IMG/VR virus record: IMGVR_UViG_3300043409_000951
Span: 1 to 43,515 of that record
Direction: 5' to 3' (one strand)
DNA length: 43,515 bases
From: a virus
Made by a program: the position numbers and the translations under genes. The notes beneath the pieces were generated by a model. The model saw only the letters and a list, made by a program, of their open reading frames with translations, did not search any database and was not told where the DNA came from. This document shows, one piece after another, positions 1 through 43,515 of this stretch. How positions within the stretch are numbered: the stretch's first letter is position 1; each line of letters begins with the position of its first letter.

Positions 1-107
1 CAGTCGACCTGATGCGGCAAAAACCAGTCAGGACAATCTGACTCCGGCACAAATCCATCCATTACCACAGGCGGCATTTTAGACCGCAAGAAATCCTGAT
101 AATCCAC
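1..107 (-). CDS. Helicase-methyltransferase fusion, 5' fragment (left copy)
   Basis: Duplicate of the first 36 or so codons of the gene at 40861-43383, cut by the window edge. The frame begins at a GTG at 105-107 (protein start VDYQDFLRSK) and runs off the left end. It is an artefact of the terminal redundancy and not a second gene. Confidence 0.85.
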   Translation of the reverse strand, partial: MDYQDFLRSKMPPVVMDGFVPESDCPDWFLPHQVD

Positions 108-123
108 AGCGCCCCCCCCCCTC
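108..123 (-). promoter_or_regulatory. Poly-G ribosome-binding region of the helicase-methyltransferase gene
   Basis: On the minus strand the stop of the PEP-CTERM gene is followed by GA, a run of 10 G (112-121; 11 G in the right copy), then CGCT and the GTG start. The G-run is the only Shine-Dalgarno-like sequence for this start. Because it lies between stop and start, a length change alters spacing and not reading frame. Confidence 0.55.
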
Positions 124-735
124 TCAGTGTGTGTAACCAAAAACCCGCCGCCAAAATATCCCAGCCCCAACAATAGCCGCCACAATCAACGCCGGAACCA
201 CAGACGGCTCTGGCACATAGGTGCCGCGAGCGCTGCCGCCGTAACTGCTCGTTGCTGTGGTGCCGCTCGATGTCGTCAACGCACCACCAGTACCGCCAAC
301 CGGACCTGCCCAGATAATCGACTGAGTCAGAGACGTGTTTTCGACCGAGAGCCATGATCGCCCCGTAGGAAGATACACCGACAGACCGGACCACGCACTG
401 CGGATTACTCCGGAATAGATGAGCGTCTGCCGCTGCCCCGGTGTGCTGTCCAGCCACAAGGCGATATTGACGCCGCTTCCAGGCGACATGAACCCCTGAC
501 CAAGATTCAGCGACAACTGCTCCAGCCGTGCCGCTTGTGTCAGGTCAATTGCTTGGCTGCGAATCTGGCCCGGCTGAATCTGGTTGAACGCAGCAGACAG
601 CATACCGCCATCAACGCTGCAAGGTGCCTGTGTCCACAACAGCACGTCCGCCTGTGCTGTCGATGTCATCGCGACAATGGAAAGCCAAAACAGCCGCTGG
701 ACCAGCCAATCAACCAACGATGAAAAAAACCGCAT
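124..735 (-). CDS. Exported PEP-CTERM-anchored protein
   Basis: 203 aa. The N-terminus has a signal peptide: a hydrophobic segment at about residues 8-23, then a likely AQA|D cleavage near residue 29. The C-terminus is a textbook PEP-CTERM sorting signal: the triplet PEP at 175-177, a hydrophobic segment at about 179-195, then RR at 196-197 and a short tail. In bacteria such proteins are cut and anchored at the envelope by an exosortase. The middle is rich in Ser, Thr and Gly with no catalytic motif I recognise. The leader AAAGGGGACACACA precedes the ATG and resembles leaders of other small genes here. It follows the coiled-coil gene by 32 bases. The sorting signal implies that the host has exosortase. 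Possible roles are surface exclusion or envelope alteration (inference). Confidence 0.85.
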   Translation of the reverse strand: MRFFSSLVDWLVQRLFWLSIVAMTSTAQADVLLWTQAPCSVDGGMLSAAFNQIQPGQIRSQAIDLTQAARLEQLSLNLGQGFMSPGSGVNIALWLDSTPGQRQTLIYSGVIRSAWSGLSVYLPTGRSWLSVENTSLTQSIIWAGPVGGTGGALTTSSGTTATSSYGGSARGTYVPEPSVVPALIVAAIVGAGIFWRRVFGYTH

Positions 736-767
736 TGTGTGTCCCCTTTATGTGTGTGTGTAAAACC

Positions 768-1487
768 TCAAATCAATTCCGCTGCCTGTTCTGCCACCGC
801 TCGGATAGCCTCCAGCATGCCAGACAACTTTTCCGGAATCTGCTTCGCTCGCTGTTGGCAAACCGTGTCCCGCAGTGAGTCGTTCTCGTCCTTAAACATA
901 TCCACCTCCTCTTTACATCGCGCCAACTGCTCGCTGACTGCATCCCGTTCGGCCCGCAATTGCACAACCTCTGCCCGCGACTCTGTTCGCTCGCGTTCTG
1001 CCGCGTCCCGCTCGGCAATAATCACGCTTCTGGCTGCTAGTTGCAACCTGACATCTGCGAGTGCCGCGTCCCGCTCGGCCGTCATCTGCTGCAATTGCTT
1101 CTTGATCGCGTCGTGCCCAATTTGCCACTGACTCAACTGCACCTGCAGACTGTCCTTTTTGGCGTTTATCGCGTTGAGCTCAATCCGCCACTCCTTGCAC
1201 AACCGCTCGAAGTTATTGCGGGATGCCGTCATCTCCGCCAACTGCTCAATCAACGCCGCCGCGTTATCGCTATTGGTGTTCGCCGATTCTTTGGCCGCAA
1301 GGTATTCCACTCGCAGCGATTCCAATTGCGATACAGCTTTATCACGCTCCTCAATTGCTTTTCGCAGATTGTCGGTCACTCGCAGGTTCTGCACGTCCAA
1401 CTGATCGTGTTTTTTCCGCACATCAGTCAGCTCGACCAGTAATTCTGCGACCTGCTGTGATGCCTCGTCCTGTTCCGCTTCACTCAT
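768..1487 (-). CDS. Long coiled-coil protein
   Basis: 239 aa, almost wholly heptad-like and charged (rich in Glu, Arg, Ala, Gln, Leu), with no signal peptide or membrane segment. A coiled coil from about residue 8 to 220 is predicted by eye. No family recognised. The ATG at 1487 follows GAAAGGACAGGGCA, a good ribosome-binding site. A hairpin separates it from the upstream gene. Its position between an unknown cytoplasmic protein and an exported PEP-CTERM protein does not reveal a role; a structural scaffold or partner-binding protein is possible. Confidence 0.75.
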   Translation of the reverse strand: MSEAEQDEASQQVAELLVELTDVRKKHDQLDVQNLRVTDNLRKAIEERDKAVSQLESLRVEYLAAKESANTNSDNAAALIEQLAEMTASRNNFERLCKEWRIELNAINAKKDSLQVQLSQWQIGHDAIKKQLQQMTAERDAALADVRLQLAARSVIIAERDAAERERTESRAEVVQLRAERDAVSEQLARCKEEVDMFKDENDSLRDTVCQQRAKQIPEKLSGMLEAIRAVAEQAAELI

Positions 1488-1515
1488 TGCCCTGTCCTTT
1501 CAAGTAGTGTTGTGT

Positions 1516-1548
1516 CAGAAAGCCCCCGCCAGACGATCCAGCGGGGGA
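1516..1548 (-). terminator. Hairpin terminator after the 144-aa gene
   Basis: Perfect 7-bp GC stem (1523-1529 with 1541-1547), 11-base loop, followed on the minus strand by CTTTCT. The U-tract is short, so termination may be partial. It lies between the stop at 1555 and the next ribosome-binding site. Confidence 0.55.
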
Positions 1549-1554
1549 AGTAAA

Positions 1555-1989
1555 TCAATCGACCAGTCGCACAACTGTCGTTGCCCGCTCTGGGTAGGTC
1601 TCTGCGTCATGCACAATCGCATCGTATAGCGTCGGCAGGATCTCGCGTGTATACTGGCAACGCTCCCAGATCTCGTAGAGGTACGCACAGTTGTCCCAAG
1701 CGTCAAGCAGATCCTCGACGACGTCCTGTCGCTCACGCAGACGATTCCAAGCCCGCAGGATCTCAGAGGCTAATTCGCGTCGTGCTGAGATGCCAGACTG
1801 GCCACGCAGGTCAAGGATATAGTCAGTGCCAATCTTACGACTGACGACCGACGCCCCGCCAAATCCGGGATTGCTCAGATATGCCTCAGCTGTCTCACGC
1901 ATTGGCGACCAGCACGACCATTCGCCGGTATAGCCGTTGCAGGCTCGGTAGATTGTTGTGCTGGCGTCAATTGCGGTGAGAGTTGCCAT
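1555..1989 (-). CDS. Unknown acidic protein in promoter unit A
   Basis: 144 aa, beginning MATLTAIDAS. The start at 1989 is chosen over an in-frame ATG further up because the upstream codons run through the repeated promoter and hairpin (unit A). AAGGGATCAGGACA precedes this ATG. The protein is soluble, with an alpha-helical Trp/Arg/Glu-rich C-terminal half from about residue 65. No family recognised. Like the genes at 8715, 9016 and 9387 it has its own promoter, so it is likely expressed independently of the recombination operon upstream. Confidence 0.7.
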   Translation of the reverse strand: MATLTAIDASTTIYRACNGYTGEWSCWSPMRETAEAYLSNPGFGGASVVSRKIGTDYILDLRGQSGISARRELASEILRAWNRLRERQDVVEDLLDAWDNCAYLYEIWERCQYTREILPTLYDAIVHDAETYPERATTVVRLVD

Positions 1990-2036
1990 TGTCCTGATCC
2001 CTTGTGTGTGTTGCTGTTGTGTTTGTGTTGTCCCCG

Positions 2037-2090
2037 TCAGACTTGTGTTGTCTGATGGGGGAAGTGTAGTTTCGTTATCGGAAATTGCAA
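2037..2090 (-). promoter_or_regulatory. Repeated promoter with 5' stem-loop, copy A
   Basis: Minus strand: -35 TTGCAA (2085-2090), 16-base spacer, -10 TACACT (2063-2068), then a stem-loop at the expected transcript start: TCAGAC (2037-2042) paired with GTCTGA (2050-2055) around a 7-base loop. The spacer contains the shared core TTTCCGATAA. Loop sequence and length differ from copies B-D while the stem is kept. Drives the gene at 1555-1989. Confidence 0.8.
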
Positions 2091-2131
2091 GCCCGATTCC
2101 ACACAATTTCTGTAACAAAAAACCAAATTGC

Positions 2132-2148
2132 TGAAAACCCAGTGTTTT
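2132..2148 (-). repeat. 17-bp repeat / weak hairpin at operon end, copy 1
   Basis: TGAAAACCCAGTGTTTT is identical at 9731-9747. Each copy sits just after the stop of the preceding minus-strand gene and just before promoter unit A or D. The AAAAC/GTTTT arms and the following T-rich bases suggest a weak terminator that belongs to the repeated unit. Confidence 0.6.
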
Positions 2149-2154
2149 TACACG

Positions 2155-2250
2155 TCAATCCGGATCGAACCACAGTCGCAAAGCGATGTCTGCTGGCACG
2201 ATTGCTGCCATCACGCACGCAACCAATTCCAGAAACTCAATCCAGCCCAT
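2155..2250 (-). CDS. Small hydrophobic protein
   Basis: 31 aa, beginning MGWIEFLELV, with a hydrophobic stretch at about residues 4-24. The ATG at 2248-2250 overlaps the stop of the upstream 47-aa ORF in the arrangement ATGGGCTGGATTGA, and GGGAG lies 8 bases before it. Support comes from overlap and ribosome-binding site alone. Function unknown. Confidence 0.4.
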   Translation of the reverse strand: MGWIEFLELVACVMAAIVPADIALRLWFDPD

Positions 2251-2380
2251 TGCAGCACTCCCTGCAAAATTCATTCACTGACCACCACAGCCGCACGCAT
2301 TGCCAGACTGACCACACCACCACCGGGCAACCTATCGACCACGCCAACTCCAGACAGCGTTCTGCGATGTCACCGCTCAT
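2237..2380 (-). CDS. Small Trp/Cys-rich protein
   Basis: 47 aa, beginning MSGDIAERCL, with a Val/Trp-rich centre and three Cys near the C-terminus. The ATG overlaps the stop of the upstream 60-aa gene by 4 nt (ATGA), the coupling used throughout this genome. GAGG lies 7 bases before the start. Function unknown; too short for family assignment. Confidence 0.45.
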   Translation of the reverse strand: MSGDIAERCLELAWSIGCPVVVWSVWQCVRLWWSVNEFCRECCNGLD

Positions 2381-2559
2381 TTTGCACACCTCAACGCTTG
2401 TTCTGATTGTATTTCGGAATTTGTAAGCAGCCTGTATTGTAGCATCAAATTAGATAACTCAGCCGCTGGCCCGTTGTATACACCGCCCAGTCTTCGAGCT
2501 TCAAAAATCAATCCACGCATAGCCGCTAGCAGATCTGCTGGTACTTCAATTTCTTGCAC
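2377..2559 (-). CDS. Small unknown protein at the end of the recombination operon
   Basis: 60 aa from the GTG at 2559 (protein MQEIEVPADLL). This start is preferred over the longer frame because AAGGAGG lies 6 bases upstream, the best ribosome-binding site in the region, and it leaves an 11-base gap after the helicase stop. The protein is mostly helical and soluble. No family recognised. Confidence 0.6.
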   Translation of the reverse strand: MQEIEVPADLLAAMRGLIFEARRLGGVYNGPAAELSNLMLQYRLLTNSEIQSEQALRCAK

Positions 2560-2570
2560 AATCAACCTCC

Positions 2571-4277
2571 TTAAAACGGTACCCAATCCTCATCCATTTC
2601 CGCCGGTCCTGTCACCTCGACAGGCTCGACCATAGTTTCCGGAATCTCGTCGTCGAATTCCACCCGGACAATCTTCTGCCACTTGCCTTCAGGCACTACC
2701 CACAGCCGCGAAGCCTGTCGACATGCTCCGCGGTGCATCATCAGCAACGCTTTCACAACGGCATCCGGTACCGGTTGCACGCTTCGGCATTGCCACCAGC
2801 CGACGGCTTTCTGTCGCGCGAAACCCTCGTGCTCAACACACACCCACTCACGCACAACGGTTGCCGTCAGATTGCCATCGCCACGACTCTCCGGATAGCA
2901 GTTGTAGGTGATGCAAAGAGTCGGCACCGCGTCCGGATCTCGCTTCTTTTCGTGGAGATGCCAATCAACCGAGGTCACCACATACAGCTCCGGTTCCGGC
3001 TTGCCAGTGATCTTACTTTCGAAGTCTGCTGTGCCCTCATGGTTAAACGGGAACGCCCAGCCGCATTCAGGGCAGAAGGCAGACCGTGCCGCACACTCGA
3101 TGCTGCATTTGTCACAGACCTTCGTCCCGCCTGCTCCCTCACGCTCGACCGGCTCGCCTTTGGTCCAACCCTTGCCCCCGGTATACCGGCCGTAATCTGG
3201 AGAATCCAGACTTCCGTGCCGTGCGATATTGCCCCCGAAGTCCAACACTAGGCAATCTTCTTTGCCCTCTGCTTTTCGCAGTCCTCGCCCAACAATCTGA
3301 GCAAACAGCCCTGGCGACATTGTCGCACGCAAAACAGCCAGGGCGTCGATTCTCGGAGCATCAAAACCAGTCGTCAGCACATCGACGTTTACGCACCACC
3401 GAAGTGCCCCGTTCCGGAAGTCTGACAGAATCCGGCTGCGTGTCATCGTGTCCGTTTCGCCGGTGACAACTTCGACCGCCTCGCCCGTCATCACCTGGAG
3501 TGTAGCCTGAACCTGTTCGGCATGGGCAATGCCAGCACAAAAAACCAGAATCGACCGACGGCCAGCACATGCGTTTACAATCTCACCGCAAGCCGCCAGG
3601 ACGTTCGAATCACCAGAGAAAACCCGCTCCATTTCAGCCGCAACAAACTCGCCGCCGCGGATTGAAACCCGGCTGGTGTCGACCGTGCCATCAGCAGGTT
3701 TGTTTGTCAGCGCGGACAGATACCCTTCCGAAATCAAAGTTCCCGTCATCGACTCGTAGCAGATGCCGCCGAATAGTTTATCCTTCCCAGCAATGCTGCC
3801 CTCTCCCGTGCGGAACGGAGTAGCCGTCAAGCCAACAGCAAACAGCCGCTGATTAACTCGCCGCAAGTCCGTCAGGAACTGGCCGTACATGCTTTCCGCA
3901 TCGCCGGAAATCAAATGGGCTTCGTCGATCAGAATCAGCCCCCTCGCGCCAAAGTCCAGAGCCTTGCGGAAGACCGATTGAATCCCCGCACAAATCACTG
4001 CCGAATCAAAGTCATGTCGACGAAGACCCGCCGAATTCAGTCCGACCTGCACGCCTGCCATCGCCGCTATCTTCTCAGCGTTTTGAACGAGCAACTCTTT
4101 CCGATGGGCCAGACACAGCACCCTTTGGTTGAACTCCAGAGCCTGCCGAATCAGCATTCCAATCACCACCGATTTCCCGGCCCCTGTCGGCAGTACGATC
4201 AACGGATTCCCTCGCCCTGATGCCATCCATTCCCACGCCGCATGATTTGCCGCGTCCTGATAATATCTCGCCTGCAC
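2571..4277 (-). CDS. Superfamily 2 DNA helicase (DEAH)
   Basis: 568 aa. ATP-dependent helicase/translocase. Walker A PTGAGKS at about residues 30-36, DEAH at 118-121, TATP at 151-154, and a motif VI-like QIVGRGLRK further on. A Cys cluster (CDKC...CPEC) after the helicase core could bind zinc. GTG at 4277 is taken as the start: AGAAAGGG lies 6 bases upstream, and this start keeps the gene clear of the terminator at 4294. It follows the DUF669, Sak4-like and RusA genes, a set often seen together in phage recombination modules. A role in recombination-dependent replication or branch processing is likely. The exact substrate cannot be read from the sequence. Confidence 0.88.
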   Translation of the reverse strand: MQARYYQDAANHAAWEWMASGRGNPLIVLPTGAGKSVVIGMLIRQALEFNQRVLCLAHRKELLVQNAEKIAAMAGVQVGLNSAGLRRHDFDSAVICAGIQSVFRKALDFGARGLILIDEAHLISGDAESMYGQFLTDLRRVNQRLFAVGLTATPFRTGEGSIAGKDKLFGGICYESMTGTLISEGYLSALTNKPADGTVDTSRVSIRGGEFVAAEMERVFSGDSNVLAACGEIVNACAGRRSILVFCAGIAHAEQVQATLQVMTGEAVEVVTGETDTMTRSRILSDFRNGALRWCVNVDVLTTGFDAPRIDALAVLRATMSPGLFAQIVGRGLRKAEGKEDCLVLDFGGNIARHGSLDSPDYGRYTGGKGWTKGEPVEREGAGGTKVCDKCSIECAARSAFCPECGWAFPFNHEGTADFESKITGKPEPELYVVTSVDWHLHEKKRDPDAVPTLCITYNCYPESRGDGNLTATVVREWVCVEHEGFARQKAVGWWQCRSVQPVPDAVVKALLMMHRGACRQASRLWVVPEGKWQKIVRVEFDDEIPETMVEPVEVTGPAEMDEDWVPF

Positions 4278-4293
4278 CTGTATCCCTTTCTGC

Positions 4294-4328
4294 AAAAAAC
4301 AGCCCGGCAGTGTGTGACCACTGCCGGG
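4294..4328 (-). terminator. Strong intrinsic terminator after the DUF669 gene
   Basis: Perfect 10-bp stem CCCGGCAGTG/CACTGCCGGG (4303-4312 with 4319-4328), 6-base loop, followed on the minus strand by CTGTTTTTT (4294-4299). It lies between the DUF669 stop and the helicase ribosome-binding site, so helicase expression needs read-through, antitermination or a nearby promoter. Confidence 0.85.
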
Positions 4329-4356
4329 AATGATTATCGAAGTCTGACAGAACCAA

Positions 4357-4836
4357 CTATGCGAACGGATTCGGCTTCGATGTCTGACCGCTGAACCCGT
4401 CAGGGCTTGCGGTTGCTGTCACCGTGACAGGAGCCACAACGCCAGTCTGTTTCGGCTTGTAGCCCTTCACCTCGTTCCGCAGTTTGCCCTGGTACTCTGA
4501 CACATCCACAACCGCCGTCAGTGTCCTGTTGTGCAGGTCATCGCTGTTGCGAGGCGTCAACACATTCACCGCCCGACAAATAGCCGACAGCGTGCCCTGT
4601 GCAATCTTCGTCGCCTTTTCGGACTTGTTCCACAGATTCAACCGATCATACAGCTTCTTGCCCTTGAACGGCCCCTCCACAACCTGAAGCACCATGTTCA
4701 GCAGATGCCCATCGCCCTTCGCTGTCGGCTTACTTTCTGACTCCACGATAATCACCTGATACTCGCCCTTCGGCACCGCCGATGCTGGCTCGTTCGGTTC
4801 AACTTTTGCCGCATCAAAACCCATCAAATCAGCCAT
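4357..4836 (-). CDS. DUF669 family protein (probable ssDNA-binding protein)
   Basis: 159 aa. Matches by eye the DUF669 family of phage recombination modules: an N-terminal MADLMGFDAAKVEP-type start, a YQVIIVESESKPT strand, the GPFKGKKLYDRLNLW motif and an SAICRAVNVL segment. Family members commonly sit beside Sak4/AAA ATPases and are thought to act as single-strand-binding or recombination accessory proteins. The ATG overlaps the stop of the ATPase gene by 8 nt (ATGGCTGA), with GGAGGTGACCA upstream. The C-terminus is a low-complexity linker ending in SKPNPFA. The strong terminator follows directly. Confidence 0.82.
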   Translation of the reverse strand: MADLMGFDAAKVEPNEPASAVPKGEYQVIIVESESKPTAKGDGHLLNMVLQVVEGPFKGKKLYDRLNLWNKSEKATKIAQGTLSAICRAVNVLTPRNSDDLHNRTLTAVVDVSEYQGKLRNEVKGYKPKQTGVVAPVTVTATASPDGFSGQTSKPNPFA

Positions 4837-5632
4837 TGGTCACCTCCGTTTTTTTGCTTGAACCATCAACCACAATGCCACCGATATTTTCCGCCGGAGC
4901 AGCTTGTGTGAAATACTGAGCATACGCAGCCCATGAAAAGTCGATCGTCTCAGGCATTGTCAGCCTGTTTTTCGCCAACGCTCCCGGCGTCTCTGTGCAG
5001 CGTATCAGACGTTCGCCAGATCCTCCGGCGATTATCCGCTCTTTACCGAAGCCTTCGTCCTGCTTTCGAGTGTGAACACGATAGGACGCAAACAGCACTT
5101 CATCGCACCATTCCTGAAGCGTTGCCGCTGCCGTCTCATGCAATGCAGGCTGATACCGGTCGTAAGAATCCGTCATCGGATCGGTGTACTTTTTGACGGC
5201 TGTGTGGGCCAGCAAAATCACACCCAGTTTCCGCTCAGCCTCAGTCCGCAGCCAGTCCAGCATTGTCAGGATTTTGTCCCAATATGCCATCGCTGATTTG
5301 TAGCCCGCACCATAGCCGATGTCCCCGATCGTCGCCTTCCCGGCTTCACGCGCCACCTCGGCATGAATCAAACCCTCAAGCCAGTCCACGCTGTCAATCG
5401 CTACCCACCTGAAATCGTGCTTTTGCGTGGCAAGAAATGTCAACGCTTCCATCACCTGCTCAAGCCGGATCAGGTGTTCCGTTTTGGCCACGTCGATGTC
5501 GTTCAATCCGTCCTCCAGATTGAGAAACAAAACGTCCGGAGCCTGTGCAGCCCACGACGATTTCCCGATGCCATGCGTGCCGTACAACAGCACCCTTCGC
5601 GGTACGATCTTCTTGCCTCGTGTAATCTTCAC
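4829..5632 (-). CDS. Sak4-like RecA-fold recombination ATPase
   Basis: 267 aa from a GTG that overlaps the RusA stop as GTGA, with AGAAGGGG upstream. Walker A GTHGIGKSS at residues 18-26, then FLNLEDGLNDID. A Walker B-like WVAIDSVDWLE near residue 80 and ILLAHTAVKK further on match the phage AAA_24/Sak4 group of single-strand annealing or strand-exchange ATPases. It stands directly upstream of the DUF669 protein, its usual partner. The predicted role is RecA-like recombination during replication. The longer upstream frame is rejected because it lies within the RusA gene. Confidence 0.85.
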   Translation of the reverse strand: MKITRGKKIVPRRVLLYGTHGIGKSSWAAQAPDVLFLNLEDGLNDIDVAKTEHLIRLEQVMEALTFLATQKHDFRWVAIDSVDWLEGLIHAEVAREAGKATIGDIGYGAGYKSAMAYWDKILTMLDWLRTEAERKLGVILLAHTAVKKYTDPMTDSYDRYQPALHETAAATLQEWCDEVLFASYRVHTRKQDEGFGKERIIAGGSGERLIRCTETPGALAKNRLTMPETIDFSWAAYAQYFTQAAPAENIGGIVVDGSSKKTEVTNG

Positions 5633-6054
5633 GGCGTGTAATCCCCTTCTGTTGTGTCGGTAACAAAAACCACCGTGGAGCCCTGCTGGCCCCACACTTT
5701 TCGCACAATCAATTCCCAAACGACTGCATCATCTGGCCAGCACTCACTCAAGCCGTCGAGTATCGCTTTTGCGATATTATCGCTGTCTGGCTTTTGCGTG
5801 TGTGGCTGGCCATCATGCTTCAGCTTTTTCGCTTTCGTCCAACTTTTGGGCATTTCGAAAACGCATCCAATTGTGACCCGGACCGGCCCTTCCAGCTTTG
5901 GCTTATTCGCTGACAATTTTGCGGTGATACTCCGGTAAACAACACCAGGAGACTTCTGCGGAACATAGTGCCTGACGCCCCATTTTGTTCGAACGCTACG
6001 TGCCCTCGGCATTCCCGCAGGCTGACCGAAGATTGTGATGTTCCACGTCGTCAT
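5629..6054 (-). CDS. rusA: RusA-like Holliday junction resolvase
   Basis: 141 aa. Endonuclease that cuts four-way junctions. The family signature is clear: QKPDSDNIAKAILDGL at about residues 87-102, with Asp90, Asp92 and Asp100 as candidate metal ligands, followed by the conserved DD at 108-109. The N-terminus GQPAGMPRARS is also typical. The ATG overlaps the previous stop as ATGA. It acts with the Sak4-like ATPase, DUF669 protein and helicase downstream, probably resolving recombination or packaging intermediates. Length is close to E. coli RusA (120 aa). Confidence 0.9.
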   Translation of the reverse strand: MTTWNITIFGQPAGMPRARSVRTKWGVRHYVPQKSPGVVYRSITAKLSANKPKLEGPVRVTIGCVFEMPKSWTKAKKLKHDGQPHTQKPDSDNIAKAILDGLSECWPDDAVVWELIVRKVWGQQGSTVVFVTDTTEGDYTP

Positions 6055-7034
6055 GCTGTCGCGTCCTCCAGTGCTTCGCGAACCATTCCACGCCAATCGA
6101 CGTCGCCCTGCATCTGCAACAGCTCACGCAGTGCAGACTGAAGTTCCTCGAACCTTCTCAGCCTGTCGCCGACTGACAAAACAAGTGGTTTTCGCTCTTC
6201 TTCGACCTGAGTATTCAACGGCAGAATATCGGCCTCGATTGCCGCCTCTGTCGCGGACAATTCCGCCTCATGATTGTCCCACATTTTGCGGACACGTTCG
6301 ATGAGACTTTGTTTGGCTTCTGCTGCCTGTCGATCCTGTTCGACCTTTGCTGCAGCCGCTTCTGTGCGGTTTCTTTCCGCAAGTAACTCCGCAATGCTTT
6401 CTGCTTCAACTCGTCGCCTCTCGACTAATGCCTCAGCCTCTCGGCGGTCGCTCTCTGCTTTCGCACGTCGCAGTTCTTCCAGTTCCGCACGTTCCGCTGC
6501 TCGCTGTGCTTCTTCCTGTCGTCTGGCGTTCTCTGCTTTCAACCGCTCGAAGGTAAACGACGTCCATTCCAGCGCTGTCAGTGACCCCGCTTCGCTCTCC
6601 GGAAACACCCCGGCATTCTCCGGCCATGACATTCGCCGAACCGCCACACGTTCGACTCGCTCGGCCTCCGCTGCCTGCCGTTGCTGCTCTTCGTACAACG
6701 CTTCCTGATGCTTCAAGTGAATCTCAACCGGCTCAATGATGCTGCCGATTTCCTTCGCGACTGCGTTGACGGTGTCGATCCATTTCTTCGCTTCTTCGTT
6801 CAACAGCTTTCGCCGCTTGTCGATGCTGGTCCGCAACTTCACGACGGCTTTCCGGCCCTCGACGACTTTCTTCAGGCCATGCACTTCAACCGTCAATTCT
6901 TTCAGCGGTCGCACCGTTGCCAGTGCATCAGCCTTGACCTGATGCAACTCTGTCAACTGCTGTTCCCTCGATGTTTCCACCACTGGAGTTTCAGCCTGTT
7001 CCACGATTCCGAATGCGTCTTCAATGTCGTTCAT
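6051..7034 (-). CDS. Coiled-coil protein of the recombination operon
   Basis: 327 aa, dominated by coiled coil: helical Lys/Glu-rich segments at about residues 40-130 and a long Arg/Glu/Ala-rich coil at about 165-260. The position, between csrA and rusA, recalls the helical DUF1351-type proteins of other phage recombination modules, but I cannot confirm that family. The ATG overlaps the csrA stop (ATGA). AGAAAGGGACAGTAGA precedes it and contains an ANGGA core that the neighbouring CsrA might bind. No catalytic motif seen. Confidence 0.75.
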   Translation of the reverse strand: MNDIEDAFGIVEQAETPVVETSREQQLTELHQVKADALATVRPLKELTVEVHGLKKVVEGRKAVVKLRTSIDKRRKLLNEEAKKWIDTVNAVAKEIGSIIEPVEIHLKHQEALYEEQQRQAAEAERVERVAVRRMSWPENAGVFPESEAGSLTALEWTSFTFERLKAENARRQEEAQRAAERAELEELRRAKAESDRREAEALVERRRVEAESIAELLAERNRTEAAAAKVEQDRQAAEAKQSLIERVRKMWDNHEAELSATEAAIEADILPLNTQVEEERKPLVLSVGDRLRRFEELQSALRELLQMQGDVDWRGMVREALEDATA

Positions 7035-7231
7035 TCTACTGTCCCTTTCTGTTGTGTTTTTGACTTATCAAACAACTCACTACGCAACACTTTCACCCCA
7101 TTTGGGGCGTGAATCGCAATCCGAAACGTCGAGCCGTCTTTTGAGACGACTTTCACGCGGATGTCGTCACCTATGCAAATTTCTTCTAAAGCCTTTCGGC
7201 CCAATACCAACCAGCCTGATTGATCAGTCAT
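7031..7231 (-). CDS. csrA: Phage-encoded CsrA/RsmA family RNA-binding regulator
   Basis: 66 aa. It aligns along its full length with bacterial CsrA: LVLGRKALEEICIGDDI corresponds to LILTRRVGETLMIGDEV, and HAPNGVKVLRSELFDK to NAPKEVSVHREEIYQR. Arg12 and Arg50 correspond to the RNA-contacting Arg6 and Arg44 of E. coli CsrA, and the IGDD turn is kept. CsrA dimers bind GGA in leaders and block or alter translation. The ATG at 7231 overlaps the previous stop as ATGA, with GGGGTGAAATT upstream. The targets could be phage leaders that carry AGGGA-type Shine-Dalgarno sites, or host mRNAs (inference). Confidence 0.88.
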   Translation of the reverse strand: MTDQSGWLVLGRKALEEICIGDDIRVKVVSKDGSTFRIAIHAPNGVKVLRSELFDKSKTQQKGTVE

Positions 7232-7677
7232 AATTTCACCCCATGCCCGCCAACGCCCGTCAGTGCTTCCATGTTGCACACCGGGATTTCCCAAGCGGCG
7301 TACCGGCCTGCCGATCGTCGCTCGTGCTCCTCCGGTGACCATCCTCGGCGAATCTCCGCAGCCCGTTCCGCAATCTCAGCGGGTGTGGGATCAGTGATGC
7401 GAAGTGACACCAATTCCCGCCGCATCTGCCAGACGCTCCGGCCTGTCAGATTGTCCTCGACCATCAGTGCGATGTCCTCACCCTGTTGCGGCGTGACCGG
7501 TCTTGCCCAACGCCACTCACTCACCGGCTCGCCGTCTGGCGTATCTGCCAAGACTGTCACCCGCGTTTTTCCATCGTGCATAATTCCGACCACATAGCCG
7601 CAAGCCCACGTCGCTTCAGGCCTGCCGTCCTTCTCGGCTGATGCCAGCACATAGTCGCCAATTTGTGTGTCGTTCAC
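7228..7677 (-). CDS. Unknown protein upstream of csrA
   Basis: 149 aa from GTG at 7677 (MNDTQIGDYVL), chosen because AAAGGGA lies 8 bases upstream and the longer frame enters the structured leader. The N-terminal half looks beta-rich (ACGYVVGIMHDGKTRVTVL). The C-terminal half is helical and contains IAERAAEIRRGWSPEEHERR, then a short Trp/Pro/Cys tail. No family recognised. It starts the csrA-rusA-Sak4 operon and is coupled to csrA by a 4-nt overlap. Confidence 0.7.
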   Translation of the reverse strand: MNDTQIGDYVLASAEKDGRPEATWACGYVVGIMHDGKTRVTVLADTPDGEPVSEWRWARPVTPQQGEDIALMVEDNLTGRSVWQMRRELVSLRITDPTPAEIAERAAEIRRGWSPEEHERRSAGRYAAWEIPVCNMEALTGVGGHGVKL

Positions 7678-7702
7678 TTCTATCTTCCCTTTCTGTTGTG
7701 TC

Positions 7703-7800
7703 AAAAACACCCCGCACAGCCGCATGATGCAGCGTAAAGGATCAGCTTACCAGTCAGCACCTTGCCGACATTGCACGCTATCCATGTGCTGTGTGCGGGG
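7703..7800 (-). promoter_or_regulatory. Structured leader ending in a terminator-like stem
   Basis: Minus-strand RNA would form a closing 9-bp stem (7792-7800 with 7710-7718) and directly inside it a second stem GTGCTG/CAGCAC (7786-7791 with 7755-7760). Smaller hairpins follow and then a run of five T (7703-7707). It lies just before the first gene of the csrA operon and after the small DNA-binding gene. It may be a terminator, an attenuator or a small RNA. Confidence 0.5.
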
Positions 7801-7811
7801 AGTGTTGTACC

Positions 7812-7970
7812 TTACCGTGCCATACCCCGCTCGACCGCTGTCAGAATCGCCGCCTGTCGTGTCGGCCCGATCTTGTCAAGCCGATCCATCAGCGGCTTCG
7901 GGATGCGGACCAGACAGGTCACTGCATCCGGCTTGTGTTTACGCGGTCTTCCGACCTTTTGGGTTGTCAT
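7812..7970 (-). CDS. Small DNA-binding protein (AT-hook / ribbon-helix-helix-like)
   Basis: 52 aa, MTTQKVGRPRKHKPD. It has an AT-hook-like GRPRK near the N-terminus, then a strand and two helices (VTCLVRIPKPLMDRLDKIG, RQAAILTAVERGMAR) in the order of a ribbon-helix-helix domain. The ATG at 7970 is chosen because AGGA lies about 8 bases upstream; an ATG four codons earlier has no such site. A regulator of the small-gene region, or of the operon it precedes, is plausible (inference). Confidence 0.65.
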   Translation of the reverse strand: MTTQKVGRPRKHKPDAVTCLVRIPKPLMDRLDKIGPTRQAAILTAVERGMAR

Positions 7971-8005
7971 TGAAATCATCCTGATTGTGTTGTGAAAATT
8001 GCCCG

Positions 8006-8260
8006 TCAGTCTACGCACATTGCCACCTGCATTGCGCCCGCTGCCGCCAGTAGCATGACCTCGCGTTTGTTGTCGCGATCCAATAACACGCCATCAAATT
8101 CGGTACGTAACTCCCACACCCCATTTTCTTTGTAAATCTCCATCCTGTCCCCATCAGCCAGATCTGCCACGTACTTTTGACCTTCGACCCGGAATTCCGT
8201 TGTGTGCTCAATCAACCCGGTTGCGGTCAGGATTGTTGTCTTGATTTTTGTTGGTTGCAT
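8006..8260 (-). CDS. Small unknown protein
   Basis: 84 aa, MQPTKIKTTILTATG. Beta-rich N-terminal two thirds (EFRVEGQKYVADLADGDRMEIYK), a helical Ala-rich end and a final Cys. The start is fixed by the leader ACACAAGGGGAACACACA directly before the ATG, the same leader type as in the promoter units. No signal peptide. No family recognised. Confidence 0.65.
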   Translation of the reverse strand: MQPTKIKTTILTATGLIEHTTEFRVEGQKYVADLADGDRMEIYKENGVWELRTEFDGVLLDRDNKREVMLLAAAGAMQVAMCVD

Positions 8261-8310
8261 TGTGTGTTCCCCTTGTGTGAAAGATTGAAAAGAGTCATCC
8301 CGAATGGCAC

Positions 8311-8571
8311 TCAATACACCCTGCGTTCATATGCCCGGATTGCCGAAGTGAGACCTCTGTGTTTTCCTGGCGTCGCCGTTGCCCACAGCTTCTGCCCGTT
8401 GTAACAAGTCGCAGAGCATTCCTTAACCGCCTGCTCGGCTGACTCAGTGTCGACGATTTCGACGATCTCACTGTAACCTGACTCAAAGTCGTTTTTCGGG
8501 TTTCGCTCCGCCCGCATTGCGGACTGGTTTGCTGCGTTGAAGCCGTTGCGAATGACGTAGTATGTGTTCAT
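8311..8571 (-). CDS. Small unknown protein
   Basis: 86 aa, MNTYYVIRNGFNAAN, preceded by ACACAGGACACACA. Contains EIVEIVDTESAEQAVKE and a short Cys pair region, and looks like a small alpha/beta fold. No family recognised. The longer frame is rejected because it runs back through two hairpins. It has no promoter of the A-D type directly upstream. The gap 8572-8714 holds only hairpins. Confidence 0.6.
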   Translation of the reverse strand: MNTYYVIRNGFNAANQSAMRAERNPKNDFESGYSEIVEIVDTESAEQAVKECSATCYNGQKLWATATPGKHRGLTSAIRAYERRVY

Positions 8572-8602
8572 TGTGTGTCCTGTGTGCAAGATTGAAAATG
8601 AA

Positions 8603-8622
8603 CCCCCGCCGGCTGACGGGGG
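8603..8622 (-). terminator. GC hairpin upstream of the 86-aa gene
   Basis: Stem CCCCCG (8603-8608) with CGGGGG (8617-8622), 8-base loop, followed on the minus strand by TTCATTTTC. Weak as a terminator. Together with the hairpin at 8677 it fills the gap between two small genes. Confidence 0.35.
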
Positions 8623-8670
8623 GAAGTGTTGTCTATTTGCCCAGTCGAATCGCCAGCCACTTATCGCTAT

Positions 8671-8699
8671 CAAAACCCCCGCCAGCCAGTCTGGCGGGG
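8671..8699 (-). terminator. Intrinsic terminator of promoter unit B
   Basis: Perfect 9-bp stem CCCCGCCAG/CTGGCGGGG (8677-8685 with 8691-8699), 5-base loop, followed on the minus strand by GTTTTG. It lies 15 bases after the stop of the 50-aa gene and closes promoter unit B. Confidence 0.75.
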
Positions 8700-8714
8700 A
8701 TGTCGTTTTGTTTG

Positions 8715-8867
8715 TCAGCCCTGCGCCTTGGTTTCTGCCACCACCTGACGCCACTGTGCGATGCTCAGCCCCACACCACGGAACATTCTCCGCAGCATCT
8801 GTGCGTCCTTTTCGTCGTTACCGGTCAACCACGGCTGGATCATGTTTCGCACTGCGTCGGTCGTCAT
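8715..8867 (-). CDS. Small unknown protein in promoter unit B
   Basis: 50 aa, MTTDAVRNMIQPWL, helical, with a GVGLSIAQWRQVV segment that could be a small helix-turn-helix. The ATG at 8867 follows AGGGGGCGAACG, and the gene sits neatly between promoter copy B and the terminator at 8671. That context makes it a real gene despite its length. Function unknown. Confidence 0.65.
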   Translation of the reverse strand: MTTDAVRNMIQPWLTGNDEKDAQMLRRMFRGVGLSIAQWRQVVAETKAQG

Positions 8868-8900
8868 CGTTCGCCCCCTGTGTGTGTTGTGTTGTGTGTG

Positions 8901-8951
8901 TCAGACTCGTGTCTGATGAGTGAAGTATAATTTCATTATCGGAAATTGCAA
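8901..8951 (-). promoter_or_regulatory. Repeated promoter with 5' stem-loop, copy B
   Basis: Minus strand: -35 TTGCAA (8946-8951), 16-base spacer, -10 TATACT (8924-8929), 7 bases, then stem TCAGAC/GTCTGA (8901-8906, 8911-8916) with loop ACGA. The stem would be the 5' end of the mRNA. Drives the 50-aa gene. Confidence 0.85.
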
Positions 8952-8972
8952 GGGCTGTTCTGAATAATTTCT

Positions 8973-9002
8973 GAAAATAAAATCCCCCCGGTTTCCCGGG
9001 GG
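8973..9002 (-). terminator. Intrinsic terminator of promoter unit C
   Basis: 7-bp GC stem (8985-8991 with 8996-9002) followed on the minus strand by ATTTTATTTTC. It lies directly after the stop of the 74-aa gene and directly before promoter copy B. Confidence 0.75.
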
Positions 9003-9015
9003 AATTTGGTCTGCC

Positions 9016-9240
9016 TCAGACCGCCGCAACCTGCAATGTTTCCCAGACGTTATCGGACAGCTTTCGATATTGCCCTTCGCCCATTATGGTGTCATAGGCG
9101 GTTTCCATCGGCATTCCGGAACTTACCAGCGTGTTAATACACAGCCCGATGATTGCGTTCCGTGTAGCCTGGTCGTTCTTCATTTCAGCGCCGTTTTCAA
9201 ACAAGAATTTTGCGGCCCGGTTGAGAAGTTCTGTGTTCAT
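9016..9240 (-). CDS. Small unknown protein in promoter unit C
   Basis: 74 aa, MNTELLNRAAKFLFENG, helical and soluble, ending QVAAV. Start supported by the leader CACAAGGGGACA before the ATG. Flanked by promoter copy C and a terminator, so it is a single-gene transcription unit. No family recognised; the layout suggests an early accessory gene. Confidence 0.7.
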   Translation of the reverse strand: MNTELLNRAAKFLFENGAEMKNDQATRNAIIGLCINTLVSSGMPMETAYDTIMGEGQYRKLSDNVWETLQVAAV

Positions 9241-9268
9241 TGTCCTGTCCCCTTGTGTGTGTTGTGTG

Positions 9269-9319
9269 TCAGACTCGTGTCTGACAGGTGAATCATAATT
9301 TCATTATCGGAAATTGCAA
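9269..9319 (-). promoter_or_regulatory. Repeated promoter with 5' stem-loop, copy C
   Basis: -35 TTGCAA (9314-9319), 16-base spacer, -10 TATGAT (9292-9297), stem TCAGAC/GTCTGA (9269-9274, 9279-9284) with loop ACGA. Same geometry as copy B. Drives the 74-aa gene. Confidence 0.85.
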
Positions 9320-9342
9320 GGGCTGAATCTGAACAATTTCAG

Positions 9343-9374
9343 AAAATAAAATTCCCCCGGGTTTCCCGGGGGAA
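9343..9374 (-). terminator. Intrinsic terminator of promoter unit D
   Basis: Perfect 10-bp stem TTCCCCCGGG/CCCGGGGGAA (9352-9361 with 9365-9374), 3-base loop, followed on the minus strand by TTTTATTTT. It closes the 73-aa gene and lies just upstream of promoter copy C. Confidence 0.85.
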
Positions 9375-9386
9375 AGTGTCAGGTTG

Positions 9387-9608
9387 TTATTTCACGAAAT
9401 CCACAGCCTGCCCGTCTGATGCAATCACTCGCCACCCCTTGCGGGTTGCCTTCAGCTTACTGCTGTAACCCTTCTCGGTTGCCAGCCAGAGTCGAAAGTC
9501 TTCAGCGTGAAACTTTGTGCGTTCGCCCAGGTTGCTGTAAGTGTGAACCAAACTAACGGCGTTCAGGTCGGTTGCGACGATTGCGACTGGGTTGATTGTG
9601 TTGAGCAT
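9387..9608 (-). CDS. Small unknown protein in promoter unit D
   Basis: 73 aa, MLNTINPVAIVATDLNA, with a basic GYSSKLKATRKGWRVI segment and ending VDFVK. Leader ACACAAGGGGAATCACA before the ATG. Own promoter (copy D) and terminator. Function unknown. The basic central part could contact nucleic acid, but no motif is clear. Confidence 0.7.
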   Translation of the reverse strand: MLNTINPVAIVATDLNAVSLVHTYSNLGERTKFHAEDFRLWLATEKGYSSKLKATRKGWRVIASDGQAVDFVK

Positions 9609-9638
9609 TGTGATTCCCCTTGTGTGTTGTGTTGTGTG

Positions 9639-9689
9639 TCAGACTCGTGTCTGATGGTAGGAGTATAATTTCATTATCGGAAATTACAA
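9639..9689 (-). promoter_or_regulatory. Repeated promoter with 5' stem-loop, copy D
   Basis: -35 TTGTAA (9684-9689), 16-base spacer, -10 TATACT (9662-9667), stem TCAGAC/GTCTGA (9639-9644, 9649-9654) with loop ACGA. Upstream it shares a further stretch with copy A, including the 17-bp repeat at 9731. Confidence 0.85.
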
Positions 9690-9730
9690 GACTGAATCTG
9701 AATAATTTTCGTAACAAAAATACAGGTTGA

Positions 9731-9747
9731 TGAAAACCCAGTGTTTT
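9731..9747 (-). repeat. 17-bp repeat / weak hairpin at operon end, copy 2
   Basis: Identical to 2132-2148. It overlaps the last base of the stop of the glycosyltransferase/methyltransferase gene and ends the tail-glycosylation operon before promoter unit D. Confidence 0.6.
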
Positions 9748-10964
9748 CACTCGCCTTCCGCCTTCGTTCTCCACGCAATTAAATCATCATACCGGCCTGC
9801 AACGCCGCGAAAGTCCTCAATGGTCCAGCCATCAGCGCGGAACCACTCGACAGCTCGTTCGTCCTGAAGATCTTCGACAACGTAAACACCGCCCGGACGC
9901 AGGGACCACCACAACGCCCGCACACCTGCAACCTGATCGGGTAGAGTGTGGCTGCCGTCGTCAATAATCAGATCCACCGGGGATTGCTGTCGCAGCCTGT
10001 CCCGCAACGGCCCGAAGTCTGGCGAACTCATTCGCACGCAATCCAGCCCCGCAGGCGGATTCTGATCGGCCCCAATAATTCGCCCGCCCGGCGCAACATC
10101 CTGCCAGGCTCGAAGACTTGCCCCGTTCAAGACGCCAATCTCAACAACGCTCTGCGGTTGCACGTCTCGCCAAATCCGATCATAGAACGCCCCGTATGTG
10201 TGGAGTGTAACCTTATCGCTCCCGTGCCGCCTCAGGGCTTCACTGACCGGCCCTGATTGCTTCTGCAATTTGTGTGCGACATAATCCCCGGACGCCTGCC
10301 CCGATGCCGCAATAGCCCGGTCGATTGCCCGCAGGTTGATTGGGATTCTGTTCGCGTCGATCCCGCCACGGCGAACAGCCCGATATCTTCGCAGCGTTGA
10401 GCTCGCCGCGTCGCCGTGCCGCACCCAGATCCAGCCGACGTCATTCGAGACAACCCGGAAAGGCCACTGCTTATGGTAGAGCCAGTGCCCCATATCATGC
10501 GGGGACCGATTGCCGTCAGTGACGATTGACACAAACTGATTGCCCGGATGCGTCAGCAAATGGGCGGTGCTGCGCCACCAAGTGTAACCGGTCGGCCAGA
10601 TCAATGCGATTTCGCCGGATGCAGGAGCTGCCCCATAAACCCGCTCGCAAAAGTCGGCTGACAGCACGTCATCGTCGTCAATTCGCGAAACCACCTTACG
10701 ACCCTGCGGCAGTGCGTAGTCCGCGCCGTACACTTGCCACGTGTCGTGCCAGACCGGGACAACTTCGCAGCCTGTTGCCTGGTACATGCTTAGCCGCGTT
10801 TGTGCGTGAGGATCTTTTGGCGACTGTGCGAGATGGATGATCGGCTTCCGCGTCTGATATCGCAGTGCGGGGAAACTTGTGTGCTCTGTGATTGCCAATC
10901 GCCGTTGGCTCAAATCCGGATCGGTGAACACGCTCTGAATCACAATGCACTGCGGTACCGTCAT
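9747..10964 (-). CDS. Glycosyltransferase-like / SAM-methyltransferase two-domain protein
   Basis: 405 aa. The N-terminal half resembles putative rhamnosyl/glycosyltransferases: VVSRIDDDDVLSADF around residues 91-105 supplies the Asp-rich metal/nucleotide-sugar motif. The C-terminal domain from about residue 240 is a class I methyltransferase of the CmcI/macrocin type: VEIGVLNGASL (274-284) as motif I, GADQNP with Asp300, and LIIDDGSHTL. The ATG overlaps the upstream glycosyltransferase stop as ATGA. The two coupled genes follow the distal tail genes, so a virion protein or the host surface may be glycosylated and the sugar methylated (inference). Confidence 0.75.
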   Translation of the reverse strand: MTVPQCIVIQSVFTDPDLSQRRLAITEHTSFPALRYQTRKPIIHLAQSPKDPHAQTRLSMYQATGCEVVPVWHDTWQVYGADYALPQGRKVVSRIDDDDVLSADFCERVYGAAPASGEIALIWPTGYTWWRSTAHLLTHPGNQFVSIVTDGNRSPHDMGHWLYHKQWPFRVVSNDVGWIWVRHGDAASSTLRRYRAVRRGGIDANRIPINLRAIDRAIAASGQASGDYVAHKLQKQSGPVSEALRRHGSDKVTLHTYGAFYDRIWRDVQPQSVVEIGVLNGASLRAWQDVAPGGRIIGADQNPPAGLDCVRMSSPDFGPLRDRLRQQSPVDLIIDDGSHTLPDQVAGVRALWWSLRPGGVYVVEDLQDERAVEWFRADGWTIEDFRGVAGRYDDLIAWRTKAEGE

Positions 10965-12001
10965 TGTCTGACCTTGTGTGTGCTGGGATGTCGTCGTTTG
11001 ACCACTCGAGCGCCTGCCCGTGCGACTCGCTTAAATGCAGGCTGGTAGCCTACCTCGATTATCTCTGACTGCGTAGGCTCTGGCAACAGGCTTTCCAGAA
11101 ACTGCCTCATCTGCGGTGTCCAGCAACTGGCAAGGTGATTCATCACACTCGCCCCCGCTGTGACCCGCTGCAATTGTTCGGCGGAATAGTGCTGTTGAAT
11201 TCGTGCAAAAAACGGATGCACCGAATACGGCCGCCCTCGATAGGTGTTGCCGTAAACGACTTCCCACAGCATACAATTCTGGTGCAAGTCGAAGTCCTCA
11301 TAGACCTGTCGCAGCTTCGCCTTTTCGACTGTATGCGGTAAGTGTGTCGCGTAATCGTGATTCGACCGCCCACGGTCGCGCAGTGCTCGCATCGTGTTTG
11401 ATTTTCGGCGCTGCCAACTGTTCGACTCATCTTCACGCCACGGGTAGGCTCTGGCCATCTCCAAATCGTCCCACGTGACCGGCTTCAGCAAATAGATGTC
11501 GTCCATCATCCAGACAAAATCAGGGTCGATTTCCGGGTGCGTTGCCATCGTCCACATTTTCGTGAGCATGTCGCGAAAACCGTGATTGCTCGTCATCGGA
11601 ATGCGTGCTTGCGGTATCACGTGGCCTGTGTACCACGGCGGACGATCACCAACAATTGTGCATTTGACAGGCCCCTGAAAAAACGTCTCGACTGACCGCA
11701 CCGAAAAGCGGATCTCGTCCCCGTTGGCCCCGCCATGCCAGTACGGCCAGACAAATTGAGTAGCAGATTCACGCCGCTTGATTGTGCCGCATCCGCCACA
11801 GGATGCGGGGGCAGGGCGATACGGCCGACTCGACACCTGTGCGGCCAGCCGCTCTGTTTGTGCAAAAAAGTCCGGTTGTCGCGCATACGGGCAACGCTCG
11901 CACGTGCTTTCCGCAACGGTCCCAAGGTGCACCAGATCTTTTGTGTTCCAGCAGTCATGCCGCTCGCCGCGTTGCTGGCCTCTGTAGACGCAAGGTTTCA
12001 T
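10961..12001 (-). CDS. Stealth-like glycosyltransferase with N-terminal Cys cluster
   Basis: 346 aa from the ATG at 12001, which overlaps the previous stop as ATGA; the longer frame would overlap the upstream gene by 100 bases. The core DEIRFSVRSVETFF (95-108), the PPWYTGHVIP region, WMMDDIYLLKP with Asp167-Asp168, and HLPHTVEKAKL resemble Stealth-type hexose-1-phosphotransferases/glycosyltransferases. Before the core lie CVYRG, C17, CERC (34-37) and CGGC (68-71), which could bind a metal. Coupled on both sides, between a Cys-rich tail-region protein and the glycosyltransferase/methyltransferase. Substrate unknown. Confidence 0.72.
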   Translation of the reverse strand: MKPCVYRGQQRGERHDCWNTKDLVHLGTVAESTCERCPYARQPDFFAQTERLAAQVSSRPYRPAPASCGGCGTIKRRESATQFVWPYWHGGANGDEIRFSVRSVETFFQGPVKCTIVGDRPPWYTGHVIPQARIPMTSNHGFRDMLTKMWTMATHPEIDPDFVWMMDDIYLLKPVTWDDLEMARAYPWREDESNSWQRRKSNTMRALRDRGRSNHDYATHLPHTVEKAKLRQVYEDFDLHQNCMLWEVVYGNTYRGRPYSVHPFFARIQQHYSAEQLQRVTAGASVMNHLASCWTPQMRQFLESLLPEPTQSEIIEVGYQPAFKRVARAGARVVKRRHPSTHKVRQ

Positions 12002-12789
12002 GCTCCGGCCGCCAACAGGGTAACTGATTGCGGAACGCCGCCAGATGTCTGCGGCACGTTGTAGCATGGCTCCCAAAATGGCCGCATCCATCCAGACGAC
12101 CATTTGCGTTTCGTCTGCTGAACGTCCCAGTGATCGCCGATGAAATCACACTGAATATTTGCCAGGCAATTCACGCCGCTGACGACTGTGCGATTTCCTG
12201 CCCCGTACCAAATGTAAGTGCTCTGCGGGTCGAGTGGACGGCCCAGCGAATCACTCTGGCGGTAAAGAAACCTCAACCCGGTTGCGATATGCCATGGCCC
12301 GTAATTGTTGCCTTCTCCCTGCAGCGCGAAGTTATGCGGGCAAATGTCTTCGCCGCCTCCGGGCAATGGCGACCAGACAATTGCGAAAGCTCTTGCGTGC
12401 GGTGTTGGCGCACACCGCTTGTTCGGCGGTTGCGTCTCGTCGTACATGACTGCCCGCTCGTCAGATTCCCAAAAACAGCAGTGCTGTAATTCAGGCAAGT
12501 CTGATGCCTGTCGCTTCAGTGTGTACTGCTTCGGCGCTGAATAGAACTGACAGCATGGCCAATTGCTTACAACGCCTGTGCCCGGATCGGTGTAGCTTGA
12601 CGCCCCGGTGTAGTCAATCTGCAAAGTGAACTGCGTTGGTGCGACACTATCAAGACAGCCTGCACAGCCTGCTGACGGAACAATAACGCTTTCCTGTCCG
12701 GGGAAACTCGGAAACGCACTCGGAGGAACGCTGCTGAAATTTGAGTATTCACTGGCGTCGCCGCAATGACAGCCGCATCCAATCAGCAT
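11998..12789 (-). CDS. Cys-rich tail-region protein
   Basis: 263 aa, unusually Cys-rich (GCGCHCGD at the N-terminus, AGCAGCLD, WPCCQF, HCCFWES and others). Many aromatic and Pro/Gly residues suggest a compact extracellular or virion protein. No signal peptide or known domain. It starts 2 bases after the stop of the preceding gene and overlaps the glycosyltransferase start. Placement after distal tail genes suggests a tail-tip or receptor-contact protein, or the glycosylation target (inference). Confidence 0.65.
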   Translation of the reverse strand: MLIGCGCHCGDASEYSNFSSVPPSAFPSFPGQESVIVPSAGCAGCLDSVAPTQFTLQIDYTGASSYTDPGTGVVSNWPCCQFYSAPKQYTLKRQASDLPELQHCCFWESDERAVMYDETQPPNKRCAPTPHARAFAIVWSPLPGGGEDICPHNFALQGEGNNYGPWHIATGLRFLYRQSDSLGRPLDPQSTYIWYGAGNRTVVSGVNCLANIQCDFIGDHWDVQQTKRKWSSGWMRPFWEPCYNVPQTSGGVPQSVTLLAAGA

Positions 12790-12790
12790 C

Positions 12791-13192
12791 TCATGGCCCT
12801 CCGATACTCATCGACGTTGACCCCGGCGCACAATCCGCAGCGTACAGTTGCCACTCGCCGTCAATCCATTCGGCCTTGCCATAGATGCCGGAATCAATGC
12901 TGATATTTTCGAACCGATTGATTATCGTGATTTCTCGCGTCGTGATTTTCAGATCGCCGTTGGTTTTCTTTGCCAGCACTCTGGCCTTCGCTGTGCTGGG
13001 GTCTGTGAGGGTATCGACTGCTGCCAATAGGTCTTCCATGAGGATGACCTGGACATTCAACGGCCTCGCAATCTGTGCCCCGTACAGCTTTCGGATAATC
13101 GAAAGCACCGAATCAGACAGGCTGTTCAAACCTGCTGCCGTCAATCTCTGGCCCTTCTCGAATCTCTGCGGATTCTTATCGCCGATTGTCAT
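12791..13192 (-). CDS. Distal tail / baseplate-region protein
   Basis: 133 aa, MTIGDKNPQRFEKGQRLTA. The ATG overlaps the upstream stop as ATGA. A helical N-terminal part (LNSLSDSVLSIIRKL), a beta-rich middle and a Gly/Ser end. No family recognised. It belongs to the coupled tail operon between the 295-aa protein and the Cys-rich protein. Confidence 0.65.
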   Translation of the reverse strand: MTIGDKNPQRFEKGQRLTAAGLNSLSDSVLSIIRKLYGAQIARPLNVQVILMEDLLAAVDTLTDPSTAKARVLAKKTNGDLKITTREITIINRFENISIDSGIYGKAEWIDGEWQLYAADCAPGSTSMSIGGP

Positions 13193-14076
13193 GCTGTCGC
13201 CGTCCAAATCGCGTTAAAGTCGAACGTCGCAAACAACGGATCGCTGGAATCAGCCGCAACCGGCTTGTCGTAGTCGGCAGTGTCGTCTCTGTATTGGTGA
13301 TTCCATCCGTAGACTGTACTGCCTGTCGGAGCATTCCCGCCCTTCGCTCCTGATGTCAAACTCTTCTGCGCCTTTTCCGTAAACCGCATCGACAGCTTTC
13401 GCGTTCCGACCTGGCCAGTCAGGCTGATTGTTGTCTGGTCAGAAAGGCCCTCGAAAAGCAGCGTCTCTGGCAAGAATATCTGCGGAGTTCCCGGCAACCG
13501 ACAGGCCACGCTATTAACGCACCCCTTCGCGTTTGCCAACGTCTGCCACGGAACTGACTGTAACTGATGCCATGCGATTTGATGCGTTGTGACAGCCTCT
13601 GGAACGATTGTGTTGTTGTCTGGAGGAAGCAGCGTCGAATCACTCAGCCACTTCATTCCACGCCCCGGAATCGACCGGAATTCAATGTTTGAATCCTGCG
13701 AATAATCCGCCCACGTTCCGGACGGAACAAGAGGATCATTTGCTTCCGAAATGTCCCGCTCAAGTGGACTGTAAGTGATTGTGATTTTCGCCAGCGTGCC
13801 AGTGTGTGTCAATTGCTGCGTGTTCGGATCGGTGACAGTGACGACGTCAGGGCAATTTGTCATCCGCCCGATGTCGAAAGTGTCTGCAATAACGCCCGGC
13901 CAATAGCTGGAGTAGCTTGCCGGAAGCCCGAACGGCCCTGATTTGTAATGCTCTGAAACGAAGCTCCATCGGTCATCCCATGCCGTCAAAAATATCCGGG
14001 TGAACTGCAGTTCCCCGGACCTGTTGCCGCGTTCTATCGGGCTGTCTTCGTGTTCTGTGAATGCAGGATACGCCAT
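13189..14076 (-). CDS. Probable distal tail protein
   Basis: 295 aa. Beta-rich, with aromatic and Gly turns and no catalytic motif. It follows the tape measure gene by 4 bases, the usual place for distal tail or baseplate hub proteins in siphophages. The C-terminus contains a repeated-looking Asp/Ser region (DKPVAADSSDPLFATFDFN). Assignment rests on position and composition. Confidence 0.6.
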   Translation of the reverse strand: MAYPAFTEHEDSPIERGNRSGELQFTRIFLTAWDDRWSFVSEHYKSGPFGLPASYSSYWPGVIADTFDIGRMTNCPDVVTVTDPNTQQLTHTGTLAKITITYSPLERDISEANDPLVPSGTWADYSQDSNIEFRSIPGRGMKWLSDSTLLPPDNNTIVPEAVTTHQIAWHQLQSVPWQTLANAKGCVNSVACRLPGTPQIFLPETLLFEGLSDQTTISLTGQVGTRKLSMRFTEKAQKSLTSGAKGGNAPTGSTVYGWNHQYRDDTADYDKPVAADSSDPLFATFDFNAIWTATA

Positions 14077-14080
14077 CAGT

Positions 14081-15664
14081 TTACCCCAGTATTGGAATCA
14101 TCGGCATTCCGCCGGAAATAGCTCCCAGCATTTGCTGCGCAACGTCCAGTGATTTCTGTTGCAGGTCTTTCTGTTCTTTGGCAATCTTAATCGCTTCAGC
14201 AGATCCTGACAGCCGCTCCTGCAGCTTCTGAAACATGGCAGACGCCGAACCTCGTTCAATCGTCTGTGCCTGCATTGCTGCCTGACCGGCTGCCGCTGCC
14301 ACCTGGCCGCCAGCTGCGCCGCCCATGAAATCGACAGGGGCGAATCCTTCCCCCGGAGCTTTCTTTTCTGCCGGCTTCATCCTCTCAGCTTCTCGTTGTG
14401 CTCGGACCAGAGCCAGTTCAGCGTTTGCTGCGTCAATCACTGATGTCGTCGCTGATGTATTCGTGGGAGCAGTGAACCCTTGAAATTCCTCGAAGGCTCG
14501 CATCGTCGGTTCTGGAATCGTCAGCACCTCATCAGACAGGCCCAACTGAAACGCGATGTTCTCGCCCAGTTGTCTGCTCTTCTGATCCATCTTCGCCCAC
14601 ATGTTTCCGGCCGCGGTCGCAATGTTATCCATTGCAATTTTGCTGTTTGACGTAATCCACGAAAACGCAGCCTGTGCATACTGCGGGATTTCCTCGAACA
14701 ATGCCGCCCAGATGTTGCCCATGTTTCCAGCAACTGATCCCATCACTACACCGATATCCTGGAATGCGTTTCCGGTTGCAATGAACCACTCTTCCACTGA
14801 CTGCAGGATTGACGCGAACGCACCGCCAACACCTTCGACGGCTTTGACTGCATCAATCGTCCATGAAAGAAACCGATTCGCGTACGGCAACACCTGCGTT
14901 CCCAGTTCAATCGCCAGCATTTCAAGGCTGCTTTGCATCTTTGAAAACATGCCCGTTGTCGACTCTGCAACCTTGGCGTTAAACCCGGCCAAACGACCGC
15001 TGCCGGTTGTCAGATCGCTTAACGCCTGCTTGACCATGCTGGTTGTAATCAACCCTTTTTCCATGTCCTTCTTCAGGTCAACAATGGAACGGCCTGTCTT
15101 TTCCGCAATAACAGCAAGCGGCGAAAATCCGGCGTTTATCAATTGCAGATTCTCTTGCCCTGTCAGTCTGCCTGCCATCTCAACCTGGGCCATCGCATAG
15201 CCCAGGCTTTCCAGCTTGTCAGTAGACCCGCCAGCAACCTCCGTCATCATGCCCAGCATCGAAACGACCTGATTGCCCTCGACTCCCATTCTCATCATCA
15301 TCGACGATATTTTGGCCAGATCCTGCTGCCCGAAAACCGTCTTCAGGTCGATTTCTCGTAACTGCCCCAGCATGGTGTTTGCTTTGTCGGCTGACCCCAG
15401 CAGCACCTCGAATTCCATGCTGGTTTGTTCTGCCGCTGCGGCAAGACTCACAACCTTTGTAGCCATCGCCGTGATCGCAACGCCAGCAAAGGCACCTTTC
15501 AGGCCCGTGAATGCGGAGCCAATCGCAGCCAACGCACCGCCGGCTTTCTTTGCCGCGCTCGTCATGCCATCCATGGCCCTTGACGCCTTACCGGCTTCTG
15601 AAGTGACCTTGCCCATGCCGTCGGCGCTGAAGATTACCTGTGCTTCCTGAACAACCGCTGCCAT
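14081..15664 (-). CDS. Tail tape measure protein
   Basis: 527 aa. Typical tape measure features: small-residue-rich helices at the N-terminus (ASRAMDGMTSAAKKAGG), a hydrophobic stretch AGVAITAMATKVVSLAAAAE, the conserved EFEVLLGSADKANTML segment and MEKGLITTSMVKQALSDLT. A long helical remainder follows. The ATG overlaps the chaperone stop by one base (TAATG). At roughly 1.5 angstrom per residue the tail would be about 80 nm, short for a siphophage (inference from a family rule). Confidence 0.88.
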   Translation of the reverse strand: MAAVVQEAQVIFSADGMGKVTSEAGKASRAMDGMTSAAKKAGGALAAIGSAFTGLKGAFAGVAITAMATKVVSLAAAAEQTSMEFEVLLGSADKANTMLGQLREIDLKTVFGQQDLAKISSMMMRMGVEGNQVVSMLGMMTEVAGGSTDKLESLGYAMAQVEMAGRLTGQENLQLINAGFSPLAVIAEKTGRSIVDLKKDMEKGLITTSMVKQALSDLTTGSGRLAGFNAKVAESTTGMFSKMQSSLEMLAIELGTQVLPYANRFLSWTIDAVKAVEGVGGAFASILQSVEEWFIATGNAFQDIGVVMGSVAGNMGNIWAALFEEIPQYAQAAFSWITSNSKIAMDNIATAAGNMWAKMDQKSRQLGENIAFQLGLSDEVLTIPEPTMRAFEEFQGFTAPTNTSATTSVIDAANAELALVRAQREAERMKPAEKKAPGEGFAPVDFMGGAAGGQVAAAAGQAAMQAQTIERGSASAMFQKLQERLSGSAEAIKIAKEQKDLQQKSLDVAQQMLGAISGGMPMIPILG

Positions 15665-15834
15665 TATTTCGCGTCCTGTTTATGCCAGATATCTTCAGGG
15701 CACCAACAACCAGAATAAACCAAGGCCTGATACATTGTAAGACGCCCGATTTCCTCAGGCGTCCAACCGTACTTCTCAGCCAATCCCCGAAAGATCGTCG
15801 CCCACGGAATCGTTCTTCGCGAAGGCAATGTCAC
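15664..15834 (-). CDS. Second tail assembly chaperone (T-type)
   Basis: 56 aa from a GTG that overlaps the stop of the upstream chaperone (GTGA). Sequence LAEKYGWTPEEIGRLTMYQ is characteristic of the second tail chaperone found just before tape measure genes. In lambda the equivalent part (gpT) is made by a -1 frameshift from gpG. Here a separate start with coupling seems to replace it. The short Cys/Trp region near the end is unusual. Confidence 0.7.
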   Translation of the reverse strand: MTLPSRRTIPWATIFRGLAEKYGWTPEEIGRLTMYQALVYSGCWCPEDIWHKQDAK

Positions 15835-16304
15835 TGCGTCGCTTCCGGGGACTCGGAGTTTCCCAAGATATCTTTCTCTTCGACCGTGTGCATCGCCCGC
15901 ACGATGCCAGCAATGTCACCATACCACGCGATAAAATTGCAACCTAACTGAATGCCCTTTTCGGCTGGAAGATTCGGCGGGAACTCGTCTGCGTGATGCA
16001 CGCTCAGGGCTCGCCAGATCGACCACGCCAGACCCCGGAAAGACTTGTCAAATCTTTCTTCGTCTGCCATGGTTGCAATCAATGGACGTGCCGTGATATC
16101 TGCAGCAATCTTGTAGGCTTCTGTTCTTACCGCTCTGTCTGTAATCAGATCCAGCCCCTGATATGGATTGCCCATTCTCAGCAGCATTGATTCTTCTTTC
16201 GCCGCGTATCCCGCCAGCGTCTGAATCTGCAGTTTGTAAACTCGATTGTCTTTTTCCAGCCGTGCGGTGCGTCCACCACACAGATTGAACAAACCATCCG
16301 CCAT
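15831..16304 (-). CDS. First tail assembly chaperone (G-type)
   Basis: 157 aa, between the tail tube gene and the T-type chaperone. Helical, soluble, with an acidic end (EEKDILGNSESPEATQ), as in gpG-like proteins. Start supported by AAAGGGTGAATC before the ATG. Identification is by gene order and general character, not by a strong motif. I see no clear slippery heptamer at its end. Confidence 0.7.
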   Translation of the reverse strand: MADGLFNLCGGRTARLEKDNRVYKLQIQTLAGYAAKEESMLLRMGNPYQGLDLITDRAVRTEAYKIAADITARPLIATMADEERFDKSFRGLAWSIWRALSVHHADEFPPNLPAEKGIQLGCNFIAWYGDIAGIVRAMHTVEEKDILGNSESPEATQ

Positions 16305-16318
16305 GATTCACCCTTTCG

Positions 16319-16729
16319 TTAAACAACGTCCATTGCCGTGCCGCTCGAAGACGGTGCACCCTGCCCGTCAAACTTGTAATCAATTGCAATCGGATCGCCA
16401 GAATCGGCGTCAACCGTAATCGACCCGACTTCAGTGATCAGGATCGTACCTGAAATGTAATTGGTCGCGTCGACCAAAAACTGTGCCGCCATCTCGTCGT
16501 CGACAACGAACGGCATGGACTCGCCATCATGCAGCATAACCGTAACCGTGCCGCTCCACTCTTTCACCCCTTTGACCGATTTTCGCCAGCCGCCTGTGCT
16601 GTTGCTGGCATACTTCCCGGGGTTGCCTGTGATCGTCAATTCCCACTTACCTGTGTGTACCTCAACCGTCGGAGTCGAGCCGGTTTTGAATGACATGTCC
16701 TTGCCGGAGAATACGGTACCTGCTGGCAT
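16319..16729 (-). CDS. Major tail tube protein
   Basis: 136 aa, beta-rich (VEVHTGKWELTITGNPG, GTVTVMLHDGESMPFVV, ISGTILITEVGSITVD), the pattern of siphophage tail tube proteins. Located between the neck/completion genes and the chaperone-tape measure pair. AAGGATTAAGAA precedes the ATG. It should form hexameric rings around the tape measure. Confidence 0.75.
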   Translation of the reverse strand: MPAGTVFSGKDMSFKTGSTPTVEVHTGKWELTITGNPGKYASNSTGGWRKSVKGVKEWSGTVTVMLHDGESMPFVVDDEMAAQFLVDATNYISGTILITEVGSITVDADSGDPIAIDYKFDGQGAPSSSGTAMDVV

Positions 16730-16744
16730 TTCTTAATCCTTAAA

Positions 16745-17155
16745 TTATGGTTTTGCGATACCCGAATAAACGATGCCCATCTTCAGATTGCTGGTGGTGG
16801 TAGCCACTCCCAGAACTGTCACAAAGTCGCCGGTTGCCAGATCGGCATACGGTGCAATCCCGCCAGCGTTGACACTGCAGACATAAACCTGCCCGACCGT
16901 GAAACCTGCGTTGAATGTCAGGCTCCCGCTGACCGCATACTGCAACGGCTGACCGGCAGAAGCACCATGTAGGGCAATGCCAACGCCTTGACTCGATGCC
17001 AAAACGTCTGCGTCCGTTGGCTTCAGTTTCAGGCTGTCTGTTGCGTCCTGATAGACAGGTTGCCCGGCTGTCACTGTCGCACCTGCAATGCCCATGACAA
17101 CACTCGTCGATGCCGTTCTGAGAACGCTCGCCGCTGTCACCGAAACGTCTGCCAT
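16745..17155 (-). CDS. Small structural protein (decoration or fibre-like)
   Basis: 136 aa, composed of Val/Thr/Gly/Ala strands with no charged core (GQPVYQDATDSLKLKPT, VGQVYVCSVNAGGIAPYADL). It resembles DUF2190-type capsid cement proteins, as does the gene at 20368, but lies among neck and tail genes. GGAGTGTGAA precedes the ATG. It may be a second decoration protein or a tail ornament. Confidence 0.6.
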   Translation of the reverse strand: MADVSVTAASVLRTASTSVVMGIAGATVTAGQPVYQDATDSLKLKPTDADVLASSQGVGIALHGASAGQPLQYAVSGSLTFNAGFTVGQVYVCSVNAGGIAPYADLATGDFVTVLGVATTTSNLKMGIVYSGIAKP

Positions 17156-17156
17156 T

Positions 17157-17591
17157 TCACACTCCTACGTGATTCATTTCCAGGCTGATCTGAGTTGCCC
17201 AAACGCCCGTCTGGTCATCCTGATTTGACTCTACCGGCCCAACTGGCCTGCAGCCCGTGATATTCAACCCGGCTCCCTGATAGCTCTTGTCTGACCATGC
17301 CGTGATAACTTCTTGTGCCAGATCCTTCGATGCGTCGTAACTAATCGAAAGGCAGGTCACTTTGACGGAGCTTCTCCAGCCTCGTGCTGAATTGGTTCGC
17401 CACGCTGGTTCAGATGATATCGTCAACACTACGCAATCATCAAAATAATCGTCTTCGTTTTCGTCGTCTGTCTGATCTTCGCGTTCCTGGATTACCTCAG
17501 TTGCGACCCGATACGAAGGCACGATAGCAGACAGGCTTGCTGTCGCTCCCCACCATTCGCTTAACGCCTGATCCAATCCAGTTGCCGCCAT
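17157..17591 (-). CDS. Tail completion / terminator-like protein
   Basis: 144 aa. Helical start, then the acidic patch EDQTDDENEDDYFDD, then beta strands ending QISLEMNHVGV, as in gpU/minor tail completion proteins. Its ATG overlaps the previous stop by one base (TAATG). The very acidic patch faces the very basic neck protein encoded next to it, so a charge-based contact is possible (inference). Confidence 0.65.
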   Translation of the reverse strand: MAATGLDQALSEWWGATASLSAIVPSYRVATEVIQEREDQTDDENEDDYFDDCVVLTISSEPAWRTNSARGWRSSVKVTCLSISYDASKDLAQEVITAWSDKSYQGAGLNITGCRPVGPVESNQDDQTGVWATQISLEMNHVGV

Positions 17592-18298
17592 TATGTGACC
17601 TTCGCTTTTCGCTTCGGTTTTGCTGTCGCTAGTTTCCTTAACTCAGTGCCGATAATCTTCCCGAGGATGTTCATGTTTTTGTCAATCGTCGGCTTCAGAA
17701 ACGGCCGTTGTTTTGCGTCTGGCCTGAATTCCCACAGTGCCATGTACGGGGCAATTTTCTTGTCAACGAAGACTCTGGATTTTACCTGTTTGCCTTGCCG
17801 AAACAACTCCGCTTTGATTGCTGACTGGCCCTTGCCGGTTCTGCGTCTCGGCGGTTCTCCCGGCCTTGACGCCCCTGGATCTTCTGACGTCTCAACAGCA
17901 GAAGCACCAACGAGCGAAACATCACCTGTTAACTCTCTTCGCGTCCTCGCTCGTTCTGAGGCCTTCAGCGCCTTTCTCTGTATCCTTTGGCGCTCCAGTT
18001 TCTTTTTCTTGCGTGCCTGAATTGCCTTGCGTGCACCTCGCAGTGCCTTGCTCGTATTCTTCTTGCTGGCCTTCGTAAATCTCTTAACAGCCCGGATTGT
18101 CTTCTTCGTTCTTCTCGCCAGTGTTCGCCTGGCTTTGTTCGTGCTGACTCTTGTTTGCCGGATTGTTTTTCGTGTTGTCTTTACGATTCGCCTTGCCGCT
18201 TTTCGTCGGCCTGACGACAACTTATTCGACGCCTTCCGCACGCTCTTGACAGCTTTCGCCCTGAGCTTTGAATATGCGGTTTTCTTGCGGCGTTTCAT
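17591..18298 (-). CDS. Neck protein C-terminal module with histone-like basic extension
   Basis: 235 aa in two parts. Residues 1-100 contain no Asp or Glu and 44 Lys or Arg, like histone H1 tails or bacterial Hc1-type proteins. After a Pro/Ser/Glu linker (about 125-150), residues 150-220 look like the C-terminal half of HK97 gp10-type head-tail proteins, ending in RPFLKPTIDKNMNIL. The N-terminal helix of that family is in the upstream ORF (18295-18483), joined by an ATGA overlap. The basic part may contact DNA at the portal exit. Confidence 0.7.
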   Translation of the reverse strand: MKRRKKTAYSKLRAKAVKSVRKASNKLSSGRRKAARRIVKTTRKTIRQTRVSTNKARRTLARRTKKTIRAVKRFTKASKKNTSKALRGARKAIQARKKKKLERQRIQRKALKASERARTRRELTGDVSLVGASAVETSEDPGASRPGEPPRRRTGKGQSAIKAELFRQGKQVKSRVFVDKKIAPYMALWEFRPDAKQRPFLKPTIDKNMNILGKIIGTELRKLATAKPKRKAKVT

Positions 18299-18483
18299 GT
18301 CTCGTTTGGCTCACTTCGCTGACGTCTTCGACTCGGCTGTTTTCTTTTCACGTACTGCCGACCCACTGCCATCTTCGCCAACTCTTTGACCTTCATCGCT
18401 GCCTGCGTTAACGCTTCGGCTGTCGCCTTGTCGATGCCGTCCAGTAGCTCTTTCGTTCTGTCTTTTCGCTTCAACTTAAACAT
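18295..18483 (-). CDS. Neck protein N-terminal module (HK97 gp10-like helix)
   Basis: 62 aa, MFKLKRKDRTKELL. The helix KATAEALTQAAMKVKELAKMAVG matches the N-terminal helix of HK97 gp10-like proteins, and the ORF then ends in a basic tail (KRKQPSRRRQRS). GAGG lies 7 bases before the ATG. The rest of the family domain is in the next ORF, so gp10 appears split by an inserted basic region. The two products may assemble together, or be joined by frameshifting in the overlap. Confidence 0.6.
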   Translation of the reverse strand: MFKLKRKDRTKELLDGIDKATAEALTQAAMKVKELAKMAVGRQYVKRKQPSRRRQRSEPNET

Positions 18484-19093
18484 CCGCACGCCTCAAAATC
18501 AGGTACGGCAAATCGACCCGATTCAGTGAGGTTTCCAGTCTGTCAATGTAGAAGCTTTCGCCTGCCGCATTGGTGACAGTATCCGCTGAACCGATGTCGG
18601 CAACTGACTCCAACATCAGATAAAACTCGCCTTCCATTTTACGCCGCTTGCCGTCTTCCCTGACCACAATTTCAGCAGACGACTGAAACCACTTTCCACG
18701 AACGCCCAGCGTATGTTCAGGCGGTCCCGCAGTGCCTGCACCCTTCTTTGATACCATCCACCGCCGTCGGCTGAATCTGACGATGTCATCGAGTTGAAGG
18801 TGGCAATACGACCGCTGTAAAGCAGTCTCCGCCGGATCGGTGTACATGACTCGCCATGTCGTTGTGGCGTTGTTCCGTTTGACCTGAAACAGGTTTCCAA
18901 CCGCCACCGATGTTGTTGCGATTGGCGTCCAGATATGTGCTCGCCGGATCGTCTGTCTGTCTGGTTGTTCAATCAGACGTACCACCCGATCCAGCGTAGC
19001 ACCGGCAGAATTCGTCCAGCGTGCCCGTTCCCCGAGTTCGTCGGTGTTGAGGATTGCGCAGACGTCTTCTGTCATCTGGTCTCTCAAACTCAT
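18476..19093 (-). CDS. Head completion / head-tail connector protein
   Basis: 205 aa. The start MSLRDQMTEDVCAILNTDELG is typical of siphophage head closure or connector proteins. Later parts are beta-rich with a basic FSRRRWMVSKKG loop. Overlaps its upstream neighbour as ATGA. Lies between the capsid region and the gp10-like gene, the usual location. Confidence 0.68.
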   Translation of the reverse strand: MSLRDQMTEDVCAILNTDELGERARWTNSAGATLDRVVRLIEQPDRQTIRRAHIWTPIATTSVAVGNLFQVKRNNATTTWRVMYTDPAETALQRSYCHLQLDDIVRFSRRRWMVSKKGAGTAGPPEHTLGVRGKWFQSSAEIVVREDGKRRKMEGEFYLMLESVADIGSADTVTNAAGESFYIDRLETSLNRVDLPYLILRRADV

Positions 19094-19317
19094 CGCGTTG
19101 CCTTCGCCTGCTGCACTCGCGTTGCTGTGATGAAATCGCGACTCGCTAAATTCTGAATCATGTTGTCATCGACCTCGTTCACAGTCAGTGTCACCTCGCG
19201 CCCGTCAGAGACTTCCAGAAAGCTGCCCGTTGAAAGACGGCTTCGGAAATGCCTCTTATTTGTCTCTTTGTGGCGACCTTCTGCCGCGCTGCCAAGTCCA
19301 ATCGAATACGTTGTCAT
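19090..19317 (-). CDS. Small head-region protein
   Basis: 75 aa, MTTYSIGLGSAAEGRHK. Basic N-terminal part (HKETNKRHFRSR), then short strands. AAGGAATTGAAAA precedes the ATG. It follows the capsid gene after a terminator-like element. No family recognised; a head-tail joining role is plausible from position. Confidence 0.6.
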   Translation of the reverse strand: MTTYSIGLGSAAEGRHKETNKRHFRSRLSTGSFLEVSDGREVTLTVNEVDDNMIQNLASRDFITATRVQQAKATR

Positions 19318-19337
19318 TTTTCAATTCCTTACCGCCT

Positions 19338-19374
19338 AAAAATTGCCCCGGCTGCATGGCGGACACAGCCGGAG
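19338..19374 (-). terminator. Terminator-like hairpin after the capsid gene
   Basis: Stem 19346-19354 with 19366-19374; its one C/A mismatch becomes a G-U pair in the minus-strand RNA. It is followed on the minus strand by CAATTTTT. It probably lowers transcription of the neck/tail genes relative to the capsid gene. Confidence 0.7.
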
Positions 19375-19376
19375 CC

Positions 19377-19398
19377 AAGCCGAATCGTCATTCGGCTT
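19377..19398 (-). terminator. Second hairpin after the capsid gene
   Basis: Perfect 9-bp stem AAGCCGAAT/ATTCGGCTT with loop CGTC on the plus strand, only 2 bases from the terminator hairpin. Without its own T-run it may protect the 3' end of the capsid mRNA. Confidence 0.6.
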
Positions 19399-19420
19399 GT
19401 TGCTCAATAACTCACGCCAA

Positions 19421-20341
19421 TCAGGTTGTCAGTGTACAGAGAATCGACGTCCACCATGCGAAGTAGCCGACGTTGTAACGAGCCTCTGTCATGAACTTGA
19501 CGTCCTTTGTCTCCAGATCTTCAATGCCCTTCATCATTCGCGTTAACGGTGCACGCCGCTGGAACACAAACGGCTTCACCGCTTCACCCGTTTTGAACAG
19601 GTACAACTTGACGTCGCTCGTCAGGTACGGGCTGGAAACAATCTGCGGACGATCAACGACAACGTTCGAGCTGTTGCTAATCAACTCGCTTTCCAGTGCG
19701 TCATACACTAGATCTCGCAACGCAAGCGGAACCAGAAGCGTCAGGTCATTCAGCCGCCCAACCGTTGGTCGGTTGTAGAGTTTGCCCTGATCGTTTTTGA
19801 ACGCCAGCATCGACCGAATCATCTTTCGAATTGCAGTCTTGACTTCTGCCACCGTTGGCGCGGAAGTGCTGGCGACAGTGCTCGTGATGTCGTTCGATTG
19901 GGTTCCGGAGCTCCCCCAAACGTGGTCAGTGTCGTAGAAAAACTGGCCATCGAAGCAGGCTGTGCTTTCGCCCTGCTCAAGCACCGAAAACCACAGCTCA
20001 TCCGGGTGATGCGCTGCCTCAATTCCAAGCTGCTCAAGCACCGGCCCGTACTGCCCGAGATTGTCGTCTGCCAAGTCTGTTTTCTTAATCAGCAGACTGT
20101 TTTCCCAGTGCTTATTGTCCAACACGAAATTGGCCGCCCGCAACTCAGAGAACTGGCGTTCCCCAAGCCACTCACGCATCCCAGGCATATTCCCGATCCA
20201 CCCGTATTTCTCGCTACTACGAACGCTTGTGGCGTCGTAACAAACTTGCGGGTAAAACGGAGTAGATGCCGTCACCCTGTTGTCGAACTTCGCCGTCAGG
20301 TCTCTCAGCTTGATTTGCGCTGATGCAATATCCAGAGCCAT
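19421..20341 (-). CDS. Major capsid protein (Mu gpT type)
   Basis: 306 aa. HK97-fold capsid protein of the Mu gpT family: YGWIGNMPGMREWLGERQ near residue 45, then NKHWENSLLIKKTDLADD, the GIEAAHHPDELWF region and CFDGQFFYDTDH are all hallmarks of that family. AAAGGATCTGACG precedes the ATG. Followed by two hairpins. A Mu-type capsid protein beside a lambda-type portal and terminase shows mosaic ancestry. Confidence 0.92.
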   Translation of the reverse strand: MALDIASAQIKLRDLTAKFDNRVTASTPFYPQVCYDATSVRSSEKYGWIGNMPGMREWLGERQFSELRAANFVLDNKHWENSLLIKKTDLADDNLGQYGPVLEQLGIEAAHHPDELWFSVLEQGESTACFDGQFFYDTDHVWGSSGTQSNDITSTVASTSAPTVAEVKTAIRKMIRSMLAFKNDQGKLYNRPTVGRLNDLTLLVPLALRDLVYDALESELISNSSNVVVDRPQIVSSPYLTSDVKLYLFKTGEAVKPFVFQRRAPLTRMMKGIEDLETKDVKFMTEARYNVGYFAWWTSILCTLTT

Positions 20342-20367
20342 CGTCAGATCCTTTCAATCAAAAAACA

Positions 20368-20775
20368 TCAGCCCAGCACGTCAATCATGACGTCCATCTG
20401 AGTTGCCGAAACGTAGTTGACCGCCCGGCCAATCCGGGAAGCGCTGGTAGATGTTGCAGTGATAACAAAATTGTCGGTCGCATAGATCAAGTCGCCAGCA
20501 GTTGCCTGCGTGAAACTCGATCCAGTCAACCGGAATACGCCCTCGCTGTACAACTCACAAACCTTGTCACCAGCCGACCCGCCGGAGTTGTCACATTGCT
20601 GGTAGACAACTCCCGCAAAGGCATTGGCCCCGGCGTTGTCGTCGGTTGTGATGAAGCCCGTCGAAGCGTCCCAGAACGCCAGCGTGTTCTGGTACAGATT
20701 GACCGCAGCCGCCTTGCACTGAATGATGTCGCCTGCGTCCTGCATCAACACAACTTGATTCGCTGTTACTGCCAT
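20368..20775 (-). CDS. Capsid decoration protein (DUF2190-like)
   Basis: 135 aa, strand-rich with many Ala/Gly/Thr, in the usual place between the protease/scaffold and capsid genes. The pattern of short beta segments (GDIIQCKAAAVNLYQNT, GANAFAGVVYQQ, GDLIYATDNFVIT) resembles phage head decoration proteins. GAGGAGTTGAACC precedes the ATG. It would trimerise on the capsid surface. Confidence 0.75.
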   Translation of the reverse strand: MAVTANQVVLMQDAGDIIQCKAAAVNLYQNTLAFWDASTGFITTDDNAGANAFAGVVYQQCDNSGGSAGDKVCELYSEGVFRLTGSSFTQATAGDLIYATDNFVITATSTSASRIGRAVNYVSATQMDVMIDVLG

Positions 20776-20786
20776 GGTTCAACTCC

Positions 20787-21905
20787 TCACTTCTGCAAAG
20801 ACTCAAGGCCATCATCAATCCGACGGCTTCGAATGTACTGCTCTTCTGACACACTCAGAAGACTTCTGTTCTGATTGAATTCCGCTTTGTACTTCGCGTT
20901 TGGATCGGCTGGTGGCTCTGGTGCCGCATCCAAAACGCTTCCGCGCTTGCCCATCAGATCTTTCAGCGCCGCCTGAGTTTCGGCAACGCTAAAGCCAGCA
21001 TCGACGAAAGCGTTAAACTTCTCGCCAACTCCAGCCAAGTCACACAGTGCCCTGATCTTCTTGCAGCGGTCACGCTCAATTGCCGCAAGATCAGCGGTAG
21101 GAGTCGCGACAACCACCGGTTCAACCACAGCACTCAAATCAGCCACCGGCGTTTCTGGAACCTCGCTCGGTTGTTCAGTTTCTCCAGGCATGGCCTGTCC
21201 TTTACTCGAAAAATATCGGTCCAGAAACGCTGAGATACGACCTCGGACCACATCAGGTTCCGCATCTCCAAAATATGAACTCAGCAAGGCTGTTGCCTGT
21301 GCTGGAAGATCTCGTAAGTCGGCATTCAGCGAAAAGAATCCGCCCCGTGTTGCTGCTGGCTCGTCGACAACGTCACCGGCTTTGATTGCAGAAAACCGCA
21401 TCGGCCACATCGACCGCTCTTCTTTCGACTTTCCAGAATTCAACTTCTCGAATTGTGCCAAGTCGCCACGGTCCAACTTTGTCGCCAGACTCACGCCAAA
21501 CGATTCAGGATCGCTTTCTGCCAGATCCATGACATAGTTGCCAAGATCACCCTGCGGACTCGTGAAAGCAGCGTCTGCAATGTGCAAATCGCCTCGCAGC
21601 GTATCGCCTTCAATTCGCACGTTTTGCCATCGCCCCAAATAGCTGCCCATGCCATCGGCTGACATATTCGGGTGCGTGAATCGGGCTTTCAGCCCGTTTC
21701 GGCTTTGGTTCGCGAACTGATACGCCTGATCCAACGTCTTCGCATCAACAGTCCATGGACGCGATTCAGCGTCATTCAAGTCGCCAACCTGCATCAGGGA
21801 CGCACCAAAAATCACGTTGGCTTTTCGGTCTACCCTAACAGGTCGCTCGGCCGTTGTATCTGTCCGGAAAAATCCCGGATCGGTTGCAGTTTTAAGCTGA
21901 TGCAT
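20787..21905 (-). CDS. Prohead protease fused to scaffold
   Basis: 372 aa. The N-terminal 200 residues look like phage prohead proteases of the Mu gpI/S49 or U35-like kinds: KARFTHPNMSADGMGSYLG with a candidate catalytic His, GDLHIADAA, and ESFGVSLATKL with candidate Ser. A Pro/Val/Glu linker at about 240-275 leads to a helical end (NAKYKAEFNQNRSLLSV), typical of a scaffold domain. The ATG lies 14 nt inside the portal gene, preceded by GGAGACGCAAA. Confidence 0.82.
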   Translation of the reverse strand: MHQLKTATDPGFFRTDTTAERPVRVDRKANVIFGASLMQVGDLNDAESRPWTVDAKTLDQAYQFANQSRNGLKARFTHPNMSADGMGSYLGRWQNVRIEGDTLRGDLHIADAAFTSPQGDLGNYVMDLAESDPESFGVSLATKLDRGDLAQFEKLNSGKSKEERSMWPMRFSAIKAGDVVDEPAATRGGFFSLNADLRDLPAQATALLSSYFGDAEPDVVRGRISAFLDRYFSSKGQAMPGETEQPSEVPETPVADLSAVVEPVVVATPTADLAAIERDRCKKIRALCDLAGVGEKFNAFVDAGFSVAETQAALKDLMGKRGSVLDAAPEPPADPNAKYKAEFNQNRSLLSVSEEQYIRSRRIDDGLESLQK

Positions 21906-23484
21906 TTTGCGTCTCCATTGGTTTTGCGGTTGGCTCTTGTGTTGTGGCTTGCAACCCCAGCCCTGTCCGGATCTTATTCAATCGGGCTTCCATCTGAGCT
22001 TTCGCAATCTGCTCACGCTCAATCTGAACCAGTGTCTCATCAAAGTCTCTGCCACGGCTCGCAAGGCTTTCCGTTTGCGTCGTAAGCCCAGCACCGATTG
22101 CCAGAATATCCGCGTTGACTTCCTTTTCCGGATCGACCCACGGCCATCCTGGTGGAATCCATGCGTGTTGCAAAAAGTGATCCCGGTTTTCTTCATACTT
22201 CACCGGATCAACGCTCAACTTGCCCTGCACTACGCACTGATCAATGAACCTTGCCCACACTTTTCGGTAAACCGATTCGATGTCTAACTGCTGCCAAATA
22301 CGGAACGTGATTCGCCCGTCAATCAGGGCCAATCTGCCACCGCTAAAATTGTTCGTGAACTGCTTTGCCAGCAATTCGTAAGGATATCGCAACGCTGCCG
22401 CTACACCATGCAGTGACCACTCGACATACGGCCCCAGCGTTGTGCCAGGCCTTGCCGGATCGCTGAACTGAATTCCCTCGCCTTCTGCCAGGTATTGAAT
22501 GCTGCCAGGTGCCAGATCTTCAAGATTGGAACGTGATCGCCCCTGCTCCGCCAGAATCACAGGATCGGTCACACCAGTGACAAACGCCCCATGGCAAGCG
22601 GCAACCTGCTCAGCAACCAAATTGGCGTAGACAAATTCTTTCAGGTCTTTCAGTTTTGCCATGGCAGGAGCCATCCACGGAACGCCGCGAAGCTGTCCCG
22701 GTGTTTGCTCCTCGTAGCAATGCAGAAGATCATCAAGACTGACCTCTTCTTCTTCCAGACTGTAAGCGTAGCTGTCATTCGGCAATGTCTTCGTGACATA
22801 CGCTGCAACTGGCTTTCCGCCTGCGTCTAGCTTAATGCCCAGCCTGCGGCGTTCGTTGCCGTTGTTTGTGCCGTAGCTGTAGAGTGGAATGCGTTGCGGG
22901 TGAATGACCTGAACCGTCATCGTGACCGGTTTCGTCATGTCGTCATCGTCGGCCATGTGCAGCCACGATTCCCCGAAAATTCCGTTACACCGTTCCAGCA
23001 TTCGCTGCTTCAAATAGAAGTCCTGATGTTCGGACCACTTGGCAAAAAGCCATTCACTCATGACGCGAAATTCTTCGGCCTGTGCTGGCGTAAGGATGCC
23101 ACGTTCGGCCTGTACTCGGCATTGTGGGCGAATTCCTGTCCCGATAACGTTGTCAACCCGCCCATTGATTGCAGAAGCGGCGTAAACGTCTGTTCGATAC
23201 AGATCGCTTGCCCTGTCGATCAGCGTCTCAAGCTCCGATTGAATCGCATCGTTTGCCGTCAGCTTGCTGGCCATCCATCGCTCACCGCGAAGGCGGTCAT
23301 GGTCGGCCGCTTCCCACGCAGTAAACCGGCTTGCGGCTCGCTCGGACATTGCCACTCGGATCTCGTGGTCGATTCGTGCACGAACTCGACGTGCCGCCAG
23401 TGCAGGCGATACGGCGGAGATAACTCGATCAATGCGAGTGAGTCTCTTCGCGAAGTCAACACGTTTTTTAAGACTGTCAGACAT
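21892..23484 (-). CDS. Portal protein (lambda gpB type)
   Basis: 530 aa, close to lambda gpB in length. Shows the lambda-family portal pattern: an N-terminal Arg-rich helix, the ASAINGRVDNVIGTGIRPQ segment, LERCNGIFGESWLHM, VIHPQRIPLYSYG, and a C-terminal region with the WIPPGWPWVDPEKEV motif. It forms the dodecameric DNA channel. The start overlaps the gpW-like gene by 8 nt with GAGGTTCCGCA upstream. Confidence 0.92.
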   Translation of the reverse strand: MSDSLKKRVDFAKRLTRIDRVISAVSPALAARRVRARIDHEIRVAMSERAASRFTAWEAADHDRLRGERWMASKLTANDAIQSELETLIDRASDLYRTDVYAASAINGRVDNVIGTGIRPQCRVQAERGILTPAQAEEFRVMSEWLFAKWSEHQDFYLKQRMLERCNGIFGESWLHMADDDDMTKPVTMTVQVIHPQRIPLYSYGTNNGNERRRLGIKLDAGGKPVAAYVTKTLPNDSYAYSLEEEEVSLDDLLHCYEEQTPGQLRGVPWMAPAMAKLKDLKEFVYANLVAEQVAACHGAFVTGVTDPVILAEQGRSRSNLEDLAPGSIQYLAEGEGIQFSDPARPGTTLGPYVEWSLHGVAAALRYPYELLAKQFTNNFSGGRLALIDGRITFRIWQQLDIESVYRKVWARFIDQCVVQGKLSVDPVKYEENRDHFLQHAWIPPGWPWVDPEKEVNADILAIGAGLTTQTESLASRGRDFDETLVQIEREQIAKAQMEARLNKIRTGLGLQATTQEPTAKPMETQNASA

Positions 23485-23713
23485 TGCGGAACCTCACAAG
23501 ATTCCTACCGGCTGCAAGGCCGCCGGACGATTGCCTTCGCAGGTCTGAAATTCTGGAATCCAGTTCCGCAAGCCACGAGGATGTCGGTTCTTTTGTTACG
23601 ACCTGCCCATCGACCGAGTAACTGACTACAGGACTTCCAGACAGCAACGCTCCCTCGACTTTGTCGCGGATTTGCTCGAATAGTGCCAGACGTTCGGAAG
23701 CGGATTTTGCCAT
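23477..23713 (-). CDS. gpW-like head-tail joining protein
   Basis: 78 aa from the ATG at 23713. Helical N-terminus, then the SYSVDGQVVTKEPTSSW turn and a second helix, as in lambda gpW (68 aa), and in lambda order between terminase and portal. An ATG three codons upstream is an alternative start; neither has a strong ribosome-binding site. Confidence 0.7.
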   Translation of the reverse strand: MAKSASERLALFEQIRDKVEGALLSGSPVVSYSVDGQVVTKEPTSSWLAELDSRISDLRRQSSGGLAAGRNLVRFRNV

Positions 23714-23777
23714 GACAATCATATTGCCATGTTGTCAGCAAATTGGAACCCGCCGATTCCAATGCTTTGGAAACAAC

Positions 23778-23975
23778 TTAATACTCCCGCCGCACGACAG
23801 TCTGAAATCTGTTGCCACATTGACAAGCCCGATACTGTGTGGCGAAACCTCCAGCCGTCGCTGTATGCTGCACGCTCGCGAATCGACCACATGACGGACA
23901 CAAGCCATGCCCCGGAACCTGATGCCATTGCGTGTAAGCTCGCTTCGTGTAACCCGGTTGCTGTAATGGCTTCAT
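23778..23975 (-). CDS. Zinc-ribbon protein downstream of the terminase gene
   Basis: 65 aa. CPSCG and, about 30 residues later, CQCG frame a zinc ribbon; a basic, aromatic tail follows. The layout recalls Ogr/Delta-type late regulators and the Mu Com translational activator, though no single family fits clearly. The ATG overlaps the terminase stop as ATGA, with AAAGGTTGGAA upstream. Nucleic-acid binding is likely. Confidence 0.7.
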   Translation of the reverse strand: MKPLQQPGYTKRAYTQWHQVPGHGLCPSCGRFASVQHTATAGGFATQYRACQCGNRFQTVVRREY

Positions 23976-25939
23976 TTCCAACCTTTCACGAACTTCTGAG
24001 GCTTTTTGCCTGAAATTACACCGGTTTGAGACTGATTCTCGCTCTTTTTTTCCTGTCGTTTCGCCTCTGATTGTAACACCTCCATGGCCACGAAGGAAAG
24101 ATAACAGGCGTCCAGAAGGTGGTTTCTGGAAAAGGTCTGAACCCACCGCGTGACATTGCCCTTGCCAATCTCGAAAGCCTGTGTCTCACGCTCGGCCGTC
24201 AACTGCTTCGCGACTTCCGCACGCCCTTCCGGCCTGTCCGTGTGTGGTAGTAGCAACGCCGTCGGACTGTCATCGCTGACCGATAACGCCTGGTGCACTC
24301 GCCGCTTCCACTGGTCTGCGTTGTTCTGGTATTCCCGGAACCTCTTAACGCCTCTGGTGAACGCGACGTCATGCCACCCGTCACCGATACGGATTGTGGT
24401 CTTCGACTTGTCCTTCGGTGCGTAGTAGCTGGCCCCGGCATGTTGCTTAAATCCGAATCCTTTGGCCGTATTCCACAGCTGGTGATCCTCACATGACGCG
24501 CGGACCAGATCCGTCTCCCAGCCTGCGTCGATTAGGACCATGTCCACAGACTGATTGCCGCCTGTTTCCATTTCCCACCCGACGTCGAACTTCTCCTGCA
24601 GGAGCCTGATCGCGTGCGGAATAGCGTGTTTCAAGTCTGTCAGTTCTCGCTGAATCGGCTCAAATCCGTAGTCAATGCAAAGAGGCTGACCGTTCGCCAT
24701 CTCAGCGGTGACAAACCAGTCGAGCTGTGCCGCTCGAACGTCGACACCGGCCGCAATCCGCTTCACGCCAGAAGGCACCGTGCCGCGTCGGTATTGGCTC
24801 TGTCTGTGCATGATTGTCTTCCAGTCCAACGGCTCGACGTCGCGTTCCTTTGGCCTTGCTGGTAGCGCCCACGTCCATTGCAGCAACTCCTTTTCCGCGT
24901 TGTCTGAATTGACCTCGCGTGCACCTCGCCACTCGTCAGCCCCGACGATCCCCGCAGTCACGAAAGTGTTGGTTGCCGCTGAATACCGGAAGCCCATTGT
25001 TTTGCTCTGCGGAATCTCTCCAGTGACAGATCCATCCGGAAGGATTATCTGCCCCTTGTGCTTCAATCTGCAATTCTGCAACTGCCTCAGCCTGGTTGTG
25101 TCGTTAAATAAAATGCCGCATGACGGGCAAGCCCATAGCGTTTTAGACTCTGCTTCGAACTCGCTGGCGCAGTCCTGCCAACCAATCAGGTTTGACCTGT
25201 CTGGACTGATCCAGTCATCGCACGCATGACACGGAAAAACGACCTCACCGGCAGTTCCGTTTTTGAACTCCTGCCAGATCCGGCCATCCTCGATTGTGAC
25301 CGTCGATTCCAGATAAATCCGTGCCTGACCGCTTGCCCGGTATGCTCTGACACGCCCTTCCATCTGCTTCAGCTTTGTGGCTTCGTCGGAATTTCCGCCG
25401 GTCTGATCCAGGTGCGAAACCTCAGTCACCACCAGAACCGGCCCCGTGAATCCAGCTCGCTTTTCGTCACCACCTCCGGCCGTGATGAATTTCAGATTCG
25501 CCCCGTTGCTGAACTGAATCAGTTCCGGCGTTCCGCCCGCTGAACCGCCGCCTTTTTTGGGCAGGAAACGTGCGTACTGACTCGCTTCAATCGCTGGCCT
25601 GATGTCCAGCTTCCATTTGTCGTTGGCCATATCCATTGACGGAAGGCCAAATAGCACTGTCTGGTTTCGCTCAAATACATGATACAGGATCGGAATCACG
25701 ACAAAGGCCAGAGTCTTGCCAGACTGTTGTGGGCCTGTGCATGCGTACCGGAACCAATTGCCCTCGTCGACCGCTCGGAAAAACAACCCGTGTGCAGGTT
25801 GTCGACTGATCCGGAATCTCTGCCCGATGTACGGGCCATCGGGAAGGATGATTTCCTGTTCGGCGAAGACAGCCATGCCTCGATATCTGGCCTGTCTAGG
25901 AGGCGGTTCCAGTTGTCGCGTCGCCCGGAGCAAAAGCAT
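23972..25939 (-). CDS. Terminase large subunit (lambda GpA type)
   Basis: 655 aa, matching the usual GpA length. N-terminal ATPase with CTGPQQSGKT (Walker A-like, about 67-76), VLFGLPSMDMANDKW and LVVTEVSHLDQ (Walker B region). A C-terminal nuclease region includes AAGVDVRAAQLDWF. A central zinc ribbon (CHAC...CPSC) is also typical of GpA relatives. This family usually cuts at cos sites. The start overlaps the small-subunit gene by 44 nt and has GGAAGAAA upstream; a Met 21 codons later is an alternative. Confidence 0.92.
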   Translation of the reverse strand: MLLLRATRQLEPPPRQARYRGMAVFAEQEIILPDGPYIGQRFRISRQPAHGLFFRAVDEGNWFRYACTGPQQSGKTLAFVVIPILYHVFERNQTVLFGLPSMDMANDKWKLDIRPAIEASQYARFLPKKGGGSAGGTPELIQFSNGANLKFITAGGGDEKRAGFTGPVLVVTEVSHLDQTGGNSDEATKLKQMEGRVRAYRASGQARIYLESTVTIEDGRIWQEFKNGTAGEVVFPCHACDDWISPDRSNLIGWQDCASEFEAESKTLWACPSCGILFNDTTRLRQLQNCRLKHKGQIILPDGSVTGEIPQSKTMGFRYSAATNTFVTAGIVGADEWRGAREVNSDNAEKELLQWTWALPARPKERDVEPLDWKTIMHRQSQYRRGTVPSGVKRIAAGVDVRAAQLDWFVTAEMANGQPLCIDYGFEPIQRELTDLKHAIPHAIRLLQEKFDVGWEMETGGNQSVDMVLIDAGWETDLVRASCEDHQLWNTAKGFGFKQHAGASYYAPKDKSKTTIRIGDGWHDVAFTRGVKRFREYQNNADQWKRRVHQALSVSDDSPTALLLPHTDRPEGRAEVAKQLTAERETQAFEIGKGNVTRWVQTFSRNHLLDACYLSFVAMEVLQSEAKRQEKKSENQSQTGVISGKKPQKFVKGWK

Positions 25940-26516
25940 TTTCTTCCAGCCGTTTCCTTAGCGTTGTTAAGATATCCCTGACGTGATTTTCTGCAATCTC
26001 AATCGCGCGATCCTGATCCTCACGAGGTAAAGCGGCAACAACCAATCCCGGCAACTGCATGCACAAATCTCTGGTTTCTGAAAGTGCAACTGACGCCCAC
26101 GCCTCAACCTCTTCGAGCTCAACCATGGTTTTCCGGAGTCTGGCAAGCTCCAGCCGCTCGCCTTCCAATTTAACTCGGCCTCGCTCCAGATCCTGCATGT
26201 GCTTTTCGTGTCGCACACCAACTGAGTTTAGACGATCAATCTTCCATTTCACGACCTCGCTTAGATCGTATCCTTCTGGTCCACCTCCCGGCATAGGCGG
26301 AGTTTCTGTTCGCCAGTTCTTTACGGTCTGGACAGCATACCCGAAAAACTCAGCCACCTCCGCCAAGGTCTTAACCGACCATTGCGAACGCAACGACTCC
26401 TGCGCTCGCGTGTGTGCTTTGTGCTCCAGCAGCAACTCACGCGCAGCCTCAAAATCTTCTGGAGTTTCGGCACTAAGTGCCAAGCTCTTCAAGTAGTCGA
26501 CGTTTATGCTCAGCAA
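25896..26516 (-). CDS. Terminase small subunit (Nu1-like)
   Basis: 206 aa. Contains a helix-turn-helix KTLAEVAEFFGYAVQTVKNW followed by TPPMPGGGPEGYDLSEVVKW, the winged-helix pattern of Nu1-type small terminases and related MerR-like domains. Then a long helix and a C-terminal helical domain that would bind the large subunit. The longest frame begins at a TTG (26516) with only a weak ribosome-binding site; the first 5-20 residues are uncertain. Confidence 0.82.
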   Translation of the reverse strand: MLSINVDYLKSLALSAETPEDFEAARELLLEHKAHTRAQESLRSQWSVKTLAEVAEFFGYAVQTVKNWRTETPPMPGGGPEGYDLSEVVKWKIDRLNSVGVRHEKHMQDLERGRVKLEGERLELARLRKTMVELEEVEAWASVALSETRDLCMQLPGLVVAALPREDQDRAIEIAENHVRDILTTLRKRLEENAFAPGDATTGTAS

Positions 26517-26805
26517 GGTTCTCTACCGTTACAGGGCCAAGTTCGAGTGAGTGTGTGTGTCGATGCTCCTTGGGCTTTGACGACTCTTCAGCACTGTCGT
26601 TTTGTGCTTTCATCTTCAGGATCGTTTCAATGGCCTTCAGCCTTGTCGATGGGCTTTCTTTGTTGCTGACAGCCATTGCCCCTGCTATTTTGGGCAGAAC
26701 TGACATTAACTGTTCCGGGATGTCCCAATCATGCCGAATGGCCTGCCGGATCATCTGCAGGTCGCCGCGGGTGTGCTTTGGGTCAGTCAGGAGTTCGGTT
26801 GTCAT
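26473..26805 (-). CDS. Unknown protein next to the terminase
   Basis: 110 aa from ATG at 26805 (MTTELLTDPKHTRGD), with AAGGACATAACACA upstream. Helical, with a low-complexity acidic/basic middle. Placed between the methyltransferase and the small terminase. The helical TRGDLQMIRQAIRHDWDIP region occurs in packaging neighbourhoods by my recollection, but I cannot name a family. A packaging accessory role is possible. Confidence 0.6.
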   Translation of the reverse strand: MTTELLTDPKHTRGDLQMIRQAIRHDWDIPEQLMSVLPKIAGAMAVSNKESPSTRLKAIETILKMKAQNDSAEESSKPKEHRHTHSLELGPVTVENLAEHKRRLLEELGT

Positions 26806-26809
26806 TGTG

Positions 26810-27868
26810 TTATGTCCTTGCTGGCAATAGCCACTGATCAATTACCGCCCTTGCAACTGCCTCAGTCATTTTAGGCGGTACGCTCATGCCGATCATGTAT
26901 TTGCCGATATTGTCTGTTCGTGCGTGGTAGTCGTCTGGGAAACTGCCGAGGCGCTTGAACTCACGGAATGTCAGGCGTCGACATTCAGACCAGTGGTAAA
27001 ATCCAAAATGACTTGATGTAAGCGTCGCAGAAACTATTTGCCCGTTGAGTTTTGTTTCAGTAAAACGTGATCGCTTTCCAGTCACCCTGACAGAGCCTTC
27101 TGCGAGTAGCTCACCGGGCCGCGTTGCTTCCCATAGCCTTCCTGTCTGCGGAATGACCCCTAATCCAGATTCATCGCAACACAAATCCTCGCACGCTTCA
27201 CCCGCTGAAATCCACCGATGTTGCGGCTTCAGTGCCAGCGGTTTCGCCTTGATGTCATCCCGAACAGCACAGAAGAAAACTCGCTCGCGCCGTTGCGGAA
27301 CTCCGCAGTCTGCCGCATTCAGCAGGAACAACTGAACCCGATAGCCGATGTCCTTCAGTCGCTGCATCACCAACTTCGTGTAGCCTTTGGCGTTGCCGAG
27401 AATCATTCCCTTCACGTTCTCCGCGATCGCCACTCGCGGCCTAAGCTTCTCGACCAGATTCAGATAGTCGAAAAACAAGTCCGACAGCACCTGCGTCGCC
27501 TGCCCCTCTCGGAATTTCTTATTCTTGCCCCACGCCTTTTCCCGGCTTCCAGCCATGCTAAACGTCGAACACGGGGGCGAGCCGTCAAGAATGTCCAGAT
27601 TGAAAAGTTCGTCCGGCAGTTTCGCCGTGATCAGGTCCGCAATCGGGCAAAGGTAATAAAGCGGCGGATTCAAATTCCGCTTGTAGTGCCAGGCCATTTC
27701 CGGATCGATGTCGTTTGCCGCCACGATTGTGCAGCCTGCCCGCTTGTAGCCCATCGACGAACCGCCACCGCACGCAAAGGTGCTCATCACTTTCAGGCCG
27801 TTCTGCGGAACGCCAGCAAGGTCTTTCAGTGACCACGCACAATCAGGCTTTTGGGGGATCAAATTCAA
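26810..27868 (-). CDS. DNA cytosine-C5 methyltransferase
   Basis: 352 aa. All core motifs of the family are present in order: I FACGGGSSMGYKRAG (31-45), IV GSPPC with catalytic Cys100, VI ENVKGM (150-155), VIII QRRERVFF (192-199), and X YMIGMSVPPKM near the end. The target-recognition domain lies around 215-290. No cognate restriction enzyme is nearby, so self-protection or regulation is more likely than a restriction-modification pair. The TTG start at 27868 overlaps the ParB-like gene and is uncertain. Confidence 0.92.
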   Translation of the reverse strand: MNLIPQKPDCAWSLKDLAGVPQNGLKVMSTFACGGGSSMGYKRAGCTIVAANDIDPEMAWHYKRNLNPPLYYLCPIADLITAKLPDELFNLDILDGSPPCSTFSMAGSREKAWGKNKKFREGQATQVLSDLFFDYLNLVEKLRPRVAIAENVKGMILGNAKGYTKLVMQRLKDIGYRVQLFLLNAADCGVPQRRERVFFCAVRDDIKAKPLALKPQHRWISAGEACEDLCCDESGLGVIPQTGRLWEATRPGELLAEGSVRVTGKRSRFTETKLNGQIVSATLTSSHFGFYHWSECRRLTFREFKRLGSFPDDYHARTDNIGKYMIGMSVPPKMTEAVARAVIDQWLLPART

Positions 27869-28430
27869 ACTGACACCTCGGGCATTTACATTGCATTTCG
27901 AAACTGTTTGTGTTCACTTCTTCAGCGCTGCTTTCTGGTGGTTCCACTTCCCCAGCTTCAAACCCCAGCATCTTCGACAACTCATCCGGATCAAATCCAG
28001 TCAGCCCCAAATCAATATCATCTGCGTGCAGGTCCTGCAGTTCGTTCGCCAACATAGCCTCATCCCAACCGCTGTTCAGGGCAATCCGGTTGTCGGCCAG
28101 AATATACGCTCGTTTCTGGGCGTCGCTCAGGTGACTCAGGCGAATGCAGGGGACTGACTCCAGTTTCAGCAGGCTGGCCGCCATGACTCGCCCGTGGCCC
28201 GCAATGATGCCGTTCTGCCCGTCGATCAGAACCGGAGCATTGAAACCAAACTCCTGAATGCTCCCGGCAATCTGTGCCACCTGCGCGTCGCTGTGCGTCC
28301 GTGCATTGCGTGCGTAGGGAATCAGTTCGGCTGTCGCGATATGCTCCAGAACCGCAGCCTCAACCCCTGACCCCTTTTGTTTTTGCTTGTTCAAAAGGTA
28401 CTCTGCCTTTTCAAAAATGCTCAAACACAA
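27843..28430 (-). CDS. ParB/Srx-fold nuclease-like protein
   Basis: 195 aa at most. The core IPYARNARTHSDAQVAQIAG, FGFNAPVLIDGQNGIIAGHG and KRAYILADNRIAL are the signature of phage ParB-like domains, often fused or adjacent to DNA methyltransferases, as here. The GHG motif is intact. C-terminal CKCPRC may bind zinc. The longest frame begins at TTG (28430) with no good ribosome-binding site; the true start may lie 10-25 codons later. It may support methyltransferase action or packaging. Confidence 0.82.
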   Translation of the reverse strand: MCLSIFEKAEYLLNKQKQKGSGVEAAVLEHIATAELIPYARNARTHSDAQVAQIAGSIQEFGFNAPVLIDGQNGIIAGHGRVMAASLLKLESVPCIRLSHLSDAQKRAYILADNRIALNSGWDEAMLANELQDLHADDIDLGLTGFDPDELSKMLGFEAGEVEPPESSAEEVNTNSFEMQCKCPRCQFEFDPPKA

Positions 28431-28497
28431 AAAAACAGGGATGCTGCTGCCCCGACCGGCTTAAAAATCCTTACAGGGGACCCGCCACATGCTTTTT

Positions 28498-28556
28498 CCC
28501 ATTTTTGGGAATTCCCATTTCTGGGAAGCCATTTTGGCAGGCTCTGCCATTATGGC
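28498..28556. repeat. Tandem palindromes between tail and ParB genes
   Basis: Five inverted repeats in 59 bases: CCCATTTTTGGG (28498-28509), CCCATTTCTGGG (28514-28525), GCCATTTTGGC (28528-28538), TGGCAG/CTGCCA (28535-28540 with 28544-28549), GCCATTATGGC (28546-28556). GGGAATTCCC (28507-28516) bridges the first two. It may be a protein-binding or packaging site, or a strong RNA structure. Confidence 0.7.
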
Positions 28557-28562
28557 GAGATG

Positions 28563-28919
28563 TCATGGTTTGACCACCTTGACACGGACCACAGCCTGCT
28601 CGGTCCCCGCGGATGTCGTGAACGTGATTGTCACTGAAGTCGTGGAGTCTGCGGCAATATCACCAGCCGTGCCGCCTGCCATCGTCCAGCGTACTCCTGT
28701 CGATGCCTCGATTGTTATTGCATTTCCGTGTTGGTCATAGTCGCTGGTGTCTGCTGTGAGAATAGCCGTTGAGCTGATTGTCAGCCCTGCGTCCGCGCTC
28801 ACGATGCTCGTCAGCCCTGTGATTGTTCGGCCGCGTATAGCCTCACCCAAATCGCAATAGTAAACCTTACTCTCGCCAGTGTAATGCAGCAACACATCGG
28901 ACGTCGTACAACAACTCAT
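28563..28919 (-). CDS. Tail appendage protein with beta-sandwich character
   Basis: 118 aa, beginning MSCCTTSDVLLHYTG. Mostly beta, Thr/Ser/Ala-rich, ending in VVRVKVVKP, like a single Ig-like or fibre domain. Overlaps the upstream gene by 4 nt (ATGA). Last gene of the appendage operon before the palindrome region. No family recognised. Confidence 0.6.
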   Translation of the reverse strand: MSCCTTSDVLLHYTGESKVYYCDLGEAIRGRTITGLTSIVSADAGLTISSTAILTADTSDYDQHGNAITIEASTGVRWTMAGGTAGDIAADSTTSVTITFTTSAGTEQAVVRVKVVKP

Positions 28920-29131
28920 GTGACCCTCTCAATCGTAGCCGTTCGGCTCCTGAATCCTGCTTGCATTGTACGTGCCCTGCAATCGGCTTGAAGCGTTCGG
29001 CTTCGGTATCCTGCCGCAACCCCTGCTGCTGGCTGATAGACTGGCGCAACGCCACTATTCGCCAAACCCCACGCCGCAAACGCCCTGCCCTGAAACACCC
29101 TGCCCCGCATCACATACCGGCCGCTACTCAT
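28916..29131 (-). CDS. Small repeat-containing protein
   Basis: 71 aa with AGGAGAC directly before the ATG. The C-terminal half repeats a short pattern: YRSRTLQA, CRARTMQA, FRSRTATI, about 9-10 residues apart. This resembles short beta-repeat tails of virion proteins. It overlaps both neighbours by 4 nt. Function unknown; an appendage linker is plausible. Confidence 0.6.
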   Translation of the reverse strand: MSSGRYVMRGRVFQGRAFAAWGLANSGVAPVYQPAAGVAAGYRSRTLQADCRARTMQAGFRSRTATIERVT

Positions 29132-29307
29132 GTCTCCTGCCCGTCTACCGTCAGCCGGTCAATGCCGCCCAAACATCGCCCAGCCAGCTTAATAAAACAC
29201 AGCCCAAGCCACAGTCTCAGCCTGAACAGCCACAAATTGCGAACCTTCACCGACACCTCGAGTGTCGGCAACAAATTCAGTGCGTCAACGTCAGTTTGTG
29301 CCTTCAT
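29128..29307 (-). CDS. Small amphipathic/membrane-like protein
   Basis: 59 aa, MKAQTDVDALNLLP. A central Leu/Trp/Arg-rich segment (LWLFRLRLWLGLCFIKLAG) could be a membrane-active helix. It overlaps both the tail-fibre stop and the next start by 4 nt (ATGA at each end), strong support for a real gene. A membrane or lysis-related role is possible but unproven. Confidence 0.6.
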   Translation of the reverse strand: MKAQTDVDALNLLPTLEVSVKVRNLWLFRLRLWLGLCFIKLAGRCLGGIDRLTVDGQET

Positions 29308-30512
29308 GTTTTCACCAACGTCTGTCCGCTGCGATTGCCTGAAGTGTCCAGCCCTGCAAAGTCGACCGTATACGTGTTCGCGCCAAGAATTATCGAGTAT
29401 GTCTCAGCCGCCGTCTGCGCGTCCGAAATCGTGCCTGCCAACACCGCCAGAGTGTACCCTTGTCTGTCAAGTATCGTCGTCTGATTGGCCGATGTCGCTA
29501 GCCCTGCCTGGATCTCAGTCACCGCACTTGCTGCCAGTGCCGCCGATGTAACGGTATCAGCCTGCATCACTCCCACCGAAGCATCCATCCGCCCGGCCAC
29601 CAGAGCAGCCGGCAGCCGGGACTGGATATCATCGAGGTCCGATTGTGCGGTGGTTTGGGCAGCCGCCGTCCCAATCGCCGTCTGCAACTCAGTGATATAG
29701 TCCGCCGCCGTCCCTGCTGCCGTCAACCAGCTTGCCGCAAACGCTGCCGAATCAATCACATTCGACTGAAACGCATGCACGTCCGCCGCAACATGCTGAC
29801 TGCCTGTAATCGCGACCGTGTTTTGATTCTGGTTCGCACTTCGCACAACATGGCTGCCGTAACTGCCGTTGATTGTATGTGTTGCCATAATTTCATCCCA
29901 GACCGCATCAGCAATCGTGGCCGCTGTCGGTGGCGTAACTGTCAGGCTGTATCCGGTCTTGTCGTTGTTGGTGCCGACCGTCACCGCGCCCGTCACTGAT
30001 CCCACGGCACCCGTGACACTTGCCACAGCTCCGCCTGCATAACTCGACACAGTCGCAGGAAACGTTGCTGCCAAAAATCCTGTCGGCTGCGTGTAGCTCG
30101 CCATTCTGCTTAAAATTGCTGCGTCAATTCTCGACAAACCAAACCCTGCCGCGTCCTGATAGTCCACCGCATCCAGTGAAATATAAACATTCACAGGGGC
30201 CATATTAGTGGCCCCCCTCAACTGAATCGCAACCTCATTCCCACCATCAAGTGCAGCGTCCGGAATGCCGATCTCATACCACCCCGGCATATTGGTGTTA
30301 TCGACCGCAATGAATCCGCCGGATGTCCATGTGCCAAGTGTTGCTGTTGCAAGCGTTATCTGCACATCGTTACTCAAATCACCAGCAAAATAATATGCCA
30401 CCAGTCCGCTGGAATTGTGAGCCAAACTGGCCAGCCCGCTGCCGTCAGTCTTGCTCGTGTCGCCGATGAAAATCAATCGTCTTACTGATGTCGACCCGCG
30501 TTTGATTTTCAC
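29304..30512 (-). CDS. Tail fibre / receptor-binding protein candidate
   Basis: 402 aa from GTG (GTGA overlap with upstream stop; GGAGGATCTGACCA before it). The N-terminal domain resembles baseplate upper or fibre-attachment domains (SVRRLIFIGDTSKTDGSG, YYFAGDLSNDVQITLA, MPGWYEIGIPDAALD). The C-terminal half is Ala/Thr/Ser-rich with helical repeats (AATIADAVWDEIMATHT, LQTAIGTAAAQTTAQSD), as in trimeric fibre shafts. Probable host-recognition protein. Confidence 0.72.
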   Translation of the reverse strand: MKIKRGSTSVRRLIFIGDTSKTDGSGLASLAHNSSGLVAYYFAGDLSNDVQITLATATLGTWTSGGFIAVDNTNMPGWYEIGIPDAALDGGNEVAIQLRGATNMAPVNVYISLDAVDYQDAAGFGLSRIDAAILSRMASYTQPTGFLAATFPATVSSYAGGAVASVTGAVGSVTGAVTVGTNNDKTGYSLTVTPPTAATIADAVWDEIMATHTINGSYGSHVVRSANQNQNTVAITGSQHVAADVHAFQSNVIDSAAFAASWLTAAGTAADYITELQTAIGTAAAQTTAQSDLDDIQSRLPAALVAGRMDASVGVMQADTVTSAALAASAVTEIQAGLATSANQTTILDRQGYTLAVLAGTISDAQTAAETYSIILGANTYTVDFAGLDTSGNRSGQTLVKT

Positions 30513-31207
30513 TGGTCAGATCCTCCGCGTATGTTCACCGGCCTGTATGATGCACCGCCAGACGCCTTGACTGTGCCCGTGTCAATGATCTCCACAACAT
30601 TGGCCCACCAGTCTGCTGACGATGCAATTGTCACGCTTGCCCCCGCGTAAGACGATACCGCCGAATTGGTGTCAGCCAGTGCAATTCTGCCGTTGGTCGC
30701 ACCTGACAGCGTTGCACGATTCGTCATTGATGCTGGGGCTGTGTCAATGCCCGAGGTGTTTAAGTGCGTTGCCGCCAACCCCAAAACCCACCCAGTAGAA
30801 ACAGCCATCGCGCTGCCAAGAGCCCCTACCGAATTGCTGTTTCCGCTTACTGCTTTCGCCGAATAACTGACGCTCGTACCTGTGCCTCGATTGTACACAG
30901 GACTGCCCAAATACAGATAATTCGCATCGTCTCGATACACAGCCGCCAGCAAATGCGTCCAGTTGGTCCATGTGCCAGATGTCTCTGCCGATGATGCTGC
31001 GATGCGACAACTTACAGCACATGTCAAAATAACAAACGACCCGTTTCGCTGACTAACGTACCGATACCCCCAGCCTGTCGGGATCGTACCCACAGAAGGG
31101 CTATTATATCGCATCGCCAGCATAACGATCAGATCGCCAGCCTGATGGCTCGGCAGTGTTACGCTGGTGGCCTCAGCAGATGTCGCAGCGATGAACGACA
31201 CAGTCAT
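30509..31207 (-). CDS. Structural tail protein
   Basis: 232 aa, Ser/Thr/Ala/Gly-rich and strand-rich (TSVTLPSHQAGDLIVMLAMRY near residue 15), the pattern of galactose-binding-like or lectin-like fibre domains. Overlaps both neighbours as ATGA or GTGA. No catalytic motif. Likely a surface-exposed virion protein. Confidence 0.6.
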   Translation of the reverse strand: MTVSFIAATSAEATSVTLPSHQAGDLIVMLAMRYNSPSVGTIPTGWGYRYVSQRNGSFVILTCAVSCRIAASSAETSGTWTNWTHLLAAVYRDDANYLYLGSPVYNRGTGTSVSYSAKAVSGNSNSVGALGSAMAVSTGWVLGLAATHLNTSGIDTAPASMTNRATLSGATNGRIALADTNSAVSSYAGASVTIASSADWWANVVEIIDTGTVKASGGASYRPVNIRGGSDQ

Positions 31208-31767
31208 GTCATCACCGCTGCCGCTGCCACTGCAGCCTTAACGCTTGCAAGTGTTCGCGACGGGTCGGCCGCCGCCGGTGCGATGGTTTCATTTTGCACC
31301 CTAGCAAGCCATGCGTCAGCTTCGCTGAGTCGCTCTGCGTCCGCTCGCTGTGCAGCATAGTCGGATACGGTAGTGTCTTTGTACGGCCTGCCGCCATCAA
31401 GAGCGTAGAATGAATCGACAAGCCCGGCTGCCGTTGGATTTAGTGAGGCAACCTGCTGCACCAATCCCCATACAACGACAGCGGACGAAACCTCGATTGT
31501 CTTCAGCGTCGTCAAACTGTCGCCCCAGATTGCAGCAAAAAACTGATCCAATGCAGACCGCTGTTCTGATGTTGCCGTCAGGTACGCTGTCGCCAATGTT
31601 CCGCCCATGCTGCCATCAGGTCTGCGATACCACAATCCTTGTTCACGACTCCACTGCCGGACTCTTTGCGGCTCAATTGGGCCACTAGTCAGGGCCTGCA
31701 GTAATGACACGATCTCCGCGTCAGTTCCGGCGAGGCCTAGCGATTGAGCTTTTTCGTATGCATTCAT
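31204..31767 (-). CDS. Unknown protein upstream of tail appendages
   Basis: 187 aa, helical, Ala-rich, with a Trp/Arg motif WSREQGLWYRRPDG. No signal peptide. The ATG overlaps the upstream stop by one base (TGATGA). Ends in an Ala/Val stretch. In phages, proteins of this kind sometimes sit beside the tail tip; no family recognised. Confidence 0.6.
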   Translation of the reverse strand: MNAYEKAQSLGLAGTDAEIVSLLQALTSGPIEPQRVRQWSREQGLWYRRPDGSMGGTLATAYLTATSEQRSALDQFFAAIWGDSLTTLKTIEVSSAVVVWGLVQQVASLNPTAAGLVDSFYALDGGRPYKDTTVSDYAAQRADAERLSEADAWLARVQNETIAPAAADPSRTLASVKAAVAAAAVMT

Positions 31768-32135
31768 CAGTCATCAACCCTCACGCCAGAACTAATGCTA
31801 ATCTGCTCAAGCCCGATGCCCATTGTGTTAAGCCCTGAACTGGCCCCGATTGCCCGCGAACGAACAGCAGCGTTATAGGTCGCGTTCTGAGTGTCGGTCC
31901 CAATGCCCTGCAAATTCACGCCATGCTGGCATTGAAAGTATGCGTCCTGACATTCCCCGAGTCTCTTCATTGCCGTCCTGCAGTCGCGCATCGCTCCCCG
32001 CAGTGCGTCCTGCTGGAGCTGGCATTTGTCCGGAATAGTTGGCGGTTCCATTACTGTACCGCTCAACTGTGACTGCGTAGCCGTCGCCGCAATCGGCTCG
32101 TTCGACGCTCGTAAGATAGACTCGTCCACTGACAT
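31767..32135 (-). CDS. Cys-containing small protein
   Basis: 122 aa, MSVDESILRASNEP, with GGGAGAAA before the ATG. Central helix has evenly spaced Cys (CQLQQDALRGAMRDCR, GECQDAYFQCQHG), which could form disulfides. Its first 260 or so bases also lie in a second open frame (31873-32349). Of the two, this frame has the better start. Confidence 0.6.
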   Translation of the reverse strand: MSVDESILRASNEPIAATATQSQLSGTVMEPPTIPDKCQLQQDALRGAMRDCRTAMKRLGECQDAYFQCQHGVNLQGIGTDTQNATYNAAVRSRAIGASSGLNTMGIGLEQISISSGVRVDD

Positions 32136-32349
32136 TTTCTCCCTGACTTTTTGCTGCTAAAATTGTGTTACAGACCTGCACCGAGTGATATCCGTACGCT
32201 GATAAAATGCCCGGCGATAACGCCAGCAGCAATCGACTCAGCACCTTGCCGTAGTCGCACCACCGATACGCGTGAAATATACCGGCACCTGCCGCAAAGC
32301 ATAGCCACGAAACAACCAAAGCCCGGTAAAATTCTGTGCTCAGTTCCAT
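31873..32349 (-). CDS. Small membrane protein overlapping the 122-aa gene
   Basis: 158 aa, MELSTEFYRALVV, with two hydrophobic segments (about residues 9-25 and 38-60), then a polar tail of about 90 residues. GGAGTGAG lies 7 or more bases upstream and the start overlaps the preceding stop by 10 nt. The last 260 or so bases overlap the 122-aa gene in another frame, so the tail may be non-coding or truly dual. Holin-like or envelope role possible. Confidence 0.45.
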   Translation of the reverse strand: MELSTEFYRALVVSWLCFAAGAGIFHAYRWCDYGKVLSRLLLALSPGILSAYGYHSVQVCNTILAAKSQGENVSGRVYLTSVERADCGDGYAVTVERYSNGTANYSGQMPAPAGRTAGSDARLQDGNEETRGMSGRILSMPAWREFAGHWDRHSERDL

Positions 32350-32534
32350 ACGAGACTCACTCCGTAGCAAGTCGCCACGATCAATAATGCTGCCGATGCT
32401 GAATACACAATCCAACGCAGATCCGGTCCAATGTGTGCGAGCAGCGTCTGCGCGGTTTCTTTATCAACCGACCCCTCAAAGCCGGGCAGATTGATTTCGA
32501 TTCCGTCGTCTTTTTTGTCGTGCTCGTCACCCAT
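32340..32534 (-). CDS. Small single-span membrane protein (holin-like candidate)
   Basis: 64 aa from ATG at 32534 (MGDEHDKKDDG); a GTG two codons earlier is possible. Charged N-terminus, one C-terminal membrane segment (WIVYSASAALLIVATCYGVSL). Follows the exported thioredoxin-like gene. The size and layout fit a holin or other small membrane protein, but no family is recognised. Confidence 0.55.
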   Translation of the reverse strand: MGDEHDKKDDGIEINLPGFEGSVDKETAQTLLAHIGPDLRWIVYSASAALLIVATCYGVSLVWN

Positions 32535-32579
32535 CGCCACCCGTCCGGCTGGATTCCTTTACTTGTTTTCACCACTATG

Positions 32580-32993
32580 CTAATCACCAGAGGCTCCAGA
32601 CGCAACACAATCCGACACGATGCCGCTCAGCGTCCCCCGCGCGTACCCTGTCCGCGTGACCTGTTTCCCGCTCGAATCGACCCACCGAAAAGCCGGAATC
32701 TGTCCTGAAAATTTCACGAATCGAATCTCCACTGGCAATTCTCCGGCCATCGCCAGATCCGCTTTCAGCACTCGACACGGCGCACACCATTCCTCAGTAT
32801 GAATTTCCAACACCGGCTTTGCCGCCGCTGCCTTTGGTGCAGCTTTCGCCTCCAGATCGCTGACACGGGATTCCAACGCTGCCACCCTCGCAAGTAGTGT
32901 GACTGCGTCCGCAACGGTCGAAGGCGACTCGTCCGCAATTCCAGCCAACGACAACGCCACGCAAGATGCCATAAAAATCAATAGCGTTCGCAT
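32580..32993 (-). CDS. Exported thioredoxin-like protein
   Basis: 137 aa. Signal peptide (MRTLLIFMASCVALSLAG), a short coiled coil at about 28-50, an Ala/Lys linker, then a thioredoxin-like domain with TEEWCAPCRVLKADL: the CAPC active site is at residues 70-73. Acts outside the cytoplasm, reducing or forming disulfides. The ATG overlaps the peptidase stop (TGATG). A secreted disulfide enzyme next to a Cys-containing peptidase and a Cys-containing small protein suggests that they work together (inference). Confidence 0.8.
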   Translation of the reverse strand: MRTLLIFMASCVALSLAGIADESPSTVADAVTLLARVAALESRVSDLEAKAAPKAAAAKPVLEIHTEEWCAPCRVLKADLAMAGELPVEIRFVKFSGQIPAFRWVDSSGKQVTRTGYARGTLSGIVSDCVASGASGD

Positions 32994-33844
32994 CAGAAGT
33001 ATCCTCCACCTTGTGTGATTCTGTCATACCGTTCCACCATTCGATCCGGTGCCAGCAAAAAGCCCCCGAACGGCTCGCATTGCGTTTTTTGCAATGCGTC
33101 ATAACAACGCCGACTCATCAGGTAGTAGCCATCGCCGTGAGAATTCCAGACAGCCAGATACCACTGGTTATCGTGCTCTTCAGCCCAGATGATTTCGGTC
33201 GCATGTCCACCGCCAGACCGAGGTTCCGAATCCATGCACCTCCGCCCGTCGACCTGCTTCCACGACACACCCCAAAAGGTGCCAATATGAATTGACGAAC
33301 CTGCAGCAACAGCCGCCAGTGCTCCGTCCCAATCCGGCATTGGCCCCGACTCTGTGACGTGGGCCGCTTCAATCTTCAGCCCGCTGCAATGTCTGCGAAA
33401 CTCTGTTGCACTCCGGCACCACCGAGAGTACGGCCATGCGGATTCAATCGGAATTCCCGCAGCCAATCCCAGCTTCAAAACGCCGTCGACCAGCAACCGC
33501 ACACCGCTGTGAATTGACGTGCCCTGATCCTTTCCGACCTGCCCTTCGCTCATCAGGAATTCACTGGCCTGATAGGCGTACGTCTCCGACAATGTCGGCA
33601 TGACCTGACGCCCCGAACAGTACCACGTGCGGTATTCCTCGCCGTTCGCCGTCGCGTTCCCCTGGCAATCGTTTCGCGATTGCCGTTCCACCTGCATCAC
33701 CCGAAGCGGACTGTTTTTCGGATCGCGAAGCACGTCCAGATAACCGCTGAAGTCAGACGCCCTGACCACAGGCACCGACATTGTTTCTGTAACTGCTATC
33801 CGCTCTGCGTCAGAAGGCCTGAACAATCCGCTATTTCCTGGCAT
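32993..33844 (-). CDS. Papain-like (C1 family) cysteine peptidase
   Basis: 283 aa from the ATG at 33844, with AGGAGATACACCA upstream. A papain-like triad is visible in order: Cys60 in SRNDCQGNATANGEE, His214 in GGGHATEIIW, Asn234 in AVWNSHGDGYY. No signal peptide is evident with this start. It could be a virion-associated or released peptidase acting on surface protein, or take the place of a muralytic enzyme, since no classical lysin is found. Planctomycete-type hosts with proteinaceous envelopes would fit (inference). Confidence 0.8.
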   Translation of the reverse strand: MPGNSGLFRPSDAERIAVTETMSVPVVRASDFSGYLDVLRDPKNSPLRVMQVERQSRNDCQGNATANGEEYRTWYCSGRQVMPTLSETYAYQASEFLMSEGQVGKDQGTSIHSGVRLLVDGVLKLGLAAGIPIESAWPYSRWCRSATEFRRHCSGLKIEAAHVTESGPMPDWDGALAAVAAGSSIHIGTFWGVSWKQVDGRRCMDSEPRSGGGHATEIIWAEEHDNQWYLAVWNSHGDGYYLMSRRCYDALQKTQCEPFGGFLLAPDRMVERYDRITQGGGYF

Positions 33845-34526
33845 TGGTGTATCTCCTGATCCATGCAGCCTGCTTTTGTGCAGTCCATCCGTCACCACCA
33901 AACGCCACAGACTCAGCCCGAAGCAATGGCAGAAAAGAATCCTTTCTTGCCTGCAGATTCGCCGCACCGAACCACTCGGCCGCCATCGCTTCGGACGTGA
34001 TTTCCCCGCGTTCCAATCTGTCCGCTAAGTCCCCCTGTGCCGCTCGCCACGCCCGCTCGTACGCCAGAAAAGCCACAGCCACATCATCGGCTGGAATGTC
34101 CGGATTCGGCTGTATCGGATCAGTCTGCTGAACTGACCGAACCGTCAGCCCTCGCCGCCGCATTTCTGACAGATCCTGACTGCCCGCCGGTAAGATTATC
34201 AACTCAACAGAACCTGCTGCCAGTCCTCGCAAGACATAGCCGTTTGCCCTCGTGACTTGCCGTTCTTCCAGCCCTTTGCCGCCAGCGAATTTCGAGAAGA
34301 TAACTGACCCTGATTTCGCCGGAGTGACCTGCACGACTCCCGGAGGCGAGGGAATGATATGCAAGGCAACATCCGACGAAATCAGGTAGAGTTCATCGGT
34401 CGCGAATTCCTCGACCTCAGGCGGTTGTGGGGCTTCCTCGATCTCTTCCCGAGGCGGTCGCATACCTTCCGGGAAGTCGATAGTCGGCGGTTGAAACAGA
34501 CAGCACAACAGCAGCAGAATCTGCAT
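33831..34526 (-). CDS. Exported unknown protein
   Basis: 231 aa from the ATG at 34526, AAGGAG 8 bases upstream. Short signal peptide (MQILLLLCCLFQPP) with a possible lipobox-like LCC, then a Pro/Glu-rich stretch. A beta-rich domain (DELYLISSDVALHIIPS) follows, then a helical domain. No enzyme motif. Between exported proteins in the lysis-candidate region; might be a lipoprotein/spanin-like partner. Confidence 0.6.
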   Translation of the reverse strand: MQILLLLCCLFQPPTIDFPEGMRPPREEIEEAPQPPEVEEFATDELYLISSDVALHIIPSPPGVVQVTPAKSGSVIFSKFAGGKGLEERQVTRANGYVLRGLAAGSVELIILPAGSQDLSEMRRRGLTVRSVQQTDPIQPNPDIPADDVAVAFLAYERAWRAAQGDLADRLERGEITSEAMAAEWFGAANLQARKDSFLPLLRAESVAFGGDGWTAQKQAAWIRRYTNARK

Positions 34527-34531
34527 CACAA

Positions 34532-34987
34532 TCACTCCTTGCAGGCTGCCACAATCGCAGACGCCTTAGCCGCTGGCAATGTCATAAACGTTCCGATGCC
34601 ATGATCGACGATTCGCAGAGCCGCTGGCGTGTCAATTTGGTATCGCCCGACGTCTGCAGGCAGTCCGGTCTTCTTCGCTTTCCGGCGTTCCTCTCCCCGC
34701 AGTCGTCGACATTCGGCCAGAATCTTCGACGCCCCCGCGTTCCGCTGTTTTACTGCTAACTTCGCGTCTGAGTTGTGATCAGACACTGACTGCTGCACTT
34801 CCTGATCGTTGTCAATTCCACGGCATTTTTTCAGGAAATTGATCAGCATTGGCCCGAGTGTACTAATCAGCGAAAGGATCGTTATCGGATCAAATTGGAC
34901 CGTCTGACCCTCGTCGCCTTCGCAGACCATCGCCCCGGTTTTGTTCGCCACGGTTTTGAAGAAATCGTCTACCAGCTTATTTGCCAC
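34532..34987 (-). CDS. Unknown protein of the lysis-candidate region
   Basis: 151 aa from GTG with GGAGG upstream. Has a hydrophobic segment (DPITILSLISTLGPMLINFLKK) that may be membrane-associated, then a basic helical region (RRLRGEERRKAKK). No family recognised. Overlaps the previous gene by 11 nt. Confidence 0.6.
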   Translation of the reverse strand: MANKLVDDFFKTVANKTGAMVCEGDEGQTVQFDPITILSLISTLGPMLINFLKKCRGIDNDQEVQQSVSDHNSDAKLAVKQRNAGASKILAECRRLRGEERRKAKKTGLPADVGRYQIDTPAALRIVDHGIGTFMTLPAAKASAIVAACKE

Positions 34988-35366
34988 GCCTGCACCTCCA
35001 AACCCAAATCCCGTAAACCCTGACCGCCGACCACATGGCCAGCCGTCGATATTTGCCTACACCAGCCTCACGCAACAGCCGCAAAAAAATCGCGTCCATG
35101 ATTGTCCTGTCTTCGATACACGTTGCCTCGTTGCATCCGATGTCATGCCAGAGACTGGCCCAGCGATATTCAGGCGAAAGAGGATGCCCGAAAATCCACT
35201 GTGACCACCACGGGATTGACGCGCCGTCCCATGAAAAATCGGCCCGAAGGCTATGCCCAACATAGGTGCCGCCCAACCACATATTGATTTCGATCGGCCT
35301 CAGCAGCGTCAATCGCTGGCCGTCGCTGCAGACTGGAAGATCGTTGCCGTTTGTGATTGTGCTCAC
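34977..35366 (-). CDS. DUF1353 family protein
   Basis: 129 aa from GTG overlapping the DUF1508 stop (GTGA). The core FSWDGASIPWWSQWIFG then SLWHDIGC and DAIFLRLLREAGV is the DUF1353 signature, found in many phages, often near lysis genes. Biochemical function unknown. The conserved Trp/His/Asp residues hint at a small enzyme or metal site. Confidence 0.8.
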   Translation of the reverse strand: MSTITNGNDLPVCSDGQRLTLLRPIEINMWLGGTYVGHSLRADFSWDGASIPWWSQWIFGHPLSPEYRWASLWHDIGCNEATCIEDRTIMDAIFLRLLREAGVGKYRRLAMWSAVRVYGIWVWRCRRGK

Positions 35367-35581
35367 TGGCCCGCATCCCGCTTTGATTTTGCGTACAGCT
35401 TTTCAAGCTGTCCTTTCAAAAAATCCTCAATCATCCCCTGAATAAAATTCTCCAGTGTCTCAACAGCCGACTCCCGTCGCGTGTAGCCCTCGCTCGTGTA
35501 GAGCCTCTCGCCGTTGACGTGCTTGATCGAAGTGTACCACTGTCCGTCTTCGCCCTCAAAATACTCAACTCGGTACTTCAT
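35363..35581 (-). CDS. DUF1508-like small protein
   Basis: 72 aa, MKYRVEYFEGEDGQWY, preceded by AAAAGGCGACAGCG. The pattern GEDGQWYTSIKHVNGERLYTS followed by a Ser/Glu helix resembles the YegP/DUF1508 fold (a strand-turn-strand repeat). Function unknown. First gene after the non-coding region and its terminator. Confidence 0.7.
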   Translation of the reverse strand: MKYRVEYFEGEDGQWYTSIKHVNGERLYTSEGYTRRESAVETLENFIQGMIEDFLKGQLEKLYAKSKRDAGQ

Positions 35582-35615
35582 CGCTGTCGCCTTTTCGATT
35601 TGTGTTTTGTGTGTG

Positions 35616-35666
35616 AAAAAACAGGGGGCAGGGTTTTCCGGACACAACCCCGAAAAGCTCCCTGCC
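35616..35666 (-). terminator. Large terminator hairpin before the DUF1508 gene
   Basis: Outer stem GGCAGGG/CCCTGCC (35627-35633 with 35660-35666), inner stem TTTTC-GG/CC-GAAAA, followed on the minus strand by CCCCCTGTTTTTT (A-run 35616-35621). It would stop transcripts coming from the primase-helicase side. Confidence 0.7.
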
Positions 35667-35674
35667 AAGCTCGA

Positions 35675-35686
35675 CCCTCGCGAGGG
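35675..35686. repeat. Perfect 12-bp palindrome
   Basis: CCCTCGCGAGGG, a symmetrical site in the non-coding region. Could bind a dimeric regulator, or be part of the origin or a packaging element. Confidence 0.5.
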
Positions 35687-35839
35687 ACCGCACGGGGGAA
35701 CCAGGCTCCCTGTCGCGTGAATCATACCACGCATTTTTTTTCCGGCTACCTCAGATCGCTGACCCCAAAAAGATACTTCCCGCACGCACACGTGAAAGAG
35801 AATCCTGCCCAAAACAGCCCAAAAGGAAGCGAAGCAGGG

Positions 35840-36019
35840 GGGGTATATGGAAATAAGGAAAAATCTCTCTTTTTTATATGTATTACCAGTCTTTTTACTC
35901 GAAAAGATAATTCCCTGCCCCTCGGGAATTATCTGGAATTATGTGGAATTATCTCCCGGACCCCCGAAATAGCTCCGGGAAATTTCCAGGCTGATTCCCC
36001 GATAATTCCGGCCCGAAAA
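35840..36019. other. Candidate replication origin: phased repeats and AT-rich tract
   Basis: In the 440-base gap next to the primase-helicase gene, GGAATTATC or a one-base variant occurs three times at exactly 10-base steps (35925, 35935, 35945). Inverted copies GATAATTCC lie on each side (35906-35914, 36001-36009). A CCCGGA/TCCGGG hairpin (35955-35979) lies between. An AT-rich tract (about 35855-35912) flanks it. The rest of the gap (35687-35840) shows no gene I can support. Confidence 0.55.
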
Positions 36020-38185
36020 TCACTCAGAATTTTCCAGACTCATCCACAACGTGACCGGCTTTGTCGCTGCCTCGCTGACCTGAGATGTCACCAATTCGCT
36101 CGCCAAGAGCGTCTGTAAAACCTCCTGCCGCTGTTTTGGTGTCAGCTTGCGTGTCCTCCGCGTGATTTCTGTCATCGTCCACCAGCCCCCAGGCCGCTCC
36201 AGAAGCAGCGAACGCACCTGGTTGACCTGTCGCTCGAAGTCGCTGCCGCTGACGTGCCTATCGGCCGCCTGAAGCATCCTGCGCGTTAGCCAGTTGTTGA
36301 GGCGGATTGCCCGGTCCGCATCCTCAAGCTGGATCGTCGGCCAATCCTCGCCCTCGGCCCGCGAACAGGCAAACAGCAGGGCCAGCTTGTTTGTTTTCTC
36401 GGCCGCCCGTGACCAGATCGCCGACCGGATTGGTGACTCGCTCATCCGCCGTTTGCTGATGTCAATTGTGTGCTGATGCAGCCGCTTGTGGGCAGACTCG
36501 TCCCTGTCCACCCTCCGGGGATGCGCTCCCCCGGTTGCACCTGCCAGATTACCCGCGTGCGTTTTTAGGTCCAGCCACCACCGTGCCCTCTCGATGATCG
36601 CTTCTGGAATCTCATTCTCCGACGGCTCCTGATAATCCACGTATTTTCGCGACTCGAAAACCAGACACCTTCCGATCAATCCGCCTTTGAGATTGTCTTC
36701 GGTTAAACTCTCCCAGAAGCCCTCAGGTACGCTTGTACCGTACACCACAGCGTGCGGGTACAATAGCCGCTTAACCTTATTCCGATCCCCGTAGGCATCC
36801 GAAATCCATTCGCTATCGGCAGAGGAAAACAACTGCATCAGGACCGCCGAAATCTGCACCAGATGCGGACTGCCCCGGTCCTGCATTGCCATTACAAGGT
36901 GGCCAATTTCATCCAATTGGAACAGCGTCAGCCACTGTTCCGCCATCGTCGATATGATCCCGGCATGACTGCCGATTCGCTCCGGCCCCACCACCTCATT
37001 GTGACCGGCTCCCCGAATGATATTGCGGTTTAGCTTTCGCGAATGATCCTTGCCGCCTCCAGACGGTGCCAAGCCGATCACAAATAGATTTGTTCGCGTG
37101 CGAACCTTGTCGACCACCTTACCGCCGGTCAGCGTCGACATCAGCGACAACGCCCCAGCCAGTGCCAGCTCCGGCAGCGGGTAGTGTGCCGTGCTCAGGT
37201 TGTGACTCATCACATCGCCAATAAGCCCGGGAATGTGTGTCAGTTCTTCGGGAAGTTTTGCGTCGTTGGCTGTCGTCTGGATTTGTGCCACTGGCTTCGG
37301 GGTAATAATGCCAGACAGATCCACCCCACTCAGATCCACATCGGGAAACGCTGTCGGCAGTTTGGCCGCTCGTGCCGTGCCGTTTTTCCGTCCGTTGACG
37401 GTTGCTTCCTGCAGTTCCGAATCTCTGAGTGGCGGAGTGTTCCGCATGTTCCACCCGCGCAACAGATCCAGCACCTGTTCATCGCTGAGACGGTTGCCGA
37501 TGTTGTCAGTAAAGGCATGCAGATTGCCAGACAATCGAAACGCCGCGTTCCGCAGATTGCCCTTTGTCTCGCCTGGTATTGTGTCCGCGTAAGCCTGTGC
37601 CCGTGTCAGGATGTCGCCGGACACCAGCCCAGACGCCACAGCCCTTGGCGGTACTACAGTCTGCTGTGTCGGTGTCAGGTACTCACCGCAGATCGCATCA
37701 ATAGCCGTCTGGCCGTCGCCAATCGACTCGAAGCCTGTGACCACCTCGCCGGTTATCGCCCAAAATCTCGCGTGGTCATAGCATTCCAACTGCTGCTTAT
37801 CATCGCCGAATTTTCGGACACAGGTTGCCCCGGCTGGCTTGCGTGCCTGCGTCAAAAATTTTATCCCCTGTCCGCTCGGCGAATACTCACCGTAAGCCAC
37901 GCCTCGCAATTGTTCGGCGATAGGTTTTGCCCAGTCCCGCAGACGTCCCTGATCGTCAAGGCAGTTGTCCAGATCAATGCCGGTAAACGGATCTTCGATT
38001 CCAATTGCAATCCGCTGATGTTGTGCGACTGAATCGAAGTCTGTCCAAGTGTTCGCGTCGTTCGACTTTGCCCAGGTCTGACCGTCAGCCTGAAGCGGGA
38101 TTTTTGTCCCGTTGTGCATCCCCCACCGCATCCACCGGCGATAGGATTTCAGCTCGTCGGGAACTCGTCTGTAGTAGTCGATCAT
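36020..38185 (-). CDS. Primase-polymerase / helicase fusion
   Basis: 721 aa. The N-terminal domain (to about 170) is archaeo-eukaryotic primase-like: GIDLDN (69-74) gives the metal-binding Asp pair, SGQGIKF (104-110) stands where family members have a His-containing motif, and RFWAITG (140-146) is the third motif. The C-terminal DUF3987-like ATPase has GLAPSGGGKDHS (371-382, an atypical Walker A with GKD) and LFQLDE (421-426, Walker B). It primes and unwinds DNA for phage replication. A terminator and a duplicated 19-bp element lie upstream. No clear ribosome-binding site precedes the ATG. Confidence 0.82.
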   Translation of the reverse strand: MIDYYRRVPDELKSYRRWMRWGMHNGTKIPLQADGQTWAKSNDANTWTDFDSVAQHQRIAIGIEDPFTGIDLDNCLDDQGRLRDWAKPIAEQLRGVAYGEYSPSGQGIKFLTQARKPAGATCVRKFGDDKQQLECYDHARFWAITGEVVTGFESIGDGQTAIDAICGEYLTPTQQTVVPPRAVASGLVSGDILTRAQAYADTIPGETKGNLRNAAFRLSGNLHAFTDNIGNRLSDEQVLDLLRGWNMRNTPPLRDSELQEATVNGRKNGTARAAKLPTAFPDVDLSGVDLSGIITPKPVAQIQTTANDAKLPEELTHIPGLIGDVMSHNLSTAHYPLPELALAGALSLMSTLTGGKVVDKVRTRTNLFVIGLAPSGGGKDHSRKLNRNIIRGAGHNEVVGPERIGSHAGIISTMAEQWLTLFQLDEIGHLVMAMQDRGSPHLVQISAVLMQLFSSADSEWISDAYGDRNKVKRLLYPHAVVYGTSVPEGFWESLTEDNLKGGLIGRCLVFESRKYVDYQEPSENEIPEAIIERARWWLDLKTHAGNLAGATGGAHPRRVDRDESAHKRLHQHTIDISKRRMSESPIRSAIWSRAAEKTNKLALLFACSRAEGEDWPTIQLEDADRAIRLNNWLTRRMLQAADRHVSGSDFERQVNQVRSLLLERPGGWWTMTEITRRTRKLTPKQRQEVLQTLLASELVTSQVSEAATKPVTLWMSLENSE

Positions 38186-38199
38186 GATTCAAAACCCAA

Positions 38200-38243
38200 T
38201 AAAAAAACCCGCCCTGCCGGGTCGAAGTCCGGCAAGACGGGTT
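38200..38243 (-). terminator. Strong terminator upstream of the primase-helicase gene
   Basis: 15-bp stem (38206-38220 with 38229-38243), 8-base loop, followed on the minus strand by a run of seven T (38201-38207). Two C/A mismatches on the plus strand become G-U pairs in minus-strand RNA, which fits the direction of transcription. Confidence 0.85.
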
Positions 38244-38320
38244 AAGATCCGGCGGTAGTATCCGCCGAAATTGTGTCATGTTTTCGCCGCTCGCTTCGAC
38301 TCGTGCGACGTCAACCTGTG

Positions 38321-38339
38321 TCAGATGTCAAGCGTTGCT
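38321..38339 (-). repeat. 19-bp duplicated upstream element, copy 2
   Basis: TCAGATGTCAAGCGTTGCT, one mismatch from 39218-39236. On the minus strand it reads AGCAACGCTTGACATCTGA, containing TTGACA, a perfect -35 hexamer. It lies upstream of the primase-helicase gene; no good -10 seen at normal spacing. Confidence 0.55.
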
Positions 38340-38346
38340 GGACGGC

Positions 38347-39195
38347 TCAAACCCCACACATGCCCTCACAATCCATGTCCGCCCAGCTCATTTTTCGCTG
38401 TCTGTCTGGAGGATCTGGCCTTAACTGCACAAGCTCAAGCGGCGTGCATGACTTGTGCAAATACTGCTGCGCTATCATGCCTATCATGCCTCTCGTGCAA
38501 GCACTTGAGGGATCTCGAATCGCATTATCAATCTCAACAGCTCTTGCCCAGCCTTGCGGGTCGCTGTCTCGCAACGCAATCCATTCCGAATCTCGCTTGT
38601 ATGGACAAAACACACACGCTGACCGAGACACTGCATAGCCGGGTAATCGCTTAGCCAAATAAGCCACGCAATCTTCCCGCGTCATCATGTCGTCAAAAAG
38701 TGGAAATTCTGGGATCCATCGTGGTTTTGCGTTTGCGCGTACTCGATCAACCCTGCGCGGCTCATCATACGACAAACCGAATAACTGCGTGATAGTCACT
38801 CCTTTCGGTATCGGGTTGCCTTTTGGCACCCCGATCCGTTGTCTTAGAAACTGCTCAATCGGCAGAATCTTATATTCAGACGTGCATTGCCTGCGCCCAA
38901 TTGACGACCGCTCCCCGTCGATAGATAAATGTGCAGGAATACTGACAAATCGCTGTCCGGTAGAATTCACACCGTTCACCAAATTATCTCCGAGATTACC
39001 TCGGCTGACTGTGTGAATCTCCGGGCCGCCAAGTGTTTTTAGTAACTCCAGATGCTCATATACCGCCCGGGGCTCGTCGCCGACGTCTGCAAAAACTGCA
39101 AAGTCAACTGAAGGCAAATCGCCGTCCATAATCATCAAAAACAAAGCTGTACTCTGCACACCTGCGCCCAAATTCAAGACCCGTAATGACTGCAT
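38347..39195 (-). CDS. PAPS-reductase-family nucleotide hydrolase
   Basis: 282 aa from ATG at 39195 (AAAGGAG 7 bases before). The adenine-nucleotide alpha-hydrolase P-loop is NLGAGVQST (8-16), followed by VDFAVFADVGDEPRAVYEHL, typical of phage PAPS-reductase-like proteins. Later Cys in GRRQCTSEYK and SACVFCPYKRDSEW could hold a metal. Relatives activate substrates with ATP; DndC-type members modify DNA with sulfur. Whether this one acts on DNA, tRNA or a metabolite is unknown. Confidence 0.8.
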   Translation of the reverse strand: MQSLRVLNLGAGVQSTALFLMIMDGDLPSVDFAVFADVGDEPRAVYEHLELLKTLGGPEIHTVSRGNLGDNLVNGVNSTGQRFVSIPAHLSIDGERSSIGRRQCTSEYKILPIEQFLRQRIGVPKGNPIPKGVTITQLFGLSYDEPRRVDRVRANAKPRWIPEFPLFDDMMTREDCVAYLAKRLPGYAVSRSACVFCPYKRDSEWIALRDSDPQGWARAVEIDNAIRDPSSACTRGMIGMIAQQYLHKSCTPLELVQLRPDPPDRQRKMSWADMDCEGMCGV

Positions 39196-39217
39196 CTCCA
39201 AACTCCTTTCCCCGATT

Positions 39218-39236
39218 TCAGATGTCAAGTGTTGCT
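39218..39236 (-). repeat. 19-bp duplicated upstream element, copy 1
   Basis: TCAGATGTCAAGTGTTGCT, upstream of the PAPS-reductase-family gene, next to the stop of the zinc-finger gene. Minus strand AGCAACACTTGACATCTGA. May be a promoter part or regulator site shared with the copy at 38321. Confidence 0.55.
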
Positions 39237-39590
39237 TTACAACTCAGCACAAAGCTCACATCGCCCGGCAATTGAATCGTATGCTTTCCCGGTCCAGCAT
39301 CCCGCTGGCTGCACTCCACTGTCGCCGCACCGCTCGCAAATGTATCGGCGTTGCTCTGTCGACCCTCGCCGAAACTCGCCAAGATCCCACTCAATCCAAC
39401 CGCCCTCTTTCGCAGCAAGTTCTTCCGCCGCTTTTTGGCACTCCGGGTGCATCGTGATCCGCGCCGAATCACCATACGCAGCCCACATATACGACACATA
39501 AGGCTGCCCGATCTCGATCATCTCCCCGCACCATTCACACTTCCGCCGCTTGCGGGATGCCTTGACGGTCTGGTGATGAAATGCCCTCAC
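39237..39590 (-). CDS. Zinc-finger protein
   Basis: 117 aa from GTG with GGAGAGTTCGCC upstream (GTGA overlap). Two Cys clusters: CEWCGEMIEIGQPYVSYMW with MHPEC, and CERCGD with CELC at the end, likely two treble-clef or ribbon sites. Basic N-terminal KASRKRRK. Nucleic-acid or protein contact likely; no enzyme motif. Confidence 0.7.
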   Translation of the reverse strand: MRAFHHQTVKASRKRRKCEWCGEMIEIGQPYVSYMWAAYGDSARITMHPECQKAAEELAAKEGGWIEWDLGEFRRGSTEQRRYICERCGDSGVQPAGCWTGKAYDSIAGRCELCAEL

Positions 39591-39886
39591 GGCGAACTCT
39601 CCGGATTTGCCGGACTGTTGCCCGTCAGGATCTTGGCAACGTCGGTAAGATCGCGAGCAAATACGCAAAGGACGTCGCCTTCAATCGTCAGCCCGAACAC
39701 TGTCGCCCGCTCCGCCCGAATTATCGCCGCATCAATTCGCTTCCGCAGCGCATCTCGCTCGCATAGCGAGTTACGATACACGACACCGTTACTCAACACC
39801 TGCCACGTTCCGCATTGCCCGAAAATCATACCGTCTTTGATATCCGCAGCAGCACCGCAATATTTACATTTCATTGGCTCGCTCAT
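39587..39886 (-). CDS. Small zinc-ribbon protein
   Basis: 99 aa, MSEPMKCKYCGAAADI, one N-terminal CKYC and later Cys (QCG, LCERD) that could complete a zinc site. A helical RKRIDAAIIRAER centre follows. GGAGGGGCAGCG precedes the ATG, which overlaps the ThyX stop (ATGA). Function unknown. Confidence 0.65.
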   Translation of the reverse strand: MSEPMKCKYCGAAADIKDGMIFGQCGTWQVLSNGVVYRNSLCERDALRKRIDAAIIRAERATVFGLTIEGDVLCVFARDLTDVAKILTGNSPANPESSP

Positions 39887-40563
39887 CGCTGCCCCTCCTC
39901 AGCCTCAACAGCCGCACACACAATCGGACACACTTGCCGCAATCGCTCCCAACACAGATCCGCAATCTCGCGATGTTCTTTTTGCGTCTCTTCAGCCTGC
40001 CTGACTTCGCAGTAGTGAATCCAACTCCTGACAGAGCCAGTCATGATCAGGACAGACTGCGTCAGGCCCTCAGGCAGGACCACCCTCGCGCATTCTTTCG
40101 CTATGCCGTTCTGGATCGCCCAGAGATAGGCTTCTGCTGCTGCCCTCAGGACGTCATCTTGATAGACCTCCCATGACTCTTGCAATCCATCGTCAGTACA
40201 CTCGATTGACGCCTGCCGATTTTTCGGATCTTGTAACCGTGCTTCGCGCGGGCTGAAATCGCTCAGATTCACCGCCGCATACCGCTGCGAAAACTCCTGA
40301 AACCGACAAGATTGATGCCGCAGAACCTGTCGGCTGATGTCACGCGGTGCCTTAATTTCCATCGAAATGCTGACCTGCTCAAACACTGACCAGTGTTTTT
40401 TTCGAATACAATATCTCAGCAGTCCCTCGCCCGTGTCATGATTACTCTGATTTCCGGGATTGCTGACGCGTGCCGCCCAAACCATGTACTCTTCTGGGCT
40501 GGTACAGTTGTCCGTTTGTTCGCCCACCGGGACCGTGTACGCTGTGATCTTAACACTGTTCAT
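39883..40563 (-). CDS. thyX: Flavin-dependent thymidylate synthase
   Basis: 226 aa, normal length. Makes dTMP from dUMP using FAD/NADPH and methylenetetrahydrofolate. The family motif RHRx7S appears as RHQSCRFQEFSQRY: Arg82-His83-Gln84, Ser92, Arg94-Tyr95. The third Arg is replaced by Gln. The C-terminal TGSVRSWIHYCEVR region also fits. Supplies thymidine for replication. Overlaps neighbours by 4 nt. Confidence 0.9.
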   Translation of the reverse strand: MNSVKITAYTVPVGEQTDNCTSPEEYMVWAARVSNPGNQSNHDTGEGLLRYCIRKKHWSVFEQVSISMEIKAPRDISRQVLRHQSCRFQEFSQRYAAVNLSDFSPREARLQDPKNRQASIECTDDGLQESWEVYQDDVLRAAAEAYLWAIQNGIAKECARVVLPEGLTQSVLIMTGSVRSWIHYCEVRQAEETQKEHREIADLCWERLRQVCPIVCAAVEAEEGQR

Positions 40564-40844
40564 GCTGTCACCGCCTCTCTCTGTTTTCGTGCCCGTGTCT
40601 CCTGTGCCCGTTGTGCCGCTTGTTGCTCTCTCGACGGCTCCCGCAGCCGTGTAATTATCATGCCTTCCATGCCATCGCGCCCGCAGAATGCAGGCTCAAT
40701 CCGGAACCACCTTGCGTTATCTGGATGTCGTTTTCGCCAAATGTTCAACTGCACGGAAGCGTACTTCCGGCTGCTCGTAATAATGTAGCGAGTATCACCG
40801 ACTCGCATTGTAAGATAGATGTCTTGCCAGTTGTTTGTTTTCAC
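40560..40844 (-). CDS. Small unknown protein upstream of thyX
   Basis: 94 aa from GTG at 40844; AAGGGGG lies 6 bases upstream within a CACAAGGGGG leader like those of the small promoter-unit genes. Beta-rich start (DIYLTMRVGDTRYIITSS), Arg/Gln/Glu-rich helical end. It starts after the helicase-methyltransferase stop. No family recognised. Confidence 0.65.
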   Translation of the reverse strand: MKTNNWQDIYLTMRVGDTRYIITSSRKYASVQLNIWRKRHPDNARWFRIEPAFCGRDGMEGMIITRLREPSREQQAAQRAQETRARKQREAVTA

Positions 40845-40860
40845 GTGAATCCCCCTTGTG

Positions 40861-43383
40861 TTATTCAAAAGATACTGCATCATCAGCCATCAAGTCAAAT
40901 AAAGTCGGTGCCGTCAACTCACGTTCCGCACGCTCGCAGAATGACACACCGAATTTCCAATAGTCCGGATTCAGTTCAATGCCCCATCCTTTACGCTTCA
41001 TCTTAATCGCAACATACGGCGTTGAGTGAACGCCGCCGAACGGATCGAGAATCACGTCGCCGGGATTGCTGTATCGCTCGATCAGTCTTTCAATCACGTC
41101 AAGTTGCAATGGGCAGACGTGGTTCTCTGTCGTCTTCCGGCTGAGTTCCGTGTTCAGCGTTTTGATTCGAACGATGTCAGTCCAGATGTCTGGATTAGTG
41201 CTTACCGGAGCGAACAGCATCATCGACGCTGGAAGGTGTCCATGCTGTTCAACAGCCTCGGTGAACGCAACGTGGTCATGGTAGTTGTAATTGTTTTCCT
41301 TCGCATATCTCCTCCACCAGTGATAGATATCCGACGTGCCCATGCCAGCCAGCATCTTCGGCTGAACCAACTCATTGCCGTCACTACGCCAGATCCCGCT
41401 CGCGTGAATCTGCCACCGGCTTCGGCTGTACTCCGCTTTGTCTTTGGTCACAGGATCAGGACCGGAAGCGGTCTGATTCGGTGACATGCTCGGTTCCCAT
41501 TTGCGAAACAGCAGAACAAACTCGGTCGACCCACATCCCATCTTCGTGCTGTCCTTGCCGTTCTCGGTGTGGCCCAGCCGATAGGTCTGCGCGTTCTCCC
41601 GGACCACATCGGTGTCAATCACAATGCGGCCCATGTAGACAAAACCACCCTTGCGAAATGCCGCGACAGTCTTATCTGAAAACTCATTCACGCTGTACAT
41701 CGCATGACCTGTCATCGTGCCGTACTGGATGCGATCCTTTGTGTGAATACAGGCGACTCGCCCCGGCTTCAAAACTCGGTACAACTGCGGAACCAGAAAA
41801 TCAAACTGCTTAAAGAATCCATCATCGCCCTGATTGTGCCCAAAGTCGTTGTAGCTCGGTGAATATTCGTAATGATCGGAAAACGGAATACTGGTAACAA
41901 TTTCATCAACGCAATCATCAGGCCATGATGTCAGTTCTGAAACACAATCATTATTGATTGCCCTGTAAGTCTGACCGCTGACCTCGTGTCGCGGCACTCC
42001 CATACCTCGCTCGAATTTCATTTTCAACGCCTCGCCTGAAAGTCCATGTTCCCGAATAATTGAACGCATGTGCGTGGCCAGCTCGTCATGCCGTCGCCAT
42101 TTTTGCTCCATAATCATCTTCGTGTCATACTGTGTATCAGCGTACACAATATGGATTTCCACCGTCTTCCGTTGCATGAACCTATGGATGCGGTGAACTG
42201 CCTGGATGAAATCGTTGAATTTGTCCGTTGGCCCAATAAAAATAGCCTTATTGCAATGCCTCTGGAAATTACAACCGCTGCCCAACAACTGCGGTTTGCT
42301 GCTCAGAATCTGCAATCGGCCATCGGCGAAATCTCCGACGATTTCTTCACGCACTTCCAGTTCCTGCGTTCCGAACACAGCCCGTGAATCGGGAAAAGCT
42401 TTTTGGATTTCATGCCGCTCAGATTCCAGATAGTGCCAGATAATCCAATGATCATCTGGCGACTGCTCCACAATCTGAACAGCTTTCGCGATGCGTGTGT
42501 CAGCGGTCTTTCGTCGCTGCTTACTGACGTGCTTAATCCCGCCGCCCGGCTTCTCGAACAGCAAAGGTTGACCAAAGCTGTCGACAAACGCTCCCGGCTT
42601 TCCCTGATCGCCTTCGACCTCGTGCCAGTGGACCTGCATTTCCGGCATATCATAGCCAGCATCATCGTACCCCAGATCGCTCGGAGAATTAACGAAGACA
42701 GCCCACGATGCCACCCACAACCAAAACCGCTGTTCTTCGTGCGGGTACAGTTGCAGGTTCCCGGCTTTTTTACTGTCCCGCTGGAAGAATCGCGTCATCG
42801 CCTGCCCTCGATCCATTACGCCAAGAAAGTCGGCATAGTTAATCAGTTCGATGAACTCATTCGGCGAAGGTGTGGCCGTCGCAACAAAGCGATACGGCAC
42901 TTTGCGAAACAGCATAGCAAACTGCTGTGTTGTTTTCGTGCCGTAAGATCGAAGGCAGCTCGCTTCGTCCAACGTCGCCCCAGCGAACTGTTTCGGGTCG
43001 ATGTCGCCATCTCTTACACGCTCGTAATTTGTTATGATAAATGGTGTGTCAGTCGCTGCAACCTCCGCATCTGTCCGGCAGTATTTGACTACCATCCCCA
43101 TGCGTGGCCCGTCGTTACGGGTGAATTCCTGTCGCACTCCCAGCGGTGCGATGATTAGCACCTTCCCGCCAGTGTGCTCGTGAATCCACTTGCAAATCTG
43201 CAACTGCTGCACTGTCTTGCCCAAGCCAAACGACTCAAACAACGCCGCTCGGCCTTTCCGGATTGCCCATTGCACGCAGTCGACCTGATGCGGCAAAAAC
43301 CAGTCAGGACAATCTGACTCCGGCACAAATCCATCCATTACCACAGGCGGCATTTTAGACCGCAAGAAATCCTGATAATCCAC
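40861..43383 (-). CDS. SF2 helicase - DNA methyltransferase fusion
   Basis: 840 aa from GTG at 43383, placed just after the G-run (see poly-G site). Residues 1-430: SNF2-like helicase with FGLGKT (52-57), TLDEAS (137-142), TATP (168-171) and QAVHRIHRF (394-402). Residues 470-840: beta-class N4/N6 amino-methyltransferase with motif IV as TSIPF (497-501; TSPPY is usual) and SAM site LDPFGGVHST (779-788). Similar fusions in phages, such as P1 DarB, have antirestriction roles. It may methylate phage DNA while tracking along it. Confidence 0.85.
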   Translation of the reverse strand: MDYQDFLRSKMPPVVMDGFVPESDCPDWFLPHQVDCVQWAIRKGRAALFESFGLGKTVQQLQICKWIHEHTGGKVLIIAPLGVRQEFTRNDGPRMGMVVKYCRTDAEVAATDTPFIITNYERVRDGDIDPKQFAGATLDEASCLRSYGTKTTQQFAMLFRKVPYRFVATATPSPNEFIELINYADFLGVMDRGQAMTRFFQRDSKKAGNLQLYPHEEQRFWLWVASWAVFVNSPSDLGYDDAGYDMPEMQVHWHEVEGDQGKPGAFVDSFGQPLLFEKPGGGIKHVSKQRRKTADTRIAKAVQIVEQSPDDHWIIWHYLESERHEIQKAFPDSRAVFGTQELEVREEIVGDFADGRLQILSSKPQLLGSGCNFQRHCNKAIFIGPTDKFNDFIQAVHRIHRFMQRKTVEIHIVYADTQYDTKMIMEQKWRRHDELATHMRSIIREHGLSGEALKMKFERGMGVPRHEVSGQTYRAINNDCVSELTSWPDDCVDEIVTSIPFSDHYEYSPSYNDFGHNQGDDGFFKQFDFLVPQLYRVLKPGRVACIHTKDRIQYGTMTGHAMYSVNEFSDKTVAAFRKGGFVYMGRIVIDTDVVRENAQTYRLGHTENGKDSTKMGCGSTEFVLLFRKWEPSMSPNQTASGPDPVTKDKAEYSRSRWQIHASGIWRSDGNELVQPKMLAGMGTSDIYHWWRRYAKENNYNYHDHVAFTEAVEQHGHLPASMMLFAPVSTNPDIWTDIVRIKTLNTELSRKTTENHVCPLQLDVIERLIERYSNPGDVILDPFGGVHSTPYVAIKMKRKGWGIELNPDYWKFGVSFCERAERELTAPTLFDLMADDAVSFE

Positions 43384-43515
43384 AGCGCCCCCCCCCCCTC
43401 TCAGTGTGTGTAACCAAAAACCCGCCGCCAAAATATCCCAGCCCCAACAATAGCCGCCACAATCAACGCCGGAACCACAGACGGCTCTGGCACATAGGTG
43501 CCGCGAGCGCTGCCG
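43277..43515. repeat. Terminal direct repeat, right copy (circular-contig overlap)
   Basis: Second copy of the terminal repeat, one base longer than the left copy because of an 11-C tract. Removing one copy gives a circle of about 43,276-43,277 bases. Confidence 0.95.
43401..43515 (-). CDS. PEP-CTERM protein, 3' fragment (right copy)
   Basis: Duplicate of the last 37 or so codons of the gene at 124-735, including the PEP triplet, the hydrophobic segment and the stop. It is cut by the right edge of the window. Not a separate gene. Confidence 0.85.
   Translation of the reverse strand, partial: GSARGTYVPEPSVVPALIVAAIVGAGIFWRRVFGYTH

Follow-up and report, generated by a model that had tools for sequence, protein, structure and literature searches.

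Lambdoid phages carry morons, additional genes with their own promoter and terminator. In T4-like phages, promoter early stem loops (PeSLs) are reportedly the subject of papers by Arbiol in 2010 and Comeau in 2014. According to one citing paper, PeSLs are composite intergenic promoter–terminator motifs that are dense in gene-shuffling regions and are the proposed mediators of that shuffling (PMC4503421). Cluster K mycobacteriophages carry a repeated start-associated sequence (SAS) before non-structural genes, and their ESAS combine an upstream inverted repeat of variable spacer with a SigA-like promoter (PMC3203893; PMC11373665). Stabilising stem-loops at the 5' terminus of the ompA, papA and aprE mRNAs, according to works listed in PMC3997798, consist of a hairpin that lies at the 5' end or very close to it, with an unstructured leader and a Shine–Dalgarno sequence (SD) behind it.

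The locus described here lies in an IMG/VR virus record of 43,515 bases, the whole of which was analysed and is referred to as the window. The 239 bases at one end match the 239 at the other with 99.6% identity, which makes a circular or circularly permuted genome probable; the tRNA count is 0 and nearly all long ORFs are carried on the minus strand. The portal is of the PHROG 21 type, and portal and terminase match phage types other than T4-like. The array DNA had no blastn match in 50,697 phage records (cultured phages), neither the promoter pattern nor the helicase/methylase protein had a match in GTDB genomes, and an Rfam search gave no match.

A promoter family and the unit that contains it

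Four near-identical promoters had been proposed from the letters of this DNA, and every base was found as described. All four are on the minus strand, with -35 boxes that begin at 2090 (copy A), 8951 (B), 9319 (C) and 9689 (D). The -35 box is TTGYAA (TTGCAA in three copies, TTGTAA at 9689), the spacer is exactly 16 bases long with an exact TTTCCGATAA in each, and the -10 boxes are TACACT (A), TATACT (B and D) and TATGAT (C); these shared parts bear out the proposal of a single promoter family. The seventh base after the -10 box, taken as the predicted +1, is a purine in all copies (A at 2056, A at 8917, G at 9285 and A at 9655) and coincides with the start sites given in the sequence-only reading. 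TTTCCGATAAYGAAAYTA was found four times and its reversed control not once, even with two mismatches allowed, and whole units of 105–140 bp align to one another within the window by BLAST with E = 7e-13 to 1e-35 (between B and C, identity is 89% across 119 bp), so the similarity of the four copies is beyond chance. A profile search of the window turned up no copy beyond these four. The consensus cut-off of the scan tool is reached by promoters B, C and D, and promoter A falls short of it. Each copy does precede a different small gene with no assigned function and, given the one promoter family and the stem at the predicted 5' end, a coordinated regulon of the four genes is plausible from these features.

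The more important result, which the sequence-only reading missed, is that the unit spans the terminator and the leader as well and that its ORFs move as cassettes. From 5' to 3' it is composed of a terminator or AT stem, an AT-rich stretch (containing TTCAGA in most copies), TTGYAA, TTTCCGATAA, the -10 box, a discriminator whose last base is a purine, the hairpin, an unstructured CA-rich leader, GGG(G) and the ATG; every leader was read and all have a GGG(G)-type SD. Module D (9606..9749, minus strand, as are all that follow) starts with the AT stem-loop TGAAAAC-N5-GTTTTCA (9731-9749) and a TTCAGATTC element, and continues with the -35 box (9689-9684), the 16-bp spacer, the -10 box (9667-9662), the hairpin (9654-9639), the CA-rich leader, an AAGGGG SD and the ATG at 9608. 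Module C (9238..9376) has an intrinsic terminator, TTCCCCCGGGAAACCCGGGGGAA TTTTATTTTC, at 9374-9352, directly upstream of its promoter (-35, 9319-9314; -10, 9297-9292), then a 7-bp hairpin (9285-9268), a CA leader, an SD and the ATG at 9240. The terminator of module B (8865..9008) is similar and likewise directly upstream of the promoter (terminator, 9007-8980; -35, 8951-8946; -10, 8929-8924), with the hairpin at 8916-8901 and a CA leader and SD before the ATG at 8867. Module A (1987..2149), like D, has, in place of a terminator, an AT stem that is TGAAAAC/GTTTTCA or closely resembles it (2132-2148), followed by the -35 box (2090-2085), the -10 box (2068-2063), a hairpin with a 7-base loop and CCCC/GGGG flanks (2055-2037), the leader, a AAGGGATCAGG SD and the ATG at 1989. 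A GC-rich, terminator-like stem-loop (8677..8699) lies after gene B, and a similar stretch is present in four relatives (L080, L088, L108 and L123).

Relatives of the module and exchange of its ORFs

Pattern scans yielded seven other IMG/VR contigs, which with the window make up the close clade; the replication proteins of the window are 93–99% identical in these contigs, where present, and the clade contains 16 distinct units of module plus ORF. A sister clade was retrieved by a scan with the Sak4-like protein (Sak4 mostly 60–71% identical) and contributed 22 diverged units with the parts in the same order (profile search, best E 7.7e-13; then a further scan). The array holds one module in G4, three in the window, four in G5 and at least four in G2; the modules of L087 and L108 come directly after a homologue of window gene 9747-10964, as module D does. 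Contigs from a broad CTTGYAATTTCCGATA scan were mostly unrelated, being without the -10 spacing, hairpin and leader, and were set aside. The terminator and SD are common to both clades, and in the sister clade the terminator is likewise joined to the promoter in one intergenic unit.

Over both clades TTTCCGA is present in all 38 array-type modules, a constancy that is partly built in as some scans, including those that fetched later copies, used it as a pattern; the 16-bp spacer is kept in 36 of the 38. It is a real possibility, if short of an even one, that a regulator or promoter recognition reads this box in its spacer and that the hairpin is incidental to regulation, which would be compatible with a portable module. 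Box and spacer persist despite much divergence elsewhere, the first five sister-clade records came by profile and not by the TTTCCGA word, and in some copies a palindrome surrounds the box (ATTTC-N7-GAAAT; CTTTC-N7-GAAAG). However, the right half of the ATTTC-N7-GAAAT-type palindrome varies freely among copies, the later copies were fetched with the word itself, and an extended consensus is usual in strong early promoters of phages, T4 among them.

The ORFs behind the modules tell of exchange. Gene D (73 aa, 9387..9608, minus strand, as are the other three cassette genes) has orthologues, 96–97% identical, under different modules in G5, G1 and G2; in three phages gene identity is 95–96% and module identity 66–76%, and one of these modules is without the hairpin. 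Gene B (50 aa, 8715..8867) is 100% identical in DNA to its 153-bp copy in L123 of the sister clade, the exact match beginning 5 bp ahead of the ATG and extending beyond the stop codon in the direction of the terminator, whereas identity is 60% for the modules and 67.5% for the Sak4 genes. L108 and L159 share an ORF in a stretch that opens 16 bp ahead of its ATG and ends precisely at the stop codon, and their modules are 70% identical. At the locus of gene A (144 aa, 1555..1989), five phages (the window, G3, G4, G5 and G7) have different genes behind modules 60–100% identical in the nearest 160 bp upstream, and identity between relatives drops to about 0.5 past the ATG. For gene C (74 aa, 9016..9240) the first scan gave no relative; a 43% identical homologue emerged later in L155, where the promoter is of another kind and the 5' hairpin is unrelated. 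In total there are 27 ORF families among 39 units. Pfam, PHROGs and PADLOC gave no function for the four cassette genes, and the predicted structure of gene D has a mean pLDDT of 65.5, with residues 1–25 below 50.

Comparison of these sequences shows ORFs and modules to have different histories. Modules would acquire, lose and trade ORFs, and the probable route is homologous recombination within the conserved flanks; the module would serve as crossover homology, and the phage's own Sak4-type annealing protein would carry out the recombination together with the SSB-like protein and RusA. The DUF669/SSB-like (4357-4836), Sak4-like (4829-5632) and RusA resolvase (5629-6054) recombination genes, all on the minus strand, are the candidate machinery for module-mediated exchange (4357..6054). 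It is improbable, in our view, that this amounts to a dedicated gene-cassette exchange system, in which constant ends would dock bare ORFs that phages exchange whole, start codon through stop codon, and a constant 5' hairpin or leader would make any incoming ORF expressible. One constant end in such a docking arrangement would be the module as far as the ATG, the other the sequence that follows the stop codon.

The hairpin at the predicted 5' end

As the sequence-only reading had it, a stem (TCAGAC/GTCTGA, 6–7 bp) lies at the predicted 5' end, beginning at +1/+2 in all four window copies; the loop is ACGA in B, C and D and AACACAA in A, and copy C has an additional seventh G-C pair. The palindrome alone, with two mismatches allowed, was found four times versus 1.7 expected, which is not beyond chance; it is notable for its fixed position after the promoter. 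The predicted +1 is a purine in all 16 close-clade units, and 14 of these have the hairpin at +1/+2, compared with 13.5% of purine positions in the window, figures that do not amount to a probability as the units are related. Loops of 4, 7 and 10 bases occur in otherwise alike close-clade modules with the stem kept. None of the 22 sister-clade array units has the hairpin, and two close-clade modules also lack it while having the promoter and TTTCCGATA. Because these modules do without it, the hairpin is dispensable and is not the conserved core of the unit; promoter core, terminator, leader and SD are kept where it is missing. It is real as sequence and, to judge from its distribution, a lineage-specific addition. 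At the distant locus L126, GTCAGACACAA occupies the corresponding position with no 3' arm (a weak match, E 0.49), so the hairpin as a whole may be younger than its 5' arm.

That the same stem occurs with a different loop had been taken as a sign of selected pairing. This is not covariation, as the stem letters are the same, and a covariation check on the TCAGAC stem counted no pair altered in both arms and a single U-G wobble; in favour of selection on pairing are that wobble, the retention of the stem around loops of differing length, the hairpin's presence at +1/+2 in 14 of 16 units, and the different hairpins at other promoters of the group. Whole-stem replacement was seen only at other promoters of the group. 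In a second sister-clade promoter class (TTGACRC...GTAMTATC), all 11 distinct leaders carry another 5' hairpin, equally far from the promoter; its inner stem is GTCAC/GTGAC in some and CGCA/TGCG in others, and its fold z-scores are unremarkable (-1.3 to 0.1). L155 has a third stem, TCGCGG/CCGCGA, before its homologue of gene C. In class A and in the second class of the sister clade, CCC precedes the stem and GGG follows it, so that the palindrome would reach into DNA that is not transcribed.

Recent duplication of a single intergenic region, with a hairpin devoid of function, would account for the nearly invariant stem letters and the closeness of B and C, but we regard it as unlikely given that the module persists across clades with Sak4 about 65–70% identical, keeping terminator, box, SD and position, that the stem stays while loops differ, and that unrelated hairpins recur at other promoters of the group. 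More doubtful still is a DNA operator, at which a phage repressor or activator dimer over the start site would switch the whole regulon: the palindrome is perfect at +1 in all four copies, continues in class A as CCCC...GGGG into untranscribed DNA, and has a parallel in the ESAS, for which repression has been proposed (PMC11373665), yet the variable half-site spacing is not what a rigid dimer is expected to tolerate, the two close modules without the palindrome keep promoter and TTTCCGATA, and TTTCCGA, common to all units, makes a better candidate for an operator.

The likeliest role predicted for the hairpin, at about an even chance, is that of a protective RNA structure at the 5' end of the mRNA, which is favoured over the dimer operator because of the loops of 4, 7 and 10 bases and the unrelated 5' hairpins at other promoters of the group; the likelihood that these two leave falls to another function or none. 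The hairpin was rejected as a terminator, there being no U-run after the stem, and is unlikely to be an RNase III site, the stem being too short. RppH of Bacillus subtilis requires at least two unpaired 5' bases (PMC3997798). With the transcript of this lineage predicted to start at a purine 7 bases after the -10 box, only 0–1 unpaired 5' bases would precede the hairpin, which would most likely shield the message against decay that depends on the 5' end (by RppH with RNase E or RNase J) and would give every ORF the same transcript start, whatever the gene.

A probable portable expression module compared with known systems

We consider it likely that each of the four elements is a copy of one portable expression module, running up to the ATG, with swapped ORFs and a hairpin that may shield the mRNA. 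The terminator or AT stem would close the preceding gene, and the module would insulate and drive one small accessory ORF from a putative sigma-70-type promoter with TTTCCGA in its fixed 16-bp spacer. As judged from the compared genomes, the regulatory module is real and well supported and ORF exchange is demonstrable. Gene shuffling by promoter–terminator units, as reported from T4-like phages, would then also occur in an unrelated group of uncultured 43-kb phages. The promoter box, SD and terminator ends offer a sequence handle for finding traded accessory ORFs, where anti-host and anti-defence functions are usually sought, and lineages with and without the hairpin provide a natural experiment on the role of a 5'-end hairpin for phage mRNA.

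No sequence relation of the module to PeSLs or ESAS was seen. By analogy the module resembles the ESAS promoters of cluster K mycobacteriophages; these have a 13-bp SAS (GGGATAGGAGCCC) at the start codon and a 15–17-bp imperfect inverted repeat, neither of which was found on reading all leaders, whereas here a short, perfect palindrome of 6–7 bp is placed at the predicted +1 and the SD is of the GGG(G) type. With morons it shares a gene that has its own promoter and terminator, but here a single module family occurs, with several in tandem. Like the ompA, papA and aprE mRNAs, its transcript would have a hairpin at or near the predicted 5' end and then an unstructured leader and SD, although the stem here is short (6–7 bp) and repeated in a phage module, and stabilisation is a prediction. 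A functional parallel is the PeSL as described in the citing paper: the module would work like the promoter–terminator modules of T4-like phages, as here too a terminator (C and B; an AT-rich stem in A and D) and a promoter are joined in one conserved intergenic unit, and the units are repeated and tied to exchanged small genes. It differs from the PeSLs so described in belonging to an unrelated phage of ~43 kb with a portal of the PHROG 21 type, in its promoter sequence, and in adding a 5'-end hairpin, a CA-rich leader and an SD up to the ATG.

Genome ends and apparent exchange of the structural block

The termini of the window (1-238 and 43277-43515) form a direct overlap of 239 bp with 99.6% identity, the two copies differing in a C run; the record is therefore probably a circular or permuted genome. 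No integrase was seen among the window proteins scanned, and a lytic life style is thus likely. A ThyX thymidylate synthase is encoded at 39883-40563.

The structural region (TerL and portal, 21892-25939) was compared with that of the close-clade relatives G5 (L064-L066), G1 (L071) and G2 (L070). While TerL and portal are 97-98% identical between the window and the relative G4, the portals of G5, G1 and G2 are just 24-25% identical to that of the window, despite replication proteins that, where present, are 93-99% identical. From this disparity, the structural block appears to have been swapped.

A PAPS-reductase-like protein (38347-39195) matches PHROG 424 and PADLOC SspD (E 6e-18), and is possibly linked to DNA phosphorothioation. 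A gene fusing rhamnosyltransferase-like and methyltransferase domains (9747-10964) lies directly upstream of the cassette array and is kept in both clades.

Gene starts related to the module

Further genes begin behind a GC-rich stem-loop that has a CA-rich leader with an SD a short distance after it, at 1480-1554 and 8560-8714 in the window, at 37987 in G5, at 4838 and 5155 in G7, and at 1012 in G4. No promoter is evident between stem-loop and leader at these sites, making them a version of the module that lacks one.

A possible, distant start region lies at L126 5777-5825, where GTCAGACACAA occupies the place of the hairpin 5' arm and the 3' arm is absent.

Palindromes in the second promoter class

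Second-class promoters of the sister clade (L104 3089-3140, L108 6410-6460, L087, L153 and others) contain DNA palindromes whose two arms have changed in step. Across the -35 box, some promoters read GACAC-N3-GTGTC and another reads GACGC-N3-GCGTC; a further palindrome, GATAG-N5-CTATC, spans the -10 box. The arrangement looks like an operator.

Follow-up and report, generated by a model that had tools for sequence, protein, structure and literature searches.

Does the row of small genes at positions 8671–9689 of this virus genome consist of exchangeable one-gene cassettes, as the first-pass annotation had proposed, and by what means are single genes gained and lost? The window, i.e. the whole stretch of DNA analysed here, is a 43,515-nt virus record, and every gene identified in it is on the minus strand. 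Encoded products include a GpA-type terminase, a lambda-type portal and a Mu gpT-like head protein, along with a tape measure, a helicase, a primase and a Sak4-like annealing protein. A 239-nt repeat is present at both ends (1–239 and 43277–43515, with one indel between the copies); the assembly is therefore probably circular and near-complete. Locus I, the three-unit array, has the structural genes on one side and the replication genes on the other. No Rfam matches and no tRNAs were found, and a nucleotide search of isolate phages with 8–11 kb of the window gave no match. Among relatives of the helicase encoded in genomes, the best (40–43% identity) are in Planctomycetota, Phycisphaerales and Pseudomonadales metagenome-assembled genomes and so point to no single host.

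Analysis of the region confirms three head-to-tail minus-strand units, termed B, C and D. Each contains, in order, a sigma-70-like promoter (TTGyAA-16-TATACT/TATGAT), a hairpin at the predicted 5' end of the mRNA, a G-poor CA leader, a Shine–Dalgarno (SD) sequence, an ORF and an intrinsic terminator. The combined promoter and hairpin pattern has exactly three matches, in 8902–9685, and none in 100 shuffles. The full repeat (terminator, promoter, hairpin and leader) can be aligned over approximately 120 nt at 80–90% identity. The TTGyAA/TTTCCGA promoter core occurs at only four coding-strand sites in the window, corresponding to units B, C and D and to a fourth, diverged unit at 1555–2090 (locus II). 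The range 8671–9689 begins near the unit D terminator and ends at the unit B promoter, and to that extent describes the array, but it leaves out the locus II unit and two promoterless ORFs downstream. The features are as follows, all on the minus strand.

9732–9748, minus: hairpin GAAAACactgGGTTTTC ending the upstream gene, seen in the sequence; a similar element precedes the locus II unit
9662–9689, minus: unit B promoter, TTGTAA-16-TATACT, with spacer dyad AATTTC-N7-GAAATT
9639–9654, minus: unit B 5'-terminal hairpin, TCAGAC-ACGA-GTCTGA
9387–9608, minus: unit B ORF, 73 codons; orthologues at other array positions in relatives
9352–9374, minus: unit B intrinsic terminator (scan)
9292–9319, minus: unit C promoter, TTGCAA-16-TATGAT
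9269–9284, minus: unit C 5'-terminal hairpin
9016–9240, minus: unit C ORF, 74 codons; product predicted all-helical
8980–9007, minus: unit C intrinsic terminator (scan)
8924–8951, minus: unit D promoter, TTGCAA-16-TATACT
8901–8916, minus: unit D 5'-terminal hairpin
8715–8867, minus: unit D ORF, 50 codons; inside a 166-nt stretch that a distant phage shares without mismatch
8677–8699, minus: unit D terminator-like hairpin, of a type seen at the ends of second-clade arrays
8633–8662, minus: remnant of a cassette gene (MRTISLG..), 3' end only; relative G003 has the complete gene
8603–8622, minus: terminator after the remnant (scan)
8311–8571, minus: small ORF (86 aa) without a promoter of its own, downstream of the array
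8006–8260, minus: small ORF (84 aa), likewise promoterless; retained in relatives
7812–7970, minus: conserved small basic protein GRPRKH.., possibly a ribbon-helix-helix regulator; closes the locus in both clades
4829–5719, minus: Sak4-like single-strand annealing protein, candidate recombinase
2063–2090, minus: locus II promoter (diverged copy)
2037–2055, minus: locus II hairpin, TCAGAC-AACACAA-GTCTGA
1555–1989, minus: locus II cassette ORF (144 aa); other ORFs in its place in relatives

Relatives, all of them metagenome contigs, were gathered by promoter scans and a helicase scan. They form two clades, that of the window, in which the helicase protein is 93–96% identical, and a second in which identity is mostly 55–61%. 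In total, 38 non-redundant cassettes with ORFs of 29 families were compared. Between units carrying different ORF families the identity of the regulatory parts is 0.68–0.78 across sets (0.71 within the window), although second-clade units were mostly located by the promoter pattern, so that the conservation of their promoters partly reflects the selection of hits. The ORFs of different families have an identity of 0.44–0.50 (0.48–0.50 in the comparison of all 38 cassettes), equal to that of random DNA (0.50). The proposal that control parts are conserved while the ORFs differ thus holds over the larger set.

In these relatives locus I again follows a glycosyltransferase/methyltransferase-like or structural gene and precedes the small GRPRKH gene, and the ORFs in between differ in kind and number. 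There are four units in G003, in L205 and in G002 (the last of the G002 units being cut by the contig end), and one in G006. Locus II also holds different ORFs in different relatives. Near-identical copies of promoter and stem-loop number four in the window and five in G003, and some relatives carry a single unit. Array content and order therefore vary at the same locus, which is the gain and loss that the annotation had suggested looking for; a fixed order of ORFs in all relatives, named beforehand as the refuting result, is not what they show.

Movement of single ORFs can be followed directly. ORF B is first in the window, second in G002 and third in G003; its DNA is 95–96% identical across the three phages, and its regulatory parts are 67–81% identical and of three promoter/hairpin types, one of them without a hairpin. 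ORF D lies inside the 166-nt run identical to G009, whereas elsewhere the aligned stretches of at least 100 nt between G009 and the window are 65.6–72.7% identical, and the helicase DNA 63%. The similarity starts at the SD and stops in the terminator. Contigs L193 and L196 have a 343-nt identical run in common, which starts shortly ahead of the SD and finishes at the stop codon; the flanks upstream of it are approximately 75% identical. In addition, the first ORF of G002 has a relative in the second clade at 72% identity, the remnant behind ORF D is also present in G002, and in G005 a locus-I-type unit precedes the gene that stands at locus II. Both loci of G003 carry a promoter variant, CCGATACAGA, that is private to this genome, a distribution suggesting exchange within it. 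The description of the units as exchangeable is thus well supported, by differences between arrays, ORF moves with near-exact borders, a remnant and a move between loci, and the exchange borders fall in shared SD and terminator sequences, as expected if recombination occurs in flanking repeats.

Taken together, locus I is quite probably an early-gene array of self-contained cassettes, in which homologous recombination within the leader/SD and the terminator adds and removes one-gene units. Each unit would act as an expression cassette in which a promoter and 5'-terminal hairpin are followed by an unstructured, G-poor leader with a strong SD, a small ORF and a terminator. Self-containment is relative, since no copy of the cassette promoter is found at the downstream genes or the replication operon and the array terminators may leak. 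The promoters probably act early, through the host RNA polymerase, as they sit between structural and replication genes. Cassettes would enter, be lost or be reshuffled through recombination between these near-identical sequences, and because the borders lie in two elements common to most units, the SD and the terminator, homologous recombination over such short stretches would be the simplest agent. ORFs would be replaced singly, with the control parts of the recipient remaining. The phage's own Sak4 protein, encoded between the two loci, is a plausible agent of this recombination; single-strand annealing proteins such as Sak4 are known to work on diverged DNA (PMC5499656).

An alternative is site-specific exchange of the integron kind, in which the hairpin or another element is the recombination site for a dedicated enzyme. 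The near-exact borders of exchanged ORFs and the repetition of hairpins beside each ORF would fit such a mechanism. However, no tyrosine integrase (14 controls detected), resolvase or HNH domain was found in four genomes in searches that detected their controls, and second-clade units exchange ORFs without any hairpin. The hairpin was rejected as a recombination site on the latter ground, and integron-like exchange as a whole is improbable. Duplication and divergence in place, with one promoter–gene–terminator unit copied and its ORFs diverged past recognition, agrees with regulatory parts that are paralogous repeats and with the single unit in some relatives. Under that explanation it is difficult to see why ORFs of different families should have reached the likeness of random DNA while their flanks keep 70–80% identity, or why identical ORFs should occur in distant phages and behind different control parts. 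For ORF D, identical in a distant phage, duplication is already refuted; for B and C, homologues in other phages count against it, and it is very improbable overall. Finally, similar cassettes of co-occurring phages could have been misjoined during assembly: repeats invite such errors, and 127-nt end overlaps in two contigs suggest k-mer assembly. Against this, the identical runs of 166 and 343 nt span differently numbered metagenome records, the homology at SD junctions is only some 10–15 nt, and identical arrays are each carried by several records (G001/G003/G004; L198/L199), which makes an artefact extremely improbable.

A further reading is a finer version of the early-gene array with homologous exchange, rather than a competitor to it. 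The array would be an early anti-defence regulon, with a shared operator dyad bound by the GRPRKH protein, in the manner of Aca proteins with anti-CRISPR genes. A promoter spacer is normally free to vary. Here it is nearly invariant and symmetrical. Its dyad reads AATTTC-N7-GAAATT or, depending on the clade, ACTTTC-N7-GAAAGT, the two arms having changed to match, and both clades have a GRPRKH gene at the locus. The dyad may thus be an operator, for which the GRPRKH protein is a candidate binder. Archaeal viruses share the layout, with proven anti-defence genes (PMC11065993). On the other hand, only the left half-site is nearly invariant, the right being variable, and the matched arm change amounts to one event. 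The predicted GRPRKH model had no match in the PDB, including none to ribbon-helix-helix proteins, so that assignment to this class remains a guess, and no array ORF matches a known anti-defence gene in the libraries searched. The regulon is a possible but doubtful refinement.

The 5' hairpins of units B, C and D fold at −7.2 to −11.0 kcal/mol, and their first paired base coincides with the predicted +1/+2; throughout the window's clade, the predicted +1 of each unit is a purine that lies 7 nt past the −10 box. Such a hairpin at +1/+2 is found in 15 of the 17 units of this clade and is absent in the other two, and nothing comparable is seen at the 5' end in second-clade units with this type of promoter. 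The stem-loop, put forward as a standard cassette part, is therefore one in units B, C and D but not in all units; on this comparison it is specific to the window's clade and is not required for exchange. When the variants within the clade were compared by eye, there was no compensatory change, only loop changes and one shifted stem, so the variants give no independent proof of the structure. Pairing of the 5' end is known to make mRNA decay more slowly: Bacillus subtilis RppH requires at least two unpaired 5' nucleotides, and the ompA and papA mRNAs are stabilized by 5' stem-loops (PMC3997798 and works cited there). Most simply, then, the cassette hairpin may protect the mRNA 5' end.

Hairpins at the 5' end also accompany another promoter family, of TTGACA-16-TATTCT type (L191 1604–1680, minus strand; L048 3897–3963; L036 1128–1190); their loop is TGAGGG or TAAGGG and their stem varies on both sides (TCGCGG/CCGCGA, TCGCAC/GTGCGA). 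In L085 (1388–1807) and L086 (2909–3314), copies of a terminator-like hairpin, CCCCGCTGCACAGTGCGGCGGGG, separate short ORFs, and no promoter is visible in the intervals.

As regards the cassette ORFs themselves, ORF B has a dN of 0.012–0.018 and a dS of 0.11–0.18 between relatives, and judged by these substitution rates it is a selected gene, under purifying selection. ORF C has a homologue in second-clade contig L191, whose first cassette ORF matches it at 43% identity, and ORF D has homologues at 100% and 66–69%. These homologues and the dN/dS of ORF B make all three look like real genes. A 66–69% homologue of ORF D (L200 1087–1245) is situated outside any such array, in an unrelated context shortly upstream of an apparent terminase gene. 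No family match was obtained for ORFs B, C and D. No known anti-defence or anti-CRISPR gene was matched in Pfam, PHROGs or PADLOC, libraries that are incomplete for anti-defence genes. Nor was there a match for B, C or D in isolate phages by tblastn, for the C and D families in 392 Planctomycetota genomes (a search without a positive control), or, at significance, for the predicted model of ORF C in the PDB and viral structures. The anti-defence or host-takeover role already suggested for the products is plausible because the layout matches that of archaeal-virus early anti-defence regulons. Most likely, the variable small proteins would be conditionally useful against particular hosts or defences.

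Integron arrays are exchangeable one-gene units in a row, as is the array described here; in contrast to integrons, each unit here has its own promoter, and there is no integrase found and no common recombination site. The lambdoid-phage moron is a single gene with its own promoter and terminator, located between genes that are adjacent in relatives. The present units likewise have their own promoter and terminator and are inserted between genes adjacent in relatives. Unlike morons, several stand in tandem with one common control sequence, in phages where no integrase was found, and ORFs swap beneath standing control parts.

The promoter early stem-loop (PeSL) cassettes of T4-type phages (Arbiol 2010; Comeau 2014; both via PMC4503421 and PMC3950731) and the similar motif of haloarchaeal virus HGTV-1 also resemble the array in having a repeated promoter and stem-loop beside variable ORFs, tied to gene shuffling among relatives. 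Neighbouring ORFs are shuffled between relatives here too, but the terminase, portal and head protein are not those of a T4-type phage. The window also differs from the PeSL cassettes in having a hairpin placed at the 5' end of the mRNA, a separate terminator and, at the nucleotide level, visible exchange of ORFs alone. In SIRV2 and similar archaeal viruses, early anti-defence regulons consist of small, unlike single genes with one strong regulatory sequence (PMC11065993). The window likewise has small, unlike single genes with one regulatory sequence; the small conserved GRPRKH protein nearby would be a candidate regulator. In contrast, the promoter is of bacterial type, the phage is likely bacterial, and terminators and nucleotide-exact exchange are visible; the anti-defence role proven there is a candidate role here.

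One-gene exchange between distant phages is thus caught at nucleotide resolution, and its border positions bear on phage mosaicism at gene ends. The cassette promoter sequence can also serve as bait: any small ORF behind it becomes a host-takeover or anti-defence candidate, in a phage group without a close isolate in the collection searched. It is tempting, if rather unlikely, to see here a 'cassette bank' of bacterial phages, in which the SD and terminator would be docking ends, the phage's own annealing protein would swap single ORFs between phages 66–73% identical, and the array, under a shared operator-controlled early promoter, would be a catalogue of counter-defence genes.

Two other genes of the window may be mentioned. 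At 40861–43431 (minus strand), near locus II across the circle junction, there is an 856-aa fusion of an SNF2-type helicase and an N6/N4 DNA methyltransferase. At 124–735 (minus strand), a 203-aa protein, also present in relative G006, has a signal-like start and a tail of the form VPEPS..hydrophobic..RR. No PEP-CTERM family match was obtained for this protein in Pfam or NCBIfam. The tail resembles a PEP-CTERM sorting signal, which is unusual for a phage and may hint at the host.

Follow-up and report, generated by a model that had tools for sequence, protein, structure and literature searches.

A conserved phage gene run with a papain-like peptidase and an exported thioredoxin-like protein as a candidate lysis cassette

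Double-stranded DNA phages usually lyse their hosts by means of an endolysin that degrades the cell wall. Here we describe a run of phage genes, conserved in content and order, that encodes a papain-like cysteine peptidase flanked by exported and membrane proteins in genomes where none of six muralytic families was detected; in three relatives, a holin gene directly precedes the peptidase and the exported protein beside it. On balance, and with modest confidence, we favour the interpretation that the run is a phage lysis (envelope-exit) cassette, in which the peptidase, released by a holin, would replace the muralytic endolysin, while a thioredoxin/DsbC-like protein (Trx), a further exported protein (EXP) and a DUF1353 protein would assist it. 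Phage lysis cassettes as such are known; one with a papain-like enzyme at the endolysin position would be new. If, with an exported redox protein as partner, a papain-like protease takes the place of a murein hydrolase here, host lysis would gain a further route, and such phages would allow a direct test of whether the barrier in certain bacterial walls is made of protein rather than peptidoglycan.

Gene layout and conservation of the run

The window, that is, the whole stretch of DNA analysed, comprises the 43,515 bases of one virus record in IMG/VR, with every called gene on the minus strand. Its relative G001 has a 127-base terminal repeat and aligns to 87% of the window with 87% identity; since both ends of the window map to one place in G001, the window is a nearly complete genome.

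The gene run (31767-35366, minus strand) is tightly packed. The preliminary description had delimited it as 32340-34526, and all the genes described there are present, but the run continues upstream beyond these coordinates, up to the DUF1353 gene (35366-34977) that forms its edge. In the order of transcription, the genes from the primase on, followed by tail-fibre-like genes, are:

38185-36020, minus strand: primase, at the start of the transcribed order
34977..35366, minus strand: DUF1353 protein (PF07087, Pfam E 2.7e-13; His74-Asp75...Asp91), probable phospholipase A2 as judged from its sequence
34532..34987, minus strand: conserved 151-aa protein with one weakly hydrophobic segment by hydropathy; in 31/48 loci
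33831..34526, minus strand: EXP, hydrophobic at the N-terminus (export signal or anchor) and ending in a conserved helical domain; in 48/48 loci
32993..33844, minus strand: papain-like cysteine peptidase, 283 aa, without a signal peptide (Gln55, Cys60, His214, Asn234)
32580..32993, minus strand: exported thioredoxin/DsbC-like protein with WCAPC (C70, C73 and P100 invariant; PDB profile matches)
32340..32540, minus strand: 66-aa protein with a single C-terminal hydrophobic segment by hydropathy, candidate membrane partner; in 29/48 loci
31873..32349, minus strand: candidate holin of 158 aa, with two hydrophobic segments; in 26/48 loci
31767..32135, minus strand: 122-aa protein, its frame overlapping the 158-aa gene; related frames in 25/48 loci

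Export signals and membrane segments were called from hydropathy and by eye. They bear out the earlier mention of a second exported protein, namely EXP (34526-33831, N-terminal hydrophobic segment), and of small membrane proteins (32540-32340 with one segment, 32349-31873 with two). The 151-aa, 66-aa and 158-aa proteins had no match in a Pfam search. From EXP through the peptidase to Trx, the end of each gene overlaps the start of the next, and each has a Shine-Dalgarno-like sequence; thus, the three proteins are very probably co-translated.

The 158-aa and 122-aa genes (31767-32349) overlap out of frame by about 260 bases, both frames having counterparts in about 25 relatives. Elsewhere in the window, a PAPS-reductase-like gene (38347-39228, phrog_424) is absent from the other 15 genomes compared.

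The peptidase family comprises about 50 loci in IMG/VR; a pattern scan of GTDB genome contigs and a search of INPHARED phages yielded no members. As the loci were gathered via the peptidase, its own count is uninformative, while the counts of its neighbours are informative. Among 48 loci, the peptidase is accompanied by EXP in 48, the 151-aa protein in 31, Trx in 31, the one-segment 66-aa protein in 29, the two-segment 158-aa protein in 26, and the DUF1353 protein in 13, all these numbers being lower bounds, as some loci are short. The most distant EXP members retain just the N-terminal hydrophobic segment and the C-terminal domain, and a search for EXP in phages found none. Capsid and terminase clusters are common to only 6-7 of 16 genomes; thus, EXP and the peptidase stay together although the structural modules around them differ. 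Conversely, one clade lacks Trx or has another protein in its stead, and only 11 of 27 genomes have DUF1353, hence neither can be essential.

The papain-like peptidase and its exported partner

The peptidase starts with the ATG at 33844, preceded by AGGAG, and the product has 283 aa. A GTG start at 33967 was rejected, as it merely overlaps the upstream gene and the family begins at or near the ATG.

The gene had been described earlier as a C1-type peptidase with a full triad. The triad stands: in an alignment of 26 members, down to 46% identity, Gln55, Cys60, His214 and Asn234 are invariant, as are the stretches Asp-Cys60-Gln-Gly-Asn-Ala, Gly-Gly-Gly-His214-Ala and Trp-Asn234-Ser-His-Gly, and Cys60 is the sole invariant cysteine of the family. 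Thus, the triad is not a chance pattern. The order of Cys, His and Asn, with an upstream Gln, is that of peptidase family C1 (papain, cathepsins, bacterial C1 enzymes), and several surrounding landmarks are common as well; however, C1 has Asn-Ser-Trp-Gly where the window family has Asn-Ser-His-Gly, and the latter matches nothing in Pfam, NCBIfam or PDB by itself. PF00112 matched none of the 26 members up to E 10, direct identification through Pfam, PHROG, NCBIfam or PDB gave nothing, and in Pfam and the PDB neither single sequences nor profiles produced a C1 match.

The link to C1 comes only via phage papain homologues, which form a bridge. In hhalign, the peptidase family aligned to a phage papain-like family (A6) with score 41.5 and E 3.5e-5, the Cys, His and Asn being in register; the controls reached at most 20.8 for 30 column-shuffled versions and 19.2 for the reversed one. 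Some A6 members, in turn, match Pfam Peptidase_C1, and the A6 profile matches the papain profile with E 1.6e-15 and solved C1 peptidases with best E 2e-14. A direct hhalign comparison of the peptidase family with a small papain profile was non-significant, with the His/Asn region in register. The argument rests on the database sequences matched by the papain query, not on the query itself. Judging from these alignments, the peptidase is papain-like and only a putative member of family C1. An AlphaFold2 model from a 6-sequence alignment had pLDDT 33.6 and was set aside.

If the cassette is lytic, the peptidase might still be a divergent papain-fold peptidoglycan endopeptidase or amidase, akin to CHAP or NlpC/P60, so that its target would be conventional and Trx incidental. 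Phage lysins that have a papain fold and attack peptidoglycan are well established (PMC10318531); moreover, Planctomycetes, plausible hosts of at least part of the group (see below), are reported to possess peptidoglycan. However, the profile fits the C1-type phage homologues, with no match to the domains of C39 lysin A or amidase compared with it (the highest score of the alignments to C39 lysin A, amidase and holin was 14.1, and a hidden C39-type lysin A or amidase was rejected for want of similarity), CHAP had no match in any genome searched, and no separate wall-binding domain is apparent within the 283 aa. We consider this alternative rather unlikely.

Several further features of the family were observed. 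The C-terminus of the peptidase carries a near-invariant Gly-Gly-Gly-Tyr (window 32993-33030 and relatives), which the phage papain homologues do not have. In locus L029 (3538-4410), the peptidase is 53% identical to that of the window amid neighbours with 77-99% identity, hence the gene was probably replaced by recombination. In locus L044 (8001-8765, genome G014), two TGA codons or a frameshift interrupt the reading frame of the peptidase and Trx has no CxxC, indicating either decay or a sequencing error.

The adjacent gene (32993-32580) had been read as an exported CAPC thioredoxin-like protein, and this reading holds. The protein has a hydrophobic N-terminus, a coiled-coil-like N-terminal stretch and WCAPC; C70, C73 and P100 are invariant in the 13-member alignment, and the CxxC is kept in 30 of 31 family members. 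In a profile search of the PDB, DsbC-type proteins ranked highest (E 1.2e-5) and thioredoxin was matched as well, so the CxxC, the conserved proline and the Trx-fold profile match expected of the thioredoxin superfamily are all present, while the single-sequence match to Pfam Thioredoxin_7 scored 21.4 bits, under the cut-off of 27. Like DsbC, the protein is exported, with C-x-x-C and the conserved proline, and its best PDB profile matches are of the DsbC type; it differs from DsbC in being short, in having WCxPC as in thioredoxin, and in the coiled-coil-like stretch. Searches for this protein in phages and in plasmids yielded none. In one clade (L061 2670-3419, same place in G017), the Trx position is filled by an unrelated lipoprotein-like protein with no recognisable domain.

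Evidence bearing on lysis

The earlier remark that no lysozyme, amidase or transglycosylase is seen in the window agrees with our searches. Searches in all six reading frames, of the window as well as of 26 relatives, found no Phage_lysozyme, CHAP, Amidase_2, SLT, Peptidase_M15_3 or Peptidase_M23, while control genomes matched in every one of these searches. Pfam scans of the gene calls, which left out some long tail proteins and short ORFs, had no muralytic candidate among the best 25 families listed, the families ranked below these having weak E-values. Within the peptidase itself, no known muralytic domain is present.

A holin (PF23987, E about 1e-18) is encoded directly upstream of the EXP-peptidase pair in three relatives (G012, G019, G020). 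In the other relatives, small hydrophobic proteins at this position fall under the cut-off of every model, and none of the window's own membrane proteins matches a holin model above the cut-off. The peptidase has no signal peptide, while the products of both flanking genes have one, which is what would be expected for an enzyme released by a holin. In this respect the family resembles the classical holin-endolysin cassettes: a signal-less putative hydrolase with, in three relatives, a holin neighbour.

The closest precedents come from phages of Gordonia and Arthrobacter. The Gordonia phages Aleemily, Sixama, GMA2 and Lilbeanie have a papain homologue between lysin A and an annotated holin, and in Arthrobacter phage Mufasa8 it is near lysin A. 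These "cysteine proteases" (Aleemily gp29, Sixama gp109, GMA2, Lilbeanie gp40, Mufasa8 gp26) are likewise papain-like, signal-less and situated in the lysis region, with Cys, His and Asn in register; the difference is that they accompany lysin A (in some phages also lysin B), whereas in the window no other wall enzyme was found and EXP and Trx are additional. In mycobacteriophages, Streptomyces phages and jumbo phages, on the other hand, the papain homologue is outside lysis cassettes.

The DUF1353 protein matches PF07087 with 49.8 bits against a cut-off of 22.5, and H74, D75 and D91 are invariant in 10 relatives. TtaP, the founding member of the family, has been characterised as a phospholipase A2 that relies on a His/Asp dyad (PMC11525133), and the His-Asp and downstream Asp are conserved in the window protein; the spacing from His to the second Asp is 17 as compared to 15 in TtaP, so that D91 is equated by motif. 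We consider the protein a probable phospholipase A2. TtaP is encoded in a bacterial islet, whereas the window protein belongs to a phage gene run and is known from sequence alone. Pfam searches found DUF1353 in 11 of 27 genomes, partly far from the cassette. In Fusobacterium phage FNU_1P, the DUF1353 gene lies between the endolysin and the holin, and in Nitratiruptor phage NrS-3 it is near a lysozyme. In PHROGs (phrog_1158) and in several GenBank phage records, the family is labelled "tail assembly chaperone", which conflicts with the phospholipase A2 activity demonstrated for one member.

Several lines of evidence thus point to lysis: the absence of six muralytic families from 27 genomes, the PF23987 holin adjoining the pair in three relatives, retention of EXP and the peptidase while the capsid modules change, the Gordonia precedents, and the lysis-region DUF1353 genes of FNU_1P and NrS-3. 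They lend contextual support to the peptidase-based exit put forward in the preliminary description, against which stand the lack of a holin-model match in the window and the occurrence of papain homologues elsewhere in several phage groups. The scheme that follows is predicted in all its activities, timing and substrates. One of the small membrane proteins would act as the holin, letting the signal-less peptidase leave the cytoplasm. The peptidase would then cut peptide bonds of the host envelope, in wall protein or, equally, in peptidoglycan as the papain-fold CHAP lysins do, taking the place of a muralytic endolysin. Trx might reduce disulfides of the wall, and so open a Cys-linked protein envelope as suggested earlier, or it might keep Cys60 of the peptidase reduced in the oxidising periplasm. 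EXP would serve as an exported or membrane-anchored helper, and the DUF1353 protein, where encoded, may attack membrane phospholipid. A precedent for phage lysis enzymes cutting peptide (isopeptide) bonds of a non-murein wall is provided by the archaeal PeiW and PeiP (PMC4592898); these are pseudomurein isopeptidases, whereas the run in the window also includes the exported Trx-like protein and a member of DUF1353.

The same neighbourhood allows for two other readings. The peptidase could be a virion or entry protein, or act on host surface proteins at adsorption, in partnership with the tail-fibre-like genes directly downstream of the cassette. The lack of a signal peptide is compatible with this as well, and so is the strong divergence of the peptidase alone in L029, which is otherwise close to the window. 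Yet the peptidase gene is coupled between two genes of exported proteins, the holin is immediately upstream in three relatives, and the EXP-peptidase pair is retained when the structural genes change; hence we regard a role in the virion or at entry as improbable.

Alternatively, the genes could be accessory, functioning in host takeover, superinfection exclusion or stress defence, and the real lysis enzyme would be an unrecognised protein encoded elsewhere. Many proteins of these genomes match no family, thioredoxins of freshwater phages were read as oxidative-stress genes (PMC6802176), and papain homologues outside lysis cassettes do occur. Against this, the peptidase is adjoined by a holin in three relatives, the six muralytic family searches revealed no other lysin, and stress thioredoxins are cytosolic, whereas the Trx-like protein is exported. 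An accessory role therefore seems to us quite improbable too.

Candidate hosts and their walls

A clue to the host comes from plasmid pPLIM01 of Planctopirus limnophila (NC_014149, L123), which carries terminase, portal, capsid and tape-measure genes, and, given this complete complement of head and tail genes, looks like a phage-plasmid. Over 193 aa, its tape-measure protein and that of relative G013 are 52% identical; the identity to the window's counterpart is 27%, and one small protein of the plasmid is 51% identical to a protein of G009, whose best INPHARED match has about 38%. In a plasmid search with the tape-measure protein, Planctopirus was the best match by far (50.8% versus about 31% or less). 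These virion genes, shared by some relatives with pPLIM01, link the group indirectly to Planctomycetota and suggest planctomycete hosts for at least a part of it, the window's own similarity being modest. The genes of the cassette could serve as markers for recognising a little-known set of phages, those of one host group, which is probably the Planctomycetes.

The cassette itself is absent from pPLIM01. The plasmid has no annotated lysin, and none of the four muralytic families searched matched it; a weak DUF1353 match inside its ParB gene was judged spurious. The frequency of Shine-Dalgarno sequences was also considered as a host clue and was uninformative.

The lysis interpretation can be extended to a more specific one: phages of Planctomycetota would exit without a murein hydrolase, a holin-released papain-like protease digesting a Cys-rich protein wall after an exported thiol-disulfide enzyme has opened its disulfides, with phospholipase A2 helping in some. 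We put this forward tentatively, as a possibility that in its full form is doubtful. In P. limnophila, most genes of peptidoglycan synthesis are non-essential, and a Cys-rich domain, YTV, which is a suggested regulator of wall rigidity, occurs in the class Planctomycetia (PMC10632474); both would fit the idea of a protein wall.
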